From Syntrophus gentianae (GTDB lineage Bacteria > Desulfobacterota > Syntrophia > Syntrophales > Syntrophaceae): a stretch of 43,643 bases of DNA. Both the position numbers and the translations under genes were made by a program. Location of the stretch: the NCBI RefSeq assembly GCF_900109885.1, contig NZ_FOBS01000027.1, forward strand, positions 1 through 43,643, written 5' to 3'. Below the pieces are notes generated by a model. It did not search any database and was not told where the DNA came from. It saw only the letters and a list, made by a program, of their open reading frames with translations. This document shows, one piece after another, positions 1 to 43,643 of the stretch (positions are counted from its first letter, which is position 1; the number at the start of each line of letters is the position of its first letter).

Positions 1-4
1 ATCC

Positions 5-391
5 GTGGTGCCGAATCCGGAGGTGCCGGAAAAAGCCGTGCGGCGGACTTTTTCAGCGGAGTACAAACGACGGATTCTCCGGGAGGCGGAAGCCTGCAAG
101 AAGCCCGGACAGTTAGGCACCCATTTGCGCAGGGAGGGATTGTACTCCTCCAACCTGACCACCTGGAGACGCCAGGCAGAAAAGGGAACCTTGGAGGCCC
201 TTTCGCCGAAGAAACGAGGGCCGTTAAAACGCCGGCCCGATCCTTCCCTACGCCGGATTGCCGAACTGGAAAAGGAAAACCGGAAGCTGAACCATAAGCT
301 GAAACAGGCGGAACTGATCATTGAGGCTCAAAAAAAAATCGCTCAGATTCTCCAGACACCCCTCGATCCCGACGGAGAGACGAACTCATGA
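5..391 (+). CDS. IS3-family transposase OrfA (5' end at window edge)
   Basis: This is the DNA-binding subunit of the IS3 transposase. An N-terminal helix-turn-helix region (about residues 12-60, with a FSAEYKRRILREAE motif) is followed by a basic linker and a C-terminal heptad-rich helix (about residues 83-118, IAELEKENRKL) typical of the OrfA leucine zipper. The frame opens with GTG at position 5, so the true start may lie upstream of the window. The stop codon overlaps the orfB start in an ATGA arrangement, and the A9 run at 330-338 allows a -1 shift into orfB. Confidence 0.85.
   Translation: MVPNPEVPEKAVRRTFSAEYKRRILREAEACKKPGQLGTHLRREGLYSSNLTTWRRQAEKGTLEALSPKKRGPLKRRPDPSLRRIAELEKENRKLNHKLKQAELIIEAQKKIAQILQTPLDPDGETNS
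330..338 (+). other. A9 programmed -1 frameshift site
   Basis: Nine consecutive A residues lie near the end of orfA. The -1 frame is open without a stop from this run through the orfB ATG at 388; the nearest upstream stop in that frame is at 322-324. A slip here would give an in-frame OrfAB fusion, the active transposase form known for IS3 elements. Slippage itself is inferred. Confidence 0.65.
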
Positions 392-1392
392 AGATTACGG
401 AATCTTTGGCCCAGGAAATCAATGTCCGACAGGCTTGTGCCGCTTTGACCGTTTCTTCTGCGGGTTTCTACCACTGGCGGAATCAGCAGAAGAAAGGCCC
501 TAAGGAAAACCTGCGCCCGGCGCCTCCCCTGGCCCTGTCTGAAGAAGAGGAAAAGACCATTTTGGGGATTCTTCATGAAGAACGATTTGTAGATATGGCG
601 CCTCCGGAGATTTACAGCAAATTGCTCGATGAAGGCATTTATCTTTGCTCAGTGCGGACCATGTACCGGATTCTGGAAAAACATGATGAAGTGAGGGAGC
701 GACGAAACCAACTTGCCCATCCTCAATATCAGAAGCCTGAGTTGCTTGCGGAGAGATCCAATGAAATCTGGACCTGGGATATTACCAAGCTCAAAGGACC
801 GGTGAAGTGGACGTATTTTTATCTCTATGTGATTCTCGATATCTTCAGCCGGTATGTGGTGGGATGGATGGTCGCCCACCGGGAACTGGCCGCGCTGGCT
901 GGGAAACTGATCAATCAGACTTATGAAAAACAGAATATTCAACCGGAACAATTGACGATCCATGCCGACCGGGGTTCCAGCATGACTTCCAAAACAGTGG
1001 CGTTCCTGCTCTCCGATCTGGGAATCACCAAAAGTCATTCCCGGCCGCATGTGAGCAATGACAACCCTTATTCGGAAGCCCAGTTCAAAACCCTGAAATA
1101 CCGTCCCACGTTTCCGCAGCGGTTTGGCTCCATTGAAGATGCCCGGTCATTCTGTCAGGACTTCTTCCGCTGGTATAAACGGGAACATCACCATTCCGGC
1201 ATTGGGTTCCTGACTCCCGAAGATGTCCATTATGGACGAGCGGAGGAGATTATCAAAGAGCGGCAGGCTGTTCTCGATGCAGCCTATAAACAACATCCGG
1301 AACGGTTCAAGTGGGTCATGCCAAGACCAATGGCTTTGCCCTCAGCCGTCTGGATCAATAAGCCGGCTCCAACTGATCCGGCGCAACACTAA
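388..1392 (+). CDS. IS3-family transposase OrfB (DDE integrase core)
   Basis: This is the catalytic half of the IS3 transposase. An N-terminal HTH_21-like segment (about residues 45-105) precedes an rve integrase core. The acidic triad is visible as D131 (WTWDITKL), D194 (IHADRGSS) and E230 (PYSEAQFK), giving the DX35E spacing expected of IS3. At 334 residues it is slightly longer than many OrfB proteins because of a proline-rich tail. The frame is intact, so the element could be active. It starts by ATGA overlap with orfA and can also be made as an OrfAB fusion. Confidence 0.92.
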   Translation: MKITESLAQEINVRQACAALTVSSAGFYHWRNQQKKGPKENLRPAPPLALSEEEEKTILGILHEERFVDMAPPEIYSKLLDEGIYLCSVRTMYRILEKHDEVRERRNQLAHPQYQKPELLAERSNEIWTWDITKLKGPVKWTYFYLYVILDIFSRYVVGWMVAHRELAALAGKLINQTYEKQNIQPEQLTIHADRGSSMTSKTVAFLLSDLGITKSHSRPHVSNDNPYSEAQFKTLKYRPTFPQRFGSIEDARSFCQDFFRWYKREHHHSGIGFLTPEDVHYGRAEEIIKERQAVLDAAYKQHPERFKWVMPRPMALPSAVWINKPAPTDPAQH

Positions 1393-1425
1393 ACTTGTTT
1401 GGAATGTGTCTCATCTTCATTGACA

Positions 1426-1630
1426 ACTTCCGCGCATTCGCAAATGATATCTTTTCCAAATTCGGCAACGGCGCCAACGATCTGAAAGACAAGCTTTGCG
1501 GTCGGCGTCGAGGATCCAGCTTGCTTTCGTAAGACACGAAGTCGATCCCCAGGGAACAGAGCTCTTCCATGGCGATAGAAAAATCCTTAGCGATATTGGC
1601 AAAAATATATGAAAAATGAGCAATGCTCAA
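1426..1630 (-). pseudogene. Decayed serine recombinase (resolvase) fragment
   Basis: Read on the minus strand, one frame gives MEELCSLGIDFVSYESKLD. A second frame, after a one-base loss near 1511-1513, gives TPTAKLVFQIVGAVAEFGKD. Together these match the consecutive conserved blocks of the resolvase/invertase catalytic domain (LxxLGIxFVSLxExLDTSTPTGKLxF...). The N-terminal catalytic serine region and the C-terminal HTH are missing, and the 3' side ends at the IS3 terminus. It is a non-functional remnant. The recombinase assignment rests on motif recognition, and its original element cannot be named. Confidence 0.65.
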
Positions 1631-1769
1631 TTTAGTTTTACAGATGATAGTTTATTCTAATATATCGATTATAAGGGATATATATCTACATCCATTTAAA
1701 TTTTACGCATTGTAAATCAACGTTACGTCTGCGCGGTATATGAAATATTGAGTGATGCTCATTATTTCA

Positions 1770-1798
1770 TTGACTCAGGATTATTTATGCTGTATACA
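1770..1798 (+). promoter_or_regulatory. Sigma-70-type promoter for the zinc-ribbon gene
   Basis: TTGACT (1770-1775) and TATACA (1793-1798) are separated by exactly 17 bases in an AT-rich stretch. Transcription would begin near 1805, about 34 bases before the ATG at 1839. This argues against translation starting at the in-frame ATG at 1752. Confidence 0.65.
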
Positions 1799-1838
1799 AT
1801 ATGCGTACAATAGTTTTTTTAGAATAAAGGAGAAAGCC

Positions 1839-2105
1839 ATGAATGATCCTTGTAAGGAAAAAATCATGTGCCTGAGTCACTGCCCGAGATGTGACAGACC
1901 ACTGAAGGTGAAAGATGAGCGGATCCTTTCAGTGTACGACCACGAACCCATATGCATGAGATGTAAAAGTGAAGAGGAAAAACGTCATGATTATGGAGAA
2001 ATTTTGCAGAAGATGTTTTGGCATTGCATGATTAATGTGCAAATGGCACAGGGCGATCCAGGAAGATACTACTATAATCACTTTTATACTTATAAATGCC
2101 AATAA
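1839..2105 (+). CDS. Small zinc-ribbon protein of unknown function
   Basis: I do not recognise a named family for this 88-residue protein. It has two CxxC knuckles, C15-P-R-C18 and C39-M-R-C42, separated by 20 residues, the arrangement of a zinc ribbon; an additional C11 precedes the first. The C-terminal half is rich in aromatic and charged residues (YYYNHFYTYKC) and ends in a cysteine. The start at 1839 is chosen because AAAGGAG lies just upstream and a sigma-70 promoter ends at 1798. The gene stands alone between a resolvase remnant and the VKOR gene, in low-GC DNA that suggests horizontal acquisition. Confidence 0.6.
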   Translation: MNDPCKEKIMCLSHCPRCDRPLKVKDERILSVYDHEPICMRCKSEEEKRHDYGEILQKMFWHCMINVQMAQGDPGRYYYNHFYTYKCQ

Positions 2106-2350
2106 ATCAAGGCAGGAATGTGGAAGAGCATTTTAAATCCTCTAAGCAACGGTGGCTTGGGGTGGGTTATGAAGTTGTATTAACCGGTGTTTTTCCGGCA
2201 ATGCAGGTGTACTCCCAGATCGGCGCTTCCACTGCTCACCTTATTATTTTATAACATGCTAATATTCATACATATTTTTGCAGACACTCACCGCTTTGGA
2301 TTTTTATCTTTATTTTTCCAGATTTGCAAAAGACAGAGGGACGTAATATT

Positions 2351-3400
2351 ATGAAACATCGAATTTTATCTCTAATGATACTGGCACAATTATGGGGATG
2401 CTTTGTTGCTGTAAGTTCCGCCATGGCCAAAGCCCCAACTGTTTATGCAGCGCTATTCTATTCTCCTACCTGTTCGCATTGCGCTAAACTGGATAGGGAA
2501 TTCTTGTCTCCCCTTCAGAACAAATATGGCAATAAACTGGTGATTGTCCGTGTAAACATCATCAGCGCGGCCGGAATTAATATTTACGAAAAGGCTCTTG
2601 AGCGGTTTAAAGTTCCTGAAAACCGCATTGGAGTCCCCGCCTTAGTCATTGGTGACACCTTTCTCATGGGTACTGCTGAAATTCCGGGGAAATTACCAGG
2701 CCTCATTGATGAAGCACTTTCTAAAGGCGGGATAGATATGCCTGATTTTCAGGGCTTATATCAAATGTATTTCGAGCAGAGAGACATCAACCTGAAGAAT
2801 TTTTCCATATGGCAACTTATGATCTATAAATTTAAACAAGACGTAGTTGCCAACGGCATTGCCGTTCTTATTCTGGCAGTTATGATCGTAAGCATGATCG
2901 CGGCTTTGGTGATTCCTCTGTCATCCGTAAAGGCTCCAAAGGTGCTGACGATATTTCCCTCCTGGATTATTCCGCTTCTGGTAGCGATTGGACTCGCGAC
3001 GGCTGTTTATCTTTCATATGTCGAAGTTTCAGAAATGCGCGCATTCTGTGGGCCGGTGGGGAACTGCAATGCGGTGCAGAACAGTCCTTATGCCAAATTG
3101 TTTGGCATTCTGCCTATCCCAATTTTGGGCATCATTGGGTATACAGCCATCCTTGCGGTCTGGATATTTCAGCAGCTTAGGCCGGCGTCACTAAATAGAT
3201 CCGCCCAGCTGATTCTCTGGGGACTGAGTTTCATCAGTGTGTTGTTTTCTTCTTATTTGACTTTCTTAGAGCCATTTGTCATTGGAGCTACCTGCGCGTT
3301 CTGCCTCACGTCCGCAGTTGTCGTTACAATGATCCTGTGGGCTTCTATCCTGCCAACACGCAAAGTAATGAGAATGCATGGGGATGGCGGCGGTCATTAA
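2351..3400 (+). CDS. Secreted thioredoxin-like / vitamin K epoxide reductase fusion
   Basis: The protein probably catalyses disulfide-bond formation in the periplasm, passing electrons from a thioredoxin-like domain through a VKOR domain to quinone. From the ATG at 2351 it has 349 residues: a signal peptide or membrane anchor (about 1-26), a thioredoxin fold with C41-S-H-C44 and the cis-proline loop GVPAL (P96), then membrane helices from about 168 to 345. The VKOR domain shows the loop cysteines C233 and C239 and the active-site C315-A-F-C318. The domain order is noteworthy, since the usual bacterial fusions carry thioredoxin after VKOR. An earlier in-frame start at 2324 would put nine extra residues before the signal sequence and is less likely. 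The gene is monocistronic. Confidence 0.85.
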   Translation: MKHRILSLMILAQLWGCFVAVSSAMAKAPTVYAALFYSPTCSHCAKLDREFLSPLQNKYGNKLVIVRVNIISAAGINIYEKALERFKVPENRIGVPALVIGDTFLMGTAEIPGKLPGLIDEALSKGGIDMPDFQGLYQMYFEQRDINLKNFSIWQLMIYKFKQDVVANGIAVLILAVMIVSMIAALVIPLSSVKAPKVLTIFPSWIIPLLVAIGLATAVYLSYVEVSEMRAFCGPVGNCNAVQNSPYAKLFGILPIPILGIIGYTAILAVWIFQQLRPASLNRSAQLILWGLSFISVLFSSYLTFLEPFVIGATCAFCLTSAVVVTMILWASILPTRKVMRMHGDGGGH

Positions 3401-3512
3401 TTCTTATAAATGAGGGACAAAGACCTTGCGTAGCTTGCGGAGAAATTTATCTCTTTAAATATAGGTTCAAGTAAAACGCAGCTATGCTTGCATTAAACCC
3501 ATGGAAGGAATT

Positions 3513-5018
3513 CTATTTTTTCCTTAAATTATATTTAACCATCTTGATCTGCAGGCCTTTTCTGCTGAAACCGAGACGTTTGGCGGTGTGGGTGATGTTT
3601 CCACTGCATTCTTCCAGGATCTTTTCGATCATTCTTTTTTCCACTTCCGCCTTCTGGCTTTCGATGACATTTCGATACAGGCCCGATTTTTCTCCTTCAT
3701 TGGCAAAGTCGTCATTAGGGCGGCCCTCCCCAGCGCCCTTCTTTTCACTGCGGGCCATCAGGACAAGGCGTTCCGTAAAATTTTCCATTTCCCGCAAAAG
3801 GTATTTTTCAAACTGATCTTTTTCTTCACCTTCATGATCCGGATTTTCTTGATCCGCTGCGTTTCTGATTTCATCGGGAATATCGTCCAGGGAAATTTTT
3901 TCGCCCTTGGTCAGCAACACGATTCGCTCGATCAAGTTTCCAAGTTCCCGGATATTGCCGGGCCATCTGTATTTCTTGAAACAATCGAGGACCTGCGGGG
4001 CTATTTCCTGGATATTCTTGTTGAGCTTGGAGTTGAATCGATCCAGAAAATAAAGGGTCAGGGACGGAATATCCTCCTTCCTCTCCCTAAGTGGCGGCAT
4101 TTTGATGGGGACGACATTTAACCGATAATAGAGATCTTCCCGAAAATTTCCCTCTTTTATTTCTTTCAGCAGGTCTCGATTGGTGGCCGCGATGATTCTT
4201 ACATCCACCTGAAGGGTCTTTACCCCGCCGACTCTTTCAAAGGTTTGATCCTGGAGGATCTGTAGGAGTTTGACCTGCATGTCCTTGGGGAGTTCGCCTA
4301 TTTCATCAAGGAAGATCGTTCCTTCGTGGGCCAGCTCAAATTTCCCCGGTTTCGATGAGGCCGCCCCGGTAAAGGCGCCCTTTTCATATCCGAACAATTC
4401 CGACTCGATAAGACTTTCGGAGATGGCCCCGCAGTTGATTTTAATGAAGGCGTTATCCTTTCTGGGACTTCCCCGGTGAATGGCATGGGCAATCAGTTCT
4501 TTACCCGTTCCGGTTTCACCGGTAATCAGGATGGTCGTCCTGGTCTCGGCAATCTGTTCTATCGTCGAGTAGATCTCCCGGATTTTCTCACTGCACCCGA
4601 CAATGCCGTATCGGTCGATTTCACCCGCTCCCAGAATGACCTTGTCGGAATTCTTCATTCGAGTCCGAAGGGCTTTATCAATGACGCTGATTAATTCATA
4701 CTGATCAAAAGGCTTGGTGATATAATCAAAAGCCCCTTTTTTCAAGGCATCCACTGCTGTTTCGATGGTTCCATGGGCCGTAATGATAATGACCGGCGTT
4801 TCGGGATATTTTGCGGTAACACTCTCCAAAAGCCCCAGACCGTTGAGTCTGGGCATCTTCAAATCCGTAACCAGAACATCAAAACTTTCTTTTTCGAGCT
4901 GGGCCAGCGCGTCCAGGCCATCTATGGCTTCGGATACCGAATACCCTTTTTTCTTCAGCATCGCATGAAGCACGACACGCATGTTCAGCTCGTCGTCGAC
5001 AATTAAAACTTTTTTCAT
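3513..5018 (-). CDS. NtrC-family sigma-54-dependent response regulator
   Basis: This 501-residue enhancer-binding protein activates sigma-54 RNA polymerase when phosphorylated. The receiver domain (1-120) has acidic D8/D9, phospho-acceptor D52, T80 and K102. The AAA+ domain shows Walker A GETGTGKE (167-174), the sigma-54 contact loop GAFTGA (214-219) and Walker B IFLDE (235-239). A Fis-type helix-turn-helix lies at about 464-497. Between AAA+ and HTH is an unusually long charged linker (about 385-460). It follows its probable kinase by 29 bases in the same operon. The divergent lipid cluster has a matching -24/-12 promoter, so that cluster is the likely target (inference). Confidence 0.93.
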   Translation of the reverse strand: MKKVLIVDDELNMRVVLHAMLKKKGYSVSEAIDGLDALAQLEKESFDVLVTDLKMPRLNGLGLLESVTAKYPETPVIIITAHGTIETAVDALKKGAFDYITKPFDQYELISVIDKALRTRMKNSDKVILGAGEIDRYGIVGCSEKIREIYSTIEQIAETRTTILITGETGTGKELIAHAIHRGSPRKDNAFIKINCGAISESLIESELFGYEKGAFTGAASSKPGKFELAHEGTIFLDEIGELPKDMQVKLLQILQDQTFERVGGVKTLQVDVRIIAATNRDLLKEIKEGNFREDLYYRLNVVPIKMPPLRERKEDIPSLTLYFLDRFNSKLNKNIQEIAPQVLDCFKKYRWPGNIRELGNLIERIVLLTKGEKISLDDIPDEIRNAADQENPDHEGEEKDQFEKYLLREMENFTERLVLMARSEKKGAGEGRPNDDFANEGEKSGLYRNVIESQKAEVEKRMIEKILEECSGNITHTAKRLGFSRKGLQIKMVKYNLRKK

Positions 5019-5047
5019 CTTTTTCTTTTCTTGGTTATTTTCCGGAA

Positions 5048-6565
5048 TCAGTTTTCCAATCTTATTCGAAAAGAACTTCCTTTTCCCACGATGGATTTAA
5101 CCTTGATACTCCCTCCATGGTTTTTCACGATCCGATTGCAGATCGCCAATCCTAATCCCACGCCTCGTTCTTTGTTCGTATAGAAGGGCTTGAAGATGTT
5201 TTTCAACTCTTCCTTTGCGATGCCCTTTCCCGTATCGCGCACAAGAATCTCGATTCCCTCCGTGTTTTCCCTTTCAAACCTTTTTGCGCCCAGGGTTAAG
5301 ATTCCACCTTCCGGCATCGCTTCGATCGCGTTGGAAACGAGATTCAGGAGAACCTGCATGATCTTTTCCGAATCCATTTTTACGGTCGGAAGATTTTCCT
5401 GGATTTCCTTTTTAATCGTCACACTATCCACAATTTTCCTGGCTTCTACAAGGGAAATGATTTTATCCAGAACAGGTTCGATCCTTTGCTCTTTTTTGTC
5501 AAATTTATAGGGCTTCGCGTAAGTCAAAAATTGGGACATCACGCCGTTGAGCCGATCCGTTTCCTCGATGATGACGTTCAGAATCCTCCTGTTTTCCTCA
5601 TCGTCGATCTCTGTCGCCAGATATTGCGCCGCGCCCTTGATGGAGCCGAGGGGATTTTTTATTTCGTGGGCAAGCACCGGGGCCATCTCTTCGAGCATCA
5701 TGGACTTTTCTCTTTCCAACCGTTCGTCAAAAGCGTACAGCGAAGTGAACACATCCTGACTGCCCGGATAAAAAAAGCTGAAGATCTTTTTCATGATCAC
5801 TTTCAGGGGCGTTACGGAAATCACGATGACGAAAGACGCTACCAGGATCTCAGTCAAGGGAATGGCCGAGGTTTTTGTAAAGAGGGTAATGACCAGATAG
5901 AAGCATCCCGTTGCCAAGAGCGTCGAAATCGTAATCACCAGGGCCTTTGCCATCAATTCATGAAGACGCGTCAGGTGGGGGTAGGCAACAATGAGCAGGA
6001 CGAAATAGAGGAGCGCCGCCAGGAGAATATTTGAAAAGGGTGGCAGTACGAGGGTCCGTTGCGCCGCAAGATTCAGGAGGCACAATCCTGCGGCTATGGC
6101 GCAGGCGATCGCCAGGTAAATCAATCGCCTCTTTTCCACACCGGCGGCTTTCCTCCCGATATACACCAGGAGCGAAACATAAATGATGAGGGCCACGCCG
6201 ATGCCATAGGCGCTCATCAGGAGGACAAACAGATTTTCCTGGAGGATCCCCGTTAATCGGATCAAATACCCCGATATCGGAAGGGCGAAGGCGATAATCA
6301 GGGCATTTTTGTTGATCATTTCTCCTTTCTTGATCAGGGTCCACGAAAAATGAAGACTCATGGCCGGCAGCAGAATCAAGGACAGTTCCGCCAGAATTTT
6401 CCAATAGTTCCCATCTGAAATCAAAAACATGAACGAAGCAGTCCTCTGGATGAAGATATTCGTACAGAGGAGGGCAAAGGATATTTTTTTTTCGTTCTTG
6501 CGCTTATTGATGAAGAGCGACGTTGCGATGATCAGACTGACCGTCGCCAGAATAAAGGTCTCCAT
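5048..6565 (-). CDS. Membrane sensor histidine kinase
   Basis: This 505-residue kinase begins with a large hydrophobic region of about seven or more membrane helices (residues 3-260) and has no obvious periplasmic domain, so it may sense a signal within the membrane. The HisKA motif VLAHEIKNPLG carries phospho-acceptor H300. The ATPase domain has the N box with N412 (NLVSNAIEA), G1 DTGKG (444-448), an F box (IFKPFYT) and the G2 block GVGLGLAI. It is first in a two-gene operon with the sigma-54 activator. The ribosome-binding site is weak, but the start fits the first membrane helix. A kinase reading membrane state would suit control of the adjacent lipid genes; this is inference. Confidence 0.9.
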   Translation of the reverse strand: METFILATVSLIIATSLFINKRKNEKKISFALLCTNIFIQRTASFMFLISDGNYWKILAELSLILLPAMSLHFSWTLIKKGEMINKNALIIAFALPISGYLIRLTGILQENLFVLLMSAYGIGVALIIYVSLLVYIGRKAAGVEKRRLIYLAIACAIAAGLCLLNLAAQRTLVLPPFSNILLAALLYFVLLIVAYPHLTRLHELMAKALVITISTLLATGCFYLVITLFTKTSAIPLTEILVASFVIVISVTPLKVIMKKIFSFFYPGSQDVFTSLYAFDERLEREKSMMLEEMAPVLAHEIKNPLGSIKGAAQYLATEIDDEENRRILNVIIEETDRLNGVMSQFLTYAKPYKFDKKEQRIEPVLDKIISLVEARKIVDSVTIKKEIQENLPTVKMDSEKIMQVLLNLVSNAIEAMPEGGILTLGAKRFERENTEGIEILVRDTGKGIAKEELKNIFKPFYTNKERGVGLGLAICNRIVKNHGGSIKVKSIVGKGSSFRIRLEN

Positions 6566-6622
6566 TCTTTATGTACACCATCCTTTTTCCTGGATTTTTC
6601 TCCTGTTTGCCAGCAGCCCTCA

Positions 6623-6644
6623 GGTGCGTAATCCTCTTCGCACC
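6623..6644. promoter_or_regulatory. Candidate activator-binding site (inverted repeat)
   Basis: GGTGCG and CGCACC form a perfect 6-bp inverted repeat with a 10-base centre, about 113 bases upstream of the -24 element. That is the position expected for an enhancer-binding-protein site. Only one copy was seen, so the assignment is tentative. Confidence 0.4.
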
Positions 6645-6756
6645 GCGAACTGTCTTATACACTTTTTCCTTCGTCCCGTCTCTCGCCGTTTTAGGCACAT
6701 TTTTCATCTTACTGTTTTTACTCTATATTTTTAACTGCATTTTTAATATAGCCCTC

Positions 6757-6773
6757 TGGCACACCCCGTGCTT
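6757..6773 (+). promoter_or_regulatory. Sigma-54 (-24/-12) promoter of the lipid cluster
   Basis: TGGCACACCCCGTGCTT matches the sigma-54 consensus TGGCAC-N5-TTGCT with one mismatch (GTGC for TTGC). The invariant GG (6758-6759) and GC (6770-6771) are separated by exactly 10 bases. Transcription would start near 6783, leaving a leader of about 28 bases before the ATG at 6811. Confidence 0.65.
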
Positions 6774-6810
6774 TTAGAAGCTCGATTTCACCAATACTGT
6801 GGAGTTTACC

Positions 6811-7755
6811 ATGATTTCAGAAGACTCTATCGCTGTCGTATTTCCCGGTCAAGGATCTCAGCGGCCGGGCATGGGGAAAGATTTTTCCGATAGCATTCCC
6901 CTTTCCAAGCAGACCTTTGAAGAGGCATCCGACGCCTTGGGCTGGGACGTTGCCTCTTTATGCTTTTCCGAAGATGAACGACTCAATTTAACGGAATTTA
7001 CCCAGCCCTGCATTCTTGCCACCGAGATCGCCATGTTCCGTGGTCTACAGGCCCTTTACCCGTTCTCTCCTTCCCTTTACGGTGGACACAGCCTTGGTGA
7101 ATTTTCGGCCCTCGTGGCCGCCGGCGTTTTCCCTTTCTCGGAGACGCTGCGCATCGTTCACGAAAGAGGCCGTCTGATGCAGAATGCCGTTCCCGTTGGC
7201 GTCGGAGGAATGGCCGCCGTTATCTTGAACGATCTGGATGCTTCGCAGATCCGCAGTTTATTGTCCGATCTTCCCGTCGATGTCGCCAATGAAAACTCTC
7301 TCTCCCAGGTCGTCATCAGCGGGGAGGCAGAGGCACTGCCGATCGCAGAGAAACGCTTATCCGAGCAGTTCACCGATCCCTCATTCCGGGTGGTTCCGCT
7401 GCGTGTCAGCGCCCCCTTTCACAGCCGGTTCATGAAGACCATCGGACAACCTTTTGAACAGGTCCTGCGCACCTCCGCGCCTTCCTGGCAACCCGGAAAG
7501 GCGGCTGCCGTGACGTCCAACTATACGGGAACCTATCATCTTCCCGAGGTTGATGCTATTTTAAATACCCTTGTTTTACAACTCAGTTCCGCGGTTCGCT
7601 GGATCGATAACATGAAAGCCCTGTCTGCCAGAGCGAAAACGATCTATGAAGTGGGACCCGGCAGGCCGCTTCGGGACTTTTTCAAGACCATCGACGTCAC
7701 TTGCTCTTCCATCACGGCCCTGTCCGCGGCGCAACGTCTCTTTCGGAATGCCTGA
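6811..7755 (+). CDS. FabD-like malonyl/acyl-CoA:ACP transacylase
   Basis: The enzyme loads a malonyl (or other acyl) group from CoA onto the cluster's acyl carrier protein. In 314 residues it shows the N-terminal FPGQGSQ motif (11-17), the nucleophile S94 in GHSLGE, the arginine R119 typical of malonyl-specific enzymes and the catalytic H204 in APFHS. The ATG at 6811 is preferred over the in-frame GTG at 6799, which overlaps the ribosome-binding site GTGGAG. It is the first gene behind the sigma-54 promoter. No second copy is seen in the housekeeping fatty acid locus of this window, so it could also serve primary synthesis. Confidence 0.9.
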   Translation: MISEDSIAVVFPGQGSQRPGMGKDFSDSIPLSKQTFEEASDALGWDVASLCFSEDERLNLTEFTQPCILATEIAMFRGLQALYPFSPSLYGGHSLGEFSALVAAGVFPFSETLRIVHERGRLMQNAVPVGVGGMAAVILNDLDASQIRSLLSDLPVDVANENSLSQVVISGEAEALPIAEKRLSEQFTDPSFRVVPLRVSAPFHSRFMKTIGQPFEQVLRTSAPSWQPGKAAAVTSNYTGTYHLPEVDAILNTLVLQLSSAVRWIDNMKALSARAKTIYEVGPGRPLRDFFKTIDVTCSSITALSAAQRLFRNA

Positions 7756-7811
7756 CGAGAATTAAACTTTTTCAACCCTTCACTACCTTAAGAAAGGATA
7801 AGGATTAGAAT

Positions 7812-9008
7812 ATGGATCTAAGCCTGAACGAAACTCAGCAAATGTATGTGAATACGGTCTCGCGCTTTGTTAAGAACGAGATTCTTCCCCATGCCCTGGA
7901 GATGGACCGGGGGCATGTCTTTCCTGTAGATATGCTGAAAAAAATCTGGGAAATGGGCATCATGAATATCTCCATCCCGGAGTCCATAAAAGGTTATAAC
8001 GTCGATGTGGTTTCCGCCGCCTTGATCATCCGGGAATTGTCCTATGGCGACTCCGGCGTCGCAACCTCCGCCATGTGCAATGACCTGGCGAACGTCGTCA
8101 TCGCCCAGCACGGATCGCAAGCTCAACAGGAAGCCTATCTGAAGCCCTTCGTCGATGCCCCGCTGGTCTCGGCTTTCTGCCTGACCGAACCGGCCGCCGG
8201 CTCGGACAACCTCTCCATGACCTCCTTCATTGCAAAACGCGACGACGGCAAATATGTTCTCAACGGATCGAAGTGCTTCATCACCAACGCCTCCTATGCC
8301 TCGCAATTCACCGTTTTCTGCAAGGTGGGAAAACCTTCCAGCCAGCTGATGGCCTGTGCGATCATCCCGGCCATCCCCGTTCCTCTGGACTCGGCCTCCC
8401 CCATCAAGGGTGTCCGGGAAATTCAGCTTCCCACTGGAGGGAAGATTATCGTGGGGAAACCCGAAGACAAACTGGGACAATGTCTGTCCAACACGGCCAG
8501 CGTGACCTTCGAGGACGTTATTCTCGAACCCGGCCAGATTATCGGCGACCGCCGGCTGGGCTTCAAATACGTCATCGATGTCCTTGATTTCGCCCGTCCC
8601 ATGATCGCCGCGATCGGCGTTGGCGTGGCAAAAAGGGCCTTTGACTTGACCTTGTCCTATGCGAAGGAGCGCAAGCTCTTCGGCCAGCGGCTCTGTGACA
8701 TTCCCGTCGCCCGGCAGACCCTCGTATCGATGTGGAAAAAGGTTGAACTTTCCGAATTGGCTCTGTTAAAATCCGCCCTCAAAATTATGGAAGACGCCCC
8801 CGATAAGGGGATTTATTCGTCCCTTGCAAAGAATTGCGCTGCAGAAGCCGCTCTTTTCTGCTGCAATGAGGGATTGCACCTTCACGGCGGCTACGGGTTC
8901 ACCAACGAGTACGAGATATCCAAACTCGTTCGTGACGTCCATATTATTGATATTTACGAAGGGACCCGCGAGGTTCAGGATATGATCATCGGGCGGGAGC
9001 TTGTATAA
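7812..9008 (+). CDS. Acyl-CoA (or acyl-ACP) dehydrogenase
   Basis: This 398-residue flavoprotein has the full acyl-CoA dehydrogenase fold: N-terminal helical domain, FCLTEPAAGSD flavin/substrate motif (about 137-147), beta domain and C-terminal helices. The catalytic base is the glutamate of IYEGTREVQ near the C terminus, as in short- and medium-chain enzymes, so it should be active. In this cluster it may introduce an alpha,beta double bond, oxidise a starter unit or act in reverse as an enoyl reductase, since no FabI/FabK/FabL is present. The choice cannot be made from sequence. It begins 56 bases after the transacylase. Confidence 0.92.
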   Translation: MDLSLNETQQMYVNTVSRFVKNEILPHALEMDRGHVFPVDMLKKIWEMGIMNISIPESIKGYNVDVVSAALIIRELSYGDSGVATSAMCNDLANVVIAQHGSQAQQEAYLKPFVDAPLVSAFCLTEPAAGSDNLSMTSFIAKRDDGKYVLNGSKCFITNASYASQFTVFCKVGKPSSQLMACAIIPAIPVPLDSASPIKGVREIQLPTGGKIIVGKPEDKLGQCLSNTASVTFEDVILEPGQIIGDRRLGFKYVIDVLDFARPMIAAIGVGVAKRAFDLTLSYAKERKLFGQRLCDIPVARQTLVSMWKKVELSELALLKSALKIMEDAPDKGIYSSLAKNCAAEAALFCCNEGLHLHGGYGFTNEYEISKLVRDVHIIDIYEGTREVQDMIIGRELV

Positions 9009-9011
9009 AGG

Positions 9012-9992
9012 ATGTTATATCTTCACGGCTTGGGTCATTTTCATCCTGAAAACGTCATCAGCAATTCCTTCCTGGAAGAACTGGACATCGGGACGAATGA
9101 AGAGTGGATCATGGATCGGGTAGGCATTATGACCCGCAGGACCGTCCTTTCCCTCGATTATATCCGGTCGACAAAAAACTCTGATCCGCGGGCGGCCCTC
9201 GAGGCATCAGAATACAACAACGCCCAGATCGGCGCCTTCTCGGCCCAGATGGCCCTGGAACGAGCCGGCCTCTCTACAGCAGACATCGGCATGGTCATCT
9301 CGGGAAGCTCCGCCTCGGATCATCTGACGCCGGTGGAAGCATCGACGATTGCCGCAGAGCTGAACATTGATGTACCCTGTCTGGATGTGAATTCGGCCTG
9401 CAGCAGCTTCGGCATGGACGTCCATGTCCTGAGCATGATGAAACCGGAGGCCCTCCCCCCCTTTGTGCTGATCGTCAACCCGGAAACCATGACGAAAAGC
9501 GTGGATTATTCGGATCGCAGCATCGCCGTTCTTTTCGGGGATGGAAGCGCCGCAGCGGTGGTTTCCAGTCGGGAACCCTCCCGGTCCGTTTTTCTTTCCA
9601 GTTTCTGTGATTCGAAACCCACGGCCTGGGAAAAGGTCGTGATTCCCCGGATGGGGTATTTTCGTCAGGATGGGCATGCGGTTCAGGGGTTCGCCATCCG
9701 CAAGACAACGGATTCGATCCGCACCCTGCAATCCGTCTATCCGGTCAACCGCTTTGTCGGTCATCAGGCAAATCTCGGGATGCTCCGCACCGCCTGCGAG
9801 CGCACCGGCATTGTCGAGGATCAGCACTGGCATAATGTGGAACATTTCGGCAACACGGGCTGCTCCGGCGCTCCCGCCGTTCTGAGTCAACATTGGCAGG
9901 ACCTGACGCCCGGTGATCATGTGGCGGTCTGCGTTGTGGGAGGCGGCCTCACATGGGTGCATACCCTGTTAAAAATTGAGGATTCATTATGA
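9012..9992 (+). CDS. 3-oxoacyl-ACP synthase III (FabH-like)
   Basis: This thiolase-fold enzyme probably primes chain synthesis by condensing an acyl-CoA with malonyl-ACP. The Cys-His-Asn triad is complete: C130 in NSACSSFG, H251 in GHQANLG and N281 in FGNTGCSG. Its length of 326 residues is normal for FabH. The N-terminal region lacks the usual FabH start motif, so it belongs to a divergent KAS III group whose starter unit is unknown. It starts three bases after the dehydrogenase stop and overlaps the next gene by ATGA, implying coupled translation. Confidence 0.88.
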   Translation: MLYLHGLGHFHPENVISNSFLEELDIGTNEEWIMDRVGIMTRRTVLSLDYIRSTKNSDPRAALEASEYNNAQIGAFSAQMALERAGLSTADIGMVISGSSASDHLTPVEASTIAAELNIDVPCLDVNSACSSFGMDVHVLSMMKPEALPPFVLIVNPETMTKSVDYSDRSIAVLFGDGSAAAVVSSREPSRSVFLSSFCDSKPTAWEKVVIPRMGYFRQDGHAVQGFAIRKTTDSIRTLQSVYPVNRFVGHQANLGMLRTACERTGIVEDQHWHNVEHFGNTGCSGAPAVLSQHWQDLTPGDHVAVCVVGGGLTWVHTLLKIEDSL

Positions 9993-10579
9993 CTTATGAG
10001 GAGTTTCGCGAACGCGGCAGCTTCAGCCTTGAAGATCTGCTGGCTTTCGCTTACGGCAATCTCGTGGAAAATCGTCCCGAAGGCTTTGAAGCCCGCCTTC
10101 CGGCACCGCCCTTTCTCATGCTGGATCGCATCCTGACGATCACCCACGAAGGTCGACAGGGCCGCATTGTAGCGGAACAGGATATTCGCCTGGATGCGTG
10201 GTATTTTCAGTGTCATTTCTCCGGAGATCCTATCCAGCCGGGATGCCTCTGCGTCGATGCCGTCTGGCAGTTGCTCGGTTTTTATTGCGTCTGGCGCGGG
10301 GCTTTAGGCGCCGGCAGAGCGCTCGGCTGCCAAAGCGTTTCCTTCAACGGCCAGATTCGGCCGTATAACCGTTGCGTTCGCTACGAAGTGGATATTCGCC
10401 GCTTTTCCCAGTTGAAAGATTCCGGGGCCAGCGTCGTCATCGGCGATGCGAAAATCTTCGTCGACAATGAATTGATCACGGAAATTACGAGGGCCCAATC
10501 CGGTGTTTTCAGCGGCATCGTTTACCCGGATTATCCAAAGCACTCCCACAATTCGGTGGGAGGAATCATTAGGAGTTAA
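9989..10579 (+). CDS. FabA-type 3-hydroxyacyl-ACP dehydratase/isomerase
   Basis: This hotdog-fold enzyme resembles E. coli FabA rather than FabZ. It shares APPFLMLDRI near residue 39, the block WYFQCHFSGDPIQPGC with catalytic H76, D90 as the partner acid, and the following WQLLGFY stretch. FabA enzymes dehydrate 3-hydroxyacyl-ACP and can isomerise trans-2 to cis-3 double bonds. The 196 residues include a short C-terminal extension. A separate FabZ-type gene lies two genes downstream, so the cluster has two dehydratases of different type. Isomerase activity is inferred from the family only. Confidence 0.88.
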   Translation: MTYEEFRERGSFSLEDLLAFAYGNLVENRPEGFEARLPAPPFLMLDRILTITHEGRQGRIVAEQDIRLDAWYFQCHFSGDPIQPGCLCVDAVWQLLGFYCVWRGALGAGRALGCQSVSFNGQIRPYNRCVRYEVDIRRFSQLKDSGASVVIGDAKIFVDNELITEITRAQSGVFSGIVYPDYPKHSHNSVGGIIRS

Positions 10580-10581
10580 CC

Positions 10582-11316
10582 ATGAGTTCAGACAAACCAG
10601 TGGCCATAGTGACAGGAGGCGGTACGGGAATTGGAGCCGCTTGTTCGAAAGTTCTTGCCCGTGATGGTTTCCGGGTGGGGATCAATTATATCGATATCGT
10701 CGAGGACTCGGCAAAAGCCGTTCTCGCGCAGATTGAAGACGGCTTTCTTCTCAAAGCGGACCTCACGGATGCGGACCAGATTGAATCCATGCTTGCGGAA
10801 ATCAAGGAAAAGGCCGGCCGTGTCGATGTGCTCCTCAATGCCGCCGGGATCTCCATCAACAAGGACATCAACAGCATGACGCTGGAGGATTTTGACTTGC
10901 AGCGGGCCATTGTCAGGGGAAGCTGGTATCTGACGAAACGGATTCTCCGTCTTTTCATGCTCCGGAAAAACAGCGGCCGCATTATCAACATTTCCAGTGT
11001 GGTCGGCCATTCCGGCAATAGCGGACAGATTCCCTACACGATGGAAAAAGCCGCATTGGACGCCTTCACAAAGTCGCTCTGCAAGGAACTGGCAGGGAGA
11101 AACATCCTGGTGAATTCCGTTGCGCCGGGATTCATTGACACCCCGATGACCCAGAATCTGCCCGAGGAAGTTAAAAAGCGCATTTTAGACAGTATTCCCC
11201 TGGGACGTCTCGGCGACCCCGAGGAAATTGCCGATGTGGTTTCCTTTCTGGCCTGCCGGGCTTCCTATATCTCAGGTACGGTGATTCATGTAAACGGAGG
11301 CCTTTATGGTGGTTGA
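10582..11316 (+). CDS. 3-oxoacyl-ACP reductase (FabG-like SDR)
   Basis: This NADPH-dependent short-chain dehydrogenase should reduce the 3-oxo group of the growing chain. The cofactor motif TGGGTGIG is at 11-18, NAAG at 86-89, and the catalytic S139, Y152 and K156 are all present. The length of 244 residues is normal. AGGAG precedes the ATG, and the 3' end overlaps the FabZ-type gene by 11 bases. It is the only ketoreductase in the window. Confidence 0.92.
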   Translation: MSSDKPVAIVTGGGTGIGAACSKVLARDGFRVGINYIDIVEDSAKAVLAQIEDGFLLKADLTDADQIESMLAEIKEKAGRVDVLLNAAGISINKDINSMTLEDFDLQRAIVRGSWYLTKRILRLFMLRKNSGRIINISSVVGHSGNSGQIPYTMEKAALDAFTKSLCKELAGRNILVNSVAPGFIDTPMTQNLPEEVKKRILDSIPLGRLGDPEEIADVVSFLACRASYISGTVIHVNGGLYGG

Positions 11317-11785
11317 TCAGGTGACGAAGGACCTCGTTCTGAACGCGGTTCCTCAGCAATACCCCTTTCGGTTCATCGATGAGATCATCGAACTCGACGA
11401 GAATCACATCGTGGGAGCCTACCGTTATCGTGAGGATGAATATTTTTATAAGGGGCACTTTCCGGATCGTCCGATTACCCCGGGAGTTATTCTTATCGAA
11501 ACCATGGCCCAGACCGGCGTCGTGGCCTTCGGACTCTATCTGACGATGCAGCAGAGGCATAATTCTCTTGAAGAGACCAGACAATTGACCACCCTTTTTA
11601 CGTTTGTAGAAAGTGTAGAATTCAACAATATTGTATCTCCCGGTGAACGGGTGATCATCCGCGGTGAAAAAATTTATTTTCGGAGAGGAAGCCTGAAAAC
11701 AAAGGTGAGCATGGAACGGGAAAACGGTGATAATGTCTGTTTTGGTGTGCTAGCCGGGGCGGGGGTTATGTTAAATGAAGCGTAG
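11306..11785 (+). CDS. FabZ-like 3-hydroxyacyl-ACP dehydratase
   Basis: This single-hotdog dehydratase of 159 residues carries YPFRFIDEI near the N terminus and the active-site block GHFPDRPITPGV with H51 and E65, the catalytic pair of FabZ. It differs from the neighbouring FabA-type enzyme, which has Asp instead of Glu. The ATG at 11306 sits behind ACGGAGG inside the end of the ketoreductase gene. Its own end overlaps the ketosynthase by 11 bases. It should dehydrate 3-hydroxyacyl-ACP without isomerisation. Confidence 0.9.
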   Translation: MVVDQVTKDLVLNAVPQQYPFRFIDEIIELDENHIVGAYRYREDEYFYKGHFPDRPITPGVILIETMAQTGVVAFGLYLTMQQRHNSLEETRQLTTLFTFVESVEFNNIVSPGERVIIRGEKIYFRRGSLKTKVSMERENGDNVCFGVLAGAGVMLNEA

Positions 11786-13052
11786 AGTCGTTATTACAGG
11801 AATGGGTGTCATTGCACCCAACGGTCATGGTTTAGAGGAATATGAAGCGGCCCTTCGCGAAGGCCGATCCGGCATCCGCTATATTCCGGAGTTGAAGGAG
11901 CTCAATTTTGCCTGCCAGGTCGGTGGAATCCCTCAAGGTGTTGAGGCGTTGCGCGAAAGTTATTTCGTCCCCGAACAACTGGTTTCGATGAATGAGAACA
12001 TCGGCTATGCGGCGATCTCCGCCATTGATGCCTGGAAGGATGCGGGACTCACCGTTCCTTCTTTCGATTCCGACGAGGTGGATTGGGATTCAGGGATCAT
12101 TGTCGGTTCCGGCATCGGGGGCATGGATACGATTGCCAATGTCGTGGTCCCCATGGTCAATGCCGGTAAAGTGAAGCGGATGGGCAGCAGCATCGTCGAA
12201 CAGGTCATGAACAGCGGAACCAGCGCCCGTGTCGGCGGCCTCCTGGCCCTCGGGAATCAGGTAACCTCCAATTCCTCGGCATGCAGCACCGGCAATGAAG
12301 CCATCTTTGAAGCGATGATGCGGATTCGCAATGGCTTGGCCAAGCGGATGCTGGCCGGTGGCACGGAAGGAGCTTCACCCCACATCTGGGCAGGCTTCGA
12401 TGCCATGCGGGTGCTCTCCAAGAAATTTAATGACAATCCCGAACAGGCATCCCGTCCGCTGAGCGCCTCGGCCGCCGGATTTGTTCCCGGCTCCGGGGGG
12501 GCCCTTCTTCTCCTGGAAGACCTGGAAACGGCTCAGGCCCGTGGCGCCCGCATTTATGCGGAATTGCTTGGAGGACACGTCAATTGCGGCGGACATCGAA
12601 TGGGAGGCTCCATGACGGCTCCCAATCCGGAAGGTGTCAAGAGGTGCATCCGCGCGGCTATTGCCGATGCAGCGATTTCCGCACAGGACATTGAGGCCAT
12701 CAACGGGCACCTCACGGCGACATTCGCTGATCCCTACGAGGTGAAGAACTGGACCGAGGCGCTGGAGCGGGGTCCGGAGACTTTTCCCTACATCCAATCC
12801 ACGAAATCCATGATCGGCCATTGTCTCGGTGCGGCGGGCGCCGTTGAATGCGTAGCCGTCGTGTTGGAGCTTTACAAGGGATTTCTCCATCCCTCCGTCA
12901 ACAGCTCGGATGTCCATCCGGATATTGCCGCTTTTTCCAAAAGCATTCCTCAGCAAGCCCTGGAATGCCCGGATCTGAAAATTATCGCCAAAGCCGGTTT
13001 CGGATTTGGCGATGTGAACAGTTGCTTGATTTTCAAGAAATGGGAAGAATAG
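11775..13052 (+). CDS. 3-oxoacyl-ACP synthase II-like ketosynthase
   Basis: This 425-residue elongating ketosynthase of the KAS I/II family has a complete Cys-His-His triad: C170 in SSACSTGNE, H312 in INGHLTATFAD and H349 in GHCLGAAGAVE. The motif around the first histidine departs from the usual NAHGTSTPLND, indicating a specialised clade. It differs clearly from the housekeeping FabF at 36446-37687. With the FabH-like enzyme it gives the cluster its own priming and elongation steps. Confidence 0.9.
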   Translation: MKRRVVITGMGVIAPNGHGLEEYEAALREGRSGIRYIPELKELNFACQVGGIPQGVEALRESYFVPEQLVSMNENIGYAAISAIDAWKDAGLTVPSFDSDEVDWDSGIIVGSGIGGMDTIANVVVPMVNAGKVKRMGSSIVEQVMNSGTSARVGGLLALGNQVTSNSSACSTGNEAIFEAMMRIRNGLAKRMLAGGTEGASPHIWAGFDAMRVLSKKFNDNPEQASRPLSASAAGFVPGSGGALLLLEDLETAQARGARIYAELLGGHVNCGGHRMGGSMTAPNPEGVKRCIRAAIADAAISAQDIEAINGHLTATFADPYEVKNWTEALERGPETFPYIQSTKSMIGHCLGAAGAVECVAVVLELYKGFLHPSVNSSDVHPDIAAFSKSIPQQALECPDLKIIAKAGFGFGDVNSCLIFKKWEE

Positions 13053-13091
13053 AATAAAAAATTAGAAATATCACTAATAAAGGAGTATAAA

Positions 13092-13340
13092 ATGGACGAA
13101 AAAAAGATTTTTGACGAGTTGATCAACATCCTGAGACTTTATGCAAAAGACCCTGCTCTTCTGGAGACAGCCACAAAGGATACGCATATTCTCAACGATC
13201 TCAAGGTCAACTCCGCACGGCTTGTGGACGTGATCATCAAATGTGAGGATGTCTTTGGAATCGAAATTGATGATGACGATGCCGACAAAATCCGGACCAT
13301 CGGAAATGCCATTGAAGTGGTTCAAAGCAAATTGTCCTAA
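13092..13340 (+). CDS. Acyl carrier protein, atypical
   Basis: An 82-residue acidic helical protein with the ACP pattern. The predicted phosphopantetheine serine is S41 in DLKVNSARLVD, where canonical ACPs have DSL. The change of the preceding Asp to Asn and the following Leu to Ala would alter recognition by a standard holo-ACP synthase, fitting the dedicated phosphopantetheinyl transferase encoded two genes downstream. AAAGGAG precedes the ATG. It would hold chains for all of the upstream enzymes. The housekeeping ACP at 37782-38024 keeps the normal ADSLD motif. Confidence 0.88.
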   Translation: MDEKKIFDELINILRLYAKDPALLETATKDTHILNDLKVNSARLVDVIIKCEDVFGIEIDDDDADKIRTIGNAIEVVQSKLS

Positions 13341-13350
13341 GGTTTTCTTC

Positions 13351-14172
13351 ATGAGCGAAACGGAAAAGAGTGCGCTTCATCTGCAATATTTTCTCGGAAG
13401 GATTGCTATCTTTATTCTGGGGCCGCTGATCTATCTTACGATACGGCTTGCCGGCTATCGTGTCCGGGATATTCGCAAGATTCGCCATAAATGCCACGAG
13501 CTCTTCAAAATCCATGAAGGGCCGTGGATCATTTGTGCAAATCATCTGACGATGATCGATTCCGCGATTCTGGCTTATGTCATTGCCCCGGTTCGCCGCT
13601 ACGTGTTTAATTACAAGATCCTCCCCTGGAACGTTCCGGAACGGGCCAATTTCCAGCGCAATCTCTTCCTCACGGTTCTCTGTTATCTGTCGAAATGCAT
13701 TCCCATCAGTCGCGGGGGTGATCGCCGGGAGGTCAAGTCCACACTGGAACAGTGTCTGAGTGTATTAAAGAGCGAACAGAATGTTCTCATTTTTCCGGAA
13801 GGTGGCCGTTCCCGGGTCGGACATGTGGACACGGAGAATTTCTCCTACGGGATCGGTCAATTGATCGAATCCTGCGAGGAATGCAAAGTGCTGTGCATCT
13901 ATCTCCGGGGAGATGGTCAGGAAACGTACAGCAATCTGCCCCGCTGGGGGGAGAAGTTTTCCGTGCGCATCGACGTCATTGAACCTGCCCCCACGGAGTT
14001 GACCGGTCGCCGGGCACATCGTCACTACGCAGCACAGTGCATTCAGCAGCTTGCCCTGATGGAGGAACAGCATTTTGCCTCACGTCGGCAACGACATCGT
14101 GGATCTGACACAATCCACTGCCAGAAAGAAGAGCAGGAATATTCGCTTTCTGAACCGCGTCTTCACGCCTGA
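13351..14172 (+). CDS. PlsC-like lysophospholipid/glycerol acyltransferase
   Basis: This 273-residue membrane-associated protein carries the LPLAT signatures N64-H65-x4-D70 (ANHLTMIDS) and FPEGGRSR (148-155). An N-terminal hydrophobic helix (about 15-33) should anchor it. It likely transfers the completed acyl chain from ACP to a lipid or glycerol acceptor; the acceptor is unknown. The ATG at 13351 follows the ACP stop by 10 bases. Its last 98 bases overlap the phosphopantetheinyl transferase in another frame, giving a basic tail (SRRQRHRGSD). Confidence 0.87.
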   Translation: MSETEKSALHLQYFLGRIAIFILGPLIYLTIRLAGYRVRDIRKIRHKCHELFKIHEGPWIICANHLTMIDSAILAYVIAPVRRYVFNYKILPWNVPERANFQRNLFLTVLCYLSKCIPISRGGDRREVKSTLEQCLSVLKSEQNVLIFPEGGRSRVGHVDTENFSYGIGQLIESCEECKVLCIYLRGDGQETYSNLPRWGEKFSVRIDVIEPAPTELTGRRAHRHYAAQCIQQLALMEEQHFASRRQRHRGSDTIHCQKEEQEYSLSEPRLHA

Positions 14173-14761
14173 GGAACAAAGTTTCATCCTGTCCTCACCG
14201 TTCCCCGATCTGAGACTCTGGTCCTGCTGGGCTGCGAAGGAAGCGGCTTATAAAGCCATCAGTAAGGCATACCCTGATATTCCCGCAATACCGAAGCTCT
14301 ACCCCGTCTCATTGGATTCCGGAAACTGCGGAAGTGACCTGAATAACTCTCCGAAGTTTCAAAGATCCCGCTTTCCTCGTCTATGCGCGGGTTTTGTAAT
14401 GACACCCGGAGGGAAGTGCTGGATTCAAATTGAATATTCCCATACCTACCTTCACTGTCTTGCCTTTACCGAAGCTCCGGATACGCTGAATTTCTCCCGA
14501 CATGTCCATTATCTTTATTCCTCTCTTCAGGATGTCCCCTCTCCCGAGGCCGAAGCGGTCCGGCTTGCAGCAAGGCTCCATCTTGCCGGACTGCTTTGCG
14601 AGAATTTCGAAGATCTGGAGATCTCCCGGCAGCAGAGAGGATCTTCACCGGCACCGCCCCGGGTCTTTTGCCGGGGCCAACGCCTGGATGTTGATATCAG
14701 CCTGAGCCACGACGGATTCTTTCTCGCCTGTTCCTGTCTCCTGCCCCCTCCCTCATTTTAG
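14075..14761 (+). CDS. 4'-phosphopantetheinyl transferase
   Basis: The enzyme converts apo-ACP to holo-ACP. In 228 residues it shows GNDIVD (5-10), with D7 and D10 as probable magnesium ligands, and the WAAKEAAYK block (52-60), the two diagnostic motifs of the AcpS/Sfp superfamily. The C-terminal part (VDISLSHDGFFLAC) repeats the VSxSH-type motif of two-lobed Sfp/HetI-like enzymes. Translation begins at TTG 14075, behind GGAGG, 98 bases inside the acyltransferase gene. It most likely serves the atypical ACP. Confidence 0.88.
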   Translation: MPHVGNDIVDLTQSTARKKSRNIRFLNRVFTPEEQSFILSSPFPDLRLWSCWAAKEAAYKAISKAYPDIPAIPKLYPVSLDSGNCGSDLNNSPKFQRSRFPRLCAGFVMTPGGKCWIQIEYSHTYLHCLAFTEAPDTLNFSRHVHYLYSSLQDVPSPEAEAVRLAARLHLAGLLCENFEDLEISRQQRGSSPAPPRVFCRGQRLDVDISLSHDGFFLACSCLLPPPSF

Positions 14762-14890
14762 TTTGCACGGCAGATTTTGGGATTTGCACTCCTTGTCTTC
14801 CTATGATAGTTTTTTATCTCACTGCATGTTCGATTGATGGAAGAAAGAAGACGAAGTTCATATCAAGGCACGCTGGATTGCGGAAGTTAA

Positions 14891-15676
14891 ATGGTCACCT
14901 TTATTGAAGGCATAGGCATAAGGACGTTAAAGGTCTGCCGTTCCGCATTCAATACACTTTTTTTCGCCTGGCGGGCAATTGTTCATCTCCTTGATCGTAG
15001 AACTTATAACAAGGCCACTCAACTGGTCATTATAATACAGTTATATTTTACGGCTGTTCAGATATTGCCCCTGTTCATTTATATTTCCGCTCTGATGGGC
15101 CTCTTAATGATGGGGATCGTCCTTGACTCCATCAAGCAACTCGGTATGACGGGATATCTGGGAAATATCCTGATGGGCTTTATCTTCACCGAGGTTTGCC
15201 CCTTTATGACGGTTCTGCTGCTGGCATTGCGCTCCGGAGCGGCAATCAACACGGAAGTGGCGGTTATGAAGGTCAGCAAGGAATTGGATGCCTTGAGTGT
15301 CTTCAACATCGACGCCTTCGATTATATCGTTGTCCCTAGAATTGTAAGCGGGATCATTTCCGTTGTTCTTCTCAACGGCATTTTTACCCTTGTGCTTCTG
15401 GCCAGCGGCGCCCTGTTCTCACGGATGATTTTCGGGCTGGGGTTCGACGCCTATCTCCATATTTTGGTCACTTCCGCTGAATTTTCGGACCTGGTGATCC
15501 TGATCCTGAAATGTGCGACCTTCGGGTTCTTTATCACCTTGATTCCAATCCATTATGGATTGACGGCATCGAATGAATTATCCAGCATCCCCATAGTCGT
15601 TTTGAACGGAATGAATAATGTCTTTATAGCCATCATCATCATCGAGGTCCTATCATTACTCCTAAGCTCCATTTAA
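14891..15676 (+). CDS. mlaE: MlaE-family lipid ABC transporter permease
   Basis: This 261-residue integral membrane protein matches the MlaE/YrbE family: an N-terminal amphipathic segment, five or so hydrophobic helices, the loop LALRSGAAINTEVAVMKVS (about residues 113-131) and the segment IPIHYGLTASNE. In MCE systems the permease dimer works with an ATPase and a hexameric MlaD to move lipids between inner membrane and periplasm. A 129-base gap separates it from the acyl-chain genes, but the direction and packing suggest one functional unit. GCGGAAG precedes the ATG. Confidence 0.9.
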   Translation: MVTFIEGIGIRTLKVCRSAFNTLFFAWRAIVHLLDRRTYNKATQLVIIIQLYFTAVQILPLFIYISALMGLLMMGIVLDSIKQLGMTGYLGNILMGFIFTEVCPFMTVLLLALRSGAAINTEVAVMKVSKELDALSVFNIDAFDYIVVPRIVSGIISVVLLNGIFTLVLLASGALFSRMIFGLGFDAYLHILVTSAEFSDLVILILKCATFGFFITLIPIHYGLTASNELSSIPIVVLNGMNNVFIAIIIIEVLSLLLSSI

Positions 15677-15759
15677 TATTATTTCAAGATGAGGATCGTC
15701 TTGCCGAGACCCTGTCGGGGCTGAAGGAAAGGCATCAGCGGAACCTGGGGCTTGTTTCC

Positions 15760-16143
15760 ATGGACATCCCTTTGATTTCCAACTTGAATGTATGGCAGAA
15801 TATTGCTCTAATACGGTTTTACCATTTCAATGAAAGCAGATTACCAGCGAGGAAAAGGGTACTGGGTCTTCTCAATCGTTTCCAGAAGATGGAAATTGCG
15901 GACTTGCGAATCGCGGCCTTGGACCATCGGGAGCGTTTTCTTGTCAAGCTGCTCCGGGCGGCGATGGTTCAGGATGCGCTTCTTGTGATTGATCGTCCTT
16001 TCCGGCTTGTTCCTGATCTCCCCGATGCGGAAATGATCGAAGACAGCCTGGCGCAGATTGATGAACTTTACACCTCCTGCCAGATTTTTGATTATGCATG
16101 GAATCGAAACAAGTATAGGATAAAAGATGTTTCGGAATATTGA
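15760..16143 (+). CDS. Degenerate MlaF-like ABC ATPase domain lacking catalytic motifs
   Basis: The protein aligns by eye with the C-terminal two thirds of MlaF. SNLNVWQNIAL corresponds to the post-Q-loop block. LDHRERFLVKLLRAAM aligns without gaps to the LSGG signature segment, and VIDRP (76-80) to the Walker B FDEP. There is no Walker A, the signature LSGG is LDHR, the catalytic Glu is Arg, and no H-loop is visible. The frame stays open upstream to 15619, so translation could begin at a non-ATG codon such as ATT 15655 inside mlaE. No Walker A is encoded there either. The frame is intact and overlaps mlaD by 17 bases, so it looks like a maintained pseudo-ATPase rather than a decayed gene. 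Confidence 0.7.
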   Translation: MDIPLISNLNVWQNIALIRFYHFNESRLPARKRVLGLLNRFQKMEIADLRIAALDHRERFLVKLLRAAMVQDALLVIDRPFRLVPDLPDAEMIEDSLAQIDELYTSCQIFDYAWNRNKYRIKDVSEY

Positions 16144-17080
16144 ATACAAGGTCGGTCTGTTCATTCTGATCACTTCCGCCCTGATCATAACGTCGATCGG
16201 GTATGTGGCCTATAAGAAAGAGGTTTTTTCCCGGGTGGACACTTATACCCTGTCTTCCTTTTCCGGTGAGGATCTGACGGTAGGCATGCCGGTTCTCCTG
16301 TCGGGCTACAAAATCGGCAGAGTGGATGCCCTCGAACTCGGCAGTGACGGGCGCATCCTGATTCGGATCAAAATCCCTCACAGGCATGCCAAATGGCTTC
16401 GTAAGGACAGTGTATTCATCATTAACAAACCGCTTTTCGGCGATCCGCGTATCGTTTTATCCGTCGGGAAAATGAGCAGCCCCCCCCTGTCCACAGAAGC
16501 GGTCAAGGAAGTTGTGGTCGCCAACGATATCAATGAAACCATCAAGAAGCTGGAACCGGTCGTGGAACGACTGAACCGGATCACCATCAATATCGAAACC
16601 CTGACGGCAAATCTTGCCGATCCCAAGGGGGACGTAAATCAAATCTTACGCCATACGGAAACACTGACCGAACGGCTTTCCCGTACCGAATCCCTCCTTG
16701 ATCTTGCCGTGGGAAACCCGGATACGGTTTCTGCGGTGCAGGGAGCCCTCCAGAATACGGAAGAAATCACCACGGATATGTCCCGTATCTTGAAAACGGT
16801 GGATGCCATGGCGGTAAAATCTGATGAAGCCCTCTACGGGAAAAATGGGATTTTCCCGTCCTTGAGAACGCTCCTGGTGGATCTTGTTGGCAAACTGGTC
16901 AAACTGGATCAGTTCATTATTCACCTGAACAATGTGGGCGCCAACGTGGACGCATCCACGAAGGATCTTTCGGTACTGCGCAGGGATATTGACGAAACGG
17001 TCAGCACCCTCAACGGTCTGGTCAAGGAAATAGACCGGAAAATACCCTTCAAAAAGGACCCGCAGATAAAACTGCCATGA
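16127..17080 (+). CDS. mlaD: MlaD-like MCE-domain lipid-binding protein
   Basis: This 317-residue protein has an N-terminal membrane helix (about 9-29), an MCE domain (about 38-115, with VGMPVLLSGYKIGRVD and a GDPRIVLSVG strand) and a long helical C terminus (about 135-310) with repeated heptads. MCE proteins form periplasmic hexamers that bind lipid at a hydrophobic pore; the long helix may extend toward the outer membrane. It follows the degenerate ATPase with a 17-base overlap and precedes the lipoprotein by an ATGA overlap. Confidence 0.9.
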   Translation: MFRNIEYKVGLFILITSALIITSIGYVAYKKEVFSRVDTYTLSSFSGEDLTVGMPVLLSGYKIGRVDALELGSDGRILIRIKIPHRHAKWLRKDSVFIINKPLFGDPRIVLSVGKMSSPPLSTEAVKEVVVANDINETIKKLEPVVERLNRITINIETLTANLADPKGDVNQILRHTETLTERLSRTESLLDLAVGNPDTVSAVQGALQNTEEITTDMSRILKTVDAMAVKSDEALYGKNGIFPSLRTLLVDLVGKLVKLDQFIIHLNNVGANVDASTKDLSVLRRDIDETVSTLNGLVKEIDRKIPFKKDPQIKLP

Positions 17081-17784
17081 AAAGATATCTTGGTCTCATT
17101 TGTTGCTGCCTGCTTCTTCTATGCGGGTGCGCCGCGCAATCCATACCGGAATGGAGAACGGACAGTTTTAATTCTCTGGAAAAATATAAGGACGAGTTCC
17201 TGGCGGGAAAAGAGCACCTGGCGGAAGTCCACTTTCAAAAGGCCGTCGATGAAATCAAGAGCAGCGGAGATCTGACCCTGCTGATGACGGCTCACCTCAC
17301 GCGATCGGCCCTGCAGATTGCCGTCCTTGAAACGCCCGACTTCAGGAATTATCTTGAAATCGCAAAGGCCGATCCGGCCGATGCCGATGAGCAAAAAAAC
17401 TATTATCTGTTATTAGAAGGTAAATTCGATTCGCTTCAGAAGGATAAGCTTCCAAAGCCCTATCAGGACCTTGCCGAGGTTCTGGAAAAAGGCGATCAGA
17501 AGGAAATATCCCAGGTGGTAGGTGAAATTCAGGACGACCTGTCCCGATTGATTGCCACCGGCCTTGCCGTTCGCAATGGCAGGGAAGATGAGGCCCTCCT
17601 GACCGGTGCGGTCGATCTGGCCTCCTCCCACGGCTGGCGGAAGCCCCTCTTGATTTATCTTAATCGGTTGAAATCCTATTATCGGGAAAATCAGAACTGG
17701 GAAAAAGAGGAGAAAATCCGCCTGAAGATGGAATTGCTCACTCCCCACTCAGGCATGCGGGGCAAGACGGGTCCAGCTTGTTGA
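17077..17784 (+). CDS. Lipoprotein of the MCE transport operon
   Basis: A 235-residue protein with a lipoprotein signal peptide: basic start, hydrophobic core and a lipobox LLCGC with the lipidated C18. The mature part is helical and rich in charged residues, with a weak TPR-like character (AEVHFQKAVDEIK). No known enzyme motif is visible. It overlaps mlaD by ATGA and is the last gene of the run. An outer-membrane partner for the MlaD pore is the natural guess, but this is inference. Its final 36 bases overlap the convergent pdxT gene. Confidence 0.75.
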   Translation: MKRYLGLICCCLLLLCGCAAQSIPEWRTDSFNSLEKYKDEFLAGKEHLAEVHFQKAVDEIKSSGDLTLLMTAHLTRSALQIAVLETPDFRNYLEIAKADPADADEQKNYYLLLEGKFDSLQKDKLPKPYQDLAEVLEKGDQKEISQVVGEIQDDLSRLIATGLAVRNGREDEALLTGAVDLASSHGWRKPLLIYLNRLKSYYRENQNWEKEEKIRLKMELLTPHSGMRGKTGPAC

Positions 17785-18420
17785 ATTCCACAGATGGCCT
17801 GCTTTAGCGACTCGATTCTCGGAAGGGGAAATACCGCATTTAAGGGCAAAATACCGATGGAAGGCCAGACAGGGCGTCAATTCCGGATGAAAGACGGTGA
17901 CGAGCACCTGGTCATTTTCCGCGGCGGCAATGTAATCCTGAAATTTCAGGAGAACCCGAACCGTGCTTCCGACGCGGAAGATCTTAGGCGCGCGGATAAA
18001 TGTGAGGGGAATGGGGTCCGGAGAGACCTCGGGGATCGAGGCTTCGATAGAAAAACTGTCAAGCTGTGAACCGAAACTGTTCCTTTCGATATCCATATCG
18101 ATCAACCCGAGGTGAGGCTTTTCTCCGAGGACACCGGTAGCCAGGAGGATGGCGCCGGCACAGGTCCCCCAGATCTTCATCCCTCTTTGAAAGGCGTCCA
18201 GGAGAGCCCTTTCCAGATCAAACATCCGCATCAGCCGAGAGAGACAGGTGCTTTCCCCTCCCGGAAGGATCAGCCCCGCGATCCCTTCAAAATCAATGGG
18301 TTCCTTGACCCGTATCCCGGTTATGCCCAGCCGTTCCAGATGGTCGAGATGTTCGCAGACCCCTCCCTGAAGATCAAGAACACCGATTCTGTTTGTTGGA
18401 CTGCCTTCACTGCAAATCAT
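17749..18420 (-). CDS. pdxT: Pyridoxal 5'-phosphate synthase glutaminase subunit PdxT
   Basis: This class I glutamine amidotransferase releases ammonia from glutamine for PdxS. Its 223 residues include PGGEST (53-58), the nucleophile C87 in GTCAGAILLA, and H178/E180 in FHPEL, so the triad is complete. Near the C terminus a short tail (STSWTRLAPHA) runs into the convergent lipoprotein gene, a 36-base tail-to-tail overlap. It lies 12 bases after pdxS and is surely co-transcribed. Confidence 0.95.
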   Translation of the reverse strand: MICSEGSPTNRIGVLDLQGGVCEHLDHLERLGITGIRVKEPIDFEGIAGLILPGGESTCLSRLMRMFDLERALLDAFQRGMKIWGTCAGAILLATGVLGEKPHLGLIDMDIERNSFGSQLDSFSIEASIPEVSPDPIPLTFIRAPKIFRVGSTVRVLLKFQDYIAAAENDQVLVTVFHPELTPCLAFHRYFALKCGISPSENRVAKAGHLWNSTSWTRLAPHA

Positions 18421-18432
18421 CTTAACGAATAA

Positions 18433-19314
18433 TTACCAGCCGCGCACCGCCAGGATCTGATCTTCCGGTATTTGAGCGATCTCAAGGCCCGGCATGGCAT
18501 CGCCCAAATCCAGGGACGCCTCCAGAACCTTTGCAGCGTCGTTGAAGTAAGCCGTTGCCTTGACAATGGCGCGTGCCCGTTTGGCTGGATCCGATGATTT
18601 GAAGATGCCGGATCCGACAAAGACGCCGTCGCAGCCGAGCTGCATCATCAAGGCCGCATCCGCCGGCGTTGCAATCCCACCTGCGGCAAAATTGACCACG
18701 GGAAGTCGGCCAAGCTTCCGAACCTGAAGGGCAAGCTCATAAGGAATTCCATTGTTCTTCGCAAAGCCCGTAACTTCCTCGACCGGCATGGCGATCAGCT
18801 GTCGCGTTTCCCGATTCATGGTCCGCATATGGCGCACGGCTTCCACCACGTTACCCGTTCCGGCTTCCCCTTTCGTTCGGATCATGGCTGCACCTTCGGC
18901 GATCCGACGGAGGGCCTCGCCGAGATTTCTGGCGCCACAGACAAAGGGGATTGAAAACTTTGTTTTATCAATATGGCATTCTTCATCAGCGGGCGTAAGG
19001 ACTTCGCTTTCATCGATATAATCGATCTTCAACGCTTCCAGGATCTGCGCCTCCACAAAGTGACCGATCCGCGCCTTTGCCATGACCGGGATTGAAACAG
19101 ATTTTTTGATTTCAGATATCATGTCTGGATCAGACATCCGGGCTACGCCACCCTGGGCGCGAATGTCCGCGGGGACCCGTTCCAGAGCCATGACCGCCAC
19201 AGCCCCTGCTTCCTCCGCGATTTTGGCCTGTTCAACATTGGTGACGTCCATGATGACCCCACCCTTAAGCATTTGTGCCAGTTGAACATTCAATTCATAT
19301 CTTTTTGTGTCCAC
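18433..19314 (-). CDS. pdxS: Pyridoxal 5'-phosphate synthase lyase subunit PdxS
   Basis: This TIM-barrel enzyme builds PLP from ribose 5-phosphate, glyceraldehyde 3-phosphate and ammonia. The 293-residue protein shows the family blocks [41 protein letters not shown] (with the catalytic lysine) and [15 protein letters not shown]. The start is GTG at 19312-19314 behind a GAGAGAGG ribosome-binding site. With pdxT it forms the deoxyxylulose-independent vitamin B6 pathway. Confidence 0.97.
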
Positions 19315-19435
19315 GATCTTTTACCTCTCTCGTTCTCAGAGTTTCTCTGATTTAAAGTCTTTCGATTTTTATGATGATTTCGGGAATACGTCAAGAGTAA
19401 AACGCGAATGAGATGATACCGAATAATAAGAAGGA

Positions 19436-20215
19436 TTACCAGAACATGCGCATTTTTATGCCCTGCGAATTCAAATAAGTCTTGATATCTTTTATGGTAT
19501 ACATATCGTAATGGACCATGGATGCGATCAGTGCCGCATCGGCTCTGCCCCGGGTAAGGACATCTCTGAGATGTTCAGGTTTTCCCGCTCCGCCGGAAGC
19601 AATGACCGGAATACTCACATTGGAGGAAATCAGAGACGTCAAATCGATTTCGTAACCTTCCTGGGTGCCGTCCGCATCGATGGAATTCAGACAGATTTCT
19701 CCGGCGCCAAGGCTCTCGGCTTCCTTTGCCCACGCCAAGGCATCGATCCCAGTAAAAACCCTGCCTCCATGAATCACCATTTCGTAGCCAGAAGGAATGG
19801 CAGGGGACACATCGACCTTCTTGACATCCATCCCCAAAACGATGCACTGGGAGCCGAAGGCCTTCGCCCCCTCCCGAATCAAAGGGGGATTCTTTACGGC
19901 TTCCGAATTGACACTGATCTTTTCAGCACCGGCCAGGATAACGCGTCTCATGTCCTCGACGGTGCGAATTCCTCCACCGACGGAAAAGGGAATCATAATC
20001 GCTTCGGCCACCTGGCGGACGATATCGATCATGATGTCCCGACTGTCGGACGAAGCCGTGATGTCGTAAAAGACAATTTCATCAGCCCCCTGCTCATAGT
20101 ATTGACGAGCCGCTTCAACAGGATCGCCGATATCAATATTCGCCTTGAATTTTATGCCTTTGGTTAATTTACCGGCGCGTACGTCCAGGCAGGGAATGAT
20201 TCGTTTACTCAGCAT
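19436..20215 (-). CDS. hisF: Imidazole glycerol phosphate synthase cyclase subunit HisF
   Basis: This (beta/alpha)8 barrel closes the imidazole ring in histidine synthesis using ammonia from HisH. The catalytic D11 (IIPCLDV) and D130 (VLGMDV) are present, with the phosphate-binding VGGGIRT and [10 protein letters not shown] loops. At 259 residues it is of normal size. The second half has NSIDADGT where most HisF have TSMDRDGT. That raised the possibility of a HisF2-type surface-glycan paralogue, but both catalytic Asp residues and the HisH pairing favour true HisF. It overlaps hisH by 11 bases. Confidence 0.9.
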
Positions 20216-20840
20216 CAGTTCCTCTCCATCGGCAAAAATTCTCGAGCAACATCAACCCGGGTTTTCCGCTTTTTTCCGGATGAAATTGCACGGCGACGAC
20301 ATTCTCTGACCCAACCGCTGACGAAAATTCTATTCCATAAGAGGTCGTTCCTAGAACGTTTTCTTTCCTCTTCGGCTGGGGAAAGAAGGAATGCACGAAA
20401 TAGAATTCCGCATTCGCTGGAATCCCCCGGAATACGGGGTGGTCTCCTCGAAAGGAAACGGAATTCCATCCCATGTGAGGAATTTTTAGCCGCAGGCCGT
20501 CATAGGCCATGTCGTCGGGGAAGCGTTTAACCTCACCAGGGAGTATTCCCAAACAGGGCGTGTCGTTTTCTTCACTGTAATCGAAGATGATCTGTGTTCC
20601 CAGACAGATCCCCAGCAGTGGTTTCCCTTCCTGGGCAAGGCGGACAATGACTCCGTCCAGCCCTGTCTGCCTGAGATGCGCCATGGCTTCGCCTGCGGCG
20701 CCAACACCGGGGAAAATGATATGCGAAGCGCTGTTTAGCACTTCATAATCACGGGTAATTTGACAGTCCTGTTTCAGCCATCTGAGGGCACGGTACACAC
20801 TGGTCAAATTCCCGGCCTGGTAATCAATAATCGCAATCAT
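20205..20840 (-). CDS. hisH: Imidazole glycerol phosphate synthase glutaminase subunit HisH
   Basis: This class I glutamine amidotransferase supplies ammonia to HisF. The 211 residues carry the oxyanion loop [10 protein letters not shown], the nucleophile C79 in GICLGTQ and H187/E189 in QFHPEKS. The pair hisH-hisF stands alone here, without the other his genes, so the rest of the pathway must lie elsewhere. Confidence 0.93.
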
Positions 20841-20889
20841 AATTTCATCTGAATGACTGGATAAGAGTTCTTCGCTCCGCGACTTCTAT

Positions 20890-20929
20890 GTAAAAAGCCT
20901 CGCCTGACACGGAAGCCAGGCAAGGCTTT
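20890..20929 (-). terminator. Rho-independent terminator of the thiolase/DUF35 operon
   Basis: AAAGCCT-c-GCCTG (20894-20906) pairs with CAGGC-a-AGGCTTT (20917-20929) around a 10-base loop. Read on the minus strand the stem is followed by a run of T, so it should stop transcripts leaving the DUF35 gene before hisH. Confidence 0.8.
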
Positions 20930-20941
20930 CAGACTTCTCAA

Positions 20942-20997
20942 TGAGTGCGGCTTTCCACCACGACGCAGATCTTGCTTCGTTCAGTTTCCCGCACTCA
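20942..20997. repeat. Nested inverted repeat between DUF35 gene and terminator
   Basis: TGAGTGCGG (20942-20950) and CCGCACTCA (20989-20997) form a perfect 9-bp outer stem. Inside it ACGACGCA (20960-20967) and TGCTTCGT (20973-20980) form a second stem with one mismatch and loop GATCT. The element lies six bases beyond the DUF35 stop and is separate from the terminator; its function is unknown. Confidence 0.6.
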
Positions 20998-21002
20998 AAT
21001 CA

Positions 21003-21437
21003 CTATGCAAGCTGAAACACATAAGTCAGCTGCCCGTTGGCTGTCTTGGCGGACTTTGCACTCAGCTCCATGCCGACCTTCAAGGTCTCGTCAGGATTGG
21101 AGACCGCCGGATCGATGCGCCCGAATACCTTGTAATCGCCGTAATCTACAAGGGCGATGGTGTAGGGCAGTTCATCCGTGAAGCCCGTCGGACCATAACG
21201 GAGGGTACTGAAGGAAACCAGTTTCCCCTTTCCGGTGACTTCAAACCAATCCATATTGCTGGACAGAGACTTGTAGCACTGCGCACGGGGCGGGAAAAAC
21301 TTCTGGCCGCAGTCCTTGCAGACTGTTCCCATGATCTTGCCCTGTTCCAGGTAATCAATAAAATCGTTGACCTGCGTTAAACTGGTGAAGCTCACCGTCC
21401 CAAATTTACTGAAGCGAACATCTTTATCTTTAGCCAT
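21003..21437 (-). CDS. DUF35 zinc-ribbon/OB-fold protein, thiolase partner
   Basis: This 144-residue protein has the DUF35 layout: N-terminal helix, rubredoxin-like ribbon and OB fold (about 70-135). The ribbon shows C40, C43 and C54, but the fourth ligand position is S57 (CYKS where CPxC is usual), so zinc may be weakly bound or absent. In BbsAB (benzoylsuccinyl-CoA thiolase) and related pairs a DUF35 subunit forms a complex with a thiolase. Here the thiolase gene is two bases upstream in the same operon. Confidence 0.85.
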   Translation of the reverse strand: MAKDKDVRFSKFGTVSFTSLTQVNDFIDYLEQGKIMGTVCKDCGQKFFPPRAQCYKSLSSNMDWFEVTGKGKLVSFSTLRYGPTGFTDELPYTIALVDYGDYKVFGRIDPAVSNPDETLKVGMELSAKSAKTANGQLTYVFQLA

Positions 21438-21439
21438 GA

Positions 21440-22606
21440 TTATTCTCTCCCAAAAATAGTCACACTACCGTACAAGCCAACACCACCGATGTTATGAACC
21501 AGACCGAACATCGGATCCTTCACCTGAATATTATCGGCCTCATTCCTTAACTGCCGAACGATGGTCCGAACCTGCGAACCACCCGTTGCTCCGATGGGAT
21601 GTCCCTTGGAAAGGAGCCCGCCGTCGATGTTGACGGGGATGCTTCCCTCTTTATAGGTCTCTTTTGCACGGACTAATTCAGGACCGCCACCCGCTTCCGC
21701 AAAACCGAGGTTTTCGATGGCCATCATTTCGGCAATGGTGAAGCAGTCATGGACTTCTGCCACATCGATATGCTTCGGCGTGATGCCGGCCATCTTGTAA
21801 GCCTGCCGGCCCGCTTCAACGCCGACCGCCAACCCGCTCAAAGATTCGCGCCCGACCATGTTGACAGATGCCGAAGCGGCGCCAACGCCGAGAACCCAGA
21901 CGGGTTTCTTACAGAATCTCTTCGCCTTTTCTTCATTGGCGACGATGATGCAGGAGCTGCCGTCGGCATTCGCACAGCAATCACCCACGCGCAGAGGGCT
22001 GGCGACGGGGCCGCCCATCTTCTGCGGATCGAGGAAATCTTCATGGGCCACTGGTTTCCGATAAACGGCGCGGTCATTAAGAACGCCGTAGGTTGCTGAT
22101 TTCACACGGATATTTGCAAGATCTTCCGGTTTTGATCCGTATTTTGCGAAGTGAGCCTGGGCATGAAGGGCATAGTATGCAGGCATCATCGTGCCGAAAG
22201 TTGATTCCCACTGAATGTCCGCACCGCGGCCCATTCTTTCCTGGGATTCATTGGAGGTCAGCTGGGACATGATCTGGAAGCCCAGAACCATGACGCAGTC
22301 ATGAAGGCCGGACGCAACCAGGGAATAAGCCAGCTTTAATCCCGTGCTGCTGGATGAACAGAGGGTTTCAACATAGAATGTCGGTTGAGGATTCAAGCCC
22401 AGGTATTCGGCAACAACACCGGCCGGGGATCTCTGCTTGTCATACTCGGGGGCGGAGCACATGACCGTGGCGTCAACATCCGAGTTCTGTATATTTGCAT
22501 CCTTCATTGCTTCACTGTAAGCTTCAAACGCCAATTCCCTTATGGAACCGGGATAGCTTCGAACAAAGGTGCTTTGTCCTACGCCAATAACTGCAACTCG
22601 ACTCAT
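21440..22606 (-). CDS. SCP2/BbsB-type thiolase
   Basis: This 388-residue thiolase-fold protein has the nucleophile C83 (TLCSSSSTG), H336 (SKGHPIGATG), H286 (EVHDCF) and H371 in HNIGGVG. The last motif replaces the CxG cysteine of classic biosynthetic and degradative thiolases, as in the SCP-x and BbsB groups. Together with DUF35 it probably cleaves or forms a 3-oxoacyl-CoA, plausibly in aromatic or alicyclic acid metabolism; the substrate cannot be told from sequence. A promoter lies about 75 bases upstream. Confidence 0.88.
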   Translation of the reverse strand: MSRVAVIGVGQSTFVRSYPGSIRELAFEAYSEAMKDANIQNSDVDATVMCSAPEYDKQRSPAGVVAEYLGLNPQPTFYVETLCSSSSTGLKLAYSLVASGLHDCVMVLGFQIMSQLTSNESQERMGRGADIQWESTFGTMMPAYYALHAQAHFAKYGSKPEDLANIRVKSATYGVLNDRAVYRKPVAHEDFLDPQKMGGPVASPLRVGDCCANADGSSCIIVANEEKAKRFCKKPVWVLGVGAASASVNMVGRESLSGLAVGVEAGRQAYKMAGITPKHIDVAEVHDCFTIAEMMAIENLGFAEAGGGPELVRAKETYKEGSIPVNIDGGLLSKGHPIGATGGSQVRTIVRQLRNEADNIQVKDPMFGLVHNIGGVGLYGSVTIFGRE

Positions 22607-22682
22607 AAATCTCCTCCTGATCTTTTTGTTTAATTCGTCCCGTCACACAATTCTAACTGCCAGATTAATGCTAAACGGAGAA

Positions 22683-22711
22683 TTGCTACCATAAAATAGA
22701 AGGACTGTCAA
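22683..22711 (-). promoter_or_regulatory. Sigma-70-like promoter of the thiolase operon
   Basis: On the minus strand TTGACA (22711-22706) and TAGCAA (22688-22683) are separated by 17 bases, and TGG precedes the -10 as an extended element. The leader before the thiolase ATG would be about 70 bases. Confidence 0.5.
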
Positions 22712-22798
22712 TTTATAAAAGTTCCCCTTTTTGCACAGATATGCCGATCGGCCCTCATCCGCACCCCCTTGCTTCCGTCGCTTGCACGACCATATCCT

Positions 22799-23533
22799 CT
22801 ATGCTTTTTCTTTAAAAAAGTCCTGCCCGGTGAGTTTGTCCGTCAATCCGGGATGGGTGGACCAGTTGCCCCGCAGGGTCGGCAGTGACAGGGATTTTCG
22901 AATCAATTCGGAAAAGGTTTCCCTGGACACAAACCGTCCGCCCAGGGAGGCAAGATGGGGGGTATAAACCTGGCAGTCAATCAGGGTAAAGCGAAGTTTC
23001 CCCAGAAGATGGGCGAGATAAATCAACGCGGCCTTGGAGGCGTTTTTTTCATGAGAAAACATGGATTCGCCAAAAAAGCAGCCTCCCAGGGAAACGCCAT
23101 AAAGTCCCCCGACGAGTTCTTTGTCCCGCCATGTCTCCACGGAATGAGCATATCCCAGTTCATGAAGAATGCAGTACGCTTCCTCCATCTCCCCCGTAAT
23201 CCAGGTCCCCTCCTGAGTCGGACGGCCTATTTTCCGGCAGGCGGAAATCACCGCTTCAAAATGCGTATCCAGGGTCATGGAGAACCGATTCTGACGGAGA
23301 ACCCGCCGCATGCTCCGGGAAGAAACGATTTCCTGAGGAAAGAGGATAAAGCGAGGCTGGGGAGCCCACCAGAGAATGGGCTCCCCAGGGGAATACCAGG
23401 GGAAGATACCCTGTCGATAAGCCTCAAGCAGGCGATAGGGCGATAAATCACCGCCTACCGCCAGGAGGCCGTTTTCCATCGCCAGGGAAACAGGAGGGAA
23501 AAGGACCTGTTTACCGAGCCGGAAGATCGGCAT
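22799..23533 (-). CDS. aat: Leucyl/phenylalanyl-tRNA--protein transferase
   Basis: Aat adds Leu or Phe to the N terminus of proteins beginning with Arg or Lys, turning them into substrates for ClpS/ClpAP. The 244-residue protein shows the characteristic blocks LLAVGGDLS, YRQGIFPWY, PILWWAPQPR, GTWITGEMEEAY and GGLYGVSLGG-FFGESMFS. Its start lies 23 bases inside the end of clpA, so the two are co-translated. It is last in the clpS-clpA-aat order. Confidence 0.96.
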   Translation of the reverse strand: MPIFRLGKQVLFPPVSLAMENGLLAVGGDLSPYRLLEAYRQGIFPWYSPGEPILWWAPQPRFILFPQEIVSSRSMRRVLRQNRFSMTLDTHFEAVISACRKIGRPTQEGTWITGEMEEAYCILHELGYAHSVETWRDKELVGGLYGVSLGGCFFGESMFSHEKNASKAALIYLAHLLGKLRFTLIDCQVYTPHLASLGGRFVSRETFSELIRKSLSLPTLRGNWSTHPGLTDKLTGQDFFKEKA

Positions 23534-25817
23534 GGTCCTTCTGTTCGAGTTGTTCCTGCATCACCTTGACGACGACATCATCCTGCTCAATGTCCGCATA
23601 GGCCTTGCCGCCCTGCTGCAGACTGCCGAAGAGGACTTCATCGACAAAGAACCGTTTGATCTTGTCCTGAACAAGTCGGGCAATTTCGCGGGCGCCATAT
23701 TCCGGGGAATAACCCTTGCGGGCCAGCCAGGCAAGACAGGTATCCGAAACCTCCAGTTCAACCTTCTTGTCCTGCAACTGCTTGTTGAAGTCGCGGATCG
23801 CCTTTTCCACGATCTTCAAAACCACTTCATCGGTCAGGGCATTGAAATTAATCACGGCATCGAGGCGGTTCCGGAATTCCGGGGAGAAGATGCGTTCGAT
23901 GGCCACAAAGACCGCATCCCGGTTGATTTCCTGTCCACCGAAGCCGATGGCCTGTCTTCCGATTTCCCGCGCCCCCGCATTGGAAGTCATGAGAATGATC
24001 ACATTCCGGAAGTCGGCTTTTTTCCCCGTATTGTCCGTCAGGGTGGCGTAATCCATGATCTGGAGCAGGGTGCTGAAAACATCACTGTGGGCCTTCTCAA
24101 TTTCATCGAAGAGCAGCACGGAATAGGGCGATTTCCGGATATCCTCGGTCAAAAGTCCGCCTTCCTCATAACCCACATAGCCGGGAGGTGCGCCGATCAG
24201 TTTGGCGACCGTATGCTTCTCCTGATATTCACTCATATCATACCGATGCAACGGAATGCCCAGCGATGCCGCCAATTGGCGTGCCAGCTCCGTCTTGCCG
24301 ACCCCGGTCGGGCCAACCAGCAGGAATGAGCCGATCGGTTTGTCCGGTTCGCGGAATCCTGCCCGCGACCGCTTGATCGACTCGACCAACTGTTCGATGG
24401 CCGAATCCTGGCCGTAGATGGTGCTTTTCAGTTCGACTTCCAGATCTCTCAGTTTTTCGACTTCAGAGGAGGAAACATTCTTTTCCGGAATGCGGGCGAT
24501 CTTGGCAACGATTCTTTCCACGTCGTGCTGATCAATCACATGGCGGATATAATCAGCGGTAGGCTTCATATTGGCAACGGCCCCTGCCTCGTCAAGGACA
24601 TCGATGGCCTTGTCCGGAAGCCTCCGGTCATTGATGAATTTTCCGGACAGTTCAGCGGCCGCCCGCAGGGCTGCCTCCGTGTAGTAGACATGATGATACT
24701 CTTCATACTTTTCCTTCAACCCTTTGAGGATCTGAAAGGTCTCCTCAACGGTCGGTTCAGGAACTTCAATCTTCTGAAACCGCCTTGACAGGGCACCGTC
24801 TTTCTCAAAATACTTTCGATATTCATCATAGGTCGTAGATCCGACGCACCGGAGTTTTCCGTTGACAAGCGCCGGTTTGAGGATGTTGGAGGCATCCATG
24901 GAGCCGCCGGATACCGCCCCCGCCCCTACGATATTATGGATTTCATCGATGAAGAGGATCACATTATCCAGTTTGTTCAATTCGGCCAGAACACGCTTCA
25001 TGCGCTCTTCAAAGTCACCGCGGAATCGCGTTCCCGCCAGCAGGGACCCCATATCCAGGGAATAAATCTTGGCATTTTTCAATCGCCGCGGCACTTTGCC
25101 GTTTACGATCAGCTGAGCCAGCCCTTCCGTCAAGGCTGTTTTTCCCACGCCGGGCTCCCCCACATGAACGGGATTATTCTTTAACCGCCGGCAGAGAACC
25201 TGAATGGTTCGATCCAGAATATCTCCTCTCCCGATCAACGGGTCCAGTTCGCCGGCCATGGCCTTGGCGGTCAGATCGGTGGTAAAGGCCTTGAGAACCT
25301 CGCTCTTCACACTCTCCTGTTCACGATGACTCCGCTCGTTATCCGTCCTCGGATCTTCCCGATCCGAGTTATGTTCAAAGCCTTTTTCAGGGATGGCCGG
25401 AATGCCGTGAGAAATATAGTTCAACAGAACGAGCCGCGTGATCCCTTCCTGAACCAGAAAGTACGAGGCAAAAGACTCCTTTTCTTCCAGGATTGAGACC
25501 AGGACATCCCCCAGATCCAGGACCTCCTTCTGCGATGACGAATTGTGCCAGACAGCCCGCTCCAAAACGCTTTGAAAGCCCAGAGACTGAACGGCATCGG
25601 AGTCATTCAGCCTGGCGTGGGAATCTTTAAGGTGAGTTTCCAGGGTGCTCTTTAAATTGCCCAGATCTCCCCCGCACCTCTCGATAATATCGCGGCCCTC
25701 GTCAAAGAAAAGCGCGGCATAGAGCAGATGCTCCGGTGTAATAAACTCATGGCGCCTTGATTTTGCTTCTGCATAGGCCGCCATAATAATTTGATTCAAG
25801 TTTTCACTAAGCCTCAT
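23511..25817 (-). CDS. clpA: ATP-dependent Clp protease ATPase subunit ClpA
   Basis: This AAA+ unfoldase feeds substrates to ClpP. The 768-residue protein has a double Clp_N domain (1-140), AAA-1 with Walker A GEPGVGKT (220-227) and Walker B ILFIDE (287-292), and AAA-2 with Walker A GPTGVGKT (502-509). An IGFGG loop near residue 620 should dock on ClpP. There is no ClpB-type middle coiled coil, and the adjacent clpS confirms ClpA. clpP is not in the window. Confidence 0.96.
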   Translation of the reverse strand: MRLSENLNQIIMAAYAEAKSRRHEFITPEHLLYAALFFDEGRDIIERCGGDLGNLKSTLETHLKDSHARLNDSDAVQSLGFQSVLERAVWHNSSSQKEVLDLGDVLVSILEEKESFASYFLVQEGITRLVLLNYISHGIPAIPEKGFEHNSDREDPRTDNERSHREQESVKSEVLKAFTTDLTAKAMAGELDPLIGRGDILDRTIQVLCRRLKNNPVHVGEPGVGKTALTEGLAQLIVNGKVPRRLKNAKIYSLDMGSLLAGTRFRGDFEERMKRVLAELNKLDNVILFIDEIHNIVGAGAVSGGSMDASNILKPALVNGKLRCVGSTTYDEYRKYFEKDGALSRRFQKIEVPEPTVEETFQILKGLKEKYEEYHHVYYTEAALRAAAELSGKFINDRRLPDKAIDVLDEAGAVANMKPTADYIRHVIDQHDVERIVAKIARIPEKNVSSSEVEKLRDLEVELKSTIYGQDSAIEQLVESIKRSRAGFREPDKPIGSFLLVGPTGVGKTELARQLAASLGIPLHRYDMSEYQEKHTVAKLIGAPPGYVGYEEGGLLTEDIRKSPYSVLLFDEIEKAHSDVFSTLLQIMDYATLTDNTGKKADFRNVIILMTSNAGAREIGRQAIGFGGQEINRDAVFVAIERIFSPEFRNRLDAVINFNALTDEVVLKIVEKAIRDFNKQLQDKKVELEVSDTCLAWLARKGYSPEYGAREIARLVQDKIKRFFVDEVLFGSLQQGGKAYADIEQDDVVVKVMQEQLEQKDHADLPAR

Positions 25818-25914
25818 TATTTTTTACCTCTCGCTTTAAAACTTACCTCTGGCCGGATCCGTCAATTTATCCAGCCGAACCGACCGATGGAATCCCTTTT
25901 CAGGAGCTCCTCTT

Positions 25915-26238
25915 TCAGGCCTCATCCATGCTGCACCTTAAGGGATACTCCCTTTCCCTGGACATAAAATGCACCTGGGCTATTTTCGTTGACGCGATGT
26001 CATAAGTATAGATTCCACAGATCCCCTGCCCTTTCTTATGCACATCCAGCATGATCCTGGTGGCCTCTGCAGCCGGTTTGTGAAAAATGGTCATCAAAAT
26101 GTAAACGACAAAATCCATTGTGGTATAGTCATCATTGTGAAGCAAAACCCGGTACATTCGAGGCTTCAAAGTCTCATTTTCATGTCCGAGGTCCAGCTCC
26201 TGGTCATAATTCCTTATAAAATCAGATCCTTCGTGCAT
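25915..26238 (-). CDS. clpS: ClpS adaptor for N-degron substrates
   Basis: ClpS binds proteins with bulky hydrophobic N termini and hands them to ClpA. The 107-residue protein has a flexible N terminus (about 1-24), then the core with YRVLLHNDDYTTMDFVV and IMLDVHKKGQGICGIYTYD, whose HNDD and VHKKG residues line the N-degron pocket. AGGA precedes the ATG. It is the first gene of the clpS-clpA-aat group, 97 bases before clpA. Confidence 0.95.
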   Translation of the reverse strand: MHEGSDFIRNYDQELDLGHENETLKPRMYRVLLHNDDYTTMDFVVYILMTIFHKPAAEATRIMLDVHKKGQGICGIYTYDIASTKIAQVHFMSREREYPLRCSMDEA

Positions 26239-26634
26239 CAGCCGTTTTCCTAATCAGGAATACCCTCCTTTTCGGGATTTAAATACTTTGCGGAATCGCA
26301 ATATGCAAATTTCGCTTCCGAAACAATCATCTTTTTTAAGCCAGGAGAATACGTTCCCTTTATTCATTGTCGATTTTTTCAGGTCACCTAATCCAGCATT
26401 ATATTAATTATATAATATAAATTCAGCCAAATCTCAAATTCTTTCCACTATAATGGAAAAATCACGCCTCTACTTTGAATAATAATTTAATCATGCCTCA
26501 TCGATCTGGCAATATCGCTCTTCCCTGCATAAATTCCAAAGTTCCTTAATGGCCCAATTTCACCTTGACAGGAGAAGGGGTTTCATATAGAAGTTCATAT
26601 TTACTTATTGAACTCTTAACGAGGAGGAAGATTC
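26239..26634. other. Divergent intergenic region clpS / rpsT
   Basis: This 396-base AT-rich stretch has no credible coding frame. It must hold the promoters of clpS (leftward) and rpsT (rightward). An A/T block at about 26397-26420 and an inverted repeat TTTCCA...TGGAAA (26442-26459) surrounding a TATAAT are visible, without a matching -35 for either direction. The only clear promoter candidate is the rpsT one listed separately. Confidence 0.6.
26565..26591 (+). promoter_or_regulatory. Candidate rpsT promoter
   Basis: TTGACA (26565-26570) is followed after 15 bases by TATAGA (26586-26591). The spacing is short for sigma-70 but both boxes are good, and the start codon lies 44 bases downstream. 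Confidence 0.5.
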
Positions 26635-26910
26635 TTGGCTACACATAAATCCGCAGAAAAGAGAAGTACGCAGAATGAAAAACGCCGACTGAGGAATGTC
26701 TCAGTCAAATCAAAGGTTAAAACCTACATCAAATCCGTACTTACGGCTGTCGAAGCAAGGGACAAAGAGGGAGCGCTAAGCGCCCTGCAGCAGGCTATTC
26801 CTGTTATCGCCAAGGCAGGGGCAAAAGGCGTTTACCATCAGAAGACGGCCTCGCGCTACATTTCCAGGCTGACCCGCAAAGTCAATGTCCAGATTGCGAA
26901 CGAAGGTTAG
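26635..26910 (+). CDS. rpsT: 30S ribosomal protein S20
   Basis: S20 binds 16S rRNA in the body of the small subunit. The 91-residue basic protein shows MATHKSAEKRSTQNEKRRLRN at its start and HQKTASRYISRL near the end, as in other bacteria. It starts with TTG behind a strong GAGGAGG. In E. coli rpsT also uses a UUG start that takes part in autoregulation, so similar translational control is possible here. Confidence 0.96.
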   Translation: MATHKSAEKRSTQNEKRRLRNVSVKSKVKTYIKSVLTAVEARDKEGALSALQQAIPVIAKAGAKGVYHQKTASRYISRLTRKVNVQIANEG

Positions 26911-26962
26911 AATTCATTCGAAGCGCTTTTCTTTCTCCCTGATTTAACACAATCCACAATAC

Positions 26963-27012
26963 AGGGCGTTCAACAGCTTTCAGAATCCTGAAAGGATGAG
27001 GCTGTACGCCCT
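26963..27012. terminator. Compound stem-loop at the rpsT/lptE convergent junction
   Basis: AGGGCGT (26963-26969) and ACAGC (26973-26977) pair with ACGCCCT (27006-27012) and GCTGT (27001-27005) around a 3-base bulge. An overlapping perfect hairpin CTTTCAG-AATC-CTGAAAG occupies 26977-26994. It sits after rpsT and across the lptE stop. The following T run is weak, so it is only a candidate bidirectional terminator. Confidence 0.45.
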
Positions 27013-27531
27013 TTCTGCTACATCATTGGACAACTTTACCAAGGAGCTTTTCCGTTCGGCTTCCGTCTTGCTTGTCTGCCCGCTCAGGACATTATAATCG
27101 TTGTAATAGCTGAAATTCCGACTCTGCCAGAGAATCTTTTTCGACACCCGTTCCTCAAAAGTGATATCCAGTACAACGGTGACCCGCTCTTCCACCGCAA
27201 GATCCGTTTTGCTATAGGAGAGGTGCGAGGTGGTCAGGCTTTGGAGATTGCCTCGGATGAGGGCATCCGCCTCGTCACGGCTGCCGGCCAGTTGAAAACG
27301 GCCTCCCCGAAGCACCTGATCCATGAAAGCGCTGCGAAAGAGGTTTTCAAGCCCGGCTTCGCTGGTCCGGTTGGCAAACGTGTCGACAAAGATTTTTTGA
27401 ATGGCCGGGTCGATGTTGTCCTCACCAGCGACCAAGTGATAGCCGCACCCAGAATTTATCCACAGCAGGACCAGAACGATCAAAAGCCGTCCCAGCCGAT
27501 AACACACGTTCTTGCAGTCCATCTCTTTCAT
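26980..27531 (-). CDS. lptE: LPS-assembly lipoprotein LptE
   Basis: LptE plugs the LptD barrel that inserts lipopolysaccharide in the outer membrane. The 183-residue protein has a lipoprotein signal with a lipobox ending INSGC and the typical mature start GYHL, then an LptE-like fold (VDTFANRTSEAGLE, RGNLQSL). The ATG at 27531 is preferred because GAGAGAAG lies upstream and the signal peptide then has normal length. The in-frame ATG at 27615, overlapping the leuS stop, would add 28 residues. Its place after leuS is common in proteobacteria. Confidence 0.85.
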   Translation of the reverse strand: MKEMDCKNVCYRLGRLLIVLVLLWINSGCGYHLVAGEDNIDPAIQKIFVDTFANRTSEAGLENLFRSAFMDQVLRGGRFQLAGSRDEADALIRGNLQSLTTSHLSYSKTDLAVEERVTVVLDITFEERVSKKILWQSRNFSYYNDYNVLSGQTSKTEAERKSSLVKLSNDVAERAYSLILSGF

Positions 27532-27611
27532 GGTCTTCTCTCTTTCCGACGATGACCGGCTCGCTCCAATTCCCAAAGGGTTCTTCCCTGCTGGATGTTC
27601 TTTGATTTCCT

Positions 27612-30200
27612 TCATCCCTTCACAACGATGTTCACGAGTTTCTTCGGCACATAGACCTGCTTGACCACGGATTTCCCCTCGATAAAACGGGTTACCTTCT
27701 CATCGCTCATTGCCAGCGCCTTGATTTTTTCCTCCTGTTCATCCGGTGTTACAGTGATCCGGCCCCGTACTTTGCCATTAACCTGGATGACTATAATCAT
27801 TTCATCTTCCGCAGCCACTGCCGGATCATAAGTCGGCAATGGCGAATCGGCCAGACAGGCCCCTTCCTGCCCAAGCATCTGCCAGAGCTCTTCGGTCAGA
27901 TGGGGCACGATCGGCGCCAGCAGCAGCACAATGGCCTCGATGGTCTCGCGGACCACGCCAAGGGCCTTGCGGTCCTCGAGGGACGGTCGGGGCAGACCGT
28001 AGAGGGTGTTGACCAGTTCCATAATCGCACTGATGGCCGTATTGAAGTGGAAACGCTCTCCGATATCCTCCCGGACCTTCTTGATCGTCTGATGGGTCTT
28101 GCGACGGAGGCTCTTCAATTCACCTTCCAGTTCCTCCCCTCCCCGGAAGGGAGCGATTCCCTGGAGGTCATCCAGATAATCCACAACAATGCGCCACGTC
28201 CGCCCGATAAAGCGGAACGATCCCTCCACCCCCTGGTCACTCCATTCCAGGTCTTTTTCCGGCGGCGCGGCAAAGAGGCAGAACATCCGGGCCGTATCCG
28301 CTCCGTACTGCCGGACCAGATAATCCGGATCGACGACATTCTTCAGGGATTTGGACATCTTCTCCGTCTTGCCGATCACCACCTCGGACTGGCAATGGAC
28401 GCACCGGCCTTCATTGACTTCTTCCGGAAAGAGATAGCCGTGCTCCGGACAGCGGGTCGTTTCCTTACAGACCATTCCCTGGGTCAACAGATTCGTGAAA
28501 GGCTCGTCCACCCCGACAAGACCGAAATCCCGGAGCATCTTGGTGTAAAAACGGGCGTAGAGGAGATGAAGGATGGCATGCTCAATCCCGCCGATATACT
28601 GATCCACGGGCATCCAGTAATCCACCTGTTTCCGGTTGAGTCCGGGTTTTTCCGCAAAGCCGGGACAGCAGTAGCGTTCGAAATACCAGGAGGATTCCAC
28701 AAAGGTGTCCATCGTGTCGCTTTCTCTCTTCGCCGGACCGCCGCAGACGGGACAGGTCGTGTTGAGGAACTCGGGGTGCCTCACCAGGGGCGATCCCCCT
28801 TCCCCTGAAAAATCGACATCCCGGGGCAGGACGACGGGAAGGTCGGTTTCCGGAACCGGCACCGTGCCGCATTTCTGGCAGTTGATCATGGGAATGGGCG
28901 CCCCCCAGTATCGCTGCCGGGATATGCCCCAGTCCCGGAGCCGGTATTGGATGGTCCTTTTTCCCTTTCCCTGAGCAACCAGATAATCGGCGATCGCATC
29001 CAGGGCCTTGAGGTTTTCCATCCCGTCAAAGGGACCGGAATTGACCAGGATGCCCTCTTCCACATAGGCCTCCGTCATGGTCTCCGGATCGAGGGTCCGC
29101 CCCGGCGGCGAGATGACCACCACCTTGCGGAGATTGAATTTTTCGGCAAATTCGAAGTCGCGCTGATCATGGGTCGGCACGGCCATCACACATCCGGTGC
29201 CGTAATCGGCAAGGACAAAATTGGTTGCAAAAATCGGCATTTTCCAGCCGGTCAGCGGATTGAGGCAGTAGCAGCCGAGAAAGAGTCCCTGTTTTTCATA
29301 ATAATCCGAGGTCCGCATCAGCTTGTCCTGCTTTTTGACTTCCTCCGCAAAGGCGATCGCCTCTTGTTCAAGAGGGTTCCCTTTGACCAGTTCCATGACG
29401 AGGGGATGTTCGGCGGCAATCAGCATGAAGGTGGCGCCGAAGAGGGTATCCTGACGGGTCGTAAAGACCTTGATGTCGCCGGGTCCATCCGCCATAGGGA
29501 AGGAAACCTCGCAGCCGTAACTCTTGCCGATCCAGTTCCGCTGCATGGTCAGCACCCGTTCCGGCCAACCCGTCAACCGGTCGCATCCTTCCAGGAGTTC
29601 ATCGATGTAGGAGGTAATGCGAAAGAACCACTGATCGAGAATTTTTTCCATCACCTCGGAACCGCAACGCCAGCAAAGTCCTGCTTCCACCTGTTCGTTG
29701 GCCAGGACGGTTTCACACTTGGGGCACCAATTTACACTGGAGGTTTTCTTGTAAACGAGGCCCTTTTCGAACATCCAGAGGAAAAAAAGCTGTTCCCAGC
29801 GATAATATTCCGGTTCGCAGGTCGAGACCTCGCGATCCCAGTCATAGCTGAACCCCATCCGCTTGAGTTGCTTCCTCATGTGGGCGATATTCTCATTCGT
29901 CCAGAGGGAGGGATGAATGCCCCTTTCAATGGCGGCATTCTCCGCCGGCATGCCGAAGGAATCCCAGCCCATGGGGTGCAGAACGTTGTACCCCTCCATT
30001 CGTTTGTACCGGGCCACCACATCGCCGATGGTATAGTTTCTTACATGACCGATATGAATCTTGCCGGAGGGGTAAGGAAACATCTCCAGAAGGTAGTATT
30101 TCTTCTTGGCCGGATCTTCCGTAACCTTGAAAGTCCCGTTTTCTTCCCAGTATCGCTGCCACTTCTCTTCAATTTCCTGAGGTGTGTATTTTCTGTTCAT
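27612..30200 (-). CDS. leuS: Leucyl-tRNA synthetase
   Basis: This class I synthetase attaches leucine to tRNA-Leu. From the ATG at 30200 (AGGGAG upstream) it has 862 residues: HIGH at 49-52 ([10 protein letters not shown]), a zinc-like insertion ([13 protein letters not shown]), the CP1 editing domain (with [13 protein letters not shown] and GTGCVMAVP), the KMSKS loop ([12 protein letters not shown]) and an anticodon-binding domain. Everything expected of LeuRS is present. The longer frame from 30254 adds 18 residues without a better ribosome-binding site. Confidence 0.97.
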
Positions 30201-30442
30201 AGGGCACTCCCTTATTAAAGTCGGAATTTTCTTTAACATATTACGATAACGCATTCAACACGGAAACGGTCGCCCTGTTTGCTCTCTCTGACTTCAGAAT
30301 CAGAACAGTATAAATCGGGCAGGGGACGTGATTCCACGGGAATGCCCTATTCTGAAGATCGGAGGAATTTCTTCCTGTCGGTCAGCAGGTTGCGTTTCAT
30401 AAGAGAAAGCCGGGATAAATTAAGGAAGGAAGGGCGAAAGGA

Positions 30443-30462
30443 CCTTTTTTTTCAAAAAAAGG
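30443..30462 (-). terminator. Possible hairpin after nusB
   Basis: CCTTTTTTTTCAAAAAAAGG is a near-palindrome about 28 bases beyond the nusB stop. The stem is almost all A-T and no separate T tail follows, so termination is uncertain. Confidence 0.3.
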
Positions 30463-30490
30463 ACAGGGGATGCGTCAGAAATTTGCGCCT

Positions 30491-30946
30491 TTACTGTTTC
30501 GACTCTTCCAGGGAACTGCCGATTTCCTGATCGACGCCCTTTTTATTGAGTTTTACATGCAGGGCGTCAAGAATTCCATTGATAAAAGAACCGGAATTTT
30601 CCGATCCGTAAACCTTTCCCAGATCAATGGCTTCATTCATCGTCACTTTTGGGGGAATATCCGCACAGAAACAGAGTTCAAAAACCGCCATGCGCAGGAT
30701 GCTTTTATCGACTTTGGACATCCTGGCTATGGACCAGTTTTCGGAGCAGCTGACGATCAAAGCGTCAATCTGATCCCGATGTTCCCACGTCCCTTCGACC
30801 AGAAGGGACGAAAAAGGTTTTGCTTCCACCGGGGCTTCGTGATGATTCCAATACAGCTCGATAGCCTCCCCCGCCTCCATTTCCACAACTTCCAGGCTGT
30901 AAAGAACCTGCAGGGCAATTTCCCGTGCTATCCTTCTCTGACGCAT
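30491..30946 (-). CDS. nusB: Transcription antitermination factor NusB
   Basis: NusB joins NusE at boxA in rRNA antitermination. The 151-residue protein shows the family blocks REIALQVLYSLE, MSKVDKSILRMAVFEL and MNEAIDLGKVYGSENSGSFING. The ATG at 30946 (GAGGG upstream) is preferred over an in-frame TTG six codons earlier whose ribosome-binding site would be too close. It follows ribH in the common ribH-nusB order and ends with an acidic tail. Confidence 0.94.
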   Translation of the reverse strand: MRQRRIAREIALQVLYSLEVVEMEAGEAIELYWNHHEAPVEAKPFSSLLVEGTWEHRDQIDALIVSCSENWSIARMSKVDKSILRMAVFELCFCADIPPKVTMNEAIDLGKVYGSENSGSFINGILDALHVKLNKKGVDQEIGSSLEESKQ

Positions 30947-31131
30947 GAAACCCTCTAATTCCAATTTCCTGTCAAAACGCTTTCGGCACTCGGCGGCCTC
31001 ATCGGCTGCTCGAAATCCGCATCAGCACACCCGCACCGCTACCGCCTCGCCGCTCTGAATATCATCCCTGTTCTGGAATTGGAATAACTTTATGACGCTT
31101 CTGCAGGATGTGCCCCGGATAGAGCGCGGCA

Positions 31132-31596
31132 TCATATCTGCCTTAATAGATCAACCATCTCGATGGCCGTCATGGCGGCATCCCAGCCTTTGTTCCCGGC
31201 CTTGGTACCCGCCCGTTCAATCGCCTGTTCGATCGTATCCGTCGTCAAAACGCCAAAGGCTATGGGAACTCCCATCTCCAGACCGACATTGGCAATCCCT
31301 TTGGATACCTCTGCACTGATGTAATCAAAATGCGGCGTCGCACCGCGGATCACCGCCCCCAGGCAGATGATGGCATCAAAGCGTTTACTCCCGGCAAGCT
31401 TTTTAGCCACCAGCGGCAATTCGAATGCCCCAGGCACCCGATAAATCTGAATGTCCTTTTCTTCCGCCCCGGAACGTATCAGGGCATCCAGAGCACCATC
31501 CAGAAGCCGACTGCCAATAAAATCATTAAAACGGCTGACGGCGATGCCAATTCTCATTCCTGTGGCAATTAAACGTCCCTCTGTTGCTATCGGCAT
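31132..31596 (-). CDS. ribH: 6,7-dimethyl-8-ribityllumazine synthase
   Basis: RibH condenses the pyrimidine with dihydroxybutanone phosphate to lumazine, the step before riboflavin synthase. The 154-residue protein is of standard size and shows [41 protein letters not shown] and the catalytic-site segment [16 protein letters not shown]. The ATG at 31596 follows AGAGGAGG; the longer frame from 31671 is not needed. It is preceded by ribBA and followed by nusB. Confidence 0.96.
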
Positions 31597-31752
31597 GTCA
31601 TCCTCCTCTTTTCGTATATCGTTTCTCCCAAGTTCATAGCAGGGCGCATTCTTTGCCGACGGCCTTATCATCCTCTCGACTTACTGGCGTGTACACAATT
31701 CACCGCCCTGCCTTCCCTGCTTCCCTCAGGGGAGCCGTTTTTTTCCTGGACA

Positions 31753-32955
31753 CTATATCTCCAGAATGTGTCCCATCTTATTCTTTTTCGTGGTCAGATA
31801 GCGGATATTCTTGTCCGTGGGCGTAATTTCAATCGGCACCCGTTCCGTAACCTTGATCCCGTATCCTTCCAGACCGACGATCTTTTTCGGGTTGTTGGTC
31901 ATCAGGCGCATTTTCTTCACGCCGAGATCGACGAGGATCTGCGCTCCGATCCCATAATCCCGCAAATCCGGCTTGAAACCCAGGGCAATATTCGCCTCGA
32001 CGGTATCCTTCCCCTTCTCCTGCAGTTCGTAGGCCTTGATTTTGTTGGCTAGCCCGATTCCCCGGCCTTCCTGATGCATGTAAACAACAACGCCCTTTCC
32101 TTCCTTCTCGATCATTTCCATGGCTGTATGGAGCTGATCACCGCAGTCGCACCGTTCGGAACCGAACACATCGCCCGTCAGGCATTCGGAATGGACCCGC
32201 ACCAGGACCTCGTCTTCCGGCTGGATGTCTCCTTTAACCATGGCCAGATGCTGAAGTTTATCCACATCATTTTCGTAGACGACCAGCTTGAATTCCCCGC
32301 CGTAACGGGTCGGAATGGTTGCCGTCGCCGCCCGACGGATCAGGGATTCGTGCTTCATCCGGAATTCGATCAGATCCGCAATGGTCGCAATCTTCAATCC
32401 GTGTTCCTGGGCAAAGATCTCCAGATCGGGCATCCGGGCCATTGTCCCGTCATCCTTCATGATTTCACAGATCACTCCCGCGTGCTTCAACTTCGCAAGC
32501 CTTGCCAGATCTACCGATCCCTCAGTCTGGCCCGTCCTGACCAGAACACCGCCCTTCTTGGCCACAATGGGGAAAACATGGCCGGGACTGACGAGATCGC
32601 CGGGCTGAACATTATCCGCCACAGCCGCCTGAATGGTCGTTGCCCGATCCGCAGCGGAAATCCCCGTGGTTACCCCGGAGCGCGCTTCAATGGATACCGT
32701 AAACGCCGTTCCGAAGCGGGACCGGTTGTCCTGCACCATCATCGACAGATTCAGCTTGTCAGCCAGTTCCTCGTTCAGGGTCAGGCAGATCAGCCCCCTC
32801 CCATATTTAGCCATGAAATTGATCGCTTCCGGCGTAACAAACTGCGCCGCCATGCAGAGATCCCCTTCATTTTCCCGGTCTTCATCATCTACAAGAATGA
32901 TCATCTTACCATTCCGGATGTCCTCTAAGGCCTCTTCGATTTTACACAAACCCAT
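31753..32955 (-). CDS. ribBA: Bifunctional DHBP synthase / GTP cyclohydrolase II
   Basis: This fusion makes both riboflavin precursors. The N-terminal RibB domain (about 1-200) has [10 protein letters not shown] and SPGHVFPI with [12 protein letters not shown]. The C-terminal RibA domain (about 205-400) has the zinc-binding [17 protein letters not shown] block and [12 protein letters not shown]. The 400-residue length is normal. No FMN riboswitch could be recognised upstream in the short gap to ribE. Confidence 0.97.
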
Positions 32956-33034
32956 AATTCTTTCTCCTCTTTTGGGAAACGCCGTTCTTTTTCTCCGTTC
33001 TCCACATACGGAACTCGGCGCGCTTCCCGCAAGT

Positions 33035-33682
33035 TTACTTTAAAAATCCCTGTTTCATCAACAATTCCCTGGTAATGCCGCCTTCCTTCTTCTCTTCGGA
33101 AGAAAAGAGGCGCTCCACGTATTTGCCCAGGATGTCGGTCTCAATGTTCACCCAGTCGCCCTTTTTTTTAAATGCCAGCGTCGTTTTCTCCGCTGTATGG
33201 GGAATCATATTAACATAAAAGGCATTCTCCTCACAGCGGTTCACCGTGAGGCTGACTCCATCAACGGCCACGGAGCCTTTGGGGACAAGATAGCGGCTTA
33301 AATTTCCTTCTATCTCAATTCGGAAAATAATGGAACCGGATTTAACGGAGCATTCTGCAATCTTTCCCAGGCCATCGATGTGACCGAGGACAATGTGCCC
33401 CCCCAGAAAATCGGTCAGGCGGAGGGCTTTCTCCAGATTGACCCGCTGCCCCGGGGAAAAAAAGGCGAGATCCGTCCGGGCGAGCGTCTCTGCGGAAACA
33501 TCGGCGGCAAAACTCCGGCGGCTGACGGTCGTTGCGGTGAGACAGGCTCCATTCACGGCAATGCTGTCCCCGATGCGGACATCGGTAAGATCCATGGCCG
33601 TCTCGATTTCCAGCAAGGCGTCTTCACCTCGCCTCGACAGGCGGAGGACCGTCCCCATCCCCTGAATAATCCCGGTAAACAT
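33035..33682 (-). CDS. ribE: Riboflavin synthase alpha chain
   Basis: The enzyme dismutates two lumazines to riboflavin. It starts [10 protein letters not shown], the conserved N terminus, so the ATG at 33682 is preferred to one two codons earlier. Its 215 residues form the usual two lumazine-binding repeats, the second with [13 protein letters not shown] and VDGVSLTVN. It is 12 bases after nrdR, where ribD is often found in related genomes. Confidence 0.95.
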
Positions 33683-33694
33683 CCTCAAATATCC

Positions 33695-34165
33695 CTAAGG
33701 TTCGTCCTCTTTTTTTTCGTCCTGGAATTCTTTAAGCTCCTCCAGAAAATCTTTGACATCGCGAAACTGCCGATAAACGGAGGCAAACCGCACATAGGCG
33801 ACGCCATCCAGATCCTTGAGAAGCTGCATGACTTTTTCACCGATGCGGGAAGAGGACATTTCTTCACCGGAATATTCCTGGCAGAAACGTTCCACGTTCG
33901 CGACAAGAGATTCCATGGTTTCCGTGCTGATGGGCCGTTTCTGACAGGCCTTTCGAACCCCGTTCCGGATCTTGTTGCGATCAAAGGGTTCCCGCCGGCC
34001 ATCCTTCTTCACCACCGTCGGCATAATTTCTTCAATATACTCATAGGTCGTAAAGCGCCGGCCGCAGGCCAGACACTCGCGCCTCCGCCGGATGGCATTG
34101 CCGTCCCGGCTGACCCGGGAATCCATGACCTTACTCTCAGCGTCGCCACAGAAGGGGCATTTCAT
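33695..34165 (-). CDS. nrdR: Transcriptional repressor NrdR
   Basis: NrdR represses ribonucleotide reductase genes through NrdR boxes. The 156-residue protein has the zinc ribbon C3, C6, C31, C34 (MKCPFC...CLACGRRF), followed by the ATP-cone domain starting [16 protein letters not shown]. It overlaps the upstream dCMP deaminase gene by four bases. No NrdR box was identified in the window. Confidence 0.97.
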
Positions 34166-34614
34166 AGGGTTTTTACCTGGATTCCTGCTTCTCCGAGAAT
34201 CTCGGCGGCCAGCTTGTCACTATAGCCATCCAGATTCACTACGGAAACAATTCCGGCGTTAATGATCATCTTGGCACAGATCACACAGGGATGGTTCGTA
34301 CAGTACAGAGTCGCTCCGGCAATCCCCACACCGTGAAGGGCCGCCTGAATAATGGCATTCTGCTCGGCATGAAGCCCTCGACAGAGTTCGTGCCGTTCCC
34401 CCGAGGGAATCTGAAGTTGCTCCCTGAGACAGCCGATCTCCAGGCAGTGCCGCAAACCCGTGGGAGCGCCGTTATAACCGGTCGCCAGGATCCTCCGCTC
34501 TTTCACCAGGAGGGCGCCGACCTTCCTCCGTTGACAGGTGGAACGCCTGGCCACCAGGGAGGCAATATCCATAAAGTATTCGTCCCAGTCCGGCCGGGAA
34601 TTCCCTTCTGTCAT
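34162..34614 (-). CDS. dCMP deaminase (ComEB-like)
   Basis: This zinc-dependent deaminase probably converts dCMP to dUMP for thymidylate synthesis. The 150-residue protein has zinc ligands H82-A-E84 (LHAEQNA) and C110/C113 ([10 protein letters not shown]), plus the [10 protein letters not shown] substrate loop of dCMP deaminases. A RibD deaminase was considered because of the riboflavin neighbours, but the reductase domain is missing and the loop fits dCMP deaminase. It lies between glyA and nrdR, linking one-carbon and nucleotide metabolism. Confidence 0.9.
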
Positions 34615-34619
34615 GTGCT

Positions 34620-35864
34620 TTAAATCCGCCCGGCGTACAGGGGGAAATCCCGGCAGAGGCGGCTCACTTCCTCTTTCACATCCCGGAGGTGCTTTTCATC
34701 CTCCCGGTTTCCCAGGATCTCGACGATCAGGCGGGCAACCGTCCGCATTTCTTCTTCTTTCATGCCCCGGGTGGTCAGAGCGGGCGTGCCGATCCGAATT
34801 CCACTGGTCACCATGGGACCGCGGGTATCGAAGGGAATGCCGTTCTTATTGACGGTGATTCCTGCCGAATCCAGCCGTTCCTGGGCTTCTTTGCCTGTTA
34901 TGCCCTTATCGGTTAAATCCACCAGGAGCAGATGGTTATCCGTTCCCCCGGAAACGAGACGGTACCCAAGCCGGACCAGCTCCTCGGCCATCGCCTGGGC
35001 ATTTTTTACGATCTGCCTCTGGTATTCCTTGAATTCTTCCGTCAGGGCCTCCTTGAAGGCCACCGCCTTGGCGGCAATGGTGTGCATCAACGGCCCGCCC
35101 TGGATGCCGGGAAACACGCGGCTGCCAAGGGCCTTTTCATAGGGAGACTGGCACATGACCAGTCCCCCACGGGGACCGCGAAGGGTCTTGTGGGTTGTCG
35201 AAGTTACGTATTCGCACACGGGAACCGGAGAGGGGTGAAGGCCCGCCGCCACCAGACCGGCGATATGGGCGATGTCGGCCACAATCAGCGCGCCTACCTG
35301 ATCGGCAATGGCCCGGAATTTCTCAAATTCGATGATCCGGGAATAGGCGCTTGCCCCGACGACGATCAGCTTGGGTTTGTGCTGCCGGGCAAGGTCTTCC
35401 ACCTCGTTGAAATCAATACGTTCGGTCTCGCGGTCGACGCCGTAGGGAATCACGTTGTATAATTTTCCGGAAAAGTTGGCGGGACTGCCGTGAGACAGAT
35501 GACCGCCATGGGCGAGATTCATCCCCAGGATCGTGTCTCCCACCTGCAGAGCGGCAAAATAAACCGCCATGTTGGCCTGAGTTCCAGAGTGGGGCTGCAC
35601 ATTGACATAATCTGCGCCGAAGAGCTTCTTGCAGCGCTCGATCGCCAGATTCTCCGCCACATCAACATACTCACAACCGCCGTAGTATCGTTTACCCGGA
35701 TATCCTTCCGCGTATTTATTGGTCATGGGACTTCCCTGGGCCTCGAGAACCGCCTCGCTGACAAAGTTCTCCGACGCGATGAGCTCCAGTTTTTCCGCCT
35801 GCCTCCGGGTTTCCAGCAGGATGGCCTCCGCGATTTCAGGATCGGTTTTGATTAACGCTGACAT
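34620..35864 (-). CDS. glyA: Serine hydroxymethyltransferase
   Basis: This PLP enzyme interconverts serine and glycine with tetrahydrofolate. The 414-residue protein shows [30 protein letters not shown], the cofactor-binding D197/H200 ([10 protein letters not shown]) and the PLP lysine K226 in [13 protein letters not shown]. It is followed five bases later by the dCMP deaminase, and the glyA-deaminase-nrdR order is typical of Deltaproteobacteria. Confidence 0.98.
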
Positions 35865-35975
35865 GACGGTAATATCCTCTTTTCTCTAATTTTAAATCCT
35901 GTTTTTATCGAACGTTCTTCCCCGCCAGGGAGCCGGCGATAGAAAATTTCCGTCCTCCGTATTGACCCTGGCCTC

Positions 35976-36440
35976 CTACGGACCGAAGCCGTCCCTTCCG
36001 GACTCAAGGGCCCGAATCTTATCCAGACGCCCCTGATGACGTCCCCCTTCAAAGGGGGTTTCCAGCCAGACTTCAGCAATCTTTCGAGCCGTCTCCGGGT
36101 CAGTCTTCCTGCCGGCAAAGATCAGGACATTGGCATCGTTGTGGAGACGGCTCAGGCGGGCCGTCTCGGTATCGAGACACACGGCAGCGCGGATACCGGG
36201 AAACTTGTTGGCCACAATGGCCATGCCGACCCCCGATCCGCAGACCAGTATCCCTCGGGAGAAAAGGCCTGACGCGACGGATTTTGCCACCACCGCCCCA
36301 AAATCAGGGTAGTCCACGGAGGCTTCACTGTCCGTTCCGATATCCGACACAACCCAGCCACTTTCCTCCAGAAAAGACTTGATGTTTTCCTTCAGACAAA
36401 AGCCGGCATGGTCGGCACCGATGATGATTGTTTGATCCAT
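35976..36440 (-). CDS. rpiB: Ribose-5-phosphate isomerase B
   Basis: RpiB interconverts ribose 5-phosphate and ribulose 5-phosphate. The 154-residue protein has GADHAGF near its start, the catalytic-cysteine segment CGSGVGMAIVANK and RLSRLHNDANVL. It starts five bases after fabF. The C terminus (RALESGRDGFGP) is slightly extended. A long opposing frame at 35852-36118 is a shadow. Confidence 0.96.
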   Translation of the reverse strand: MDQTIIIGADHAGFCLKENIKSFLEESGWVVSDIGTDSEASVDYPDFGAVVAKSVASGLFSRGILVCGSGVGMAIVANKFPGIRAAVCLDTETARLSRLHNDANVLIFAGRKTDPETARKIAEVWLETPFEGGRHQGRLDKIRALESGRDGFGP

Positions 36441-36445
36441 GAAAT

Positions 36446-37687
36446 CTACTCGAAATATTTCTTTAAGATGACCGTTGCATTCACACCGCCAAAGCCGAAG
36501 GTGTTGGACATGGCGATCCGGATATCGCCCTGCCGGGCCGAACCGGGAACAAAATCGAGATTGCAGGCGGGATCAGGCTGCTCAAGATTGATTGTGGGAG
36601 GTATGATGCCTGTCTCCAGCGCCTTTGCCGTAAGGATGGCTTCCACACTCCCTGTCGCGCCCAAGAGGTGACCGGTCATGGATTTTGTCGAGCTGACCGG
36701 AAGCCGGCTGTTCTGCTCTCCAAAAACGGTCTTGATGGCCTCTGCTTCATATTGGTCGTTCAGCGGTGTCGATGTCCCGTGGGCATTGACATAATCTACG
36801 TCGGCGGGGCCAATCCCGGCGTCCCGCAAAGCGGCCCGCATGCACCGTACCGCCCCTTCATGACCGGGAGGCGGGACGGCCAGATGGAAGGCATCGCTGG
36901 TCGTGCCGTATCCGATAACCTCCCCATAGATTTTTGCCCCCCTGTCCCTGGCGAAATTCAGTTCTTCAAGGATGAGAATCCCACATCCTTCGCCGATGAC
37001 GAATCCGTCACGGGAAAGATCAAAGGGACGACTGGCTTTCCCTGGCTCATCGTTTCTTCGGGAAAGAGCGCCCATGGCGGTGAAACCGGAAACTGCCAGG
37101 GGAGTGATCGCCGCTTCAGCTCCGCCGGCGAAAATAACGTCGGCATAGTCGGAAGCAATCAGCCGGAAGGCATCGCCCAAGGCATTCGTTCCGGACGCAC
37201 AGGCGGTCACGGGACAACCGATGGGGCCTCGAGCCCCGAAGCGGATGGAGACATTTCCCGCTCCCAGATTGGGCAGAACCGAGGGAATGGTAAAGGGAGA
37301 AACTTTGCGGGGGCCTCCTCTGAGAAGGGTTTCCTTTTGCTTTTCCAGTGTGGCCAGACCGCCGATGGCCGAACCGATGACGACGCCCACGCGCTCGGCC
37401 CGGGAATCTTTAAGATTCAAACCCGCATCGGCAACAGCCATTTCTGCTGAAGCCAGGCAATAGATAATAAAGGGATCCAGGCGACGGAGTTCTTTTTTAC
37501 TGACATAGGCGATCGGATCAAAGTCCTGAAGTTCTCCGGCAATGCGCGTTTCATAATCCGCGGCATCAAACTTTGTGATCGGCCCGACTCCGGAGTATCC
37601 ACCGCAGATTCCGGCCCACGTCTCCGTCACAGAGTTTCCCAGAGGCGTCAGAGCCCCCATCCCGGTTATTACAACTCTTCTTTTCAA
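36446..37687 (-). CDS. fabF: 3-oxoacyl-ACP synthase II FabF (housekeeping)
   Basis: This is the elongating ketosynthase of primary fatty acid synthesis. The 413 residues carry the standard Cys-His-His triad: C163 in TACASGTNA, His in NAHGTSTPLND and His in GHLLGATGSVE. All motifs are canonical, unlike the second ketosynthase at 11775-13052. It follows acpP and precedes rpiB, the expected deltaproteobacterial order. Confidence 0.97.
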   Translation of the reverse strand: MKRRVVITGMGALTPLGNSVTETWAGICGGYSGVGPITKFDAADYETRIAGELQDFDPIAYVSKKELRRLDPFIIYCLASAEMAVADAGLNLKDSRAERVGVVIGSAIGGLATLEKQKETLLRGGPRKVSPFTIPSVLPNLGAGNVSIRFGARGPIGCPVTACASGTNALGDAFRLIASDYADVIFAGGAEAAITPLAVSGFTAMGALSRRNDEPGKASRPFDLSRDGFVIGEGCGILILEELNFARDRGAKIYGEVIGYGTTSDAFHLAVPPPGHEGAVRCMRAALRDAGIGPADVDYVNAHGTSTPLNDQYEAEAIKTVFGEQNSRLPVSSTKSMTGHLLGATGSVEAILTAKALETGIIPPTINLEQPDPACNLDFVPGSARQGDIRIAMSNTFGFGGVNATVILKKYFE

Positions 37688-37781
37688 GGAACGTCTTCCT
37701 CTTGAAGATTCTTAGGCAGTCTTCGTCTTACCTCCCGGGAATCCTCTTTTGCTCTGCAATTTGCAGGAACAAATTCGGCTC

Positions 37782-38024
37782 TCAATCCCAGGTCACATTT
37801 CGCGCTTTGAGAAAATCGATCACATCCTGGATCCTGCGGATCTTTTTAAGTTCTTCTGTGGAAATCTCCACATCAAAGGTGTCTTCCATCTCCAGGAGCA
37901 ATTCAGCCAGATCAAGAGAATCAGCCCCAAGGTCATCAATAAAGAATGCCTCGGGAACACATTCTTCCGCTGTGACTTCCAATTGATCGACAATAATTTC
38001 TAAAACTTTTTCTTCCAGCGTCAC
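37782..38024 (-). CDS. acpP: Acyl carrier protein AcpP (housekeeping)
   Basis: An 80-residue acidic ACP with the phosphopantetheine serine S36 in the canonical GADSLDLAEL motif. GAGGAGG lies directly upstream of the start. It serves the fabF encoded 94 bases downstream. A 308-base non-coding stretch separates it from rpmF, where plsX-fabH-fabD-fabG would normally be. Confidence 0.97.
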   Translation of the reverse strand: MTLEEKVLEIIVDQLEVTAEECVPEAFFIDDLGADSLDLAELLLEMEDTFDVEISTEELKKIRRIQDVIDFLKARNVTWD

Positions 38025-38332
38025 CTATCGTTCCTCCTCGCACGGCCGCTCCTGATTCATGGGCATTTTCCGTTGCGCATCTCCGGGAGACATCTCCCTA
38101 TGCCATCGATCAAGACGATTCCCTCGCGTCGGACACAAAGTCGCTGCTCTTTAGATAACTGCGGTGGCCTCGTCACAAGTTCCTCGACGGATCATCCTTT
38201 ACGACGGCGTCCATCCCTCCCTGCCGCCCGGTTATCCTTTTCTGCAACTTGACATGAAACCTTCGAGAAGATGAGCCGTGCCAAAGTGATTTAGTTTCTG
38301 TCAGATCTCCGCTTTTCTCAAAGAAAAACGGC
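38025..38332. other. Non-coding gap between rpmF and acpP
   Basis: No credible gene is seen; the open frame at 38173-38382 is a shadow without family motifs. Near rpmF, on the minus strand, CCGTTTTTCT and AGAAAAGCGG can form an imperfect hairpin around TTG. The acpP promoter must lie here, but no convincing pair of boxes was found. The position matches the usual site of plsX-fabH-fabD-fabG, and no remnant of them is recognisable. Confidence 0.6.
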
Positions 38333-38518
38333 TCAGGCGAGATCTTCCACCTTGATGACGGCGCGGCCTTTGTAGGTTCCACAGTACGGGCAGACCCTAT
38401 GAGGCAGTTTGAATTTGCCGCACTGAGGGCAGGCCGAAGCCTGAACCGCAGTCAGAAAATCGTGCGCCCTTCTCATATTTCTTCTCGTTCTGGAATGTCT
38501 TTTAACTGGATTTGGCAT
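38333..38518 (-). CDS. rpmF: 50S ribosomal protein L32
   Basis: A 61-residue basic protein with the L32 pattern: MPNPVKRHSRTRRNMRRAHD at the start and a zinc ribbon C30, C33, C43, C46 (CPQCGKFKLPHRVCPYCG). AGAGGA precedes the ATG. It follows yceD, as in most Gram-negative bacteria. Confidence 0.97.
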   Translation of the reverse strand: MPNPVKRHSRTRRNMRRAHDFLTAVQASACPQCGKFKLPHRVCPYCGTYKGRAVIKVEDLA

Positions 38519-38652
38519 GGTGATTCCTCTTTCTATAATATTTCCATGAAAATAAAATTTTTATTTTTGAATGATTTTATCCGCTGTTCCTTCAATGAAA
38601 CACACACTCGGCAAGAATTCTCCTTAAGAAACATCTCTACGCTTTATCCGGC

Positions 38653-39186
38653 CTATCTCTTGGGAACCTTGAGGTTTCTTAACACGGCAAACCGGTCATC
38701 CCCCAAATCCCTCGGGCAATCGCAGTCGCCCCTGTTCAGATTCGCGCCGCACTGAGGGCACAACCCTTTACAGGCGTCGCGACAAAGGACCTTCATGGGA
38801 ATCTGAAGCATAATCTGCTCATAGATCAGAGGAGACAGATCAAGAACTTCGCCCTGATAAAAGCCGAAATCCAGGTCTTCCGTGCGCAGTTCCTCATTAT
38901 CCTTGATGCTCTCCTTAACGGGAAGCAACGTATAGCGAAAACCAAAGTTCACCGGAAGGCGAACGGACTCCAGACAACGGCAGCAGATGGTTTCCACAAC
39001 GGCATCAATCTTCCCCTCGATAAAAACCGTTTCCCCCACCCGGGAAACATGGCAGGTAACAACCGTCTGCGGGAAATTCAGGATGTCCGACTCATCTTCG
39101 GCCAGAAAACTCCGGAACCAGCCCTCCTGAAGATCGAAGGAGAGGTCGAGGCCCGCTTCGGGAACCATCAGTACATTAATTTTCAA
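38653..39186 (-). CDS. yceD: YceD/DUF177 family protein
   Basis: YceD-family proteins are linked to 23S rRNA accumulation and ribosome assembly. The 177-residue protein has cysteine-rich motifs: C68, C69 and C71 (ICCRCLESV), then C135, C139, C143, C146 (CRDACKGLCPQCGANLN) and C155, C157 (CDCP), probably metal-binding. It is the first gene of the yceD-rpmF unit behind a good promoter, divergent from gltX. Confidence 0.92.
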   Translation of the reverse strand: MKINVLMVPEAGLDLSFDLQEGWFRSFLAEDESDILNFPQTVVTCHVSRVGETVFIEGKIDAVVETICCRCLESVRLPVNFGFRYTLLPVKESIKDNEELRTEDLDFGFYQGEVLDLSPLIYEQIMLQIPMKVLCRDACKGLCPQCGANLNRGDCDCPRDLGDDRFAVLRNLKVPKR

Positions 39187-39270
39187 AATACACCCTAACT
39201 CATTAAATCGTAAGGCTTTTATCCAGAGCTATCACCTGTAACCCAGTGATTCTCTTATATAAAGGCGAGG

Positions 39271-39299
39271 ATTAGATTATAAATATCCATCCTTGTCAA
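39271..39299 (-). promoter_or_regulatory. Promoter of yceD-rpmF
   Basis: On the minus strand TTGACA (39299-39294) and TCTAAT (39276-39271) are separated by 17 bases, giving a leader of about 78 bases before yceD. Confidence 0.6.
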
Positions 39300-39321
39300 G
39301 CACAATTTGCTTGAAATACCC

Positions 39322-39351
39322 TTGACAAACCGGGAAAGCTGGTCCTATAAA
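39322..39351 (+). promoter_or_regulatory. Promoter of gltX
   Basis: TTGACA (39322-39327) and TATAAA (39346-39351) are separated by 18 bases, with transcription expected near 39358, about 28 bases before the ATG. Its -35 box lies 22 bases from the -35 box of the divergent yceD promoter. Confidence 0.7.
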
Positions 39352-39385
39352 AGGGTACATTAAAGGTCTGTCAGGAAAAGGATAT

Positions 39386-40804
39386 ATGCATAATATTAAA
39401 GAGGTTCGAACCCGTTTTGCACCCTCGCCGACGGGTTATCTTCATATCGGGGGGGCACGTACGGCCCTGTTCAGTTGGCTCTATGCCAGACACACACGGG
39501 GGAAATTTGTCTTAAGAATCGAAGACACCGATCAACAACGTTCTACGGAGGAATCAACCCGGGCGATCCTCGATGCCATGACCTGGCTCGGACTGAACTG
39601 GGATGAAGGCCCTTTTTTCCAGGCCGAACGCGTCGATATCCACCGGGCAATGGTCCGGAAACTGGTTGACGAGGATAAGGCGTACTACTGCGTCTGTTCG
39701 CCGGAAGAACTGGAAGAAAAGCGGAAACGGGCCCTTGCGGAAGGCCGCAAACCCAAATATGACGGAACCTGCCGCGATAAAAAGCTCCCCCCTTCCGACG
39801 GGGCGGTTGTCCGGTTCCGCTGCCCCCAGGAAGGCACGACGATTGTAAACGACCTCATCAAAGGGAAAATTTCCTTTAATAATGAGGAGTTGGATGATCT
39901 TATCATTCAACGCAGCGACGGGTATCCAACCTACAATTTCGCCGTTGTGGTCGATGACGCCCAGATGGAGATATCCCACGTGATCCGGGGCGACGATCAT
40001 GTCAACAATACGCCCCGGCAGATCCTCCTGTACGAAGCCCTGGGATACGACATTCCTCAGTTCGGTCATGTCCCGATGATCCTTGGCGCCGACAAGACCC
40101 GCCTCAGCAAACGGCACGGAGCAACCTCTGTCATGGCTTACAAGGAGTTGGGATACCTGCCGGAAGCCCTGGTCAACTATCTGGTCCGTCTCGGGTGGTC
40201 CCACGGAGATCAGGAAATCTTTTCCCTGGACGAACTCATCGGGTTATTTGACCTGGGGAGCATCGGCAAATCTGCAGCCGTCTTCAATCCCGAAAAGCTG
40301 CTCTGGTTGAATCAGCACTATATCAAATCCTATCCGGAAGACAAGCTGCTCGATGCGCTCAATCCGTTCTGGAACAAATTGGGCCTTGAAGTTTCTGATC
40401 CTGATTACGGACGGCACATTATCGGGGATCTTCGGGCGCGAGCGAAGACCCTTCCCGAGATGGCGGAATCCAGCACCTTTTATTTCACCGATGAGCCGCC
40501 CATCGATGCCGATGCCGCGAAAAAATTCCTCACCCCGGAAATCGCCGGCCATCTCGAAGCCATTGCCGAGGCGCTGGCAATGATCGAGGATTATTCCAAA
40601 GAAGGGATTGAGGTCTTTCTCCGCAATCTGGCCGAGGCCCGGGCCATCAAACTCAAGACGATCGCCCAGCCGCTCCGCATCGCCCTGACGGGAAAAACGG
40701 TCAGTCCCGGCCTGGATGATGTCATGCTGACCCTTGGGAAGGAGCGTGTGATTTCCCGCATTCGCCGCACCGTTTCGTTTATCGGGAGTCAGCCTTTGCC
40801 CTGA
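39386..40804 (+). CDS. gltX: Glutamyl-tRNA synthetase
   Basis: This class I synthetase charges tRNA-Glu, and probably tRNA-Gln too if the organism uses GatCAB. The 472-residue protein has [19 protein letters not shown] (HIGH-type motif at 20-23) and the KMSKS-type loop [10 protein letters not shown] near residue 240, with an alpha-helical anticodon domain. The zinc-type motif region has [10 protein letters not shown] (about 110-119). It is followed by a decayed tRNA and an intact tRNA-Glu. Confidence 0.97.
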
Positions 40805-40869
40805 AATCTTTTGCCTTGACTTTTTCTCTGTTGTTGCATAAAAGGTCGCTTTGCAAAAGCTTTCCGCAA

Positions 40870-40943
40870 TGGGGGACCTTACCGCGGCAGGATTCGGTTC
40901 ACGAGTATCAGCCACCCAGGTTCAAATCCAGTTCCCCCAACCA
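40870..40943 (+). pseudogene. Decayed tRNA, probably tRNA-Gln
   Basis: This 74-base segment has a perfect 7-bp acceptor stem (TGGGGGA / TCCCCCA), discriminator A, encoded CCA and an intact T loop TTCAAAT. The T1-A72 pair and GGCAGGA block resemble tRNA-Gln. The D stem is broken, the anticodon stem cannot pair, the T stem has two mismatches, and no Gln anticodon is present at the expected place. It ends one base before tRNA-Glu. Confidence 0.6.
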
Positions 40944-40944
40944 T

Positions 40945-41019
40945 GGTCCCATCGTCTAGTGGTTAGGACGCTGGCCTCTCACGCCGGAAGCCGGGGTTCA
41001 ACTCCCCGTGGGACTACCA
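40945..41019 (+). tRNA. tRNA-Glu (anticodon CTC)
   Basis: The 75-base cloverleaf is complete: acceptor GGTCCCA / TGGGACT (first pair G-U), D arm, anticodon stem CTGGC/GCCGG with loop CTCTCAC giving anticodon CTC at 40978-40980, T arm with loop TTCAACT, and an encoded CCA. The anticodon reads GAG (Glu). It lies downstream of gltX. Confidence 0.95.
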
Positions 41020-41028
41020 GTTATCATT

Positions 41029-41061
41029 AAGGAGTTATCGTTTTTCGATAACTCCTTTTTT
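41029..41061 (+). terminator. Strong Rho-independent terminator after tRNA-Glu
   Basis: AAGGAGTTATCG (41029-41040) pairs perfectly with CGATAACTCCTT (41046-41057) around a T5 loop and runs into a T tract. It closes the gltX/tRNA unit. Confidence 0.9.
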
Positions 41062-41154
41062 GTTTGTGGATTTCTCCCTGGGGCCATTTTTCTCAAACAG
41101 GCCCACAGCCCATCCCAGACTTTGTAATGGCCTTCCCTGCTCATATTGTCTCGA

Positions 41155-42654
41155 TCAGTCCGGCGGGCAGTCCCGCGGCTTGAAGAGGATCACCCGTCCC
41201 CGGCCCAGTTCGAAGAGTTTGGTGGCGGCCCCCTTGAAGTTTGTCTGCCGGCTGGCCAGCGTCATATCGATAGGCGCTGCGATGTTCGGCGAAGTCGTGG
41301 AAATGGTCTTTACGGTCATCCCCGCGGTTTGCAGGAGGTGGACGCTCAGTTTCTTGATGTTGATCCCGTCAACGAGAAAGAGATAGCCGCCGGACTTCGC
41401 CACGGAGTTGTCGGGTGACATTCCGCAGGAGGTGACGAGGTGGAAGTCGATTTTCTTTGGGTTGAGGGAGAAGATCCGTCTCTCGGCATGATCCAGGCAG
41501 ATCTCCAGGGCAAACTTGTATCCGTTCATCTCGAAGAGGGAACCGCCGCCCAGACCTGAGCGGCTCTCCTCGGATATTTCGTACGAAACCGGCTTCTTGC
41601 GCCGCAGCATCTCGTCACGGCTGATTTTGCCATCGAAGTATTCAACGGATGCCTTGTACCGCTGATCTAGGCTGGGCTGCCAGACCCGCTTCTGGCCGGG
41701 GAGGTTGGGGGCCCCATTGCCTTTGACGAGAGCCGTGTCACGCGCACCATCCGTCGGCCGCAGCGTACGCTCCGCGCCGAGGACATTGGCAAGGCCGACG
41801 TGCGCGATGTCGGTTTTCCCGCTGTGAAACTCTTTGCCCTTGCCGAAAAAGCGGCCCAGGTAGTCGATGGCGGAGACATACTCCTTGTAGATGATGAGGG
41901 AGTCCTTCTCAGTTGACTTCGCCACCTCGACGCCGCCCTTGCGCACGATGGCGAGGTTCAGCATTTCGATATCCTTCGCCTTTTGCGCAACCGGCATGTG
42001 GGCAATGGCGGTCCCGAGGACGAAAATCCAATCGCCGTAGTCCGCATCCCTGAGGTAGGGATCCATCTCGGCGTTGATGCCCGAAGCCGACTCAATTGAA
42101 TAGGCGCCGCCCTGGCCACCCCGGTAAAAGAACTCAGGGGCGATAAAGATCTTGAGTGCGTGCGGGTCCAGACTGGCATCGTTACGCGCCGCGGCGATGG
42201 CATCGGCAAGGATCTGGCAACGCGACTGGATGTCCTTCTTCTCATCGACCAGACCGATGTATTTCTGCCCATCCGTCGGCTTGGAGAGATCCCCGGCGGT
42301 CTGGATGTGATAGCCGATGAACTGGACCTTCCTGTAAATGCGCGGGATCTTCCGCATGACGGCCATCTCCTCGGCCACCTGTTCGATCAGGTACTTCATG
42401 ACCGGCATCTTCATGGCGTCGAGCCCCTTGAGGCCTTCCTCATGGACATGCCGGGTCCGCCAGGCCCTGCATGCGTCATAGAGGGCGTTCAGCCGCTCCT
42501 TCTTTTCCCGCTGCTGGTTGATGTTGCCCACATCCTTGACTTTGTAGTCGTGATAGGCCTGCAAGGCAGTCTGAACAGCTTTGATGTGGCCACCCTCGAA
42601 GCTGGTGCGGGTCAGACCGATGGCCCTTCGAAATTCCTCCCTGGTCATGATCAT
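41155..42654 (-). CDS. Nitrilase-superfamily (carbon-nitrogen hydrolase-like) protein
   Basis: I do not recognise a named subfamily. From the ATG at 42654 (GGAGGA upstream) it has 499 residues. A charged, helical N-terminal region (about 1-105, with LNALYDACRAW) precedes a domain in which the nitrilase Glu-Lys-Cys triad can be placed: E174 in IAPEFFYRG, K257 in LIIYKEYVS and C386 in LEICLDHAE. The spacing of K and C is large because of an insertion (about 265-375). No signal peptide or membrane helix is seen. It is a single gene in an accessory region with a PEP-CTERM remnant and a transposon gene. An amidase or nitrilase role is inferred; the substrate is unknown. Confidence 0.6.
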   Translation of the reverse strand: MIMTREEFRRAIGLTRTSFEGGHIKAVQTALQAYHDYKVKDVGNINQQREKKERLNALYDACRAWRTRHVHEEGLKGLDAMKMPVMKYLIEQVAEEMAVMRKIPRIYRKVQFIGYHIQTAGDLSKPTDGQKYIGLVDEKKDIQSRCQILADAIAAARNDASLDPHALKIFIAPEFFYRGGQGGAYSIESASGINAEMDPYLRDADYGDWIFVLGTAIAHMPVAQKAKDIEMLNLAIVRKGGVEVAKSTEKDSLIIYKEYVSAIDYLGRFFGKGKEFHSGKTDIAHVGLANVLGAERTLRPTDGARDTALVKGNGAPNLPGQKRVWQPSLDQRYKASVEYFDGKISRDEMLRRKKPVSYEISEESRSGLGGGSLFEMNGYKFALEICLDHAERRIFSLNPKKIDFHLVTSCGMSPDNSVAKSGGYLFLVDGINIKKLSVHLLQTAGMTVKTISTTSPNIAAPIDMTLASRQTNFKGAATKLFELGRGRVILFKPRDCPPD

Positions 42655-42873
42655 GAGACAATTCCTCCGCTTGAAAAGAGTTTCAAAAGTCAAGAAGGGA
42701 TAGACAAGACCTGTTCCCTCGTCAAGGGATGCTTTACTCAGGGATGGAGGTCCGGATGATACCGTTTGGAAAGGCTGGGAATCTATTTTACAGAGAAGGA
42801 AGAATGATATAGCCCTGTCACCAGAGAACTGACACAGGAAACTCCGTGTTTCATCAGAGTTCGGGAATAGCGC

Positions 42874-43047
42874 TTAAGAAGTCTGGTCCTTATCTTTCTC
42901 TTCTTCCTCTTTCATCAGTTCTTCAACAAGCCTTTCCAATCCGTCGATGATTCGTTCTTCCGAAGGATGGACAGGCTTGAAGTGCGTCTTCACCTCTTCC
43001 TCGGTAATGCCAAGTTTTTTCAGGAGTTCTTCTTTAGGTTTCATCAT
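42874..43047 (-). CDS. Small acidic hypothetical protein
   Basis: The frame encodes 57 residues, MMKPKEELLKKLGITEEEV..., predicted to be helical and ending in an acidic run (MKEEEEKDKDQ). No family was recognised and the ribosome-binding site is weak. The highly charged, non-random composition favours a real gene, but it could be fortuitous. Confidence 0.4.
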   Translation of the reverse strand: MMKPKEELLKKLGITEEEVKTHFKPVHPSEERIIDGLERLVEELMKEEEEKDKDQTS

Positions 43048-43090
43048 AATAGTGATTTGCTATAACATTCTTTGAAAATTGTCAAAGGGG

Positions 43091-43252
43091 ATGGATTGGG
43101 TAACGAAAGAAACCCGCCACTATTCTGGTCCTTCAGGCACCGGGATCCGCGAAACATCAGCCGTTCCCATTCCCGCCGCCTTCTGGCTCCTGGCTTCCGG
43201 CCTTGTGGGATTGGTTGGGATGCGCAGGCGGATTGAAGCAAAGCTCGGTTAA
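43091..43252 (+). pseudogene. Orphan PEP-CTERM sorting-signal remnant
   Basis: The frame ends with AVPIPAAFWLLASGLVGL, then VGMRRR and a short basic tail. This is the pattern of a PEP-CTERM/exosortase signal: a VPxPAA motif, hydrophobic helix with GSGL-like centre, and a positive cluster. The upstream part is only about 20 residues from an ATG without a proper ribosome-binding site, so it is probably the 3' end of a truncated surface-protein gene. Confidence 0.55.
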
Positions 43253-43410
43253 ATCTTTATTCTTCATCGTTTTCCAAAAGCCCGGAGATGCAAATGAGAG
43301 CGGCCACAAAAAGTGAGGGAAAGACGGACAGGCAAATTGATGGAATACGACATCACCGACACTCCAGGGCGCCAAGCGACGCCCCGGAGCATGAAGTTGG
43401 TAAGATTGAA

Positions 43411-43643
43411 TCACAGAGATTTGGCAGGCTGTTGTGATTTGGAGCGGTGCGGTTTTGAGGCTGTTGGGGTGAACAATTCAAGGAAGAGTGATTCGTCGAG
43501 TCTGGTCAAGTTTCGTTCAGCGGCGGTGTCCAGCAATTCCGCAGCCATCTGGTTGAGGACACGCAGATTATTCAGAGAATGAGCGGCAAGGGTTCGGATC
43601 AGTTCCTGAGTCATCAGTTGGGGGTTTCCGGCCTGCTCCAGGG
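43411..43643 (-). CDS. ExeA/TniB-like transposon AAA ATPase, C-terminal part (truncated by window edge)
   Basis: Read from the window edge, the frame gives LEQAGNPQLMTQELIRTLA then AAELLDTAAERNL and LDESLFLELF. This is the typical C terminus of the ExeA/TniB-type AAA ATPases encoded beside transposases. The catalytic part lies outside the window. The ATG at 43614 is internal, since the frame continues upstream. Confidence 0.65.
   Translation of the reverse strand, partial: LEQAGNPQLMTQELIRTLAAHSLNNLRVLNQMAAELLDTAAERNLTRLDESLFLELFTPTASKPHRSKSQQPAKSL

What the first reader, a model, noticed from the sequence alone, without database searches (positions are those of the whole stretch)
6811..17784. 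Self-contained acyl-chain synthesis plus MCE export system
Seen: fourteen co-directional genes with mostly overlapping or near-touching ends encode transacylase, acyl-CoA dehydrogenase, KAS III, FabA-type and FabZ-type dehydratases, ketoreductase, KAS II, ACP, LPLAT acyltransferase and phosphopantetheinyl transferase, followed by MlaE, a pseudo-ATPase, MlaD and a lipoprotein. Known: the parts belong to type II fatty acid synthesis and Mla/MCE lipid transport. Inferred: a dedicated pathway that makes an unusual acyl chain, attaches it to a lipid and moves it across the envelope. I know of no described system with this combination, though I could not search for one.
Basis: partly seen in the sequence, partly recalled or inferred. 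Interest (0 to 1): 0.78.

Follow-up and report, generated by a model that had tools for sequence, protein, structure and literature searches.

The report
Fatty-acid operon beside degenerate lipid transporter
In Syntrophus bacteria a self-contained fatty-acid-making operon, apparently the cell's main one, lies next to a separate lipid-transport cassette whose energy subunit has been reduced to a motor-less stump that seems to start at a very rare start codon; in most related bacteria examined the two parts are not found together.

Summary
The fourteen genes are real and correctly named; the window is from Syntrophus (order Syntrophales). The 'one make-and-export pathway' reading mostly fails. 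(1) The fatty-acid half (KAS II as marker) is in 128 of 155 Syntrophales genomes, the MCE half (pseudo-ATPase) in 87. Of 71 with both, they lie within 5 kb in 5 and 12 kb in 1. The MCE cassette has its own promoter-like box. (2) The fatty-acid half is probably not an extra pathway for an odd chain: it holds the genome's only FabD-type transacylase, its only strong KAS III and the two best FabA/FabZ dehydratases, while plsX-fabH-fabD-fabG are missing between rpmF and acpP-fabF. Its acyl-CoA dehydrogenase stands where related operons have a FabL-like enoyl reductase (30 against 9 of 41 loci, 2 with neither, none with both), so it is probably the enoyl reductase. A sigma-54 two-component pair stands upstream. 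(3) Most surprising is the 'pseudo-ATPase': a truncated ABC ATPase without the Walker A half or recognisable catalytic motifs, kept across the order, with no conserved standard start. In 80 of 80 readable loci an ATT (70) or ATC (10) stands in frame, 7 nt behind GAGG. What powers the transporter is open.

The parts
3513..5018 (-). NtrC-type response regulator (receiver, sigma-54 AAA+, Fis HTH)
   Evidence: Pfam; beside the fatty-acid operon in L028, L046, L138, L141, L145, L148, L164, L167 and, at about 38% identity, in L155-L157 and L161
5048..6565 (-). histidine kinase paired with the regulator; N-terminal half looks membrane-bound by eye
   Evidence: Pfam HisKA and HATPase_c
6757..6772 (+). 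sigma-54 (-24/-12) promoter-like site TGGCACACCCCGTGCT, 54 bp before the ATG of the transacylase
   Evidence: 9 of 10 consensus bases; a site of 8-10 of 10 in 9 of 21 intergenic regions scanned
6811..7755 (+). malonyl-CoA:ACP transacylase (FabD-like), the only Acyl_transf_1 match in the genome
7812..9008 (+). acyl-CoA dehydrogenase family flavoprotein, proposed enoyl-thioester reductase
   Evidence: stands where non-Syntrophales operons have a FabL-like reductase
9012..9992 (+). KAS III (FabH-like), Cys-His-Asn triad seen in the sequence
9989..10579 (+). FabA-type dehydratase/isomerase
10582..11316 (+). 3-ketoacyl reductase (FabG-like, YxxxK)
11306..11785 (+). FabZ-type dehydratase
11775..13052 (+). 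KAS II (FabF-like), Cys-His-His triad; order-wide marker
13092..13340 (+). acyl carrier protein with NSAR instead of the usual DSL around the carrier serine
13351..14172 (+). PlsC-like acyltransferase (NHLTMID and FPEG motifs)
   Evidence: start codon chosen by eye
14075..14761 (+). 4'-phosphopantetheinyl transferase
14762..14890 (+). 129-nt gap between the halves, with a promoter-like block around TTTGCAC...TATGATA shared by four Syntrophus genomes
14891..15676 (+). MlaE-type MCE permease
15644..15657 (+). GAGG ribosome-binding site and ATT start codon inside the end of mlaE
   Evidence: 80 of 80 readable loci
15655..16143 (+). truncated pseudo-ATPase: ABC domain without its N-terminal Walker A half
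16127..17080 (+). MlaD-type MCE protein with long C-terminal tail
17077..17784 (+). lipoprotein, last gene of the MCE cassette
   Evidence: lipobox by eye; conserved with the cassette; no Pfam match above cut-off, no NCBIfam family

Best explanation
Two independently conserved modules lie side by side in Syntrophus. Module A is a sigma-54-controlled, self-contained type II fatty-acid operon: FabD loads malonate, KAS III starts, KAS II elongates, KR, FabZ and FabA process the beta-carbon, an acyl-CoA-dehydrogenase-family flavoprotein does the enoyl reduction, and a PlsC-like enzyme passes the chain from the dedicated carrier protein to a lipid. In Syntrophus it seems to serve as the cell's core fatty-acid synthesis, the classic plsX-fabH-fabD-fabG block being absent from its usual place. 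Module B is an MCE lipid-transport cassette (MlaE, pseudo-ATPase, MlaD, lipoprotein) with its own promoter-like site; its ATPase gene is reduced to a stump without recognisable catalytic motifs, started at a conserved AUU codon, so the permease either works without ATP of its own or borrows an MlaF made elsewhere. Shown by sequence: gene content, separability, single FabD, reductase exchange, loss of ATPase motifs, fixed ATT/ATC. Inferred: enzyme activities, AUU initiation, separate transcription, direction of transport.
For: Separability: KAS II in 128 of 155 Syntrophales genomes, pseudo-ATPase in 87 of 155, both in 71, within 5 kb in 5. In 5 of 5 unlinked MCE loci annotated, FAH- and HtrA-type genes lie upstream, and in 2 of 5 pdxT-pdxS downstream (names confirmed by profile for L032 and L050); the window keeps the pdxT-pdxS-hisF side. 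Core role: one Acyl_transf_1 match in G000 and one in G003; one strong KAS III (57.6 bits; the next, 28.8, also passes the cut-off of 24); FabA family: the two cluster genes plus one 25.8-bit match, which is an ApeI-like dehydratase of another cluster; yceD, rpmF, acpP, fabF without plsX-fabH-fabD-fabG between them in this window (rpmF and acpP by eye). Reductase exchange: ACAD in 30, FabL-like reductase in 9, neither in 2 (partial contigs), both in 0 of 41 loci; that reductase's best NCBIfam match is FabL (113.9 bits, below its cut-off) and it has no orthologue in 155 Syntrophales genomes (109 have weak matches, best 58.5 bits). Sigma-54. MCE promoter-like box: 17 of 23 upstream regions against a mean of 3.0 and a maximum of 8 in 300 shuffles (motif chosen after seeing the sequences). 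Pseudo-ATPase: its profile aligns to the best-matching ABC ATPase only from residue 71 on, after Walker A; third codon positions differ two to three times as often as the others. ATT/ATC.
Against: In Syntrophus all fourteen genes point one way and no terminator-like site, and no sigma-70-type site by the generic scan, was found in the 129-nt gap, so one long transcript is possible. Proximity is not confined to one genus: adjacent in two families (f1, f12), 12 kb apart in one genome of f11, and in four f17 genomes the transacylase alone lies 12-14 kb from the pseudo-ATPase, so an old neighbourhood may have been lost rather than gained. Contig breaks hide some links. The reductase role of the ACAD rests on position alone. 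In 20 genomes another Acyl_transf_1 domain, some in large PKS-type frames, lies outside the cluster, so there the operon may be a second system with a special product. The genome holds 11 ketoacyl-synthase matches and further dehydratase-like genes in other clusters. No FabI, FabK, FabV, PlsX or FabG search by name was run in the genome.
Confidence: 0.74

Rival explanations
1. One reading: one dedicated pathway that makes a particular acyl chain, attaches it to a lipid and moves it across the envelope through the adjacent MCE system.
For: Same strand and order in four Syntrophus genomes (G001 and G002 cut at or inside the first genes by a contig end) and, without FabA/FabZ or cut by a contig end, in two of family f12; no terminator-like site in the gap; a PlsC-like enzyme and a lipid transporter are chemically compatible.
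Against: On other contigs in 64 and 185 kb apart in 1 of 71 genomes with both; MCE cassette has a promoter-like box in linked and unlinked settings; the cluster carries the only FabD-type protein of the genome, so it is unlikely to serve only a special lipid.
Confidence: 0.12
2. The pseudo-ATPase works as one half of a mixed pair with a true MlaF made from another locus, as a lopsided or regulatory nucleotide-binding unit, so transport is still driven by ATP.
For: The genome has two other MlaE loci, one beside an intact MlaF-like ATPase (best NCBIfam match MlaF, 205 bits, below its cut-off); a shared unlinked ATPase is known for mycobacterial Mce systems (recalled).
Against: The stump keeps neither the Walker A half nor recognisable catalytic residues and would leave most of the usual dimer face missing; no interaction evidence.
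Confidence: 0.4
3. The pseudo-ATPase is a decaying relic without function.
For: No catalytic motif left; very rare start codon; 37 of 92 good genomes of the order have no match at the threshold used.
Against: Found in 87 genomes, protein-level constraint at codon positions, invariant residues PLISN, N49, R101-A102, P115 across 26 rows, and start-site bases fixed in 80 of 80 loci.
Confidence: 0.08
4. The acyl-CoA dehydrogenase is not the enoyl reductase but puts a double bond into a finished chain, as acyl-ACP dehydrogenases such as MbtN do.
For: Family resemblance to dehydrogenases, including a 32.9-bit match to MbtN.
Against: Best named match is acryloyl-CoA reductase (243.8 bits, below its cut-off of 640); exchange with a FabL-like reductase without overlap.
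Confidence: 0.2

Closest known systems
Type II (dissociated) bacterial fatty acid synthesis, Fab enzymes
   Same: FabD, KAS III, KAS II, KR, FabA, FabZ, ACP in one operon, catalytic residues in place
   Different: Acyl-CoA-dehydrogenase-family enzyme where related operons have a FabL-like reductase, atypical NSAR carrier protein with its own PPTase and PlsC-like enzyme, sigma-54 two-component control
Mla phospholipid transport system (MlaFEDB-MlaC-MlaA)
   Same: MlaE permease and MlaD-type MCE protein in one cassette
   Different: MlaF replaced by a truncated protein without recognisable ATPase motifs, no MlaB, MlaC or MlaA in the cassette, a lipoprotein instead
Veillonella MlaEFD (PMC10665443, passages read)
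   Same: Minimal three-gene system with a long MlaD that may bridge the envelope
   Different: There MlaF closely resembles those of model diderms according to the passages read; here it is a stump
Pqi and Let systems of E. coli (PMC12436622, passages read)
   Same: MCE transport without an ATPase domain of its own; Pqi includes an outer-membrane lipoprotein (recalled)
   Different: Their permeases PqiA/LetA are not MlaE-type (recalled); no remnant of an ATPase
infC and pcnB of E. coli, AUU-started genes (PMC9410913, passages read)
   Same: AUU start codon
   Different: Unrelated genes; here the AUU lies inside the end of the upstream gene and is order-wide

Membership tests
Type II fatty acid synthesis | separate AT, KAS III, KAS II, KR, dehydratase and ACP of the Fab families | tested here: met
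   Pfam; NCBIfam cut-offs mostly not reached, FabA-type PRK05174 is
Type II fatty acid synthesis | catalytic residues of these enzymes | tested here: met
   read by eye in the translations (KAS III Cys/His/Asn, KAS II Cys/His/His, FabA His/Asp, FabZ His/Glu, KR Tyr-x3-Lys, AT GHSLGE); motif rules recalled
Type II fatty acid synthesis | dedicated enoyl-ACP reductase (FabI/K/L/V) | tested here: not met
   none inside the operon; ACAD instead. Elsewhere in the genome only a FabL-like query was run, giving a weak 46.6-bit match
Type II fatty acid synthesis | supplies bulk membrane acyl chains | tested here: inconclusive
   single FabD and one strong KAS III make it likely; no lipid data
Mla-type MCE ABC transporter | MlaE permease | tested here: met
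   Pfam 158.2 bits; NCBIfam MlaE family 113.9 bits, below its cut-off of 212.2
Mla-type MCE ABC transporter | MlaD MCE domain | tested here: met
   27.6 bits against a cut-off of 25.1
Mla-type MCE ABC transporter | MlaF ATPase with Walker A, signature, Walker B Glu and H-loop | tested here: not met
Mla-type MCE ABC transporter | MlaB, MlaC, MlaA partners in the cassette | tested here: not met
   cassette is four genes in the loci read; partners elsewhere not searched
PqiABC | PqiA permease and PqiC-family lipoprotein | tested here: not met
   permease is MlaE; lipoprotein has no matching family
Aryl polyene type gene clusters | KS pair with chain-length factor, MMPL exporter, LolA-like carrier (recalled) | tested here: not met
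   no such families among the fourteen genes
AUU-initiated gene | AUU codon with ribosome-binding site and no conserved alternative start | tested here: met
   (sequence level only; 70 of 80 loci ATT, 10 ATC)
AUU-initiated gene | initiation at that codon in the cell | not testable with these tools
   needs N-terminal peptides or reporters

The most novel reading that the evidence does not exclude
Syntrophales carry a distinct class of MCE lipid transporter in which the ATPase has shrunk to a motor-less subunit, made in small amounts from a conserved AUU (or AUC) start inside the permease gene, so that an ABC-type permease has become an ATP-independent or ATPase-sharing conduit for lipids in bacteria that live at very low energy yields.
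Probability: 0.45. Interest if true: 0.76.

Novelty: new variant of a known kind. Interest (0 to 1): 0.57.

Why it matters
If right, an MCE permease can lose the motor half of its ATPase and still be kept across a bacterial order, which bears on the open question of what drives lipid movement between membranes. A conserved AUU/AUC start outside infC and pcnB would be a rare natural test case for initiation-factor control. And a fatty-acid operon in which an acyl-CoA dehydrogenase stands in for the usual enoyl reductase, and which appears to have displaced the classic fabH-fabD-fabG block in Syntrophus, would be testable core metabolism in energy-limited syntrophs. The 'make and export one lipid' story, by contrast, should not be carried forward as it stands.

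Tried and rejected
Single make-and-export pathway: rejected as a conserved unit. Extra pathway for an unusual chain: made unlikely by the single FabD and one strong KAS III. ATPase gene mis-called because of a sequencing error: rejected, the truncated protein recurs in 87 of 155 genomes. Programmed frameshift from mlaE instead of an AUU start: a slippery X-XXY-YYZ heptamer stands in the overlap in 0 of 80 loci, and in 32 of 80 a stop codon lies within three codons before the ATT/ATC. ATT kept only because of the mlaE reading frame: unlikely, the mlaE codon holding its A ends in A in 80 of 80 loci (TCA in 74), while TCA is 10.4% of serine codons in these mlaE genes (the script looked for ATT/ATC behind GAGG, and the only loci that failed are two cut off before the start). 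Structure prediction of the pseudo-ATPase from three sequences failed (mean pLDDT 39.3), so no fold search was made. Pseudo-ATPase outside the order: of 395 phylum genomes 256 have some match, but only 13 of the 16 Syntrophales ones reach 190 bits; the next best is 52.2 bits in a 242-aa frame, taken as true ABC ATPases and not checked one by one. Literature: searches were seen as listings; none of the listed titles is about this operon, a pseudo-ATPase MCE system or an acyl-CoA dehydrogenase replacing an enoyl-ACP reductase; passages of three papers were read. The library holds only open-licence papers, so this is weak. Rows dropped: L015 (same place as L037) from the AUU count; L038 and L047 are cut off before the start; 8 of the 87 genomes with a pseudo-ATPase were not fetched, so the 80 loci come from 79 genomes; L041 (partial hit) and L033 (near copy of L030) were left out of the promoter-box count; the match list is cut short, so the tallies cover listed rows only.


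Full report
What is there. The window is contig 27 of a 3.7-Mb genome rated 99.99% complete, 1.76% contaminated. So the window is Syntrophus, order Syntrophales. G003 of the same genus is one contig of 3,179,300 bases, which I recall as the size of S. aciditrophicus SB.

The two halves are separate modules. The pseudo-ATPase search in 41 related genomes gave matches in 29, strong ones (83 bits or more) in 25. I fetched 27 loci from the 24 other genomes of these. The MlaE - pseudo-ATPase - MlaD - lipoprotein cassette is whole or cut by a contig or fetch end in them, but the fatty-acid operon stands with it in only 6 of 27: three Syntrophus loci, two of family f12 and one of f11 (L046), where the operon's first gene is about 6 kb off and points the other way. 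Of 16 cassette loci with more than 13 kb upstream, 3 have the operon there, 2 the transacylase alone, 11 no orthologue of an operon gene; weak hits of 23-32% identity to SDR, ACAD and kinase genes occur in some. Conversely, 12 of 12 operon loci outside Syntrophus with at least 8 kb from the PPTase start to the locus end show no MCE gene there (Syntrophales loci). Across the 155 Syntrophales genomes held, KAS II is in 128 (83 of 92 good ones) and the pseudo-ATPase in 87 (55 of 92). Seventy-one have both: same contig in 7, within 5 kb in 5, 12 kb in one, 185 kb in one. Contig breaks hide some links; G030 is such a case, its carrier protein, acyltransferase and PPTase lying next to mlaE at a contig end.

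Neighbours tell the same story. In 5 of 5 unlinked loci annotated, an FAH-type and an HtrA-type gene lie upstream of mlaE, and in L032 and L050 pdxT-pdxS lie downstream (the names were confirmed by profile for the upstream genes of L032 and the downstream ones of L050, the rest by eye). Syntrophus keeps pdxT-pdxS-hisF on the right but has the fatty-acid operon with its kinase and regulator on the left. The gap between the halves, 129 nt, is the widest in the set and holds a block shared by four Syntrophus genomes. A box of the form [TC][AG]TGNTA stands upstream of mlaE in 17 of 23 loci, linked or not, against a mean of 3.0 and a maximum of 8 in 300 shuffles; the pattern was chosen after looking at these sequences. 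The generic scan found no terminator-like and no sigma-70-type site in the gap, so read-through cannot be excluded.

The fatty-acid half looks like core metabolism in this genome. Acyl_transf_1 has one match, the cluster's. KAS III has one strong match, the cluster's, at 57.6 bits, one at 28.8 bits that also passes the cut-off, and three below it. The FabA family has the two cluster genes (134.5 and 57.3 bits) and one 25.8-bit match that belongs to an ApeI-like dehydratase of another cluster on contig 16. In the same window the usual yceD-rpmF-plsX-fabH-fabD-fabG-acpP-fabF order (recalled) is reduced to yceD, rpmF, acpP, fabF (rpmF and acpP by eye). Against this, the genome has 11 ketoacyl-synthase matches, some in other lipid- or polyketide-type clusters; none of these clusters holds a transacylase. 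Over the order, 25 genomes in the printed list, plus G000 and G003, have exactly one Acyl_transf_1 match and it is the cluster's; 20 have the cluster's and at least one more, sometimes in a large PKS-type frame; in 72 no listed match is within 12 kb of KAS II (list cut short, contig breaks not corrected). So the operon seems to be a second system in some families and the only one in others, Syntrophus among them.

Operon content varies. KAS III was not found in the operon in L137, L139, L154 and L173; FabA is missing in the Smithella-group loci L136, L137, L139, L144, L154; L031 lacks both FabA and FabZ.

The enoyl reductase. In 30 Syntrophales loci the operon has an acyl-CoA dehydrogenase near its start, behind the transacylase where that is present; in 9 loci from other Desulfobacterota, Marinicella and Elusimicrobia it has instead an SDR of about 311-337 residues; 2 partial contigs have neither and none has both (41 loci, at least one genome twice). 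The SDR's best NCBIfam match is the enoyl-ACP reductase FabL (113.9 and 110.7 bits, below its cut-off of 328; two of the nine tested). No orthologue of it was found in the 155 Syntrophales genomes: 109 have weak matches, best 58.5 bits. I infer that the acyl-CoA dehydrogenase is the operon's enoyl reductase. Its electron donor is unknown.

Regulation. A site with 9 of 10 bases of the sigma-54 consensus lies 54 bp before the transacylase. Sites with 8 to 10 of 10 lie 54-111 bp before the first gene in 9 of 21 intergenic regions scanned, with 10 of 10 in L140 and L142; 12 regions had none. In the whole window, both strands, 10 sites reach 8 and only this one 9. The divergent kinase and NtrC-type regulator recur beside the operon.

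The pseudo-ATPase. It is about 162 residues. A profile of 26 rows matches ABC ATPases of known structure; in the best match (8.3e-9) profile positions 21-119 align to chain residues 71-169, so the Walker A half is absent; MlaF of Pseudomonas and E. coli match at 4.6e-5 and 6e-4. Q-loop, signature, catalytic Glu (IDRP for DEP) and H-loop are not recognisable (by eye). Codon-position differences among four Syntrophus copies are 0.12-0.19 at positions 1 and 2 against 0.35-0.41 at position 3, so it is a maintained protein. In 395 genomes of the phylum only Syntrophales genomes, 13 of 16, reach 190 bits.

Its start. No ATG, GTG or TTG is conserved near its 5' end. In 80 of 80 readable loci from 79 genomes an in-frame ATT (70) or ATC (10) stands with GAGG starting 11 nt before it, within the last codons of mlaE; the overlap with mlaE is 22 nt in 72 of 80. 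The mlaE codon carrying the A of ATT ends in A in all 80, though TCA is only 10.4% of serine codons in these genes. A slippery heptamer was found in 0 of 80. In E. coli only infC and pcnB are said to start at AUU (PMC9410913, passages read). I therefore propose AUU initiation, probably coupled to the end of mlaE and giving low output. It is a sequence inference.

Mechanism, graded. Shown: gene content, modularity, single FabD, reductase exchange, loss of ATPase motifs, fixed ATT/ATC. Likely: core fatty-acid synthesis under sigma-54 control; AUU start. Open: energy source and direction of lipid transport; whether an unlinked MlaF (an intact one lies beside another MlaE in the genome) serves this permease.

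Known or new. Each half is a variant of a known kind. None of the listings I saw in the open-licence library describes either variant, which is a limited search. The combination itself is local to a few families.

Noticed in passing
L031 (G014), 6646-13800: In family f12 the operon lacks both FabA and FabZ although it keeps the other genes; where its dehydratase comes from is unclear.
   Followed up: no
L136 5089-6501, between transacylase and ACAD: A carboxyltransferase gene (pyruvate carboxylase subunit B type, 633 bits in NCBIfam) lies inside this Smithella operon, perhaps for malonyl supply; gaps of like size stand at the same place in some other Smithella-group loci.
   Followed up: partly
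L198 (G000 contig 16, 9000-28900): A second lipid-type cluster with several ketosynthases, two carrier proteins, an ApeI-like dehydratase, radical-SAM-like proteins, a polysaccharide deacetylase-like protein and a PlsY-like protein (the last ones by eye).
   Followed up: partly
L151 (Marinicella litoralis): A gammaproteobacterium holds the same kind of operon (KAS II 61% identical) with a FabL-like reductase, which points to horizontal transfer.
   Followed up: partly
L089, L090, L102, L110, L210, L212, L214, L216, L226, L230: Ten loci of family f14 have ATC in place of ATT as the proposed start of the pseudo-ATPase.
   Followed up: yes
window, between rpmF and acpP, about 38.0-38.3 kb: About 300-350 bp without a clear gene between rpmF and acpP, where plsX-fabH-fabD-fabG would be expected.
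   Followed up: partly
window 2-1392: Two overlapping genes of an IS3-like transposase (the second with rve integrase domain) at the contig edge, before the VKOR gene and the regulator pair.
   Followed up: no
window 41155-42693, - strand: A 512-aa open frame with no Pfam family.
   Followed up: no
G019, G035, G096, G098 (family f17): The transacylase lies apart from the rest of the operon, 12-14 kb from the pseudo-ATPase.
   Followed up: partly
L001 236-1480, - strand (G000 contig 2): An intact MlaF-like ATPase carries a C-terminal extension with a GGDEF-like match just below the cut-off (22.6 bits, cut-off 23.8).
   Followed up: no
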